Below are positions 1 to 38,981 of a stretch of DNA of 38,981 bases, one piece after another. A program made the position numbers and the translations under genes. The notes under the pieces are model-generated. The model ran no database searches. It saw nothing but the letters and a program-made list of their open reading frames with translations, and was not told the DNA's origin. Where the stretch lies: NCBI GenBank assembly GCA_030524705.1, contig JAUNGD010000028.1, positions 3,997 through 42,977 of the forward strand, given 5' to 3'. Position 1 is the stretch's first letter; each line of letters starts with the position of its first letter. This DNA comes from Lachnospiraceae bacterium. Its GTDB lineage: Bacteria > Bacillota > Clostridia > Lachnospirales > Lachnospiraceae.

Positions 1-310
1 CGCCTCCACCGCCGGGGCCTCCGCCCATCATACCCTCCGGCGCCTCGCCGTCCGCCAGCTCCGGCAGCTCGCCGCCTAAGTCCATGCCCTCCGGCAGTCC
101 TTCGCCTGACAACTCAGGAAGCTCGCCCTCCGAAAGCTCCGGCAATTCGCCTTCTGGCAGTTCCGGCAGCTCCGGAAGTTCACCTTCAATACCTGGACCA
201 CCTGCGCCTTCCGGTCCTTCCTGAGCATAAACCGCACCTGTTGCGCCGATTGCAGAAATGCTCAATGCCATTGCAACCGCCAGCGCCATTCTGTTCTTTT
301 TTCTAAACAT
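1..310 (-). CDS. secreted PELPEGEL-repeat protein, C-terminus beyond window
   Basis: This is the 5' part of a minus-strand gene; about 103 codons are visible and no stop occurs before the window edge. The ATG at 310 follows a good ribosome binding site (AAGGGAG). Residues 1-29 form a signal peptide (basic MFRKKNR, hydrophobic stretch, cleavage likely after VYA). The mature part is low-complexity, with repeated PEL/PEGEL units (about residues 40-90), then a Gly-rich MMGGGPGGGG run. Acidic Pro/Glu repeats with a Gly-rich stretch occur in exported proteins of Lachnospiraceae, sometimes ahead of carbohydrate-binding domains, but the informative part is missing. It lies downstream of the sugar permease gene and may be co-transcribed. 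Function unknown. Confidence 0.75.
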   Translation of the reverse strand, partial: MFRKKNRMALAVAMALSISAIGATGAVYAQEGPEGAGGPGIEGELPELPELPEGELPELSEGELPELSGEGLPEGMDLGGELPELADGEAPEGMMGGGPGGGG

Positions 311-328
311 ATGATCTCCCTTCTCTCT

Positions 329-364
329 GCAGGAGAACCTGACCAGTCAGAATATTTCTCCTGC
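329..364 (-). promoter_or_regulatory. hairpin in the leader of the PELPEGEL gene
   Basis: A perfect 9-bp inverted repeat (GCAGGAGAA at 329-337 and TTCTCCTGC at 356-364) with a smaller TGAC/GTCA stem inside lies just upstream of the ribosome binding site of the secreted protein. No T-run follows on the minus strand, so it is more likely an RNA processing, stability or leader element than a terminator. Confidence 0.4.
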
Positions 365-416
365 AAAACATATAATGGCACTTATACACCGCCAGTGTCC
401 CTTTATTTTGACTGAA

Positions 417-1397
417 TCAGGCTTTTTCTTCTTTTCTCTTGTTGGACGCGATGGCTCTTCTCTTGATCTGGAATGCGTCGAACCACATTACCAGCAGCAT
501 GATAGCGCCCTTTGCCACATACTGATAGTAGGTATTCAGACCGGCAAGCTGCATACCGTTTGCCAGCAGACCCATGATCAGCACACCGGCTACACAGTTC
601 GCGATCTTTCCTTCACCGCCCCGGACGGATACGCCGCCGACCAGGACGCCGGTCAATACGGTGATTTCCGTTCCCGCTGCCGTTCCTGCCGCAGCCGCGC
701 CGACTCTGGAGGTCAGCACAACGGCGCCGATACCACAGAACAGTCCGGCGATGCCGCCGATGGCATACTTCATTTTCTTTACGTTGATACCAGCCAGCCG
801 GGAAGCCGCTTCATTTCCGCCCAGTGCGAATACGTACCGCCCAAAATACGTTCTGTCCATGATAAAGCTCATGATCAGGCCCGCAATTACCATAAAAATC
901 GTTGCATAAGTAAGACTTGGGTGGAAGACAGTTCCCTGGCCGATTACCTTGAAGCCCGACGGCAGTGAGGAGATCGTCTTTGAATTCGTAATTACGTACG
1001 CAACACCCTGGTATACTGTACTCAGACCGATGGATACGAAAATACGCGGCAGCTGCAGCAGCTGCTCCAGCAGTGTTCCTATCATTCCGAACGCTATACT
1101 GATGACGATGGTGATGATTACTGCTACCGGAATCGGCATATTCGCATACACGACCATCATTGCACAGAGAACGCCGCAGATACTCATCTGATAGCCCACT
1201 GCCATATCCAGGCCGCCGGACATCATGATCAGCGCAATTCCATAGGCAGAAATAATAACGTATGCATTCTGATTCAAAATATTAAGCAGGTTCGTTAATG
1301 TCAAAAAATTCTGGCTGGTAAAGGTAAATACCACACATATCAGCAGCAAAAGAACCCACGCCAAATTTCTTCTGCAAAAATCAATTACTTTAGCCAT
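417..1397 (-). CDS. RbsC-type sugar ABC transporter permease
   Basis: The 326-aa membrane protein belongs to the BPD_transp_2 (RbsC/XylH/AraH) permease family. It has about 8-10 hydrophobic segments, starting around residue 12 (LAWVLLLLICVVF). Family hallmarks are GGLDMAVG near the N-terminus and FALGGNEAASRLAGINVKK in a cytoplasmic loop, which contacts the ATPase. It would form the channel for a monosaccharide or similar small polyol. The ATG at 1397 is two bases after the stop of the ATPase gene, and its GGAGG ribosome binding site lies inside that gene's end, so the two are translationally coupled. The substrate cannot be read from the sequence. Confidence 0.93.
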   Translation of the reverse strand: MAKVIDFCRRNLAWVLLLLICVVFTFTSQNFLTLTNLLNILNQNAYVIISAYGIALIMMSGGLDMAVGYQMSICGVLCAMMVVYANMPIPVAVIITIVISIAFGMIGTLLEQLLQLPRIFVSIGLSTVYQGVAYVITNSKTISSLPSGFKVIGQGTVFHPSLTYATIFMVIAGLIMSFIMDRTYFGRYVFALGGNEAASRLAGINVKKMKYAIGGIAGLFCGIGAVVLTSRVGAAAAGTAAGTEITVLTGVLVGGVSVRGGEGKIANCVAGVLIMGLLANGMQLAGLNTYYQYVAKGAIMLLVMWFDAFQIKRRAIASNKRKEEKA

Positions 1398-1399
1398 TT

Positions 1400-2890
1400 T
1401 TATTCCTCCACAATTCCTGATGCCAGCTCAAGAATCTTCTCCTGAGTGAACTCATTTTTCAAAACCTCTCCGCTGATTCTGCCCTCATGTAACACCAGAA
1501 TCCGGTCGCTCATACCAAGCATTTCTTCCATCTCGGAGGAAATCATAAGGATAGACTTTCCTTCCTCCACAAGACGGTTCATTAATTTATAAATTTCCTG
1601 CTTTGCGCCTACGTCGATTCCCCGGGTAGGCTCGTCGAAAATCAAAATGTCAGTGTCTGCCGCCAGTACCTTGGCCACCACCACCTTCTGCTGATTGCCA
1701 CCGGAAAGATTCCTCACCAGCTGCTTTGCCGTAGGTGTCTTGATGTCAAGAGTCCTGATATATTTGTCCACCAGCTTATCCAGGGCTTTGAAATTCATCA
1801 GCCCTCTTCTGCTGTTTCTTCGCAGGCTCATGACAGGAATATTCCACTCAATACTGTACTCCAGGAACGCTCCCTCCTGTTTCCTGTCCTCAGGAATCAG
1901 ACCGATTCCCAGATCCACAGCGTCTGCCACGGAGGTCGCATTCATAGCCTTTCCTCTGACGATGATCTCCCCGTGCTCCGGCTTCACATCTCCACAGACC
2001 ATCTTGGCCAGCTCCGTCCGGCCGGCTCCTACAAGTCCTGCCAGGCCCAGGATCTCTCCCTTATGTAATGTCAGATCAATGTGGAAGTCTCCGTTTCCGG
2101 TCAGATCCCTGACCTCCAGCACCGGCTCTCCTATTTTTACATTCCTCTCAGGGAATTTTTCTGTCAGCTCACGGCCGATCATATATTTGATCAGATCTTT
2201 TTTCGTAATATCCGCCACGTTGCGGGTCACAACGTATTTTCCATCCCGGAATACCGTTACTCTGTCACAGAGCTCGAACAGCTCTTCCAGACGGTGACTG
2301 ATATAAATGACGGATACGCCCCGCTCCTTCAGCTTACGCACGATGCGGAACATATTTCCGACCTCTGCCATAGGGATCGACGCGGAAGGCTCGTCCATGA
2401 TCAGCACCCGGCAATTCTTCACCAGAGCTTTTGCAATCTCTACGATCTGCATCTGAGCTGTAGAGAGCATCTGTACCTGGGTACTGACATCAATCTTTAC
2501 TCCCAGATCCGCCAGAATCTCCTCCGCGCGTTTTTTCATTTCTTTAAAATCAGGCATGCCCTTTCTGGTTCCTACCCGGTCGCCTAAAAAAACATTTTCT
2601 GCTATGCTTAAAGACGGAACAAGATTGAACTCCTGATAGACAACTCCGATACCGGCGCTTTTCGCCAATGCCGGAGTCAGCTTTGTGTATTCCTTTCCGT
2701 CAATTACAATTGTACCCTTTTCCGGCTGAATGGCTCCTGCAATCGTCTTGATCACCGTGGATTTTCCTGCACCGTTCTCACCGATCAGTGCCAATATTTC
2801 TCCCTCTTCTACATCAAAGGAAACGTCATCCAGTGCCACAACACCAGGGTACAGTTTGGTCACATGCTTAACCTCCAAAATTTTACTCAT
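1400..2890 (-). CDS. RbsA/MglA-type sugar ABC transporter ATPase
   Basis: This is a 496-aa duplicated ATP-binding protein of the carbohydrate-uptake-2 class. The first cassette has an intact P-loop GENGAGKST (residues 38-46), Q-loop (VVYQEF), signature LSTAQMQ and Walker B LIMDEPSAS. The second has the Arg-containing P-loop usual for this family (GLVGAGRTE), a perfect LSGGNQQ signature and LIFDEPTRGID. It energises import by the RbsC-like permease encoded downstream. I chose the ATG at 2890 because AAAGGA precedes it by about 7 bases and the family N-terminus begins at MSKILEV; an upstream in-frame ATG at 2920 lacks such support. The contrast with the degenerate paralogue at 4153-5505 is notable. 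Confidence 0.95.
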   Translation of the reverse strand: MSKILEVKHVTKLYPGVVALDDVSFDVEEGEILALIGENGAGKSTVIKTIAGAIQPEKGTIVIDGKEYTKLTPALAKSAGIGVVYQEFNLVPSLSIAENVFLGDRVGTRKGMPDFKEMKKRAEEILADLGVKIDVSTQVQMLSTAQMQIVEIAKALVKNCRVLIMDEPSASIPMAEVGNMFRIVRKLKERGVSVIYISHRLEELFELCDRVTVFRDGKYVVTRNVADITKKDLIKYMIGRELTEKFPERNVKIGEPVLEVRDLTGNGDFHIDLTLHKGEILGLAGLVGAGRTELAKMVCGDVKPEHGEIIVRGKAMNATSVADAVDLGIGLIPEDRKQEGAFLEYSIEWNIPVMSLRRNSRRGLMNFKALDKLVDKYIRTLDIKTPTAKQLVRNLSGGNQQKVVVAKVLAADTDILIFDEPTRGIDVGAKQEIYKLMNRLVEEGKSILMISSEMEEMLGMSDRILVLHEGRISGEVLKNEFTQEKILELASGIVEE

Positions 2891-2951
2891 ACGAATTCCT
2901 TTCCATACTGTACCAGTCATGTTTGATATTTATGTATCGCCTGCACGATAC

Positions 2952-2995
2952 AAAGGCTGCCCCGGAATCCTCCCTGGGATTTCAAGACAGCCTTT
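2952..2995 (-). promoter_or_regulatory. intercistronic hairpin after binding-protein gene
   Basis: AAAGGCTG (2952-2959) pairs with CAGCCTTT (2988-2995), and the stem continues inward (GAAATCC with GGATTCC). It lies between the binding-protein and ATPase genes and is followed by only three T residues on the minus strand. It is best read as a partial terminator or mRNA-stabilising hairpin that would let the binding protein be made in excess over the ATPase and permease. Confidence 0.5.
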
Positions 2996-3070
2996 TGACT
3001 TTTCATCCTTTTGCGGTATCACCGCGCTTTTCTCTGTAAAACAGCATACCGTTTTTTGTATCAGTTATGC

Positions 3071-4075
3071 TTAATCCTCCGGGAAGTATTCGCTCATGGT
3101 CTCAAGTGTGATCGGGATACAACGCTCGTTGTAAACGCCGTCCTCTACACGGTCCATCCAGGAACCGTCCATCAGCTTGTAGCAGGTGTACGGAGTACCC
3201 TCGCCAAGCATTACGGTACCACGAATCAGGGATGTATTGTCTGCAGACTCTTTGATCTTGCCACGGATAAATTCAGGCGTATCTACTGTATAAATAGCGA
3301 ACTCATCCTTGTTCTCGACCTTTGCCAGGGCAATCTCATCAGAGCCCTGAGCGATATCTGTACCGTATGTAAGGATACATTTTACATCCGGGTAATTCAG
3401 GAACAGTACGTCTGCCAGCTCCTGAGCCTTTGTAGCGCCGTCTGTGATGGTCTGCTCCGCCACGTAAACAACATCTGCCTTTGAGGTCAGGTTTGTTATC
3501 TCATGTAACCCGTCGCTTCTGCGGATCGCATCGTCGGAGTCTCTCTCTTCCAGAATAGCCACCTGGATGCTTCCGTCCTCTGCATCCGGGAAGGTCTCTT
3601 CAATCCACTCGGCCGCCATTTCAGCAACTACCTCACCTGAATCAAACTGGTCTACATTGATGCAGACATCATATGCTTCTCTCTGCTCCAGAACCGTACC
3701 GATATTGATCATGAACGCGCCGGCCTCTCTGGCTGCGATAGCAGCATCACACATAGCTGATGCATCTACAGCGAATGTAATGATGTAATCCATTCCCATG
3801 GTCACGAAGTTCTCAATATTCTGTGCCTGGGTCTCAACAGAACCATCTGCATCTGCGGATGAATACTCCATACCGTTTGCTGTAAAGTAAGCTTCCATGT
3901 CATCGGACATGCCTGCAAAGAATTCAGAAGACATCATGACCGGTGAAAAACCGACCTTCTTTCCTGTCATATCAGCTCCTTCCGCTTCCTCAGCAAAAGC
4001 AACGGAGCCTGTAGCCAACGTACCGGCCGCCATACAGCCTGTAAGCAATATTGCCATTAATTTCTTCATTTTCAT
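3071..4075 (-). CDS. RbsB-like sugar-binding protein of ABC importer
   Basis: The 334-aa exported protein has an N-terminal signal (basic MKMKK, hydrophobic core, likely cleavage at AFA before EEAEG, about residue 28) followed by a type-1 periplasmic-binding-protein fold. The mature start GKKVGFSPVMMSSEFF and the segments VTMGMDYIITFAVD and KCILTYGTD fit the Peripla_BP_4 group. A Cys in LLTGC resembles a lipobox, but a long hydrophobic stretch and an AFA site follow, so lipid anchoring is uncertain. The ATG at 4075 has a strong AGGAGG site. It heads the importer cassette, with its own promoter at 4111-4163, and would set substrate specificity; that is probably a small sugar, identity unknown. 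Confidence 0.92.
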   Translation of the reverse strand: MKMKKLMAILLTGCMAAGTLATGSVAFAEEAEGADMTGKKVGFSPVMMSSEFFAGMSDDMEAYFTANGMEYSSADADGSVETQAQNIENFVTMGMDYIITFAVDASAMCDAAIAAREAGAFMINIGTVLEQREAYDVCINVDQFDSGEVVAEMAAEWIEETFPDAEDGSIQVAILEERDSDDAIRRSDGLHEITNLTSKADVVYVAEQTITDGATKAQELADVLFLNYPDVKCILTYGTDIAQGSDEIALAKVENKDEFAIYTVDTPEFIRGKIKESADNTSLIRGTVMLGEGTPYTCYKLMDGSWMDRVEDGVYNERCIPITLETMSEYFPED

Positions 4076-4110
4076 TTTCCTACCTCCTGTAGATTTGATT
4101 TATTGACGTT

Positions 4111-4163
4111 ATTATAACAACGGTTTCTGTCGCGACGAGGTGGAAAATTCTATCAAAAGGTGG
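4111..4163 (-). promoter_or_regulatory. importer promoter with two CCACCT direct repeats
   Basis: On the minus strand a perfect TATAAT (4116-4111) lies ahead of the binding-protein gene. The -35 position (4139-4134) has no consensus, which suggests that activation is needed. Two CCACCT direct repeats, at 4163-4158 and 4143-4138, are 20 bp apart and sit within a longer 10-of-13 match. The proximal copy overlaps the -35 region. This layout is typical for AraC-type activators; the response regulator at 6468-8078 is the obvious candidate (inference). Confidence 0.5.
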
Positions 4164-5505
4164 TAATTTTCGCACTTCTCCCATTCTGTGTCACCACGAC
4201 GCTATGACAGTCCTCTCTGATTTCTTCCCTTGATTTTGAAAAATAAACGATCCGGATTCCTTTATTTTCCAGCGCGGTCAGATAGCTCCGGAGAATTCCT
4301 CTCTCCTCCCGATTCATTCCGCTGTAGGGGCTCTCCAGAATCATCACCCGGGGCCGGTTCAGCTCAAAACGATAGATTGATAAAAGCTTTTTCTGTATCC
4401 GGTTCAGTTCCTCTATATGGGTGATATCCGAATCAAGCCCTATTCTTTTATAAAATCCCCCGGCAATATTTTCCCGTATTCTTTTTTTGATCACGCCAAA
4501 ACGCTTTTTCCCCACCCGCAGCGGAATCGGCATGATCAGATTATCTGCAATGCTCAGATTTTTCAGCAGATACTCTGCGCTGTCCTTTGGAATAACCACC
4601 GTATTCTTTTTCTGGCTGAATCCGGTATCCGGAATATCTGCCCCGATATACTGTTTCCAGATTTCAGGATTATGCTTTTTCACGTAGGTCAGGTAATCCC
4701 AGATACATCCCTTCATCTCCCACTCATAATCAAACATCCCCAAAAAAGGGAGGGAAACCCCTTTGAGCTTCCTGTAATCCTGTTCTGCTATCATTTCATG
4801 GTGAAGCCGCTTTTGCACCCTTTCGGTCAGCCCGCTCCACTCCTTCAGATCTCTTCCCTGGGAAATGATCTGAATGCGGTTCGCTATCTCCGCGAACATG
4901 GCATAGCATTCCGATAGGATCACAAAAGTGATCCCTTCTGCATTGGCTCTTTGAATCAGCGCACACAGTTCCTCTGCCTCCTGTCCCTCGTATACGTCGC
5001 TGGTAGCGTCCAGCACGATCAGCCTGGCCCCATGCATCTTTGCCTTCAGGATGCTTAATTTCTGCCGTTCTTTTTTACTGAGCATCCAGAGAAATGCCCT
5101 GGCCGGAATATCCACCTGCTCCTTCTGCAAATATTCCTCCACCTTTTTTTCTGCCCTGCGAGGATCGTAGCGCCTGCCCGGAAACGGGAGATACCGCACT
5201 GCCTCCAGGTTTTCCGCGACGGTCAGAGTCTCTACCAGATCTTTCTCCGCAGTAATGGTGTAGATGCCATATTGATAAGCAGTATTTCGGGCAAAATTTT
5301 CCACCCTTTTCTCATCCACCAGGAATTCCCCCTGTTTCAGAGCACATTCCCCGGCCAAAAGGCTGATCAGAGTCCCCACTCCGCTGCCCTCCATCCCCTG
5401 AATATAAAAAATGTCCCCTGCGAAGACCCGCAGCTGATAATCCCGCAGCATGTCATCCTTCCTGTCGTCCTGCATTCCATGACGGATTCTCAATATCTCC
5501 CTCAT
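4153..5505 (-). CDS. degenerate duplicated ABC-ATPase-like protein (pseudo-ATPase)
   Basis: The 450-aa protein aligns by eye with RbsA-type duplicated ATPases, but the key motifs have decayed. P-loop residues 37-45 read GMEGSGVGT, with Val43 in place of the Lys. The signature is LSKKERQ (142-148). Walker B is LIVLDATSD, with Ala167 in place of Glu. The H-loop His is lost (LSECYAM). In the second half the P-loop region is missing, the signature equivalent reads LNRIQKK (368-374), and Walker B is VMILESPYSGMN (387-398). The frame is fully open, with a ribosome binding site (GAGAGG) inside the end of the kinase gene, so the gene appears maintained. It sits directly after the kinase gene and before an intact importer cassette. 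A role as non-catalytic adaptor or cytoplasmic sensor is inference. Confidence 0.8.
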   Translation of the reverse strand: MREILRIRHGMQDDRKDDMLRDYQLRVFAGDIFYIQGMEGSGVGTLISLLAGECALKQGEFLVDEKRVENFARNTAYQYGIYTITAEKDLVETLTVAENLEAVRYLPFPGRRYDPRRAEKKVEEYLQKEQVDIPARAFLWMLSKKERQKLSILKAKMHGARLIVLDATSDVYEGQEAEELCALIQRANAEGITFVILSECYAMFAEIANRIQIISQGRDLKEWSGLTERVQKRLHHEMIAEQDYRKLKGVSLPFLGMFDYEWEMKGCIWDYLTYVKKHNPEIWKQYIGADIPDTGFSQKKNTVVIPKDSAEYLLKNLSIADNLIMPIPLRVGKKRFGVIKKRIRENIAGGFYKRIGLDSDITHIEELNRIQKKLLSIYRFELNRPRVMILESPYSGMNREERGILRSYLTALENKGIRIVYFSKSREEIREDCHSVVVTQNGRSAKITTF

Positions 5506-5511
5506 ACCGGG

Positions 5512-6453
5512 TTACCTCTCAAACTGATTCTCATATTTTACCCTGGAAAAGACGTCCACTACCGGCATGGTGATGACCGCATCCGTGCCTTCGCCCTCCA
5601 TAGAACGATAATGGATCCCGTTTTCCTCTCCAAAAGTAATTTTCAGCCGCAGATTCACATTGCTCAGAGCGATTCCGTTGTGGCTTCCCTTTGTGTGCCC
5701 GGCGTCCAAAAGGCACTGTTTCATGCGCTCATTCAGACTGATCAGCTGCTCCTGGGACATCCCCACCCCATTATCCGATATCACGATGATCAGCTGCTTT
5801 TCTGTCCGCATCAGACGAATCTGTATCATTCCCTTTCTCTCAGATTTTTCCAGCCCGTGTATCATGGCATTCTCCACCAGCGGCTGCAGCGTCATCTTGG
5901 GAAGATACAGATCATTGAGCTCCTCCTGCTCCAGTTCTATCTCCATGTCAAAGCGGTCTTCAAACCGATACTTCTGAATATAATAATAATCCTTAATATG
6001 ATTCAGTTCCTCCCGCACCCGTACCAGATTGTCATTGTTGCTGATGCAATAGCGGAAAAACCGGGAAAGGATCTCCGTCATGCGGGCGATCTCTTTCTGC
6101 CCGTCCATCAACGCCCTGCTTCGTATACTGTCCAGCGTATTATACAGAAAATGCGGATTGATCTGATTCTGCAGAACGGACAGCTCCACCCGCTTCTGGA
6201 TCAGACGCAGCTCCTGAGCGTCCTCCTCATTCCAGACCACCTTCCTTTCCCGGCTGCGTCTCCTGCTCTCCGCGACCAGGTAATTCATCACTCTGGCCTG
6301 CTTTGCAGAAAGCCAGATGGATACAGCCAGCAGCGCCAGGGTCAGCAGCAAAAAAACAGCCGGCACCGGAAGCGGCGCCCGAAGCAGACCTGTGACTACT
6401 GTCAAAACTATTCCCACGGTGGCCATTCCCACTAAAATAATTATTTTTTCCAT
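5512..6453 (-). CDS. LytS/YesM-type histidine kinase without extracellular sensor
   Basis: This 313-aa sensor kinase has two closely spaced hydrophobic segments (about residues 3-23 and 31-49) and essentially no extracytoplasmic loop. A His_kinase domain follows with INPHFLYNTLDSI (phospho-acceptor His101), the N-box PLVENAMIHG (Asn195) and the G-box DNGVG (227-231). YesM kinases normally carry a ~250-aa Cache sensor, which is absent, so input must come from the membrane or a partner protein; the pseudo-ABC protein encoded 6 bp downstream is a candidate. I chose the ATG at 6453 because CAGGGG precedes it by 6 bases. A TTG at 6471 overlapping the regulator stop (TTGA) is possible but weaker. 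Confidence 0.9.
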   Translation of the reverse strand: MEKIIILVGMATVGIVLTVVTGLLRAPLPVPAVFLLLTLALLAVSIWLSAKQARVMNYLVAESRRRSRERKVVWNEEDAQELRLIQKRVELSVLQNQINPHFLYNTLDSIRSRALMDGQKEIARMTEILSRFFRYCISNNDNLVRVREELNHIKDYYYIQKYRFEDRFDMEIELEQEELNDLYLPKMTLQPLVENAMIHGLEKSERKGMIQIRLMRTEKQLIIVISDNGVGMSQEQLISLNERMKQCLLDAGHTKGSHNGIALSNVNLRLKITFGEENGIHYRSMEGEGTDAVITMPVVDVFSRVKYENQFER

Positions 6454-6467
6454 GATCATCCCCTGGT

Positions 6468-8078
6468 TCAACTATAAATCCTGCGGTACTCCGTCGGTTT
6501 GATTCCGGTCACCTTTTTAAACAGCTTCGAATAATATTTCTCATCCAGATAGCCCACCATGGCTGCAATCTCTTTGATCGTCAGATTCGTCTCTGCCAAA
6601 AGCTTTTCCGATTCTTCCAGCCTGACCTGGGTCAGAAATTCATTGAATCCGATACCCATTTCATCCTTGAACAGCCTGCTCAGATAATTGCCGGAGACGT
6701 TGCAGTCCGAGGCCACATCCTCCAGGGAGATCTGCTTTCCATAATTCTCCCTGATATACCGGACTGCCATGGTAATCGGCTTTCCCATTTTCTCCTTCAG
6801 CTTTTTCTGCTCCTCATCCAGATATTTTTCCAGCGTCAGGTATACGTTTTTCATTACCTGGGGGAAATTTTTTCCGTTCAGATATGCATAGTAAAAGTTC
6901 TCCATGAAGCGCAGCCGCTCCTCTCCCTCCTCAAAGCAGACTGCCAATCCATGCTGAAGGCTGAAAAATGCATTTAAAATATCGTCGGGGTATGAGTTAC
7001 TCAGCTCACCGGCCCGCCGATAGAGCCTGTCGAATACATCACTTAATTCCTCCCGGCGCAGGTACTTGATACAGTCTCTTATCGTTTCCTGCTCATCATC
7101 CGTGAACAGCCGGTTTCTGGAAAACCTGGGGAGCCCCTCGATCTGATGATAGTCCAAAATGCCATTGCGGGTCAGAACCAGCCGCCCCCATTCCGCCGCA
7201 TGAGCCTCCACAAATCCTTCATACAGATCCGAAATAGAATATTTCACCGAGCTTACTCCAATATTCAGGCGGAATTCTCCATACAGCTCGCTCAGGTCCC
7301 GAATATTGTAATACAAAACGGAAATCGCCTGCCGCACTGCTTTTTTATCCTCCTCCCGGAAATTCACCACCATTACAATTCCCATGTAGGTGGTATGATA
7401 ATACACCAGTCCCAGATTTTGAAAGCTCTCCCGGATGAAAGCAGCTACCTTCGTATTGCTCAGAGAATCCTCCTGTCCCAGCACCGCACTCAGATCCGAA
7501 AACATGCTGAGAACCTGATAGCATCCGGGGGTAAAGTCTGTATGGAACCTTTTGTTGCATGCCTCCTCTGATGCCAGAAACACCCTTCTGTCCGGATTTT
7601 GCCGAATGATAAAGAGATTCCAGAACACTTCCATCTCCTGACGGCTCTTTGCCTCCCGGATAGAGCACATCTCATCCTCCTGCTGCTTCTGGATCCGGAG
7701 CTGGTCTACACGCCGGCAGACCCGGACCAGGGTCTCATTCAACTGCCTTTCATCGATCGGCTTCAGCAGATAATCCATTACATTCAGTGAAACGGCGCTT
7801 CTGGCATATTCAAAATGACGGTATCCGCTGATGAGCACAAACAGCGGATCCGGATTTACCTCCCGCACCCTCCGGATCAGTTCAATGCCGTCGTACACCG
7901 GCATTTTTATATCTGAAAAAACAAAATCGGGATTATTTTTTATAATGCTTTCATATGCCTGTTTCCCATTACGGCACTCATCCACGATTTCTATATCGAG
8001 CTCCTTCCAGTGTCCCAGCTGCTTTATCAGTTCGATAATCTTCGGTTCATCATCTGCTATGATCAGCCTGTAACTCAT
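6468..8078 (-). CDS. YesN-type response regulator, receiver plus AraC HTH
   Basis: The 536-aa regulator begins with a receiver domain (IIADDEP, phospho-acceptor Asp56 in SDIKMP, Lys in YLLKPID). A long central region of ~290 aa follows, and an AraC-type double helix-turn-helix occupies the last ~100 residues (ISLEDVASDCNVSGNYLSR and the closing IKPTEYRRIY). It would be phosphorylated by the kinase encoded immediately downstream and activate carbohydrate genes, probably the importer at 417-4075. The start at 8078 has AAAGG seven bases upstream; the open frame reaches 8126 but only fills the space after the GH3 remnant. Confidence 0.93.
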   Translation of the reverse strand: MSYRLIIADDEPKIIELIKQLGHWKELDIEIVDECRNGKQAYESIIKNNPDFVFSDIKMPVYDGIELIRRVREVNPDPLFVLISGYRHFEYARSAVSLNVMDYLLKPIDERQLNETLVRVCRRVDQLRIQKQQEDEMCSIREAKSRQEMEVFWNLFIIRQNPDRRVFLASEEACNKRFHTDFTPGCYQVLSMFSDLSAVLGQEDSLSNTKVAAFIRESFQNLGLVYYHTTYMGIVMVVNFREEDKKAVRQAISVLYYNIRDLSELYGEFRLNIGVSSVKYSISDLYEGFVEAHAAEWGRLVLTRNGILDYHQIEGLPRFSRNRLFTDDEQETIRDCIKYLRREELSDVFDRLYRRAGELSNSYPDDILNAFFSLQHGLAVCFEEGEERLRFMENFYYAYLNGKNFPQVMKNVYLTLEKYLDEEQKKLKEKMGKPITMAVRYIRENYGKQISLEDVASDCNVSGNYLSRLFKDEMGIGFNEFLTQVRLEESEKLLAETNLTIKEIAAMVGYLDEKYYSKLFKKVTGIKPTEYRRIYS

Positions 8079-8126
8079 ACTTATACCTTTTCTTAACCTT
8101 TCTGGTCCTTTCCCCGTTTCCTTCAT

Positions 8127-8516
8127 TTATCTTTTTATCAGAATATAGCTTTCCAGGCCCTCCCTGGGGGCTTTATACGGTACTGCTCCAGGGTGGGCCG
8201 CACTCTGCATGATAACAGAGAGCATCCGCTTTCCGCAGGAACGCAGCTCTTCCAACGTGAGGAGGCAGAATACTTCTCCCTGTTCCGCGCTCACTGTCAT
8301 GCGGCTGTTCACGTCGCCGGATCCAGTGCCGCCCTTCACTGTATGACGGGTTCCATTTCCAAACAAAGCGAGCCGCCCTACGGACTTTGGGATCGGAAGT
8401 CCCCCGTCATTCTTCAGCAGCACCATGCCCTCGGCAGCAATTCTGCGGGCGCGCTGCATATTCCGTTCCTCCCGCAAGCTGAGCTTTGGGTCCTTCGAAG
8501 CAAAAATTCTGGCCAT
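8127..8516 (-). pseudogene. internally deleted GH3 beta-glucosidase remnant
   Basis: The 129-codon open frame begins like GH3 proteins that carry the C-terminal-type domain first: AAEGMVLLKNDGGLPIP, then LALFGNG and TVKGGTGSGDVNSR (residues ~28-72). After about residue 80 it jumps to a segment like the very end of such enzymes (LTLEELRSCGKRMLSVIMQS). Full-length relatives are roughly 700-900 aa, so several hundred codons, including the catalytic (beta/alpha)8 domain, appear to have been lost in frame. The start at 8516 keeps a strong ribosome binding site (GGGAGGTAGAGG), so a small inactive protein may still be made. It lies upstream of the response regulator gene. The family assignment is by motif recognition. 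Confidence 0.65.
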
Positions 8517-8543
8517 CCTCTACCTCCCTTTCATAGCACAAGA

Positions 8544-8574
8544 GGGAACGATCCCCTCCTTCCAGAATCGTCCC
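8544..8574 (-). promoter_or_regulatory. hairpin between esterase fusion gene and GH3 remnant
   Basis: GGGAACGAT (8544-8552) and ATCGTCCC (8567-8574) form an 8-bp stem with one bulge in the spacer after the tannase fusion gene. No T-run follows on minus, so termination would be weak. The AT-rich stretch just before it on minus (8580-8610) could contain a promoter for the downstream regulators, but no convincing -35/-10 pair was found. Confidence 0.3.
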
Positions 8575-8622
8575 GGCTCTGTTATTTGTTATATTATTGT
8601 TTGATGTGCTCTTTGTCTGTAC

Positions 8623-11600
8623 CTACAGCCTCCGGCGAAGGAAATCAAAAATCAGATTCAGATTTTCTTCTGCACCGAACATCGGATCATCGTGTTCCGC
8701 GCCCTCCAGGGCGGCAAATTCCACCTTATCTTCTCCAATCCTCTCTTTTATTTCCCTGACAAATTCCAGTGACTGCTGCTGCGGTACCAGCCGGTCCACG
8801 GTTCCATGCTGTACCAGGATCGGACTCATTTTTTCACTGATATAAGACGCGGGATCAGCCGCCGCACAAAGCTCTTTGGAAGCCTCCGGCACTGCAATTC
8901 CCAGATATTTTGATTCCGGAGACAGCGGTTCGTCATGATCCGCAAAGCTGATTCCATTGGCTCTTGCCTGGTCATCCATGGTCTTAAAATTCATCGGCCC
9001 AAACTGGTCCACCGCCGCCGCAACAAAAGGCGTCTCTCTGTATTCGTCCTCCGGCTTTTCTCCGGGAAATGCCCCGTTCGGAATATTCATGGCCAGCATA
9101 GCGGCCAGGTTTCCTCCCGCTGAGCCGCCGATAGAGACCATACGCTCCGGATCCAGACCATATTCCTTTGCATGCGCCTTCAGGAAACGGACCGCCTCTC
9201 TGCAGTCCAGCACCGCTGCCGGGAAAATTGCTTCACCGCTGAGACGGTACTCCACTGCCGCCACTGCAAAGCCTCGTCTGACTCCCTCCAGATACGCCTC
9301 CAGATGAAAGTCCCGTTTATCTCCAAATGCGAATCCGCCTCCGTGGGTGTAGACCAGCACCGGGAACGGCCCCTGTCCCTCCTCGGGCAGGAACAGATCA
9401 AGACGCTGATTTTTGCTCTCTTCTCCATAAGGAATATCCAGATAACTTCTATTGATCCAGCTGATATCCGCCATCACAGGCTCATGCCCCTGCCCTGGGG
9501 CCGCTTCTACTCCCGGCTGACCTGTCACCTGCCCTGCGGCCGCTTCTGTCTCCGGCTGGCCTGCTGTCTGTCCTGGGGCCGCTTCTGCCTCCCCGCAGAT
9601 TTCATCGATCCACCGGCATACGTCTCCCGGATAATCCGCCTCGCTGTGCGGCCTGTCCCAAACAAGCTCATAATCCACCGGTTTGCCTGCCGCCGCCAGC
9701 TTCAGGGCAAGTATCATGCTTGCCGTAAACGCAGTATCTGCATCACTGGCCCCCACTCTGATGCGGTAATAGGCGGCCGTATCACTTTTCTCCTCCGTTC
9801 CGATATAATTCAGCGGATTGATCAGATAGATTCTTCGATCCTGCTCCGGGTCCAGCTCCGCCGCCGCATAAGAATCATAATACCTCTTATATTCCTCCGG
9901 GAACTCATCCTTCAGCTCTGCGATCGCCGCAGTGATTCCCCGGTTAAAATGCATATAATGATTTTTCTTTGAGCCGAACACCCGGTTTTCTCCGCTGTCC
10001 ATTCCCAGCGTATCAAAGGAGGTACAAGGCTTCATCCTTCTTCTGTGCTGCAGCACATACGTATCCAGGTCCGTTATCACAGCCTCTCTTCCATTCCAGC
10101 TCAGCCAGCCCTTCTTCTCATTGCCCTTCACCAGTACCATCGGAGGCTCCTGACCCTCGTACGGCACTCCCTTGGGCGGACGGGATACCAGATCTCCCAG
10201 AGAAGGCGGTTCCGCGCCTGCCTCTTCTCCTGCTCCCTTATTCTCCGTCTTTTGAAGCGCGACTCCCGGACCTGCATGACCCTGCATCAGATCTGAGCCC
10301 TCTTCCTTGTCTTCTTTGCCTCCCATAGGAGCCATCGTCAAATACTCATAATTTCCATTCAGGTAATCTTCCACCGAATAGGGTACCTCCAGCTCTCCGC
10401 TTTGCAGCTTCTGCAGAAATACCGTGGCCGATTCACTGATTTTATTCATCAAATAATCGTAGGCGCTTCCGCTCCTGCCGTCTTCCTTCAGCAAAAGCGG
10501 CTGATGCTCCAGCGGGCTTTCCAGTCCAAGGCTGTTAAAATATTGAATATACTGTTCCTTCAGCTTCGCAGACAAAGCCTCCTGGAATGGTGTCATGACC
10601 CCAGCCGGTCCCGCAGGAGAATTCTCATTTTCCTTATCTGCCGAAAACATCCACTCGTATGCCTGATCCGAATGCTCCAGATCTACGATGGGACAATACA
10701 TCTGAGCGGCATAAATGTCATCCCGCTCCTCCATAAACGCTCCGTTTTCCTTCAGATATGCATCAAAATTCGCATTGTTTCCGGTGACAGCCAGTAAAGA
10801 AGACATGGCGCCGCCGGCACTCCATCCCACAGAAATAATATGATCCAGATTTCCCGGAATTGCCTTCGCATTGTGTCTCAGAAAGCGGATCGCCGTCTTG
10901 AGATCCACCAGATTGGCAGGAGCTTTTCCGCACAGCTCCCCGTTTTCATCCCTTGATTCACTTCCGCGGTTGCCGCAGGCTACATAGACAAAGCCATGCT
11001 CCAGATACTGTTCTGCCGAGCATCTCGGTCCGCCCAGCCACACATGAGGCATCTGCATGTATCCTGCTGAATTGTTTCCGAAAACAACCGGTACTGTTTC
11101 AGCCGTATATCCGTTCATACTGCCTTCCCGGTCGATTTCCCCCTTCGCCTTCATATAAGGCTCCGGTACGAAAATGCTCAGGCGCTGGAACTTCGGCGTC
11201 GTTGCCCTCTCAGTATACAGAATATCCTCCAGGCACCAGCACCTGTATGTCTCGTCAAAAAACCAGCTGTCCTTACAGTCAGACAATTCCATTGTTTTAT
11301 TCGTAATTGATATGTTCTCGTTCATTTCTTCCTCCACGATCTCTTTTAACACCAGTTCCATTGCATCTAAAATTTCCAGTATCTCCCGGCGGCCTATATT
11401 ATCATAATGTATCCCGGCCTTTACCGTTACCGGATTGTGATATATCTCCTTCAGAGCTTCCGCCCACCGGCGGCAGATACAGCCTTCCTTGTGCCCCGGA
11501 AAGACGATTTCATGTGTCTCCATCCCCGGGCCTGCCACGGCCACCGCACCGATGTGGCTCCTGTCGCCGCCTTCGATCAATACATCCAGCCCCGCTCCTG

Positions 11601-11673
11601 TGTCAAACATATGAATGCGGATCTCCCGGCCAAGCACTGTCCGCCGTTTCTCCAGACAAATTCCCTGCTTCAT
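8623..11673 (-). CDS. LpdD-like / tannase / alpha-beta esterase trifunctional fusion
   Basis: This is a 1016-aa cytoplasmic protein with no signal peptide. Residues 1-~115 resemble the LpdD family that accompanies UbiD gallate decarboxylases (GAVAVAGPG, FPGHKEG, KAGIHYDNIGRREI). Residues ~120-693 resemble lactobacillal tannase: FGNNSAGYMQMPHVWLGGPR, the nucleophile motif GWSAGG (Ser285), Asp644 in GASDADTAF and His676 in RPHSEADY. A Gly/Ala/Pro/Gln-rich linker (694-731) follows. Residues ~738-1016 form an HSL/BD-FAE-type esterase with oxyanion motif HGGG (777-780), GGSAGG (Ser851), Asp960 and His994. It should hydrolyse galloyl or related phenolic esters and, through the first domain, support prenyl-FMN-dependent decarboxylation by UbiD. 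The ATG at 11673 overlaps the stop of an upstream mini-ORF (ATGA). An internal start at 11325 is plausible. Confidence 0.88.
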   Translation of the reverse strand: MKQGICLEKRRTVLGREIRIHMFDTGAGLDVLIEGGDRSHIGAVAVAGPGMETHEIVFPGHKEGCICRRWAEALKEIYHNPVTVKAGIHYDNIGRREILEILDAMELVLKEIVEEEMNENISITNKTMELSDCKDSWFFDETYRCWCLEDILYTERATTPKFQRLSIFVPEPYMKAKGEIDREGSMNGYTAETVPVVFGNNSAGYMQMPHVWLGGPRCSAEQYLEHGFVYVACGNRGSESRDENGELCGKAPANLVDLKTAIRFLRHNAKAIPGNLDHIISVGWSAGGAMSSLLAVTGNNANFDAYLKENGAFMEERDDIYAAQMYCPIVDLEHSDQAYEWMFSADKENENSPAGPAGVMTPFQEALSAKLKEQYIQYFNSLGLESPLEHQPLLLKEDGRSGSAYDYLMNKISESATVFLQKLQSGELEVPYSVEDYLNGNYEYLTMAPMGGKEDKEEGSDLMQGHAGPGVALQKTENKGAGEEAGAEPPSLGDLVSRPPKGVPYEGQEPPMVLVKGNEKKGWLSWNGREAVITDLDTYVLQHRRRMKPCTSFDTLGMDSGENRVFGSKKNHYMHFNRGITAAIAELKDEFPEEYKRYYDSYAAAELDPEQDRRIYLINPLNYIGTEEKSDTAAYYRIRVGASDADTAFTASMILALKLAAAGKPVDYELVWDRPHSEADYPGDVCRWIDEICGEAEAAPGQTAGQPETEAAAGQVTGQPGVEAAPGQGHEPVMADISWINRSYLDIPYGEESKNQRLDLFLPEEGQGPFPVLVYTHGGGFAFGDKRDFHLEAYLEGVRRGFAVAAVEYRLSGEAIFPAAVLDCREAVRFLKAHAKEYGLDPERMVSIGGSAGGNLAAMLAMNIPNGAFPGEKPEDEYRETPFVAAAVDQFGPMNFKTMDDQARANGISFADHDEPLSPESKYLGIAVPEASKELCAAADPASYISEKMSPILVQHGTVDRLVPQQQSLEFVREIKERIGEDKVEFAALEGAEHDDPMFGAEENLNLIFDFLRRRL
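11323..11335 (-). promoter_or_regulatory. internal ribosome binding site and ATG inside the fusion gene
   Basis: A GGAGG motif (11335-11331) lies six bases before an in-frame ATG (11325-11323, Met117), exactly where the LpdD-like domain ends and the tannase-like domain begins. The Glu-Glu codons GAG GAA encode it in frame. It could start a tannase-esterase isoform without the LpdD part, or be a relic of two separate genes joined by loss of a stop codon. Confidence 0.45.
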
Positions 11674-11793
11674 GTTCCTCTTTCCATGCCTTTCCTGCGC
11701 TGTTCCATCATATGTCCTTCTGTCATATGCATTCCCTGTGCCGTTCCATCATATGTCCTTCTGTCATATGCATTCCCTGTGCCGTTTCATCAT
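11670..11793 (-). other. three chained mini-ORFs with ATGA overlaps
   Basis: Between ubiX and the fusion gene are three short reading frames: 11793-11764 (MMKRHRECI), 11767-11723 (MTEGHMMERHRECI) and 11726-11670 (MTEGHMMEQRRKGMERGT). Each start overlaps the previous stop as ATGA: ubiX with the first, first with second, second with third, third with the ATG of the fusion gene at 11673. AAGGA motifs precede internal ATG codons. They arise from the 41-bp repeat, whose length of 3n-1 preserves this frame relation. They could carry translational coupling from ubiX across the spacer; a function for the peptides themselves is doubtful. Confidence 0.4.
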
Positions 11794-11802
11794 ATGCCCT
11801 CC
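11686..11802 (-). repeat. 41-bp tandem repeat, about 2.7 copies
   Basis: Two near-perfect units occupy 11702-11742 and 11743-11783. A third, diverged part-copy (11784-11802) runs into the ubiX stop region, and a decayed part-copy extends to about 11686. The unit contains CAGAAGGACATATGATGG, a ribosome binding site plus start. It looks like serial duplication of the ubiX stop/coupling segment. Confidence 0.85.
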
Positions 11803-12353
11803 CATTCGTAGGTTTCTTCATTCAAACCGAACTGCCGCAGGATCCTCTGTACCGCATGTGCAGTACATTCTTCTACAGACTGCGGGCGATGGTAATACGT
11901 CAGCATAGGCGGCATAATTACAACACCCATGCGGCTCAGCTCATACATATTTCTGAGGTGGATCGTATTGAGAGGAGACTCTCTGGCCACCAGCACCAGT
12001 TTTCTGTTTTCTTTCAAAGTAACATCAGCGGCCCGGAGCAAAAGATTGTCGCTGTATCCTGAGACAATTCCTGCCACGGTCTTCATAGAACACGGAACAA
12101 TGACCATGCCCTCCATCTCAAAGCTTCCGGAAGCCGGTCTGGCCCCTATATTTTCATTTTCATAGCAGATATCTGCCAGCTCCCTTATCTGCTCCAAAGA
12201 GATATCTGTCTCCTGGCGCAAGGTCAGCTCGGCTCCCCTGGTCATAATCAAATGACTTTCCACCGTATCATTTTTCTGAAGCTGCCGAAGCAGCTCCACC
12301 GTAAGAGGCGCACCGGAGGCGCCGCTCATTCCGACTAACAGACGCTTTTTCAA
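11790..12353 (-). CDS. ubiX: UbiX/Pad1 flavin prenyltransferase (LpdB-like)
   Basis: The 187-aa flavoprotein prenylates FMN to make the prFMN cofactor of UbiD decarboxylases. The glycine-rich N-terminal motif is GMSGASG (8-14), and the family signatures VPCSMKTVAGI and ARESPLNTIHLRNM are intact, as are the active-site Ser/Glu-type residues within them. Length is normal. The start is TTG at 12353, preceded by GAGGTG with ~6 bases spacing. The gene follows ubiD by 87 bp (with a GCCTGC/GCAGGC stem at 12392-12417) and overlaps the first mini-ORF. The neighbourhood with UbiD and an LpdD-like domain matches gallate decarboxylase loci, where this subunit is LpdB. Confidence 0.95.
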   Translation of the reverse strand: MKKRLLVGMSGASGAPLTVELLRQLQKNDTVESHLIMTRGAELTLRQETDISLEQIRELADICYENENIGARPASGSFEMEGMVIVPCSMKTVAGIVSGYSDNLLLRAADVTLKENRKLVLVARESPLNTIHLRNMYELSRMGVVIMPPMLTYYHRPQSVEECTAHAVQRILRQFGLNEETYEWEGI

Positions 12354-12440
12354 CTTATCACCTCACCAAATGTTTCTGTCATCAAATATTTGCCTGCATC
12401 TCACATTTGCGGCAGGCGGCTCTGCCTTCGCTCAATGTTT

Positions 12441-13913
12441 CTAGCTCAGCCATTTTTTGGGGTCTACTTCCATGAAAGCAGCTCTGCGGAACCGGTCTTT
12501 CAGATGAAACGGCACTGTGCAGTCAAAAATTGTCTTGCAGCTGATTCCATTATCTGAAATAGAGGGCGCGTAAAGTGTACTGGAGCTGGGATCCAGAGGA
12601 TGGCATCTGACCCCCGGGATCGTCACGATATCCCGATCTCCCTGAAATCTGGTGTTCATGGCCCACAGAACATCTCTCGTATCAAAAATGTCCACATCCT
12701 CATCCACCAGTATTACGTGCTTCAGCTCCGGAAATGCCGAAAACGCCAGCAATGCTGCCTGCCGCTGTTTGCCCTCGTCCGTGTGAACGGTCTTCCGGCA
12801 CTGAAGGACCGCCATATATTTGCCTCCACCGGAGGCATGAGCGTAGACGTTAGTCACCTTCCCCGGCAATGCCTTTTCAATCATATTGTAAATGCTTGCC
12901 TCCGTAGGAATTCCCGCCAGATTCACATGCTCCTCCGACGGACCTATTACCGTCTGCATGATAGGATTCTTGCGGGTAGTCACCGCCTTTACTTTAATCA
13001 GCCAGCACTCGGAGGACGCGCGTCCGTTGTAGCCCGGAAATTCCGGCATTGCATAGCCTGTATGCGAATTCTGGTCCTCCACCACCTTCACGCCCGGAAC
13101 AATCTCGCCCTCAATGACATACTCTGCATTTGCGATCGCATTTTCGTTGATAGAAACACATCTGTGCAGCTTCACCGGCTGCTGGCGGATGGCCCCGGCA
13201 ATCGACAGTTCATCGTAGCCAAGAGGCGTTGTGGGCGGTTCAAAGCAGGATCCTATTTCTATTGCCGGATCGACTCCGATCGATATGGATATCGGGAGCG
13301 GCTGATTCAGCTCCGTCGCCCGCTCTGCCATTGCACCAATGTGCCGGCTTCCGGGCTGAAGGAAAATGGACAATTCATCCCTGGACTGGATGCACATTCT
13401 ATGAATCGTCACATCCGAAAGCCCCGTATCCGGGTGGGTGGCATAGCACATTCCCATTGTAATATACGGACCGGCATCCAACGGCGTATTAGTGGGAGCC
13501 GGGATCAGCCTGAACAGGTCAAAATCCGGATCCTCTGCCCGGTAGATCATCTCCTGACATGGCGCAGCCTCCTCCGTCACCACCGGAGCCAGCGGTTTTT
13601 TTGCACATTCACACAGCAGCTTCCCCAGGTTTTCCTTTTCACATCCCAGCAGAAGACCAACCCTTTCCCGGCTGGCAAGAAGTCCGATCACTACGCTGGC
13701 CCCGGGATGCCCCTTTACATTGTGAAAGATCATTGCAGGACCGTTTACCTTTGTGGGGCGCATCACAGTGCCGCCGGCTCCGACGTACCGGTACACACCT
13801 GACAGCTCTGCCTCAGGATCCACCTCCACCTTCGTCTCGATCAGCTGCCCCGGAGTCTCCCGCAGAACATCAAGTGCTGTACGCAGGTCTAAAATATCGG
13901 TTCTATTATTCAT
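12441..13913 (-). CDS. ubiD: UbiD-family decarboxylase, probable gallate decarboxylase (LpdC-like)
   Basis: The 490-aa prFMN-dependent decarboxylase has family blocks including MIFHNVKGHPGASVV, DAGPYITMGMCYATHPDTG, VTIHRMC (conserved Arg172), LQPGSRHIG, the Glu-rich NAEYVIEGEIVPG (262-274) and HASGGGKYMAV. The length equals that of LpdC-type hydroxyarylic acid decarboxylases. Gallate or protocatechuate is the likely substrate because a tannase-like domain and UbiX are encoded next door; vanillate or 4-hydroxybenzoate cannot be excluded. The ATG at 13913 has AGGAGG four bases upstream. The open frame extends to 14102 but would overlap pgmB and does not match the family. Confidence 0.93.
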   Translation of the reverse strand: MNNRTDILDLRTALDVLRETPGQLIETKVEVDPEAELSGVYRYVGAGGTVMRPTKVNGPAMIFHNVKGHPGASVVIGLLASRERVGLLLGCEKENLGKLLCECAKKPLAPVVTEEAAPCQEMIYRAEDPDFDLFRLIPAPTNTPLDAGPYITMGMCYATHPDTGLSDVTIHRMCIQSRDELSIFLQPGSRHIGAMAERATELNQPLPISISIGVDPAIEIGSCFEPPTTPLGYDELSIAGAIRQQPVKLHRCVSINENAIANAEYVIEGEIVPGVKVVEDQNSHTGYAMPEFPGYNGRASSECWLIKVKAVTTRKNPIMQTVIGPSEEHVNLAGIPTEASIYNMIEKALPGKVTNVYAHASGGGKYMAVLQCRKTVHTDEGKQRQAALLAFSAFPELKHVILVDEDVDIFDTRDVLWAMNTRFQGDRDIVTIPGVRCHPLDPSSSTLYAPSISDNGISCKTIFDCTVPFHLKDRFRRAAFMEVDPKKWLS

Positions 13914-13954
13914 AATGCCTCCTGTAAAGCTATGTTTTCTGATTCGTTTCTTTT

Positions 13955-14614
13955 CTATTTTATTACATTTAAAATGTCGCTGACCCGCTTCAGAGGATAA
14001 TCTGTCCATTCGTAGTCTGAAGCCGCTCCGAGCCCTGCACTCAAAAAGCCTCCATTGTGCGCGGCCTGTATCCCCGCTTCCGCATCCTCTACCACCAGAC
14101 ATTCTCCTGGCTGCAGCCCCAGCATATCGGCTGCCTTCAGGAAAACCTCGGGATTCGGTTTGGAAAAAGTAATATTGGTCCCATCGCTGACTGCGTGAAA
14201 AAATCCTTCCAGGCCAATCTGTCTCAATATCATTTTCGTATTCTTGCTGGAGGATCCGACAGCCACTTTCAGCTCGCGCTCCTTTAATGCCTCCAGAGTA
14301 GCCTTCACATCCTGCGGCAGATCCTCCGGCGTCATTTTCTTAAGAAGATCACGGTATATTTCATTTTTCTGCCTGGCCAGCTTTTCCTTTTCCCCGGCAG
14401 AATACGACCTTTCGGAGCGTTCCAGAATAATATCCAGACTATCCATTCTGCTGACTCCTCTCAGCCGGTTATTGATTTTTTCGTCGAAGTAGATTCCCTG
14501 TGCATCTGCAATGGCCTTCCACGCCTGATAATGATACGTATCCGTAAAGCAGATCACTCCGTCCAGGTCAAAAATCACGGCTTTCAGCTTATATTTATTC
14601 GTATTACCGTCCAT
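13955..14614 (-). CDS. pgmB: beta-phosphoglucomutase, HAD family
   Basis: The 219-aa HAD phosphatase-like mutase interconverts beta-glucose-1-phosphate and glucose-6-phosphate. The nucleophile motif is FDLDGV (Asp16, Asp18). Cap-domain LRGVSRMDSLD, GSSSKNT, SKPNPEVFL and EDAEAGIQAA are all typical of PgmB. It is encoded 11 bp after the GH3 gene and 41 bp before ubiD, with ribosome binding site GGGAGG. beta-Glucose-1-phosphate is produced by inverting phosphorylases such as GH65; the only one in the window is at 26458-28962, in another operon. Its presence here suggests that sugar released from phenolic glycosides or esters is handled by the same operon. Confidence 0.92.
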   Translation of the reverse strand: MDGNTNKYKLKAVIFDLDGVICFTDTYHYQAWKAIADAQGIYFDEKINNRLRGVSRMDSLDIILERSERSYSAGEKEKLARQKNEIYRDLLKKMTPEDLPQDVKATLEALKERELKVAVGSSSKNTKMILRQIGLEGFFHAVSDGTNITFSKPNPEVFLKAADMLGLQPGECLVVEDAEAGIQAAHNGGFLSAGLGAASDYEWTDYPLKRVSDILNVIK

Positions 14615-14625
14615 CTTTTCCTCCC

Positions 14626-16278
14626 TTAGCAGTGTGTATCCGGCAATCCGCAGAACGGATCTGTGGGACTTATCCCCCGAAATGTACTGTTCCCAATCAG
14701 CTTTTCAATGGCCCCGCAAACCGTCGCCCGGGTAGCCGAGTATGCATTCACGTATGTTCTGACTCTTGGAACATCCTGCAGATGGTATGGATTGGCAAAG
14801 GAAATAAAAACCGTCTTTTCCTCATTCACAAACCGGGGAATTTCCATTGCGTGCTTCGGGCACCAGCTGATGCGCACCGTCGTATTGTTGCTGGCGGTCT
14901 GATAATTTGCCAGGATCAGAGTCAGCCTGTCTTCGGGCAATCCGGCGCTCCCATGCAGATCATCTGCAAAGGGATCATACCGCTCCACCTGGAATCCATT
15001 TTTCTCCAGAATCTCCTGCGCGGTATCACCGATGCTTCCGTCGAACATGCGATCCTCGCCCAGCACCGTCAGCCTGATCTTCGGGTAATCCAATGACCGT
15101 ACCGGTACTGCCTGCTGTATGTCCTTAACCAGTGTAATTGCCTGGTCCGCACATTCTTCTGCCCAGCGTCCGCACTGCCCAAAGGAAATCTCATCAAGCT
15201 CATGGGGCTTGCGGCTTTCATCCGTCACCCTGGCCTTCAGGGCAAGAATTCTGGTGACCGCCTCATCCAGCCGCTCCCCTGTCAGAATTCCGTTCTGCAG
15301 ACCTTCCTTTACATATCGAATATCTTCATAAACATCAGTAGAAAAACAGATCATGTCACATCCGGCCTGGATGCTGGCAGGAATTGCCTCTCTTCTGGCC
15401 ATTGCCATCGTATAGCCGCCCATGATCGTTGCATCCGTAATGATAACCCCCTGGAAACCGAACCTTTCCCGGAGCACTCCGGTCAGCATTTCTCTGCTGA
15501 GAGAAGCCGGAAGCTCATCCTTTTCAGAGGCCTCTGGATTTACCCATCGAATCACATTCGGCTGAACAATATGTCCTACCATAATGCTGAGCAGCCCTTC
15601 CTTTATCAGGCTTTCATATATCTTCCCATAAGAGGAAAACCATTCCTCCGCGCTGAGGTCATTATAAGTGGGATGCAGGTGCTGGTCCCTGTAGTCCACT
15701 CCGTCTCCCGGAAAATGCTTACAGGACGCCGCCAGTCCATGCTTCTGGAGCTCCCTTACAAATACGGACGCATGCTTTAAAACAGTATCCGGATCATTTC
15801 CGAAGGTCCTTACATTTGTAATAGGATTCCTGAAATTGTAATCAATATCCACTACCGGCGAAAAGGTCCAGTTTACTCCTGCTTCTCTTCCCTGACGGGC
15901 GCAAACTCTGGCAAAATTTCTGGTACACTCCATATCATCTGCCGCCGCCACCTGCATCTGGGAACCAAAATAAGTTCCATCCGTGAGAACGCCGGCGCCG
16001 CCTTCCTCCAGATTAGCCGCCTTCAGCAGCGGTATCCTGGCACACTTCTCCATTTCCCGGTACTTTTTCTGAATATTCTCCAGTGTATCCGGGCGAAACA
16101 AGATGCCGCCGATGCCATACTTCTGTATCAGCTCCCGACGGCTCTGCTGTTCATACACATCTCCCAAAATGCAAAATAACTGCCCGATTTTTTCCTCCTC
16201 TGTCATATCATCCAGTGTCTGTTTTACCCAGACACACTGCTCTTCCCGCAGAAAATAAGGTGCTTTCTGCAAATCCAT
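14626..16278 (-). CDS. GH3 family glycosidase, NagZ-like
   Basis: The 550-aa protein has a GH3 N-terminal (beta/alpha)8 domain with KHFPGDG (187-193), followed by the Asp198/His200 pair in RDQHLHP, which is the NagZ-type acid/base loop. The nucleophile is Asp282 in IITDATIMGG. A C-terminal alpha/beta region follows from about residue 370 (LTVLGEDRMFDGSIGD). No signal peptide, so it acts on imported substrate. The NagZ signature suggests beta-N-acetylglucosaminidase or a related beta-glycosidase, possibly with phosphorolytic activity as known for some members. As first gene of the tannase/decarboxylase operon it may act on glycosides of phenolic acids (inference). The ATG at 16278 follows AGGAGG. 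Confidence 0.85.
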   Translation of the reverse strand: MDLQKAPYFLREEQCVWVKQTLDDMTEEEKIGQLFCILGDVYEQQSRRELIQKYGIGGILFRPDTLENIQKKYREMEKCARIPLLKAANLEEGGAGVLTDGTYFGSQMQVAAADDMECTRNFARVCARQGREAGVNWTFSPVVDIDYNFRNPITNVRTFGNDPDTVLKHASVFVRELQKHGLAASCKHFPGDGVDYRDQHLHPTYNDLSAEEWFSSYGKIYESLIKEGLLSIMVGHIVQPNVIRWVNPEASEKDELPASLSREMLTGVLRERFGFQGVIITDATIMGGYTMAMARREAIPASIQAGCDMICFSTDVYEDIRYVKEGLQNGILTGERLDEAVTRILALKARVTDESRKPHELDEISFGQCGRWAEECADQAITLVKDIQQAVPVRSLDYPKIRLTVLGEDRMFDGSIGDTAQEILEKNGFQVERYDPFADDLHGSAGLPEDRLTLILANYQTASNNTTVRISWCPKHAMEIPRFVNEEKTVFISFANPYHLQDVPRVRTYVNAYSATRATVCGAIEKLIGNSTFRGISPTDPFCGLPDTHC

Positions 16279-16332
16279 ACCCTCTTCCTCCTCTGTTTTT
16301 GTCTATATTTCCCCGATTTTTCTCTAATATAA

Positions 16333-16361
16333 ATTATATTCTGTACAGGATTGACAAACAA
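16333..16361 (-). promoter_or_regulatory. promoter of the tannase/decarboxylase operon
   Basis: On minus, TTGTTT (16361-16356) and a perfect TATAAT (16338-16333) are 17 bp apart. The -10 lies in a near-palindrome (AATATAAATTATATT, 16326-16340). Its -35 overlaps the -35 of the divergent LysR promoter by one base, the usual geometry for a LysR regulator controlling itself and a divergent operon. Confidence 0.7.
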
Positions 16362-16379
16362 TTCGATTTTTCTTATCAT
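16351..16379 (+). promoter_or_regulatory. promoter of the LysR regulator gene
   Basis: TTGACA (16351-16356) and TATCAT (16374-16379) are separated by exactly 17 bp. Transcription should start near 16386, about 28 bases before the ATG at 16414. Confidence 0.75.
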
Positions 16380-16413
16380 TAAGTCATAAATGGAATTAAT
16401 ACAGGAGAAAGAT

Positions 16414-17349
16414 ATGGATATCAATTATTTTAAAGAGTTTTCTGTGCTGGCAGAGACGAGAAATTACTGGGAGGCCGCCGAGCGTCTTTTTATCAATCAG
16501 TCCACGCTCTCCAAGCATATCAAGTCTATGGAAAAGGAGCTGGGAATCCCTCTGTTTTCCCGGACTACCCGCAGAGTAGAGCTGACCGAATCAGGGAAGG
16601 CTCTTCTGCCCTATGCCCAGTCCATCATGCAGATGCAGTTTGAATACTCTTCTATGCTTCTGCAGAAAAAGAACAGCGATAAAAGCCTGCTGACCATCGG
16701 AAGTATCCCGGTAATGTCACAGTACAATATCACGCAGCTCCTGCTGGAATTTCAGCAGAAATACCCGGAATTCAGTTTTAAGGTCACGGAAGATGATGCA
16801 AAGAATCTGAAAAAACTGCTGACCACAAAAAAATGCGAGCTGATTTTTTTGCGCGAACCGGGACGCCTCATTTCAAGTGCGTCAGAGACAGCCGACGATA
16901 TGATCCACATTCCGTATATCACCGACTACCTCGTAGCCGTGCTCCCCGCCGGCCATCCCCTGTCCGGAAGCTCCGAGCTTACGCTGCGTGCCCTTCAGAA
17001 TGAAAAATTCTGTTTTCTGAAGGAAAGCTCCATGATTTATGATATTTGCCGGCTGGCATGCCAGGAAGCCGGATTCATTCCGAATATCGTCTTTGACAGC
17101 CATCGGCTGGACAGTATTTTCGATATGGTTATATACGGAAAATGCGCGGCGCTGCTTATGAACCAGCACGCAAAGAAAGCATTGGATGCCGCCGAAAATG
17201 CTCCCTTTACCGCCGTCAAAATAATACCGGCCATTTCAACACAGATATCGCTCTGCTATCTGAAGGATGCCGTTCTTTCAAAAGCTGCCGCACATTTTGT
17301 CGAATATTTTAAAGACGCTGCCCGGAGGCAGCAAGAAAAGCTTCAATGA
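16414..17349 (+). CDS. LysR-type regulator divergent from tannase operon
   Basis: The 311-aa LTTR has an N-terminal winged helix (FKEFSVLAETRNYWEAAERL, then NQSTLSKHIKSMEKELG) and a periplasmic-binding-like effector domain from about residue 85 (LTIGSIPVMSQYNI). The ATG at 16414 has AGGAGA five bases upstream; an in-frame ATG at 16390 is less likely. It is divergent from the GH3-pgmB-ubiD-ubiX-tannase operon with overlapping promoters, so it probably activates that operon in response to gallate or a galloyl ester. That would parallel TanR of Lactiplantibacillus plantarum, a LysR regulator of tannase and gallate decarboxylase genes. The effector is an inference. Confidence 0.92.
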   Translation: MDINYFKEFSVLAETRNYWEAAERLFINQSTLSKHIKSMEKELGIPLFSRTTRRVELTESGKALLPYAQSIMQMQFEYSSMLLQKKNSDKSLLTIGSIPVMSQYNITQLLLEFQQKYPEFSFKVTEDDAKNLKKLLTTKKCELIFLREPGRLISSASETADDMIHIPYITDYLVAVLPAGHPLSGSSELTLRALQNEKFCFLKESSMIYDICRLACQEAGFIPNIVFDSHRLDSIFDMVIYGKCAALLMNQHAKKALDAAENAPFTAVKIIPAISTQISLCYLKDAVLSKAAAHFVEYFKDAARRQQEKLQ

Positions 17350-17350
17350 T

Positions 17351-17368
17351 ATTTGTCGCCCGACAAAT
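17351..17368. terminator. short hairpin between convergent LysR and kinase genes
   Basis: ATTTGTC (17351-17357) and GACAAAT (17362-17368) form a perfect 7-bp stem with a GCCC loop directly after the LysR stop. The flanking T-run is poor on both strands, so termination strength is uncertain. Confidence 0.45.
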
Positions 17369-17401
17369 TTCCAGAAAAGGAATTGCATTACCGCATCCGC
17401 C

Positions 17402-19135
17402 TTACCGTACCCGTTCTGCGGTCTCTGCTCCTATCGCATTTTTTATGCGTATCGTAAAGCACACCAGGCCGTTCTCCACACCGGCAGACACACCGCAGGT
17501 ATCGTCATAATACATCCGTATCCTCTCCTGGATGTTGCAGATGCCATACCCCTTCCCCGGCTCCTTCAGAATTTTTTCCAACTGCTCTGCCTCCAGCTCC
17601 GGCCCGTTATTGTATACCCGGAATACAAGATACGATTCCTCCGGCGCATATACGATCCGGATCAATCCCCGCTCTCCCTCCTCGCAGTAATCTATCCCAT
17701 GGCAGATTGCGTTTTCCACGATGGGCTGAAGCAGGAAATTCGGCATTTCATATCCCAGCCCCTCCCGGGAGATCTGATACTCCACGTCAAAGCTGTCCTC
17801 ATGCATCCTGCTTTGCAGCTCCAGATAGGATTTTATATTTTCCAGCTCCTTTTCCACCACCGTGATCTGTTTTCCCTCGTTCAGGGAGGTACGGTAAAAT
17901 TTGGCGAGATGCCCGGTAATATCGGCAATCTCGTCCTGGTCAGAACGGATCGCCTTCCATTTGATGCTGGAAAGGCAGTTATACAGGAAATGCGGATTGA
18001 TCATCGCCTGCAGGGCCTTCAGCTCCGTAGCCCGTTTTTCCAGACCCATTTGATACATTTGATTCATCATTTCATTTATTTTATTGCACATGACTGCAAA
18101 ACTATCCGCCACGACTCCGATCTCGTCCGTGTAGCCGGTCTCCACAGCCACATCAAAATCCCCTGTGCCTACCTTCTCCGCACACTGCTTGAGCTTTAAA
18201 ATCCTGGAACTCAAAAATCTGGATATAAGGCTGATCAGCACCGTAATCAGCATCAGGCAGAGCCCCACCATCAGAAGCGTATTGCGGAAGATCCGGTTCA
18301 TATCCCCGGCAATCTCCGCTTTGTCAATGTAATAAAACATCTGCCATCCGTTGCTAAAAGCGCTGCCCACAGCGAGAATATACTGATCCGTCTCGTACAG
18401 TCCCGGCTTGGTTCCCGTATGAATACTGCCGATAATTTTCTCTTCCAGGCGCTCATCCGCAATGCCCCGGTGGCCGATCATCCTTCCCTCTCCGTCCAGC
18501 AGCGCAACGCCGTTCTCCAGAAACTGGGATTTGTAAAGGGATTCCACAAAACGTTCCGGGTACACCTCCAGCTTCATAATTCCAATTGGTTCCGAGGAGG
18601 TATCCGCATCCAGCAGCGTTCTCGTCGCGTAAAGCCTCTCTCCGTCAAAGCTCCAGAGTGTCCCAAATTCCGTCTGATGATATGCGAACCACTTTTCCTC
18701 CTCACATGCATCCTCCGTTTTCAAAAAGCTTCCGATGTCCCGGTCGATATGCGGCGAAAAAATCTCAAGTCCCTTCATGTTGCGGTCACTGGCGATAAAA
18801 TACCAGAAAACCGGCTCCACCGAACGGTTCAGCTCCTGGGCCAGCGCCAGAGTATTCTTCTTTCCTGCCTCCAGCCGTTCCCGGAATTCTTTGTTGTAAG
18901 AAAGATATTTGAGATTATCGTCCTCCCGGTCAATGCTTGTCTGAAGCGTATACGAAATAATCGAAACATTGCCGCTGACGGCGTCCCTCGTCTGTTCGAT
19001 CAGATTGTGGATCGCATTCCGGTAAGAGTATCCCCCGAGAACGGTCAGCGGAATCAGCACCAGAATCAGATAGCTGATAACCAGCTTCTTTCTGATGCTT
19101 GCCTTTCCATAATACCAGTCAACTATTTTTTTCAT
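17402..19135 (-). CDS. YesM-type sensor histidine kinase with extracellular sensor
   Basis: The 577-aa kinase has TM1 at about residues 18-36 and an extracellular region of ~250 aa (40-285), probably a double-Cache sensor. TM2 lies at 287-308, a HAMP domain at ~310-362, and the His_kinase domain starts at KALQAMINPHFLYN (His382). The N-box is PIVENAICHG. It pairs with the AraC-type regulator encoded upstream at 19256-20767. Unlike the other two systems in the window no transporter is adjacent, so its target is unknown. The ATG at 19135 follows AAAGGCAGGG; the leader carries a 37-bp tandem repeat. Confidence 0.93.
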   Translation of the reverse strand: MKKIVDWYYGKASIRKKLVISYLILVLIPLTVLGGYSYRNAIHNLIEQTRDAVSGNVSIISYTLQTSIDREDDNLKYLSYNKEFRERLEAGKKNTLALAQELNRSVEPVFWYFIASDRNMKGLEIFSPHIDRDIGSFLKTEDACEEEKWFAYHQTEFGTLWSFDGERLYATRTLLDADTSSEPIGIMKLEVYPERFVESLYKSQFLENGVALLDGEGRMIGHRGIADERLEEKIIGSIHTGTKPGLYETDQYILAVGSAFSNGWQMFYYIDKAEIAGDMNRIFRNTLLMVGLCLMLITVLISLISRFLSSRILKLKQCAEKVGTGDFDVAVETGYTDEIGVVADSFAVMCNKINEMMNQMYQMGLEKRATELKALQAMINPHFLYNCLSSIKWKAIRSDQDEIADITGHLAKFYRTSLNEGKQITVVEKELENIKSYLELQSRMHEDSFDVEYQISREGLGYEMPNFLLQPIVENAICHGIDYCEEGERGLIRIVYAPEESYLVFRVYNNGPELEAEQLEKILKEPGKGYGICNIQERIRMYYDDTCGVSAGVENGLVCFTIRIKNAIGAETAERVR

Positions 19136-19140
19136 ACGGC

Positions 19141-19226
19141 CCTGCCTTTCTATAGCCGGTCAAATCATTTTTACCGTCCTGCCTTTCTGCAGCCGGTCAA
19201 ATCATTTTTACCGTCCTGTTTTTCTA
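19141..19226 (-). repeat. 37-bp tandem repeat upstream of kinase gene, about 2.3 copies
   Basis: Units at 19141-19177 and 19178-19214 differ at only a few bases, and a part-copy follows to about 19226. Each full copy carries, on minus, AGAAAGGCAGG, the same sequence that serves as ribosome binding site of the kinase gene, plus ATGATTTGA, a two-codon start-stop. The GGTAAAAATGATTTGACC segment can fold into an imperfect hairpin. Confidence 0.8.
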
Positions 19227-19255
19227 TCATACAGGCTGAACAATTTTCACATAGG

Positions 19256-20767
19256 TTACCGCTCCTTATACTGCTTCGGCGACTGACCAAAATAATTTTT
19301 AAACGCCCGGTTGAAGTACGACTGATTCTCATATCCGCAATTTTTTGCGATCTGGATGATTTTCAGATTTCCTTCCTCCAGAAGCATTCTGGCCTTTTCC
19401 ATCCTGACCTCCGTAATATATTTGATCAGGGTCTGACCTGTCTCCTTTTTGAAAATGTAGCTGACATAGGCCGGAGCCAGATGAATCTGCTCTGCCACAT
19501 AGCTCAGATTGATGTCATGCATGTATTCCTTTTCCACCAGCCGTTTGATCTTCTGGATATTTGCAGAGTCATCCGGCGATTTTTCCTGCAGGCCCTCCAG
19601 CATTTCATCTATATTCTGCAGAAAAAAATCAATGATATTTCTTGCGCCCTTCGCATAAAACAGCTCATCAGAGGAGTTCAGGATCCTTTCATAACGAATA
19701 TCAGGATTCTTGTCGTACATGGTCTGGAAAACCGTATAAAAAACGTTCTGAACATAAATTTTGCTGACCTTCCCGCTTTTCACGATAGCGTCTGCCAGCT
19801 CCCTGGCAAACTTCCGTATCAGCTCCACATGGCCCGCCTCGATCGCAAGGATCAGCTGCCCGCGCATAGCCTCCACATCGCTGGAATAATGCTCCTGCAC
19901 CAGTTCCCCCTCCGTCCAGATAATCTCATTTCCAAAGCTGAAAGCATCCCGCCCAATCTCATAGATCGTCTCAATCTCTTTTTCAAATTCCTCCATAGAC
20001 GCAGAGCATTTTCCCACAATGATGGTCAGATCGATCTTCGTATACGAGGCCGCATCCCTGGACAGCTTTATCAGCTGCTCCTTCAAATAGCCCTTGGCCA
20101 GCAGCTTTCCTTCCCGGATCAGCAGGTATGCCTCATTTGGATACAGATTGATATACTCCGTCAGCTCTCCCAGATACATTTTTACAAGCTTCAAAAACAG
20201 CTCTTCCCATTTATCAAAAAAATTGTCGGTACACTCGATATGAACCAGCCGGCAGTCACGGTTCTGTCCAAACAGGTGGCCCCGGATCCTGTCATGCTCC
20301 GCCGCCGTCAGACGGGCGCCTGTCAATATCCTGTAAAAGGTATTCTGCATTCTCTGGAGATTTTGCTGCTCCAAAGCCTCTGTCTGCTCCTTTTCTCTTT
20401 GTATACTCTCAAGTAATTTTTCCATCACCTGGCAGAATTCTTCAATCTCAATCGGCTTCAGAAGATAATTGACTGCGTTGGCCTCCAGGGCCTTTTTCGC
20501 ATAATCAAATTCCCCATAAGCGCTGAAAATGATGATCTTCACCGCAGGAAATCTGCGGTTTACCTCCCGGGCAAGCTCCAGCCCGTCCATGACCGGCATT
20601 TTGACATCCGTGAAAAGAATATCCACTTCATTATGCTCTATATATTCCATCGCCCGGGCGCCGTTCTGCGCCTGGGCCACCGCCAGGGGATACTGATATT
20701 TTCTGATCAGATATTCTATCCCTTCCCTTTCTTCCCGTTCATCATCCACTAAAAGAATTCTCAGCAT
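19256..20767 (-). CDS. YesN-type response regulator, receiver plus AraC HTH
   Basis: The 503-aa regulator has an N-terminal receiver (LLVDDE, phospho-acceptor Asp54 in FTDVKMPVMDG, Lys in YLLKPIE), a middle region of ~250 aa, and a C-terminal AraC HTH (INLSYVAEQIHLAPAYVSYI, ending GQSPKQYKER). It is the first gene of a two-gene unit with the kinase at 17402-19135, separated by 120 bp containing the 37-bp repeat. The ATG at 20767 follows GGGGGAGAAG. A possible promoter at about 20790-20820 (TTAGAA and TATATA, 16 bp apart) is weak. Confidence 0.93.
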   Translation of the reverse strand: MLRILLVDDEREEREGIEYLIRKYQYPLAVAQAQNGARAMEYIEHNEVDILFTDVKMPVMDGLELAREVNRRFPAVKIIIFSAYGEFDYAKKALEANAVNYLLKPIEIEEFCQVMEKLLESIQREKEQTEALEQQNLQRMQNTFYRILTGARLTAAEHDRIRGHLFGQNRDCRLVHIECTDNFFDKWEELFLKLVKMYLGELTEYINLYPNEAYLLIREGKLLAKGYLKEQLIKLSRDAASYTKIDLTIIVGKCSASMEEFEKEIETIYEIGRDAFSFGNEIIWTEGELVQEHYSSDVEAMRGQLILAIEAGHVELIRKFARELADAIVKSGKVSKIYVQNVFYTVFQTMYDKNPDIRYERILNSSDELFYAKGARNIIDFFLQNIDEMLEGLQEKSPDDSANIQKIKRLVEKEYMHDINLSYVAEQIHLAPAYVSYIFKKETGQTLIKYITEVRMEKARMLLEEGNLKIIQIAKNCGYENQSYFNRAFKNYFGQSPKQYKER

Positions 20768-20868
20768 GCACTTCTCCCCCGTCAGTATTTTTATTCCTTC
20801 GTTTTATATAAAATCTGTCAATTTTATTCTAACACAGAATTCAATCATTGTGCAATATGTCTAACAGC

Positions 20869-20914
20869 AAAAAGCAGCGGTATTGCCGGAGCCCAACTCC
20901 GCGCAATACCGCTG
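20869..20914 (-). terminator. strong intrinsic terminator of the secreted-protein gene
   Basis: CAGCGGTATTGC (20875-20886) pairs with GCAATACCGCTG (20903-20914), the stem is extended by CGGAG/CTCCG, and five T residues follow on minus (20873-20869). It terminates the 20963-21595 gene and insulates the regulator gene downstream. Confidence 0.88.
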
Positions 20915-20962
20915 TTTGAGAGAGAATTTGTTATGAATATCTATATTTTAATACAATACCCC

Positions 20963-21595
20963 TCATTCAATGACGATTTCCGTTCCCCCTTCCGTATTCG
21001 CCTCGGCCGCTCCATCCTCCGTCAGACCGGGCGTTAATTCTCTGTCTTCATTCTCAGAGAATTGCACCAATATCATGGCCGCATTGCCATCCTCGTCCAG
21101 GGTAACGCTGACCAGATCCTTTTCCTGAATATCCGCCAGGGCAATTCGCTCTAGCTCAGAAAGCTCATCTGAATGCTCCGAATATTCTTCCATCAAAAGC
21201 TTTCCGTCCTCCGTATCCGGTACGTGATAAATCACCGTATCTTGTGTGATCTTCACATTTTTCTCCTCACGGATAAATTCGGGCAATTCGCTTTCTGCCT
21301 GAGCATCACCTTCTCCGGCTTCAGTATCATCCACACCCTCCACTGCACTTTTTTCAGTATCGTCTCCCATGCCTTCATCCTTCTGTACCTCCTTCGGTCC
21401 AATGATCATGCTGTCTTTTTCAACAGTCTTCACTTCTCCCGTAAATCTTTCTGTCTCTTTTTCGGCCTCTGACTTCGATGCGGAAGACGGCTGTTCTGTC
21501 TGCTCCGCTGCCTCTGTATTTTCTGCGGCAAATGCACCTACAGGCGTCAGCGCCAATGTCAACCCCAATACCACTGCTGCAAATTTTCTTTTCAT
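20963..21595 (-). CDS. small secreted acidic protein, function unknown
   Basis: The 210-aa protein has a signal peptide (MKRKFAAVVLGLTLALTPVG, cleavage after AFA, about residue 23). A Ser/Glu-rich linker follows, then a beta-rich core (FTGEVKTVEKDSMIIGPKEV, NVKITQDTVIYHVPD, IQEKDLVSVTLDEDGNAAMI) and an acidic tail. The core pattern, beta strand then V.VT.DT then a KDLVSV strand, resembles small OB-like repeats such as DUF5666-type domains; this is only a resemblance. An acidic insert separates the strands (residues ~75-105). The ATG at 21595 has AAGGA about 10 bases upstream; a TTG at 21604 is too close to it. Monocistronic, with its own terminator. Confidence 0.75.
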   Translation of the reverse strand: MKRKFAAVVLGLTLALTPVGAFAAENTEAAEQTEQPSSASKSEAEKETERFTGEVKTVEKDSMIIGPKEVQKDEGMGDDTEKSAVEGVDDTEAGEGDAQAESELPEFIREEKNVKITQDTVIYHVPDTEDGKLLMEEYSEHSDELSELERIALADIQEKDLVSVTLDEDGNAAMILVQFSENEDRELTPGLTEDGAAEANTEGGTEIVIE

Positions 21596-21633
21596 TCTTA
21601 TCAAGTCCTTTCTTCTGTGTTATCTCGTCGACA

Positions 21634-21661
21634 AGGATACTTTAAATGAAAAGTGTGTCTA
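21634..21661 (-). promoter_or_regulatory. possible promoter of the secreted acidic protein gene
   Basis: TAGACA (21661-21656) and TATCCT (21639-21634) are 16 bp apart on minus, about 40 bases upstream of the start codon. Both hexamers deviate from consensus. Confidence 0.35.
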
Positions 21662-21811
21662 TCCTATGGAAGCTTTATGTTTTAATTGTTTAGGATTTCT
21701 TTTGATTTTCTGTAGATAATAAAGAATTTATTAATTCCCGGGAAGCCGGCTCCATATCGGAGCGGCCCGACAATGACCGGCACGGCAGAAATGCGGCAAA
21801 ATAAAAAAAGA

Positions 21812-22041
21812 CATTAAAACAGGGCTATCTGACTTTCTCGTCATCAGATAGCCCTTTCAATGAATAATCTGTAGTTTCACTATATAACCTCCGTTTCTTC
21901 TGATTTAAACATTAGCTATGGGTCTCTTCCTTTCATTGGCATCTCCTCCTTCAGGTTCTTGAATTAAATCTGTGTCAGAGATTTTAAATTAACTATGCCA
22001 TTGGACCGTCCTCCTAATATTTTGTCTTTTTGTTTGTTGTT
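21812..22041 (-). ncRNA. candidate small RNA carrying three tiny ribosome-binding-site-led ORFs
   Basis: Promoter and terminator bracket a transcript of about 225 nt on minus. It contains three strong Shine-Dalgarno motifs, each 7-8 bases before a start codon: AGGAGG then ATGGCATAG (22001-21993, Met-Ala); AGGAGGAG then MKGRDP (21936-21916, with an upstream in-frame ATG giving MPMKGRDP); GGAGG then a GTG frame (M)KLQIIH (21880-21857). A hairpin (21964-21987) separates the first two. No T-box, tRNA-like or known riboswitch signature was recognised. It could be a micropeptide operon, a structured regulatory RNA, or a GGA-rich binding RNA for a regulator such as CsrA; the sequence does not decide. 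Confidence 0.5.
21821..21855 (-). terminator. terminator of the candidate small RNA
   Basis: AGGGCTATCTGA (21821-21832) and TCAGATAGCCCT (21844-21855) form a perfect 12-bp stem with an 11-base loop. On minus it is followed by GTTTTAATGTCTTTTTTT, a T-rich tail; on plus the tail is only TTCAA. Confidence 0.8.
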
Positions 22042-22047
22042 AAGCTT

Positions 22048-22085
22048 ATTATAATTGCTATTCTCTGTTTTGTCAACTGTTTTTT
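22048..22085 (-). promoter_or_regulatory. consensus promoter of the candidate small RNA
   Basis: TTGACA (22076-22071) and TATAAT (22053-22048) are both perfect and 17 bp apart on minus. Upstream (22077-22115) is an A-tract-rich block resembling an UP element. This is the best promoter in the window and predicts high constitutive expression starting near 22041. Confidence 0.88.
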
Positions 22086-22191
22086 TAATATTTTTATTTT
22101 TATTTTTTATTGTATGAATATTATTAAAAAATCAGGCAATTATCTCTTTTTACTTTTCTTTTGAAAGCTCCATACAAATCCCCCGCGTTTC

Positions 22192-22220
22192 TTTACACGC
22201 TTTCAAGGACATGGTATTAT
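22192..22220 (+). promoter_or_regulatory. promoter of the DUF5722 gene
   Basis: TTTACA (22192-22197) and TATTAT (22215-22220) have a 17-bp spacer; transcription would start near 22227, about 36 bases before the chosen ATG at 22263. Confidence 0.6.
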
Positions 22221-22262
22221 GAGCGCAGAGTTTATGATCTTAATGAAATGAGGGAACGATTT

Positions 22263-24395
22263 ATGAAACAGAACATTCTGACACTGCAGCGCAGATTTCT
22301 CCTGCTGCTGCCGATTCTGCTCCTCTGCCTTTTCTTTGCTCCAACGCACAAAAGCAGAGCCGCCTCAAAGCCGGTTCAGATCTCAAGCTGCAAGCTGAGC
22401 TCCGCTTCGAAGGTCAAGGTCACAGCCAAGCTCTCCAAAACCTCGGCTGTCCCCGGTAGCAAATGTTATCTCTTTGCACTTCCCTTCGGAAAGACCAGTA
22501 TTTCCTCCGGTACAAAACCGGTGAAGTCAGTGAAAAAAGCCAAAACCATGACCTTTACCCTGGCTCTCAACAAAGCAAAAGCCTCCAGCCAGCTATACTC
22601 TAACTTCGTGATTGCTGCAAAGGAAAACGGAAAATATGTCGCAGTCAGCGATACAAGATATCTCTCAAATCCGTGGAAATCTGCATCATACAATTACAAA
22701 TTTCCAACGACAAACTCCAAAAAAGGGCTGCAGGTAAATGCAGACATGCTGGAGGATGCAGTTGAGCTTAATGTGCGTCATTCCGTCGTAAATTTTGTTT
22801 TCAACGAAATGTTCGCTGCCAAGTCTGAGCGCAACACAAAATCCTCCTATGCATACAAGTATCAGGGAAAGACCTACTGGTTCCGCAAATATGTCATTCA
22901 AAGCTATGACCGGCAATTGAAAGCTCTTAAGGAATCTGACGCCGTCGTAAGCGCCATTCTTCTTCTCGGCTGGCGGGATGACCTGACCAATCTGATCTAC
23001 CCCTCGGGCCGTGAACAGGGCCATTTTTCATATGCCTGGAATACGTCGGATGTCTCTGCACGGCGACAGCTGCAGGCCGCTCTGTCCTTCCTCGCCGAGC
23101 GGTATGCTTCTTCCTCTGCCAAAAATGGAAGAGTCGTAAACTGGATCGTTGGCAATGAAGTCAACAACTACACGACGTATAATTATGCCGGACAGAAAAC
23201 CCTGGAACAACACGCCCAGATTTACGCGAATGCGTTCCGAATGACCTACAATACCGTTACAAGCGTATACTCAAATGCGAGGGTTTACATTTCCCTGGAT
23301 CATCTATGGAATACAAATACGGTTCCCGGCTCCTTCGCCTCCCGGAAAATGCTGGATGCCTTTGCAGCGGCCCTCGCCCGTCAGGGTAAGATTCAATGGA
23401 ACCTCGCTTATCATCCCTACAGTTCACCGTTGACTGAGCCCAAGTTCTGGGAAAATAAAAATCAGCAGGTCACCCAGTCCCTGACAACTCCCGTCATCAA
23501 CATGGCGAATATCGGCCTGCTGACCTCTTACATCCGCAGCACCTACGGCTCAAACACACGGATCATTCTGTCCGAGCAGGGCTTTACCTCCGTTCAGAAT
23601 TACAGCAAAAACGTGGAAAAGGAGCAGTCCGCCGCAATTGTTTACAGCTACTACCTCACAGAGGCTGACGACATGATCGACTCCTTCATTATGAACCGTC
23701 ATGTCGACCACCAGGTAGAGATCGCCCAGGGGCTTAACCTTGGTCTCTGGACCACCACCCAAAGTACGGACACAGAATGGGCCGACCAGAAAAAGGATTC
23801 CTGGAACGTGTTTAAATATATGGACACGAACCAGTCCCCCGGCGTTTCCGACGCTTACCTTCCGCTGATCGGCGCCCAGAGCTGGTCGCAGCTTGTTCCG
23901 GGCTACAGCTCGTCCCTGTACAGCAAGACCAACCTGGTCACTGTACCGGCGAGCCTCGTATCCTCCTACAAAAAAAGCGGCTCCATCGCCGCAAAATGGA
24001 CTAAATACGGCGCTGCTTCCTCCCAGAAAAAGTCCGGCAAGGGACTGCGCGTGATCCACGACAGCCAGCGCAACACCAACAGCCTCTGGGGATTTTCCCA
24101 GAGCTTCAGCAAAAAGCTCTCCTTCGCCACAAACTCACGCTTCTGTACGACCCTTACCGTCTCCGGCACCACCGGCAGCCAAGTCGTCGTAAAGCTACGT
24201 TTTTACAGCGGCAAAAACATTCTCGAGAGCACCAGCCTCATCCCTGCAAATAAGAAGGTAATGCTGTCCGTCTCTTTGAAGGATTGGAAATACCGCAAAG
24301 CTGTCACAAAAATTCAGGTGCTTCTGGCCCCTGCCGGAGGAAGCTGGAAGAAAAATGCATACCTGGATATAGTGAATACAGTGCAAGCTCGCTGA
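22263..24395 (+). CDS. secreted DUF5722 putative glycoside hydrolase
   Basis: The 710-aa exported protein has a signal peptide (FLLLLPILLLCLFF, cleavage around residue 33). Then come a Ser/Lys-rich beta-sandwich-like N-domain (~35-140), a DUF5722 region with TIM-barrel features (~150-525), and a C-terminal jelly-roll-like domain (~560-710). Two Glu motifs fit the acid/base and nucleophile of clan GH-A enzymes: VNWIVGNEVNN (Glu299) and RIILSEQGFTS (Glu438). Substrate unknown; an extracellular polysaccharide is likely. The ATG at 22263 lies after GAGGGA and agrees with the promoter at 22192-22220; the open frame from 22161 would begin upstream of that promoter. Monocistronic, ended by the terminator at 24467-24504. 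Confidence 0.82.
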   Translation: MKQNILTLQRRFLLLLPILLLCLFFAPTHKSRAASKPVQISSCKLSSASKVKVTAKLSKTSAVPGSKCYLFALPFGKTSISSGTKPVKSVKKAKTMTFTLALNKAKASSQLYSNFVIAAKENGKYVAVSDTRYLSNPWKSASYNYKFPTTNSKKGLQVNADMLEDAVELNVRHSVVNFVFNEMFAAKSERNTKSSYAYKYQGKTYWFRKYVIQSYDRQLKALKESDAVVSAILLLGWRDDLTNLIYPSGREQGHFSYAWNTSDVSARRQLQAALSFLAERYASSSAKNGRVVNWIVGNEVNNYTTYNYAGQKTLEQHAQIYANAFRMTYNTVTSVYSNARVYISLDHLWNTNTVPGSFASRKMLDAFAAALARQGKIQWNLAYHPYSSPLTEPKFWENKNQQVTQSLTTPVINMANIGLLTSYIRSTYGSNTRIILSEQGFTSVQNYSKNVEKEQSAAIVYSYYLTEADDMIDSFIMNRHVDHQVEIAQGLNLGLWTTTQSTDTEWADQKKDSWNVFKYMDTNQSPGVSDAYLPLIGAQSWSQLVPGYSSSLYSKTNLVTVPASLVSSYKKSGSIAAKWTKYGAASSQKKSGKGLRVIHDSQRNTNSLWGFSQSFSKKLSFATNSRFCTTLTVSGTTGSQVVVKLRFYSGKNILESTSLIPANKKVMLSVSLKDWKYRKAVTKIQVLLAPAGGSWKKNAYLDIVNTVQAR

Positions 24396-24466
24396 CAGCC
24401 TCAGGCGCTGACAGGCAAAACCGCCTTTTACTCAGAAATACGCGCTGACAGCCGCCAGTACACAAA

Positions 24467-24504
24467 AATGCCTCTGCTCTTTTCCCGGAGCAAAGGCATT
24501 TTTT
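24467..24504. terminator. bidirectional terminator between convergent genes
   Basis: AATGCCT (24467-24473) pairs with AGGCATT (24494-24500) and TGCTC (24475-24479) with GAGCA (24488-24492). T residues follow on plus (TTTTTT) and A residues precede, so it can serve both the DUF5722 gene and the facing C_GCAxxG_C_C gene. Confidence 0.85.
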
Positions 24505-24527
24505 ATGTCTGTAACGCGCTTTAAATT

Positions 24528-24932
24528 TTAAAGCTTATTCCGGCTTTTCAGAATTTCTTCCACCAGCTCCACACACTCATACACCATTCCGTCGCAGTGC
24601 GGTTTCTTTTCCTGTCCCTTTTCTTTATTGATGCGGAGCAGGTCTCCACAGTTCAGGAAGCCCTCATGACGTTCCTTCAGCTTTCCGTAGTACTCTCCCA
24701 CCGCCCCAGCATCGTCTACTCCGAACAGTCCCAGCACCATCAAGCCTCCGGTAATGGCCCCACAGACCGACGCCATTTTCATACCGCTGCCGAAGTTTAC
24801 CGCCACCTTCATGGCCGCCTCCTCAGTGATCCCTGCATCCTTCGCAAAGGGGACGATGACTGACTGGGCGCAGTTGTAATGCACCTCCGTAATAGCCCGC
24901 AGCTCCTTCGCTCTATCCAAATATTTACTCAT
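24528..24932 (-). CDS. C_GCAxxG_C_C family protein
   Basis: The 134-aa cysteine-rich protein matches the conserved C_GCAxxG_C_C family by its spaced motifs: HYNCAQSV (Cys21), SVCGAITGG (Cys57), FLNCGDLL (Cys95) and PHCDGMVYECV (Cys112, Cys119). The cysteines and central Gly-rich helix suggest metal or redox cofactor binding; the biochemical role of the family is not established. The ATG at 24932 follows AGGAGGAGC. It stands alone on minus between two plus-strand genes. Confidence 0.9.
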   Translation of the reverse strand: MSKYLDRAKELRAITEVHYNCAQSVIVPFAKDAGITEEAAMKVAVNFGSGMKMASVCGAITGGLMVLGLFGVDDAGAVGEYYGKLKERHEGFLNCGDLLRINKEKGQEKKPHCDGMVYECVELVEEILKSRNKL

Positions 24933-25098
24933 GACAGCTCCTCCTCTTTTGATTTATATATTCTGTATTTCTGTATATATCTTAACACAGAAAAGCCCTA
25001 TCCGCCATATGGATCTAACGGATTAAAAAATGAAGCTATCTTACAAGACCTTCAGAGACAAACGCTGTACAATACGTTCAGCAAGGAGGGTTCATAAA

Positions 25099-25521
25099 AT
25101 GAATTTACAGAATGAAAAATGCGTTATGATCATTGATGAAAATTTGCCGCTGGGAATTATTGCAAATACCGCTGCCATCATGGGAATCACACTGGGAAAG
25201 AATATGCCGGAGGTGGTGGGTGCAGACGTACACGACCAGACCGGCAATAAACATCTGGGAATTATCGAATTTCCGGTTCCCATCCTGAAGGGTGATGCAG
25301 CCGCCATCAAGGCTATCCGGGAGAAGCTCTATAACCCGGAATTTCAGGATCTGACCGTCGTCGATTTCTCCGACCTGGCACAGAGCTGCAAAACCTATGA
25401 CGAGTTTCTCACCAAAATGGCCGCGGCACCGGAAGCGGAACTGCGGTATTTCGGCATCGCGGTCTGCGGGGCAAAGAAGAAAGTCAACAAGCTAACCGGG
25501 AGTATGCCGCTTTTGAGGTAA
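25099..25521 (+). CDS. DUF2000 family protein
   Basis: The 140-aa cytoplasmic protein has the DUF2000 layout: CVMIIDENLPLGIIANTAAI at the start, ITLGKNMPEVVGADVHD, LGIIEFPVPILKG in the middle and YFGIAVCGAKKKVNKLTGS at the end. Family function is unknown; relatives are annotated as conserved hypothetical with a peptidyl-tRNA hydrolase-like fold. I chose the ATG at 25099 because AAGGAGGG precedes it by about 8 bases; the open frame from 25030 lacks a site. A lone TACAAT at 25068-25073 could be a -10, without a clear -35. It converges on the HAD gene. Confidence 0.9.
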   Translation: MNLQNEKCVMIIDENLPLGIIANTAAIMGITLGKNMPEVVGADVHDQTGNKHLGIIEFPVPILKGDAAAIKAIREKLYNPEFQDLTVVDFSDLAQSCKTYDEFLTKMAAAPEAELRYFGIAVCGAKKKVNKLTGSMPLLR

Positions 25522-25549
25522 AGGCGGAGTTCCTCACAAAATAGCTCAT

Positions 25550-26425
25550 TCAGGAGACCTCCGCCTGCCGCCTCAAGAAATCAAGAAAGCGCTCTACGCC
25601 TCCGCCGACCACCGTCACTCGCTCCGGCCGGTCTCCCGGCACCTCTGACACATCGAAAAAATCTCCGTTCTCTGTTCGATTTGTCTTCATAAAGCTGTCG
25701 CTTCCGAAAATTCCCGGCTCGATGCCGACGTACTCATCGCCCCAGAAAGCGCAGTCCTCCGCCCTGATTCCGAAATCATTTTCCAGCTTCTGCAGAATCG
25801 CATTCACGTTATCACTTTTGCTGGAAATCCCCACCTCAAGGTATTTCGCATCGCAGGTGGGTACGACGTCCACCTGAAATCTTCTTCCGGCTTCCTTCGC
25901 CAGCCCGATCATTTCCTGCAGTCCTCCGTCCAGGCCGCAGCCCCTCATGGTCTCCTTCAGCATATCCAGCTCATTTGCCTGCATGAACAGATTTGCGCCT
26001 CTGCTCTCCTTTACCATGAGGTCGATCTTGCAGTAATTCGGACGGCTAAACACGATGTCTGTCTCATAATCATACTGTTCCAGCAGTCTCTGATGAATCT
26101 CAAAGCAAATTCTGTGGATCTGCAAAAGCTTCTCTTTATCTGGAATCTCATCCTGGAAAATATAAGCTTTTCCGCCGTCATCGAAGGCGTAATTGTACGC
26201 TCCCCGGCCAAGTCCCAGATAAAGATTTGCCAGCTCCTCCTTCTCAAACAGCTCCTCCAGCTTTCCCTGCGCAATATTTTCTATCGTCGTACCGCTGACA
26301 ATCACCAGCTTGATTCCCTGTCGAAGCAGCGGCTTCATCGCCTCTGCCGCATCCGTTACCGGCGCCCTTCGCGATAAGACTGCCGTTCCGTCCCAGTCAA
26401 AAAAAATCGCCTTATATTTCTTCAA
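25550..26425 (-). CDS. HAD-superfamily hydrolase
   Basis: The HAD protein of about 291 aa has motif I FFDWDGT, motif II IVSGTT, and a motif IV region FWGDEYVGIEPG; the cap between (residues ~55-185) is of the Cof/sucrose-phosphatase-like type. It is the last gene of the transporter-GH65 operon, 32 bp after GH65, so it probably dephosphorylates a sugar phosphate from that pathway. It is not a beta-phosphoglucomutase: the PgmB cap motif and SKPxP segment are missing. I favour a TTG start at 26425, eight bases after GGAGG; the first possible TTG at 26440 overlaps that site. Confidence 0.8.
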   Translation of the reverse strand: MKKYKAIFFDWDGTAVLSRRAPVTDAAEAMKPLLRQGIKLVIVSGTTIENIAQGKLEELFEKEELANLYLGLGRGAYNYAFDDGGKAYIFQDEIPDKEKLLQIHRICFEIHQRLLEQYDYETDIVFSRPNYCKIDLMVKESRGANLFMQANELDMLKETMRGCGLDGGLQEMIGLAKEAGRRFQVDVVPTCDAKYLEVGISSKSDNVNAILQKLENDFGIRAEDCAFWGDEYVGIEPGIFGSDSFMKTNRTENGDFFDVSEVPGDRPERVTVVGGGVERFLDFLRRQAEVS

Positions 26426-26457
26426 AATATCTTCCTCCAAATTTTAAAATCGCATGA

Positions 26458-28962
26458 TCATACTCTGGGAATGACGGCCTCACTTCCGCACTCTGACAGC
26501 GCGACCGCTTTCCCATATACCAAAAATGCGGCCGGTTTCCCGCTCTTCAGACGGAATTTCGCTGCCTCCTGAGTGATCTCTGCCTGAATCACGCTTTCCC
26601 TGTAGCGCACACAGAATTTATATCCTTCCCAGGCCCGGGGCAGATGAGGCTGGAAGCTCAGCCTTCCGCCGAAGCACCGCATACCCGCAAAGCCATTGAC
26701 GATGGCCTGCCAGGTCCCCGCCATATTGGCCGCGTGAATACCCGCATAAAAATTATTATGGTAATCATCCAGATCCATCCGGGCAGACTGAGAAAAATAC
26801 TCATAGGATTCGTCAAAATACTCTCCTGCTCCTGCCATCCTAGCTCCGATGTCACAGGCTACAATTCCGAAAATACACGTAGACAGCGAGGAATGGTGCA
26901 GCGTTACCTCCTGATAAAAATCATAGTTTCTCCGCAGCTCCTCCCCGGAAAAAAGATTGCTGTGCAGATACATGCCGAGAATTGCATCGGCCTGCTTTGA
27001 CATCCGGTACCGCATAATAAACAGAGGATGATAATTTTCATACAGCCACGCACGTTTTTCCGGAGGGATCCTAGACTCATCCCAGGGCTTTCGCATCATA
27101 AAGCCGTCATCCATCGGATAGACCTGCCGGCTCTCGTCATACGGGAAATACATATTTTCCACAATTTTTTCCCAAAGCTCCGCCTCCTGCAATTCAAAAT
27201 CCAGCTTTTTCTCCAGCCGTAGCAGAGTTTCCATATCATGCTGCTGCAAATAGCGGACTGTCCCCACTGCGTCCCGCAGATGTTCCCTCGCCATCAGGTT
27301 TGTATAAAAGTTATTATCCACCAGTACATTGTATTCATCCGGCCCCGTCACGCTGCAGATGCAGTATTTTCCGTCCCTGCACTGCGCAAAGCTCCCTACA
27401 TCCGCCCATATCCTTGCCGTTTCAATGATAAGCTCCGCACCCTTTTCCTTAAAAAATTCCAGGTCTCCCGTCACCTGCAGGTACAGCGCCAGGGCATATT
27501 CGATGTCCGCATTGATGTGGTACTGCGCCGTTCCCAGCGGGTAATACGTGGAGGCCTCCTCCCCGTTGATGGTTCGCCAGGGAAACAGCGCGCCCTTCAG
27601 ATGTCCCAGAACCTTTGCCCTCTCCCTGGCCTGAGGAAGCGTTGCATAGCGGTATTCCAATAGCTTTCTGGCCGTTTCCGGCTCCGTATAGATGAGGACG
27701 GGCATGACATACATTTCCGTATCCCAGAAATAATGGCCCTCGTATCCCTCTCCCGAAAGTCCCTTTGCCCCCATTCCCGTTTTTCCATCCCTGCCTGCTG
27801 CCTGATAGATGTGAAATAAATTGAATCGGATTCCCTGGGAAAGCGCTTCGTTTCCCTCTCCCTTAATCTCAATGTCTGCCGTCTCCCAAAAACGGTGCAT
27901 CACCTTTTTTTGCTCCCGCTCAAGCCCCTCATAGCCCAGCGCCTCCGCTTCCAAAAGTGTTTCCCGCACAAAATTTTCCAAAAGCTCCGCCTTTTGGTCG
28001 AGGCTTGAAGAGTAGCAGATTATTTTTTCCAGAGTTACGGGGACATTCTTTTTTGCCTGAATATGCAGTGACAGCGATGCCTCCAAAGCACCCGCCCAGG
28101 TTTCCGGACTAAGGGCCTGGCCGCTTACCTCGGTACGCGGCTTATCCTCCGATATGCTCCGGCTATTCTCTCCAGCCACCGACGCATTCTTCCTGTTCTC
28201 CGGCGCATTCTCTCCATCCGCCGACATATTCTTCCTATTCTCCGGTGCGCAAATGTATACCCGGTGCGAGCTCCCACAGCCCACCGTCAGCCTGCTGGTC
28301 TGCGTCACGCCCTCATAATAAAGCATTTTCTCGTCTGCCTTCAGCGCGACCGGCTCCAGCTTCCTTCCGAAGGGGCCATAATCCACAATGGGATTTGTCT
28401 TTCTTGTGTGATTTTCCACATCTGCGAAAAGGCGGGAGGTAAAACAAAGCTCCCCGTCAAAATTCAGAGGCGTAACCTCATAGCTGATGGCCATAATGTT
28501 TTTCATCGCCATAGACACCAGCCGCTTGATGCGGATTTCCGCCCGTTTTCCCATGGGTGAGGTCCAGATCAGCCTTCGCTCCAATATTCCGTCCCGCATA
28601 TACAGCGTCCGGGCGTACTCTGCCATCCGGCCTGTCCTCATATCAAAGACTTCCCCGTCCAGAAAAACATGTGTCTCCTTCAAATTCGGAAGATTCAGCA
28701 GAGACTGGGAAAGGAGCGGCGAACCGAAATTCGCCTCGCCGTACCGGATTTCTTCCCTCTCATAAAATCCATTCACAAAGTTGCCCTCGAGTCCCGTATC
28801 GACGTCAAAGGGATACGCCTCCTCAAAGGTCCCCCGGGTCCCGATATAGCCATTGGACAGGGCAAAGGTTGTCTCATTCCTGTAATTATTCTTCACGTCA
28901 AAGGACTGCTCCGTAACAGTCCAGGATTCCACCGGATAAATCGGCTTTCTGTTTGTCTGCAC
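26458..28962 (-). CDS. GH65 disaccharide phosphorylase
   Basis: The 834-aa inverting phosphorylase of the maltose/trehalose/kojibiose group has an N-terminal beta-sandwich (1-~330), a linker and an (alpha/alpha)6 barrel. The general acid is Glu543 in the invariant VTGPDEYN block, and the phosphate-binding motif is HHSSLS (689-694). GEGYEGHYFWDTE (404-416) is also typical. It cleaves an alpha-glucoside such as maltose, trehalose, nigerose or kojibiose with phosphate to beta-glucose-1-phosphate plus an acceptor. The start is GTG at 28962, after GGAGG with 7 bases spacing. An odd Asn/Glu-rich insert (~239-285) contains a tandem 14-residue repeat. It follows the importer genes, so imported disaccharide is phosphorolysed in the cytoplasm. 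Confidence 0.93.
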   Translation of the reverse strand: MQTNRKPIYPVESWTVTEQSFDVKNNYRNETTFALSNGYIGTRGTFEEAYPFDVDTGLEGNFVNGFYEREEIRYGEANFGSPLLSQSLLNLPNLKETHVFLDGEVFDMRTGRMAEYARTLYMRDGILERRLIWTSPMGKRAEIRIKRLVSMAMKNIMAISYEVTPLNFDGELCFTSRLFADVENHTRKTNPIVDYGPFGRKLEPVALKADEKMLYYEGVTQTSRLTVGCGSSHRVYICAPENRKNMSADGENAPENRKNASVAGENSRSISEDKPRTEVSGQALSPETWAGALEASLSLHIQAKKNVPVTLEKIICYSSSLDQKAELLENFVRETLLEAEALGYEGLEREQKKVMHRFWETADIEIKGEGNEALSQGIRFNLFHIYQAAGRDGKTGMGAKGLSGEGYEGHYFWDTEMYVMPVLIYTEPETARKLLEYRYATLPQARERAKVLGHLKGALFPWRTINGEEASTYYPLGTAQYHINADIEYALALYLQVTGDLEFFKEKGAELIIETARIWADVGSFAQCRDGKYCICSVTGPDEYNVLVDNNFYTNLMAREHLRDAVGTVRYLQQHDMETLLRLEKKLDFELQEAELWEKIVENMYFPYDESRQVYPMDDGFMMRKPWDESRIPPEKRAWLYENYHPLFIMRYRMSKQADAILGMYLHSNLFSGEELRRNYDFYQEVTLHHSSLSTCIFGIVACDIGARMAGAGEYFDESYEYFSQSARMDLDDYHNNFYAGIHAANMAGTWQAIVNGFAGMRCFGGRLSFQPHLPRAWEGYKFCVRYRESVIQAEITQEAAKFRLKSGKPAAFLVYGKAVALSECGSEAVIPRV
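28165..28248 (-). repeat. 42-bp in-frame tandem repeat inside GH65 gene
   Basis: Two copies encode APENRKNMSADGEN (residues 239-252) and APENRKNASVAGEN (253-266). They lie in the beta-sandwich domain, in a loop that looks inserted compared with typical GH65 proteins. Confidence 0.75.
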
Positions 28963-29002
28963 TCTGGCACCTCCTCAAATTCTTTCCGCGTACTGCTTTC
29001 CT

Positions 29003-29097
29003 GCTGCAGTTCTTCTATCCCTTCACCGCTCCCGCCGCAGATTCTCTATCCCTTCACTGCTTCTACTTCAGATCCTCTATCCCTTCACCGCTCCCGC
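29003..29097 (-). repeat. 31-bp tandem repeat at permease-GH65 junction, 3 copies
   Basis: Three copies of a unit whose core reads TCTATCCCTTCACCGCT on plus occur with a 31-bp period; the last overlaps the 3' coding end and stop of the permease gene. On minus each core copy repeats GTGAAGGGATAG, the sequence that encodes the terminal Val-Lys-Gly-stop. The array fills most of the spacer before the GTG start of GH65. Confidence 0.8.
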
Positions 29098-29919
29098 CGT
29101 CAAGCTCTCCATCACCTGTCTCTGCAGAATGATAAAGAGTATGATCGTCGGAAGAACCGTCAGCACCACGGCTGCAAAAAGAGCAGAATAATTGTTGGCG
29201 AAGGTTCCCATATAATAATTCAGCGCAATCGGCACGGTTCTCGCCGAATTTCCGCTGGTCAGCATCAGGGCAAAATAAAATTCATTCCAGGTATTGATAA
29301 ACTGTAGCAGTGCGATTGTCACAAGGCCCGGCTTCGCCAGCGGAAGGATGATGCGGAGAAAGGTCTGCAAAAAGGAAGCCCCGTCGATGTACGCGGATTC
29401 CTCCAACGCCATCGGTATTGTTTTGTAATAGCTCGTCATGACAAAAAAGGACATCGGAATTCCCATGGCCGAATAAACAATGATCAATCCAATCTTTGTA
29501 TCAAAGATGCCGAGCTTCTGAAAGATCGCAAACAAAGGCTGGGAAATTGCCTGAGCCGGAAGCATCAGGGATGCCGAGATCAGCAGCACGATCACCACCT
29601 TCAGCTTGAAATCAAACCGGGAGATGATGTAGGCGCACATTGCCACCAGCGCCACCGTCACCAACACACTGCATCCCACGATAATTACACTGTTCAGAAA
29701 ATATTTTGCGATCGGCGCGTATTTGAAGGCCGCCTTATAATTCTCCAGGTTGAAGGAGGACGGCCAGGAAAGGGCCGAGGAGTTTATCTCACTGTACGTT
29801 TTAAAGGAGCTCAAAAAGGCCCACAGGAGCGGCCCCACCGCAATACAAACGAAGAAAATCATGAAAACATATTTGCAGATATGCGCGAGATACACACTGA
29901 ATTTTGACGTCTTCCTCAT
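29077..29919 (-). CDS. MalG/AraQ-type sugar ABC permease
   Basis: The 280-aa inner-membrane protein has six hydrophobic segments, from VFMIFFVCIAVGPLLWAFL near the N-terminus to the last around 245-265. The EAA loop EESAYIDGASFLQTFLRI, near residue 180, docks the ATPase. It starts with a 4-base ATGA overlap with the preceding permease. No ATPase gene is present in the operon, as is common for CUT1 importers of Clostridia that share one MsmK-like ATPase encoded elsewhere. Confidence 0.95.
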   Translation of the reverse strand: MRKTSKFSVYLAHICKYVFMIFFVCIAVGPLLWAFLSSFKTYSEINSSALSWPSSFNLENYKAAFKYAPIAKYFLNSVIIVGCSVLVTVALVAMCAYIISRFDFKLKVVIVLLISASLMLPAQAISQPLFAIFQKLGIFDTKIGLIIVYSAMGIPMSFFVMTSYYKTIPMALEESAYIDGASFLQTFLRIILPLAKPGLVTIALLQFINTWNEFYFALMLTSGNSARTVPIALNYYMGTFANNYSALFAAVVLTVLPTIILFIILQRQVMESLTAGAVKG

Positions 29920-30806
29920 TGTCTCACCCTCCCTGTCTCTTTTTTCTCACTGAAAAGCCGCTGTATCAGAAGCACGAGTATCAGACCTATGACGATCTGT
30001 ACGACGCCCACCGCATTTGCCTTGCCGAAATTATTTTCCAGCGTGGCGGCCTTATACAGATAGATGGGCAGGTTCAGTGTCGAGTGGCCCGGACCGCCCT
30101 TCGTCGTCATATAAATAATGTCAAACTGTGATACCATAGCCACGGAAGCCAGTGTCACACAGGTGCCGAAAATGTTTTTCATCAGGGGCAGCGTGATATA
30201 CCGGTCCAGCTGCCACGGCTTTGCCCCGTCCACCGTCGCCGCCTCATAAATTTCTTTGTCTATGGCTCCCATCTCCGCCAGGAAAATGATTGTATTAAAT
30301 CCCGAATAAAAAATCCAGGTACACGTAACCGTCCAGAATGCATACCTGGAATTGCCGAACAGGTTCGGAACCATCCCGTAATCCACGCCCAGGAAATCAA
30401 GGAAGGGCTGCACAATTCCGAAGGAAGGGTTCAGAAGAAGCGTAAACATAACGCCTGTCGCCGCAGTTGGAATAATATTCGGAATCATGTATGCCGTTCT
30501 GACGACCGACCATCCCCTCGGTTTTCTCCGAAGCACCAGAGCCATCAAAAGCCCCAGCAGCACATGAAACGTAGACTGCAAAACGACCCACACCAGCGTA
30601 TTCCGTATGGAATAAAGGAAATCCTCGTCGTTGAAGATCGTAACAAAATTTTTTATTCCCCGGAACACCGGCCCCGACGTAAGGGAATAATCACACAGGG
30701 ACGTATATACCACCGTCACAATGGGCGCAGCATATACAATTGCAAATAAAATCATACAGGGAATCGTAAAAAGAGCGATCCATATCCCCCGGTTTTTTGT
30801 TCTCAT
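29916..30806 (-). CDS. MalF/UgpA-type sugar ABC permease
   Basis: The 296-aa permease has six hydrophobic segments and the EAA motif at EIYEAATVDGAKPWQLDRYI. It is the partner of the MalG-like subunit. The ATG at 30806 follows AGGAGG. It lies 110 bp after the binding-protein gene, with a hairpin between, and is translationally coupled to the next gene. Confidence 0.95.
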   Translation of the reverse strand: MRTKNRGIWIALFTIPCMILFAIVYAAPIVTVVYTSLCDYSLTSGPVFRGIKNFVTIFNDEDFLYSIRNTLVWVVLQSTFHVLLGLLMALVLRRKPRGWSVVRTAYMIPNIIPTAATGVMFTLLLNPSFGIVQPFLDFLGVDYGMVPNLFGNSRYAFWTVTCTWIFYSGFNTIIFLAEMGAIDKEIYEAATVDGAKPWQLDRYITLPLMKNIFGTCVTLASVAMVSQFDIIYMTTKGGPGHSTLNLPIYLYKAATLENNFGKANAVGVVQIVIGLILVLLIQRLFSEKKETGRVRQ

Positions 30807-30828
30807 ATGGCCACCTCCTGTAAAACGA

Positions 30829-30852
30829 GGTCACTGCAGATTCGCAGTGACC
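30829..30852 (-). terminator. hairpin between binding-protein and permease genes
   Basis: GGTCACTGC (30829-30837) and GCAGTGACC (30844-30852) form a perfect 9-bp stem with a 6-base loop, followed on minus by TCGTTTTAC. It probably causes partial termination or protects the upstream mRNA, giving more binding protein than permease. Confidence 0.6.
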
Positions 30853-30916
30853 CCAGTCAAATTTAAACTAAATTGTGGTAATCCATGACACCTCACATGA
30901 CAGACCGCAGAGCGTA

Positions 30917-32224
30917 CTATTCATTCTTCGCTGCAGATTCCGACAGCTTCGCGCAGAACTCCTCCGGCGTAATATTTCCGTATGCCAGCTCAGGAAGCTC
31001 AGTAGAGAAGGTATCAATGGTATTCTGATACCAATATGCCTGATTCTGTCCGTATGTAAGCTCCGCCTTATCCTGAATCTCCAGAACCTCGGCCATCAGC
31101 GGGTCATTTTCGGTAAGCTCGGCAGGAATTTCCAGACCGTTTGATACCGGCTGAAGTCCCGTCATTTCCAGAGCTATGATCTGATTTTCCAAAGATGTTT
31201 CAAATTTCAGGAAAGTGACCGCCGCCTCAATCTTGTCCTCCTCCGTGGCGCCTACCATATCCCCCGGCGTCGGAACCATTTCCATACCGCTGCAAGGCAT
31301 CAGCATCACACCGACCTTGTCCGCAAAGCCCTCCGGCGCTTTTTCCGTCTCAGAAAAATCCGGTATCATCCACGGACCGTTGGGGAACATCGCCACTTCG
31401 CCGTTGAAGAAATGCGTTGCCATCGGGTCATATTTTGCCCCTACTGCATCTGGCGTCGTATATTGCTGGAACATCTTCTGGATCGTCTCTGCGGCCGCAA
31501 TCACCTCCGGCGTCTCAAAATCCGTCGGATACATAGAATTCATCCACTCATTTCCTGCGTCGCCGCTGGTGCCGATCAGCGCGCTCATCCAGAGATTGGT
31601 CAGCCATCCCGAATCCGCGCTGTCCATACCCACCGGCGTGATCCCGGCCTCCTTCAGCTTGTCGCAGACCTCAAAAAACTCATCCCAGCTTGCAAAGGCT
31701 ACCTCCGGCGCCTCGATGCCCGCCTGCTCAAACAGCTCTTTATTGTAATAAATATAAGAGATTTCCTTCGATACCGGGACTCCGTAAATTTTACCCTCCA
31801 CCGTGTTGAACTCCAGAGATGTCTCATCAAATTGTGCCTTCCACTCCGGGTCTGCATCAAAATACGGCGTCAGGTCTGCCACCTTGCCGGATTTCGCCGC
31901 CAGCTCCGTAATGTTGTTTCCGCCGTTGAATACTATATCCGGCAGATCGCCGCTGGAAATCAGCAGCTTGATCTTCTGGTTAAAAGCGTCCGTGGTGGGG
32001 ATCTCTTCGAAGTTGAACTCTACGTTTTTTCCCTCTTCTGTTTTCTGAAATTCGTCAAACAGATAGGAATAATATTCCGCCGCATAATCTGTTCCCACAT
32101 GATAGTTGATCACATCCAATACTACTTTTCCAGACTCCTCTGCCGCAGCATACATGGACAAACCTGCTGCGAGAAGCCCCGCTGCTCCTGCCGCCAGAAG
32201 CCCTCTTGCTATTTTTCTTTTCAT
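30917..32224 (-). CDS. CUT1 extracellular sugar-binding protein
   Basis: The 435-aa exported protein of the SBP_bac_1 family has a signal sequence of ~28 residues (LLAAGAAGLLAAGLSMYAAA) without a Cys lipobox. The mature part contains IKLLISSGDLPDIVFNGG, GVPVSKEISYIYYNKELFEQ and FFNGEVAMFPNGPWMI, all typical. It delivers an oligosaccharide, presumably a glucose disaccharide given the GH65 gene downstream, to the two permeases. Lacking an evident lipid anchor is unusual for a Gram-positive; retention might depend on the wall or permease. The ATG at 32224 follows GGGAGGAAG. Likely activated by the divergent YesM/YesN pair. Confidence 0.93.
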   Translation of the reverse strand: MKRKIARGLLAAGAAGLLAAGLSMYAAAEESGKVVLDVINYHVGTDYAAEYYSYLFDEFQKTEEGKNVEFNFEEIPTTDAFNQKIKLLISSGDLPDIVFNGGNNITELAAKSGKVADLTPYFDADPEWKAQFDETSLEFNTVEGKIYGVPVSKEISYIYYNKELFEQAGIEAPEVAFASWDEFFEVCDKLKEAGITPVGMDSADSGWLTNLWMSALIGTSGDAGNEWMNSMYPTDFETPEVIAAAETIQKMFQQYTTPDAVGAKYDPMATHFFNGEVAMFPNGPWMIPDFSETEKAPEGFADKVGVMLMPCSGMEMVPTPGDMVGATEEDKIEAAVTFLKFETSLENQIIALEMTGLQPVSNGLEIPAELTENDPLMAEVLEIQDKAELTYGQNQAYWYQNTIDTFSTELPELAYGNITPEEFCAKLSESAAKNE

Positions 32225-32496
32225 ATATCTTCCTCCCTTCGATTATGGACATTTGTTACTGTCTGATCCTACTGTAACATACTTCTGTCTCTGTTTTAAT
32301 AAAATCCCTTGTCCAATTTCTGGGAGATTTAACTCTCAAAAAGGCCTTTCTGCATTCTAAAAACGGATCGGCCGCAGCCGCTTTAAAAATATTGTGCTTT
32401 TCTTTGAAAAATCCGCCATTTCCGGGAAACGCATTGCTGCCTTCCCGGAAATATGATTAAATAATTTATAACAGTTCTTAATTATAAGGAGGCCCT
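32225..32496. promoter_or_regulatory. divergent control region of disaccharide operon and its regulators
   Basis: This 272-bp intergenic space separates the minus importer operon from the plus kinase/regulator pair. An 11-bp perfect inverted repeat (ATTTCCGGGAA at 32418-32428, TTCCCGGAAAT at 32442-32452) is a candidate operator. TGTTAC/GTAACA (about 32255-32280) can form a stem in the leader of the binding-protein mRNA. No consensus promoter was recognised on either strand, which fits activator dependence. Confidence 0.5.
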
Positions 32497-34257
32497 ATGC
32501 GATTCGAAAGAAAATGGAACATACAAAGACCCTCTCTGCGTTCCTTCATCACCATCACAATTTCTCTGATCGTGGCCGTTGTCCTGCTGTGCTCCACCTG
32601 CTTTTTTTACCTCAGAACCTCCAGGATACTAAGGGATAATTCCCGGGAATCCATCACCAACCAGCTCAATCAGGTCAACAGCCTGATCACAGAGCAGATT
32701 GATACTATAGATTCTGTCATTCCGCTGTTTCTGTCCAACAATCTGATCCTGGATGCGCTGGAGTCTCCCCAGGGCAGCGGCGTCCGGGAGGACAAGCGTT
32801 TTCTGATCGAACGGCAAATGTCCTATATTTACAGCAGCACGCTTCTCTCCGACAAAAATTTCACTGATTCCATCTACGTTCTCTGCGATGATGACACAGT
32901 ATTCCATACGTATACCTCCGGCACTCTGGAAAATGTAACAGACAAAATCCGGGAGCTGTCAGAAGCCATCAACACCTCCGAGACGGGCCTCATGTGTTTT
33001 CCCCTGGCCTCCGAGACGGGACACATTTATTTTGCCCGGAATCTATACAACAGCAACACCGGACATCATATGGGAATCCTCGTTCTGAATATTGATTCCA
33101 AAAAGTTTATGGCCTATTGTACCAAAACTGTCAACCCGGAATGGTTTATCACGCTGTACAATTCCGAACTTGAAATACTGTCAGATACGGACAGGGCCTC
33201 CCAGAGCCGCGATCTGAAGGAGCAGATCACGCTGCCGAATACCGGCATCACCTTTCAGGAGCAAAGGCTTTCCGGCGAACAGTACTATATCGCTGCCCGG
33301 AAGCTGGGGAAGCTGAACCTGACCTCCGCCGTAGCCGCCCCAAAGGAGCTGCTGCTGCAGGATCTGAACGGCACGCTGAAATCCTACCTGCTTTTGCTGT
33401 GCATCACGATCCTCGTCGCTCTTGCCGCCGCCATCATTATAAGCAGGACGGTCACAAGGCCCATCGACAAAATGGTATTTCACATCAACGAAATTTCCAA
33501 CGGCGTCCAGGATGCGCTGCCGCCTATGAAAATGTACCGTGAATTCGATACCTGGGCCAACGCCTTCAACGATATGCTGGAAAAGCTGGACGCCTCCTAC
33601 AATGACAATTTTCAAAAGCAATTATTGCTGAAAAACGCAGAGATCCGAACTCTGCAGTCCCAGATCAATCCTCATTTTACGTTTAATGTGCTGAATACCA
33701 TCGCCTGGAAGGCGCAGATGCTGGACAACGAGGAAATCTATCAGATGGTGATTTCACTGGGAGAGCTGATGAGAATGGACATCCTGTCCAAAAATGATTC
33801 CTTTACCACGCTGGAACAGGAAATGGAATACGTGAAGCTGTACATTTATCTTCAGCAAATGCGTTTTGAGGACAAAATTTCCTGTACGATCCAGATTGCG
33901 CCGAAGCTGATGCAGTACCGCGTCCCCGTACTCTGTATTCAGCCTCTGGTGGAAAATGCCATCGTTCATGGCCTTGAGCCAAAAAAAGGAAAGGGACGGC
34001 TGGAAATTCAGGTGCTGGAAACGGACGAGCACAAAATGGAGGTCAATATCATGGACGACGGAATCGGATTTCAGAAAATTCCTGATATTCCCGCCATCTA
34101 CAGCTCTGTGAAGGACGAACACACCCACATCGGCCTGAAGAACCTGAACAAACGGCTGGAGCTTCTCTTTGGGGAAAGCGCGCACCTGCGGATCCAAAGC
34201 GAGCCCGGCCATTATACCTCCGTTTCTTTTACCATTCCGATTGCAGAAACGAAGTAG
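32497..34257 (+). CDS. YesM-type sensor histidine kinase
   Basis: The 586-aa kinase has TM1 at residues ~17-38, an extracellular sensor of ~255 aa (Cache-like), TM2 at ~296-316 and HAMP ~317-370. The His_kinase domain has SQINPHFTFNVLN (His393), N-box PLVENAIVHG and G-box DDGIGF. The usual HFLYN is HFTFN here; the His is kept. Start at 32497 follows AGGAGG. It pairs with the regulator 20 bp downstream and, from its divergent position, should sense the substrate of the disaccharide importer or a signal related to it. Confidence 0.94.
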   Translation: MRFERKWNIQRPSLRSFITITISLIVAVVLLCSTCFFYLRTSRILRDNSRESITNQLNQVNSLITEQIDTIDSVIPLFLSNNLILDALESPQGSGVREDKRFLIERQMSYIYSSTLLSDKNFTDSIYVLCDDDTVFHTYTSGTLENVTDKIRELSEAINTSETGLMCFPLASETGHIYFARNLYNSNTGHHMGILVLNIDSKKFMAYCTKTVNPEWFITLYNSELEILSDTDRASQSRDLKEQITLPNTGITFQEQRLSGEQYYIAARKLGKLNLTSAVAAPKELLLQDLNGTLKSYLLLLCITILVALAAAIIISRTVTRPIDKMVFHINEISNGVQDALPPMKMYREFDTWANAFNDMLEKLDASYNDNFQKQLLLKNAEIRTLQSQINPHFTFNVLNTIAWKAQMLDNEEIYQMVISLGELMRMDILSKNDSFTTLEQEMEYVKLYIYLQQMRFEDKISCTIQIAPKLMQYRVPVLCIQPLVENAIVHGLEPKKGKGRLEIQVLETDEHKMEVNIMDDGIGFQKIPDIPAIYSSVKDEHTHIGLKNLNKRLELLFGESAHLRIQSEPGHYTSVSFTIPIAETK

Positions 34258-34277
34258 CGTCAGAAAGGAAAGCTGCT

Positions 34278-35819
34278 ATGATATTCAAATTATTGATCGT
34301 AGACGACGAAGCCACCATGCGAAAGGGCATCGCCAATTTCATGAACTGGGAATCCATAGACTGCGAGGTGGCCGGCACGGCCAGCGACGGTCTGGAAGCG
34401 ATCGGACTCCTGCAGAAAATACCCGTGGATATCATTATCACGGACATTAAAATGCCCGAGGCAGACGGCCTGGAAATTGCAAAATATGTTTGTGAAAACC
34501 ATCTCGATATAAAGGTGATCCTTTTGACGGGCTATGCCGATTTTGAATACGCCCAGACTGCGATCCGCTACAATGTGTCCTCCTTTATCCTGAAGCCCAC
34601 CAATAAAAAGAGCCTGTTTGAAGCGGTGCAGGAGGCCCAGAAGGCTTTGATCGTTTCAAAAAAGAACTCCACCATGGCCAAGGAGGAGCTCGCCTTTCTG
34701 AAGGATCAGCTTCTGCAGGAGCTGACGGACCAGCCATATACCAAAAAACGTCAGGACCGCCTGGACGAGCTTGGGTTCTCTCTGGAGAATTACTGCGTCG
34801 CTGCGTTTCAGGCCCTGTCCGCCGGAGACGATATTGCGGCGCTGAAGCGGATCATCATTGAAGAAAAAAGAAATGCTTACTGCTATCGCTACAACCATCT
34901 GATTATCACCGTATATTTTTTGCCTTGTTTCTGCGCTCAGGTTCCGCCGGAGATTCTGGACAACTGCCGGGAGATCGCAGAAATAGCGGGCAGCCTTTCC
35001 GAAAAGGACGTGATTGCCGGAATCAGCGTTCCGCACAGAGACGCCTGGGAATTCGGCATTGCCGTATCCGAAGCGATCCGTTCTCTGTCGCTGAATTTTT
35101 ATACCGAAGAAAATATTTCTTTGTTTTCAGAAGCTCCCGAAAACGACGCTTCTATTTTGACCGCCGAAAATTCCATGGATCTGTATTGTTTTGAGAACTG
35201 CTTGAACAACCGTGAGTTTGATAACGCCGACGGCGTCATTAACAGCATTTTTATGAAATTTAAAAGCAGCCTGGTCAATTCCAGCGACGCCAAAAATATC
35301 TGTGCCCAGATCTACTACATCTGTTCCAGGGTTCTGCTCAAAAAAAGCAGCATTCTGCCGGATACTGCCGTTCTGGAAACGGAATTTCTTTCTGAGCTTC
35401 ACAGCGCCCCGGATATTTTTTCTCTGGAACAGGCGACCCGCAGGCTGGCCGCCGTCACCCGGCAGCGCCTGGTGGGAGATCCCGGCAGCCAGAACAAGCT
35501 GGCGGGCAGCGCCATTGCGTACATCCACAGCCATTTGTCAGAGCCGCTTTCTCTGGAAAGCATCGCAGAGGATCTCCATATCTCCGCCTCTCACCTGAGC
35601 CGGACCTTCAAAAAAGTTCTGAACGAATCTCTGACGGAATATATCAACAAAACCCGGATTGCAAAAGCAAAAGAGTATCTGCAGACCACAGATACTCTTA
35701 CATACGAAATTGCGGAACTGGTGGGCTACCATGACCCGACCTATTTCTCTTCTATTTTCAAAAAATATACGGGAGTCAGCCCGACGGAATACCGCCAGAG
35801 GCAGAACCGGCCACATTAG
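34278..35819 (+). CDS. YesN-type response regulator, receiver plus AraC HTH
   Basis: The 513-aa regulator has a receiver (LLIVDDE, phospho-acceptor Asp56 in ITDIKMPEADG, Lys in FILKPTN), a middle region and a C-terminal AraC HTH (LSLESIAEDLHISASHLSR, closing GVSPTEYRQR). The ATG at 34278 follows AGGA. It is co-transcribed with the kinase and probably activates the divergent importer-GH65-HAD operon. Confidence 0.94.
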   Translation: MIFKLLIVDDEATMRKGIANFMNWESIDCEVAGTASDGLEAIGLLQKIPVDIIITDIKMPEADGLEIAKYVCENHLDIKVILLTGYADFEYAQTAIRYNVSSFILKPTNKKSLFEAVQEAQKALIVSKKNSTMAKEELAFLKDQLLQELTDQPYTKKRQDRLDELGFSLENYCVAAFQALSAGDDIAALKRIIIEEKRNAYCYRYNHLIITVYFLPCFCAQVPPEILDNCREIAEIAGSLSEKDVIAGISVPHRDAWEFGIAVSEAIRSLSLNFYTEENISLFSEAPENDASILTAENSMDLYCFENCLNNREFDNADGVINSIFMKFKSSLVNSSDAKNICAQIYYICSRVLLKKSSILPDTAVLETEFLSELHSAPDIFSLEQATRRLAAVTRQRLVGDPGSQNKLAGSAIAYIHSHLSEPLSLESIAEDLHISASHLSRTFKKVLNESLTEYINKTRIAKAKEYLQTTDTLTYEIAELVGYHDPTYFSSIFKKYTGVSPTEYRQRQNRPH

Positions 35820-35839
35820 CCCCGGTCTGCCCCTGCACT

Positions 35840-36199
35840 TCACTCCAGTTCTCCGATGATCTGCTTTAGCTGCTCGATCTGCTCTGCGGAAAGCTTCTTC
35901 CGCCCCAGCAGAGCCGCAAACAGCTTATCCTCGGAGCCGTCGTAGATCTTGTTGATCAGCTCCTCCGTTTCCGCCTCCTGCACCGCTTCCTTTGGTATCA
36001 GGGCATGGCACATAAAATTAGGCTCCGACCGTTCGATCGCGCCCTTCTTAATACACCTCTTGATCAGCGTATACGTCGTATTCTTATTCCAGCCAATCTC
36101 AGCGCCCAGAAGATCCGCGATATGCTTCGCCGTGGAATCGCCCTGCTTCCAAAGGACATCCATTACCTTTAGCTCAGAATCAAACAGCTTTATATCCAT
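35840..36199 (-). CDS. BlaI/MecI-family transcriptional repressor
   Basis: The 119-aa protein has the BlaI/MecI/CopY winged helix (LFDSELKVMDVLWKQGD, AKHIADLLG, NKNTTYTLIKRCIKKGAI) and a short C-terminal dimerisation helix region (KLSAEQIEQLKQIIGEL). These repressors are normally released by a BlaR1-like M56 membrane protease encoded next to them. None is present; the regulator gene converges 20 bp downstream. The ATG at 36199 follows AAAGGAG. The operator at 36216-36231 indicates autoregulation; targets elsewhere are unknown. Confidence 0.92.
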   Translation of the reverse strand: MDIKLFDSELKVMDVLWKQGDSTAKHIADLLGAEIGWNKNTTYTLIKRCIKKGAIERSEPNFMCHALIPKEAVQEAETEELINKIYDGSEDKLFAALLGRKKLSAEQIEQLKQIIGELE

Positions 36200-36215
36200 G
36201 TCTTTACTCCTTTTA

Positions 36216-36231
36216 TACTACTGTTGTAGTT
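36216..36231 (-). promoter_or_regulatory. BlaI-type operator
   Basis: The inverted repeat ACTAC-TGTT-GTAGT (36217-36230) resembles the TACA/TGTA-type BlaI/MecI operator (ACTACA ... TGTAGT) and lies between promoter and start of the repressor gene. Confidence 0.65.
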
Positions 36232-36233
36232 TT

Positions 36234-36262
36234 ACATTATCACAGCCTTATGCACATGTCAA
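36234..36262 (-). promoter_or_regulatory. promoter of the BlaI-family gene
   Basis: TTGACA (36262-36257) is followed on minus by overlapping -10 candidates: TAATGT at 17 bp (36239-36234) or GATAAT at 15 bp (36241-36236). The operator covers the predicted start of transcription. Confidence 0.6.
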
Positions 36263-36434
36263 TACGCCGCTCTTACTTTTCTGTCTTTTCCTCTAAACAG
36301 TAACGTTTTCCATATTTAACCGAAATTTCTCTCGCTACTGCGGAATTATTCGCCTAAATTTTTTTGGGTACGGTTTTGGGAACGAACGGTATTTAAGAAA
36401 AAATGAGAATGAAGGACACATACTTTTTAGACAG

Positions 36435-36472
36435 AAAAAAACCGGAAACCCTTTATTTATCGGATTTCCGGT
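36435..36472 (-). terminator. terminator of the tRNA-Pro gene
   Basis: ACCGGAAA (36441-36448) pairs with TTTCCGGT (36465-36472), and T residues follow on minus (36440-36435). It lies 16 bases after the tRNA 3' end. Confidence 0.85.
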
Positions 36473-36487
36473 GCCCCTGCCAAGGAG

Positions 36488-36561
36488 TCGATGCGACAGG
36501 ATTTGAACCTGCGACCTCTGCGTCCCGAACGCAGCGCTCTACCAAACTGAGCCACGCATCG
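36488..36561 (-). tRNA. tRNA-Pro (anticodon CGG)
   Basis: A 74-nt cloverleaf on minus: all seven acceptor pairs form (CGATGCG with CGCATCG), D-arm GCTC/GAGC, anticodon stem CTGCG/CGCAG with loop TTCGGGA, T-arm GCAGG/CCTGT with TTCAAAT. C1-G72 and A73 are proline identity elements. CCA is not encoded (CTCC follows), so it must be added. Confidence 0.96.
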
Positions 36562-36574
36562 TTTCAGCTTGATT

Positions 36575-36603
36575 AGTATAACACCCTTTTACAAAAAATG
36601 CAA
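36575..36603 (-). promoter_or_regulatory. promoter of the tRNA-Pro gene
   Basis: TTGCAT (36603-36598) and TATACT (36580-36575) are 17 bp apart on minus, about 14 bases before the mature tRNA 5' end, with an A-rich block upstream. Confidence 0.8.
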
Positions 36604-36656
36604 GCTTTTTTATTATTTTTTTCTTCGCTGGTGATTTATATCCCGGAAAAATGACA

Positions 36657-36683
36657 GGATACCCGTTCTGCAAACAGGTATCC
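36657..36683 (-). terminator. hairpin after the oxidoreductase gene
   Basis: GGATACC (36657-36663) pairs with GGTATCC (36677-36683); on minus TGTCATTTTTCC follows. It should end the isomerase-oxidoreductase transcript. Confidence 0.65.
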
Positions 36684-36726
36684 CGTCTTCTTCCGTTTCT
36701 ATGCTGTACCGTTTTTGGTATATACT

Positions 36727-37884
36727 TTACTTTAGTTCTGTCCAGGCAGCATTGTTTTTGCTGCTCTCCACTGCGGCGTGAATGAACCGCACGCCTGCAA
36801 CGCCGTCATGAACACTCGGGAAATCCAGATCTGCTTTTTCTACCGCTTCGCCATTGATGCTCTTTAATACAGCGCCCATAAAGCCATGGTAGATGTTGGC
36901 AAATGCATAGGTAAGCCCCTCGGGATGGCCGGAGGGGATGTGGCTCAGCTCTGCCCCGCGCCCGGTGACGTATCCGGTGCCTCTGTGGTAAATCTGCTCC
37001 GGCTGTCCCTTCTTTGTCACCTTCAGGTAATCCGGCTCCTCCTGTACCCATTCAATGGCGCCCTGGGAACCAAAAATGCGTACCACAAGGCCGTTCAGAT
37101 GTCCGGCGCATACCTGGGAACAGCTGTAGACTCCGTGAACTCCGTTTTCATACTCCACCAGTATATTTGCGTTCAGATCCAGATCCATGCCGTAGTGATC
37201 CAGTACGGCCGCCACCTTTTTCGGATGCATGCCGGTTATGTAGGCAACGGTATCCTCGATATGGGTTCCAATATCCCCGACACAGTTGGAAATACCTGAT
37301 TTCTCGGGATCGGTACGCCATACGGACATCTTCGTGGTGGTCTGGTCGCCTCCGCCGATCTCGTCGATCAGCCAATCTTGCAGGTATTCGGCGTTCACGT
37401 TTACAATATCGCCGATTTCGTCCTTTTCGATCAGCTCCTTTGCCAGCTTCACCATCGCATATCCGGTATAGGTATAGGTCACTGCAAAATACAGGCCTTT
37501 TTCCTCCGCCAGCCTTTCCAGCTCTTCTCCCTGTTCCACCGTGAAGCACAGCGGCTTTTCACAGGCTACGTGGATCCCTGCCTCCAGGAACGCTTTTGCC
37601 ACTTCATAGTGGGTGGCGTTGGGGGTAACAATGCTGACAAAATCAATTCCGTCTTCTCTGGCCGCCTCTGCCTGGGCCATCTCCCGGTAGTCCTTGTAAA
37701 TCCGGTCCGCCGCGATTCCGTAAAACTCCCCGGTCTCCCGGTTCTTCTCATCTCTTGAGCTGAAGCATCCGGCTGCCAGATCCGCAGTTTCCTCCAGGGC
37801 GATGGCCTTTCTGTGTACTGCCCCGATGAAGGCGCCTATGCCGCCGCCCACCATGCCGTAGCGAAGTCTCTTTCTTTTATCCAT
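36727..37884 (-). CDS. Gfo/Idh/MocA-family NAD(P)-dependent oxidoreductase
   Basis: The 385-aa dehydrogenase has an N-terminal Rossmann fold (GMVGGGIGAFIGAVHR, residues ~10-25), the VTPNATHYEVAKAFLEAG stretch and the family motif CEKPL. The C-terminal alpha/beta domain contains DIGTHIEDTVAYITG with a likely catalytic Asp/His, and HIPSGHPEG. Substrate is probably a sugar, inositol or glycoside hydroxyl group. It is encoded 18 bp after the isomerase-like gene, with ribosome binding site AGGAGG, in a common sugar-catabolism pairing. The substrate cannot be named from the sequence. Confidence 0.93.
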   Translation of the reverse strand: MDKRKRLRYGMVGGGIGAFIGAVHRKAIALEETADLAAGCFSSRDEKNRETGEFYGIAADRIYKDYREMAQAEAAREDGIDFVSIVTPNATHYEVAKAFLEAGIHVACEKPLCFTVEQGEELERLAEEKGLYFAVTYTYTGYAMVKLAKELIEKDEIGDIVNVNAEYLQDWLIDEIGGGDQTTTKMSVWRTDPEKSGISNCVGDIGTHIEDTVAYITGMHPKKVAAVLDHYGMDLDLNANILVEYENGVHGVYSCSQVCAGHLNGLVVRIFGSQGAIEWVQEEPDYLKVTKKGQPEQIYHRGTGYVTGRGAELSHIPSGHPEGLTYAFANIYHGFMGAVLKSINGEAVEKADLDFPSVHDGVAGVRFIHAAVESSKNNAAWTELK

Positions 37885-37902
37885 GATTTTTCCTCCTGCT
37901 TC

Positions 37903-38892
37903 CTAGTTTGCAATCGCATCGTCAAATTTAATGTCGGACGCCTTGAAGTCAATCTTGCGGACGAACTCAGCCGCTTCCTTTGCTCCGTATTCCCTTTCCA
38001 TTCCGCTGTCTTCCCACTCTACGGAAAGCGGGCCTTCGTAGCCGATGGCGTTGAGCACCCGGATAATCTCTTCGAAATTCACATCCCCGTGTCCGAGGGA
38101 ACGGAAATTCCAGCCTCTGCGCAGGTCGCCGAAATCAATATGGGAGCCCAGCAGGCCGCTTCTTCCGTCCAGCGTCACCGCAGCGTCCTTCATATGAACA
38201 TGATACACCTTATCTGCAAAATCCTGAAGGAAAAGATGCGGCGTTACTCCCTGCCAGATCAAATGGCTGGGGTCAAAGTTCAGGCCGAATTCTGGACGGT
38301 CTGCAAATTTTTCCAGCAGCCGCTTGGTGGAATAATAGTCAAATGCGATCTCCCCCGGATGTACCTCCAATGCGAATTTGATGCCGTTCTCTACAAATAC
38401 ATCCAGAATCGGAGTCCACAGGTCATAAATTTCCTGATACCCGGCCTCCACCATCTCCTCAGGAGTCTGGGGGAAGGAGTACAGATACTTCCAGATCGGA
38501 GAGCCCGTAAATCCGGTAACCACGCCGCACCCCATTTTCTTTGCCGCGATCGCCGCATATTTCATCGTCTCAATCGCCCAGGCACGGATCTCATCCGGCT
38601 TGTCGGCCAATTCCGGCGGCGCGAAATTATTCAGGCGCGGATCGTTGTAGTCGCCCACGCACTGTCCAATAATATGTGCAGCCAGCGCTTCGCATTTCAG
38701 GTCATATTTCTTCAGAAGGGCTTTTACCTCTTCCACGTAGGCATCGTCCTCCACTGCCCTTTTCAGGTCCAGATGGTTGCCCCAGCATGCCAGCTCCAGG
38801 CCGTCATACCCCATCTCCTTCGCCTTTTTGCACATTACCTCCAGCTCCAGATCTGCCCACTGGCAGGTCATGATCGTCAACAATCTGCTCAT
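37903..38892 (-). CDS. sugar phosphate isomerase/epimerase-like TIM barrel protein
   Basis: The 329-aa AP_endonuc_2 (xylose-isomerase-like) protein has the metal-ligand motifs of the family: FALEVHPGE, LNFDPSHLIWQG, YHVHMKDA and LSVEWEDSG. Relatives include IolE, hydroxypyruvate isomerases and 3-keto-glycoside lyases or epimerases. With the Gfo/Idh/MocA enzyme it probably forms a dehydrogenation-isomerisation pathway for a sugar, inositol or glycoside. The ATG at 38892 follows GGAGGTAAAAGG. The upstream leader is an A-rich array of short repeats reaching the window edge. Confidence 0.9.
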   Translation of the reverse strand: MSRLLTIMTCQWADLELEVMCKKAKEMGYDGLELACWGNHLDLKRAVEDDAYVEEVKALLKKYDLKCEALAAHIIGQCVGDYNDPRLNNFAPPELADKPDEIRAWAIETMKYAAIAAKKMGCGVVTGFTGSPIWKYLYSFPQTPEEMVEAGYQEIYDLWTPILDVFVENGIKFALEVHPGEIAFDYYSTKRLLEKFADRPEFGLNFDPSHLIWQGVTPHLFLQDFADKVYHVHMKDAAVTLDGRSGLLGSHIDFGDLRRGWNFRSLGHGDVNFEEIIRVLNAIGYEGPLSVEWEDSGMEREYGAKEAAEFVRKIDFKASDIKFDDAIAN

Positions 38893-38918
38893 ATCCTTTT
38901 ACCTCCATTTTATCAATC

Positions 38919-38981
38919 TTTTTTATTACCGATCTTTTTTCTTGCCGGCTTTTTTTCTTATCGTTTTTTTATTACCGTTCT
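38919..38981 (-). repeat. degenerate ~15-bp tandem repeats in the isomerase gene leader
   Basis: Four T-tracts on plus (starting 38919, 38935, 38950, 38964) alternate with ATTACCGATC, CTTGCCGGC, CTTATCG and ATTACCGTTC. On minus the unit reads roughly CGGTAATAAAAAA. The array continues past the window end and stops ~15 bases before the ribosome binding site. Confidence 0.6.

Follow-up and report, generated by a model that had tools for sequence, protein, structure and literature searches.

A catalytically degenerate RbsA-like protein behind sensor-less LytS/YesM-type kinases is probably a signalling subunit of ABC importers

In clostridial xylose sensing by XylFII-LytS-YesN, a protein resembling a substrate-binding protein makes contact with the kinase at its extracellular part, and in UhpC-UhpB-UhpA the kinase has as its receptor UhpC, an MFS membrane protein and transporter homologue. 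The go-between of PstSCAB and PhoR is PhoU, a non-ABC protein, and Pst has an active ATPase. The eukaryotic SUR1 and SUR2 (ABCC8/9), whose membrane and cassette domains are fused, regulate a channel. To our knowledge, many LytS/YesM-type kinases of the Firmicutes have no identified input. The intramembrane-sensing kinase of BceAB-BceS-BceR is described as taking its signal from the ABC transporter of the same module (PMC10314905, PMC6978683), and PstSCAB-PhoU-PhoR as an ABC importer reporting to a kinase (PMC6978683).

The window, the whole stretch of 38,981 nucleotides analysed here, holds a degenerate relative of the importer ATPase RbsA (pABC) between a two-component system and a sugar-type importer:

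417..1397, minus strand: RbsC-type permease (BPD_transp_2, PF02653), 326 aa; presumed docking partner of RbsA and pABC
1400..2890, minus strand: RbsA-type ATPase, intact, with every motif of site 1
3071..4075, minus strand: sugar-type binding protein (SBP; Peripla_BP_4) with a signal-sequence-like N-terminus
4153..5505, minus strand: pABC, RbsA-like protein of 450 aa with two cassettes, catalytically degenerate; intact frame
4522..4566, minus strand: second-half counterpart of the segment at 5194..5244, residues 314-328, with Asn322, retained; presumed permease-docking segment
5005..5007, minus strand: codon 167, Walker B Glu replaced by Ala
5194..5244, minus strand: residues 88-104 of the first half, following the Q-loop position, with Asn99, retained; presumed permease-docking segment
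5377..5379, minus strand: codon 43, P-loop Lys replaced by Val
5512..6471, minus strand: LytS/YesM-type histidine kinase (PF06580 and HATPase_c), two transmembrane helices, no sensor domain
6468..8078, minus strand: YesN-type response regulator, receiver and AraC helix-turn-helix

The locus resembles the Bce systems, which are flux-sensing antimicrobial peptide modules, in that a kinase is paired with the ABC transporter of its module and, in the window, has two transmembrane helices joined by a loop of about seven residues. It differs in that signalling by Bce modules requires a transporter that works and cycles, with BceA binding and turning over ATP, whereas pABC has no ATP site as judged from its motifs, the intact RbsA is a separate protein, and the constant companion of the kinase is a distinct, dead homologue of the ATPase. 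Moreover, the linked transporter is an importer with a binding protein, the kinase is of the PF06580 type, and the permease (PF02653, 326 aa) is not MacB/BceB-like with a large extracellular domain. Like XylFII-LytS-YesN, the locus joins a PF06580 kinase and a receiver/AraC regulator to a sugar-type ABC importer, but the kinase lacks an extracellular region and its partner is a pseudo-ATPase. UhpC offers the parallel of a transporter homologue acting as receptor for a kinase, the dead part here being instead an ABC importer's ATPase subunit. An ABC importer also signals to a kinase in the Pst system, though by way of the non-ABC PhoU and with an active ATPase rather than a dead ABC protein; SUR1 and SUR2 likewise are ABC proteins shifted from transport to regulating another protein, but are eukaryotic, have fused domains and act on a channel. 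No description of a dead or degenerate ABC ATPase working with a histidine kinase was found in the literature searched.

The gene organization proposed in the earlier note was borne out: the pABC frame is open throughout and lies 6 bp from the end of the kinase gene, and a true RbsA and RbsC follow directly downstream, together with an SBP. The listed kinase start is a TTG, with in-frame ATG codons a few codons inside, and the regulator frame overlaps the start of the kinase. A promoter scan gave 7 promoter-like sites against 10.2 in shuffled sequence and 19 terminator-like sites against 7.2. The two-cassette architecture of RbsA, said to be kept, is indeed seen in the predicted structure (pLDDT 84.8), with ABC folds in both halves; one ABC_tran domain, in the first half, exceeded the Pfam cut-off, and the ABC_tran_Xtn linker (PF12848) that marks ABC-F proteins was absent from the Pfam matches. 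Neither a signal sequence nor a membrane helix was seen. The best NCBIfam score of pABC, 116.6 bits, lies below the RbsA equivalog cut-off of 689, which weighs little because the intact RbsA of the window also falls short of the listed cut-offs (best 538.5 against 689).

All components of ATP site 1 are lost from the window pABC: the P-loop Lys and Walker B Glu as listed above, the H-loop His (now Glu) and the second-half LSGGNQQK, of which the first three had been correctly noted before. The Lys, Glu, His and signature Gly pair are kept in 42/42 intact-type RbsAs. The first-half LSGGQ and the second P-loop, the latter replaced by a D-x-x-W stretch, are also absent as the earlier note said, but we reject their loss as a special feature of pABC: intact RbsA itself has LSTAQMQ in the first half and carries GAGRTE, an altered motif too, at the second P-loop. 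What sets pABC apart is the loss of Lys43 and Glu167, of the H-loop His, and of LSGGNQQK in the second half. Judged by sequence, the window pABC has the duplicated build of an RbsA-type ABC protein but no usable ATP site.

Conserved pairing of such proteins with LytS/YesM-type kinases, the check that the earlier note had proposed, was found among the fetched loci. A pABC lies directly behind a kinase of this type in 65 of 69 distinct frames, the others being three with a kinase elsewhere in the cluster and one cut at a locus edge, versus 0/148 intact RbsA-type frames with a kinase directly before them in the same loci (some of these at locus edges). The pABC count covers all 291 loci of at least 1,500 bases, so that kinase-free pABCs would appear; 71 frames with low RbsA scores were listed, two of which (L222, L227) repeat counted frames in cut form, and five (L014, L103, L113, L118, L126) come in addition to 64 clusters mapped in full. 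In 61 of these 64 the gap between kinase and pABC is -169 to +154 bp (exactly -4 in 15), and a regulator is present in 62; the two clusters without one lie at contig ends. An initial contig scan with the single window protein as query returned no relative. The pABC-kinase-regulator unit is found in Lachnospiraceae and in some bacteria related to them, spanning many genera from several families. At least 9 of the 47 genomes of the window's genus, its own included, carry a pABC, as an open frame in every copy seen; genome counts are lower bounds because only the best four or five first-look candidates per genome were scored in the family-wide searches. These counts support pairing by descent of pABC with a sensor-less kinase.

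The kinase had been described as lacking an extracellular sensor, and its two hydrophobic helices, short loop and missing sensor domain agree. The pABC-associated kinases are short, and no extracellular sensor domain was seen in the 28 inspected, 20 of which have two predicted helices with loops of at most 17 residues and five a single helix, while those of L143 and L069 have no predicted membrane helix; L067, whose frame front is not kinase-like and lies at a contig end, was left unjudged. The genome of the window encodes 16 such kinases, and the two short ones are exactly those adjoining a pABC. Of short kinases fetched on length alone, 6/7 had a pABC behind them, versus 0/13 long ones (the four long kinases from outside G368 and G141 being hand-picked); the exception is L242, and one positive, L241, was an earlier partial hit, without which the count is 5/6.

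Loss of the catalytic residues is widespread in the family, with the Walker B Glu retained in 7/60 pABCs, the H-loop His in 5/60 and the signature Gly in 2/60. The earlier note had named P-loop-intact homologues in this gene context as evidence against its proposal, and these exist in part: 21/60 keep the Lys, only one of them together with the Walker B Glu. Because of these 21 and the seven with Glu, some pABCs may bind or slowly hydrolyse ATP. The Asn of the two segments that we presume to dock on the permease (Asn99 and Asn322) is retained in 57/60 first halves and 59/60 second halves; these are the best-kept non-Gly/Pro RbsA residues in pABCs, tied for ranks 3 and 1 among 76 conserved RbsA columns, at identities of 15-35% that may misalign single columns. 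ABC-F proteins, which are ATPases without a permease, show the opposite motif pattern, and in a small control the docking Asn was found in 1/32 ABC-F cassette rows versus 18/19 permease-linked cassettes. A PDB sequence search with RbsA at E 1e-60 gave no match, hence no placement of the docking segment on a solved RbsABC complex.

Neighboring transport genes vary. Clusters of the window type contain a single permease gene alongside pABC and RbsA. Seven clusters (L068, L134, L143, L069, L070, L220, L240; Pfam run for five) combine an RbsC-type permease with pABC and kinase and lack an intact RbsA within the stretch fetched, although one elsewhere in the genome is possible; L205, where a cut RbsA frame adjoins the permease, was kept out of this group. 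The order in L068 is SBP-RbsC-regulator-kinase-pABC, next to a TctA transporter. An extra permease in L142, between pABC and RbsA, is assignable to either. L133 and L135 have an SBP but lack an RbsC-type permease over 7 kb of the strand (their contigs continue), and none was found on the strand in L208, L213 and L218. RbsA lies on the other strand in L208 and L213, as does RbsC in L208, and L218 is near a contig end.

Could pABC be a decaying RbsA duplicate carried along beside the kinase? The protein does change faster than RbsA (dN/dS 0.081-0.158 in 21 pairs from seven close relatives, against 0.015-0.038), and L216 is a shortened member of 430 aa next to a split regulator. These ratios nevertheless point to strong purifying selection on the family, and the spread over many genera and several families and the open frames also speak against decay; no frameshifts were seen in pABCs, with broken copies under-counted as the copies were taken as open frames. 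Apparent splits of the regulator (L034, L046, L216) and kinase (L205) may be draft-genome errors. The occurrence in the genus, the open frames and the dN/dS of 0.08-0.16 argue that pABC is not a chance product. We therefore reject the pseudogene for the window type and give it almost no credence, the window copy being outside the set of seven relatives. In a tree, 23/23 intact-type RbsAs and 28/28 pABCs are split by a 100/100 branch; a single origin of pABCs fits this topology, which has long branches and is no proof. An accessory importer ATPase, still moving substrate with an unusual catalytic site, is very improbable: L133, L135, L138, L141 and L142 do retain Lys plus a Ser/Thr or Asp of site 1, but P-loop Lys and Walker B Glu coincide in only 1/60, the signature Gly persists in 2/60, and RbsA already supplies both cassettes.

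The kept Asn residues and the single permease gene of the window type would also suit a transport regulator that occupies the permease and blocks RbsA, its amount merely set by the two-component pairing. We consider this improbable, since the sensor-less kinases would then have no input and the seven clusters combine pABC and permease without a nearby RbsA. Those clusters also count against a cytosolic kinase partner that senses an internal signal (nucleotide or sugar phosphate) without contacting the permease, as does the near absence from permease-free ABC-F proteins of the Asn residues that pABCs keep best. Adjacency to the kinase is, however, more constant than the presence of a permease, as L133 and L135 illustrate, and the P-loop Lys survives in 21/60, so that this explanation, while unlikely, retains some weight.

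We favor, with reasonable confidence, the reading that pABC is a signalling subunit sitting on the RbsC-type permease in the motor's place and relaying ligand occupancy to the sensor-less kinase. It would dock on the cytosolic face through the coupling segments used by RbsA, in the window on the RbsC shared with intact RbsA and in some other clusters on a permease of its own. A loaded binding protein engaging the permease would move pABC without driving ATP hydrolysis, and the moved pABC would switch the adjacent kinase, which would phosphorylate the regulator and so control the importer genes and their neighbors. The suggestion of a dead ABC subunit, perhaps bound to the permease, thus gains support from the pairing, the kinase-first test, purifying selection, and docking Asn kept against a lost ATP site, all read from sequence. 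Binding to the sugar-loaded SBP, the alternative offered with it, finds no support: the SBP is exported, and no signal sequence or membrane helix was seen in pABC. Nor need transport state be what is signalled to the kinase, because in seven clusters a permease accompanies pABC and kinase and no intact RbsA is nearby.

Since a disabled motor copy recurs directly behind a sensor-less kinase, pABC is probably the part through which an importer directs the choice of genes to be expressed, and one set of LytS/YesM-type kinases gains a concrete candidate input, an importer scaffold read by a dead ATPase. A genomic rule follows, that a pseudo-RbsA is to be expected behind a short sensor-less kinase, which held in six of seven length-chosen cases, and Asn99 and Asn322 are the residues whose change should uncouple signalling. 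Evenly balanced in our judgment is the broader proposal of a bacterial receptor class made from whole ABC importers, in which SBP, RbsC-type permease and dead RbsA would form a ligand-gated receptor feeding LytS-type kinases that are sensor-less and in two cases apparently soluble; the receptor of L068 may control a different transporter. If the signalling role of pABC is real, an ABC importer has been turned into a receptor, which would help to match substrates to regulatory circuits.

The catalytically degenerate, RbsA-like double-cassette protein of the window (pABC) is encoded in a cluster with the following genes, given in minus-strand order:

6468-8078, minus strand: response regulator (YesN-type), receiver and AraC helix-turn-helix, first gene
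5512-6471, minus strand: histidine kinase (LytS/YesM-type), PF06580 and HATPase_c
4153-5505, minus strand: pABC, 450 aa, after the kinase and before the binding protein
3071-4075, minus strand: binding protein, Peripla_BP_4
1400-2890, minus strand: importer ATPase RbsA, intact, after the binding protein
417-1397, minus strand: RbsC-type permease, last gene

The ABC_tran match to the window pABC (52.3 bits) is confined to the first half, and the best double-cassette model scores 116.6 bits. Between the regulator and an esterase, a 129-aa frame (window 8127-8516, minus strand) matches the start of PF01915 (GH3 C-terminal domain) only and looks like a glycosidase gene remnant. The upstream neighbors (window 8623-14614, minus strand) encode a 1016-aa protein with a feruloyl-esterase-like domain (BD-FAE), a flavoprotein (UbiX-like by position), a UbiD-type decarboxylase, and a HAD hydrolase, perhaps for the use of plant phenolic esters.

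Window-type pABCs are present in 9 of 47 genomes of the genus. The order regulator-kinase-pABC-binding protein-RbsA-RbsC is kept in the seven genomes first compared as far as contigs extend (one, L031, stops after the binding protein, and L034 has a split regulator), in four genomes from other genera of the family (L064, L065, L066, and L067, the last with its contig end within the kinase), and in the named Lachnospiraceae species Kineothrix alysoides (L045). Among close relatives, the window copy being left aside, dN/dS was 0.081-0.158 across 21 pABC pairs, 0.015-0.038 across 15 RbsA pairs, and 0.024-0.060 across 21 kinase pairs; pABC is thus conserved and constrained. It is also a member of a large family. 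Profile searches recovered more distant pABCs elsewhere in the Lachnospiraceae, one subgroup occurring at 320 bits or above in at least 22 of 299 genomes, and in other families of the order and class (L142, L113, L118, L269-L272). A second pABC cluster, on another contig of the window's own genome (L201), comprises regulator, kinase, pABC, RbsA, and RbsC; its pABC (7333-8832, plus strand) belongs to a different subgroup and keeps the Walker B Asp-Glu without the P-loop Lys. Apparent frameshifts split the regulator in the draft genomes of L034, L046, and L216 and the kinase in L205, and the short L216 pABC (430 aa) is perhaps decaying.

In a comparison of 60 pABCs with 42 intact-type RbsAs, the latter retained every catalytic residue scored (42/42 each), versus 21/60 pABCs for the P-loop Lys, 5/60 for the Q-loop Gln, 7/60 for the Walker B Glu, 5/60 for the H-loop His, and 2/60 for each signature Gly. 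Homologs with intact P-loops in the same setting, which the earlier note named as evidence against its reading, are thus present in part through the 21 that have the Lys, although only L205 combines that Lys with the Walker B Glu; Asp-Glu is retained in L201 only. Asn99, in a presumed permease-docking segment, is present in 57/60 pABCs, and the equivalent Asn of the second half (Asn350 in RbsA, Asn322 in the window protein) in 59/60, or in 48/51 and 50/51, respectively, with nine near relatives removed. Across the 76 columns with at least 95% conservation in RbsA, Asn99 ranks third and Asn322 first for retention, each tied with a Gly, and they are the top two of the 50 columns that are neither Gly nor Pro. 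The Asn-bearing segment is presumably the contact of the permease coupling helix. Were the Asn needed merely for the fold, it would be expected in ABC-F proteins, which have two cassettes and no permease. It was found in 1 of 32 ABC-F cassette rows, three of them repeats of others, drawn from 17 loci (an eighteenth had no usable frame), versus 18 of 19 permease-linked cassettes (RbsA first half 7/8, second half 8/8, single cassettes 3/3). ABC-F proteins have thus kept the ATP motifs and lack the Asn, and pABCs show the reverse.

Seven clusters (L068, L070/L182, L134, L143, L069, L220, and L240) contain an RbsC-type permease, with no intact RbsA within the fetched 12-18 kb. Pfam confirmed PF02653 in L068, L070, L134, L143, and L220. 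It also confirmed a Peripla_BP_4 binding protein in L068, L134, L143, L069, and L220; the permease calls in L069 and L240 are based on BLAST and alignment. An additional PF02653 permease adjoins pABC, besides RbsA and an RbsC, in L142, L214, and L215. Twelve aligned permeases share six invariant columns after Met1, three of which (Thr183, Gly193, and Gly203) fall within one 21-residue stretch that we take to be the cytosolic coupling region. Receptor-type clusters of permease, regulator, kinase, and pABC lie beside tripartite transporters in L068 (8481-16139; TctA by Pfam) and L182 (340-13244; assigned by inspection). In the L133 (7837-9282) and L135 (7801-9267) clusters there is a binding protein but no permease of the RbsC type on the strand within 7 kb; the pABCs of both retain an H-loop His as well as the P-loop Lys.

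A same-strand kinase lies within 7 kb of pABC in all 64 clusters laid out and directly before it in 61, at gaps of -169 to +154 bp (exactly -4 in 15 of these pairs); in L070, L143, and L069 it is elsewhere in the cluster. A regulator was found in 62 of the 64, the other two being at contig ends. All 291 fetched loci were surveyed as a guard against keeping only pABCs that have a kinase. The proposed co-occurrence proved conserved, with 65 of 69 distinct pABC-type frames (71 listed, two of them cut repeats) directly behind a kinase versus 0 of 148 distinct intact RbsA-type frames; the exceptions are the three clusters just named and L014, truncated by the end of its locus. Not all loci are independent of one another: L031-L037, L040, and L041 are near the window copy and L071 and L072 near each other.

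The earlier note's kinase without an extracellular sensor is borne out by short frames (257-396 aa in the 61 adjacent kinases, one split copy excepted) and by hydropathy of 28 kinases, with two helices and loops of at most 17 residues in 20, one helix in five, none in L143 and L069, and L067 not judgeable. The L067 kinase frame (9659-10693, minus strand), at a contig end, has a front portion unlike a kinase, and the contig is perhaps mis-joined. Of the 16 PF06580 kinases in the window's genome, only two are short (319 and 356 aa), and these are precisely the ones adjoining pABCs; frames are 500-621 aa long in the remaining 14, whose 1.5-kb flanks contain no pABC. Two of these long kinases are in the window itself (PF06580 at 17792-18028, minus strand, and 33637-33879, plus strand; frames of 585 and 589 aa), with flanks free of pABC.

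Starting instead from 176 kinases of eight further genomes, 21 frames below 400 aa were among the matches listed. Fourteen had a pABC cluster already known, and the other seven were fetched together with 13 long kinases as contrast (three of genome G368, six of genome G141, and four hand-picked). A pABC lies directly behind six of the seven short kinases (L237-L241 and L243) versus none of the 13 long ones (hypergeometric probability 1.8e-4; 5.2e-4 at five of six without L241, an earlier partial profile match), so that 20 of the 21 listed short kinases are within a pABC cluster. The exception is the distant kinase L242, with a profile score of 69.

XylFII-LytS-YesN and UhpC-UhpB are further systems for comparison; the closest in logic is BceAB-BceS. 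BceAB-BceS, however, depends on a functional transporter (PMC10314905, PMC6978683), and for VfmG an ABC permease was proposed as co-sensor (PMC9306890). None of the open-licence papers searched described a histidine kinase partnered by a dead ABC ATPase. The degeneration, conservation, and kinase pairing of pABC, the absence of a sensor from the kinases, and the retention of the Asn residues are observed. We infer that pABC would dock at the place of RbsA on the permease, where it would be unable to burn ATP, and that permease movement, in response to a presumed ligand, would switch the kinase via pABC.
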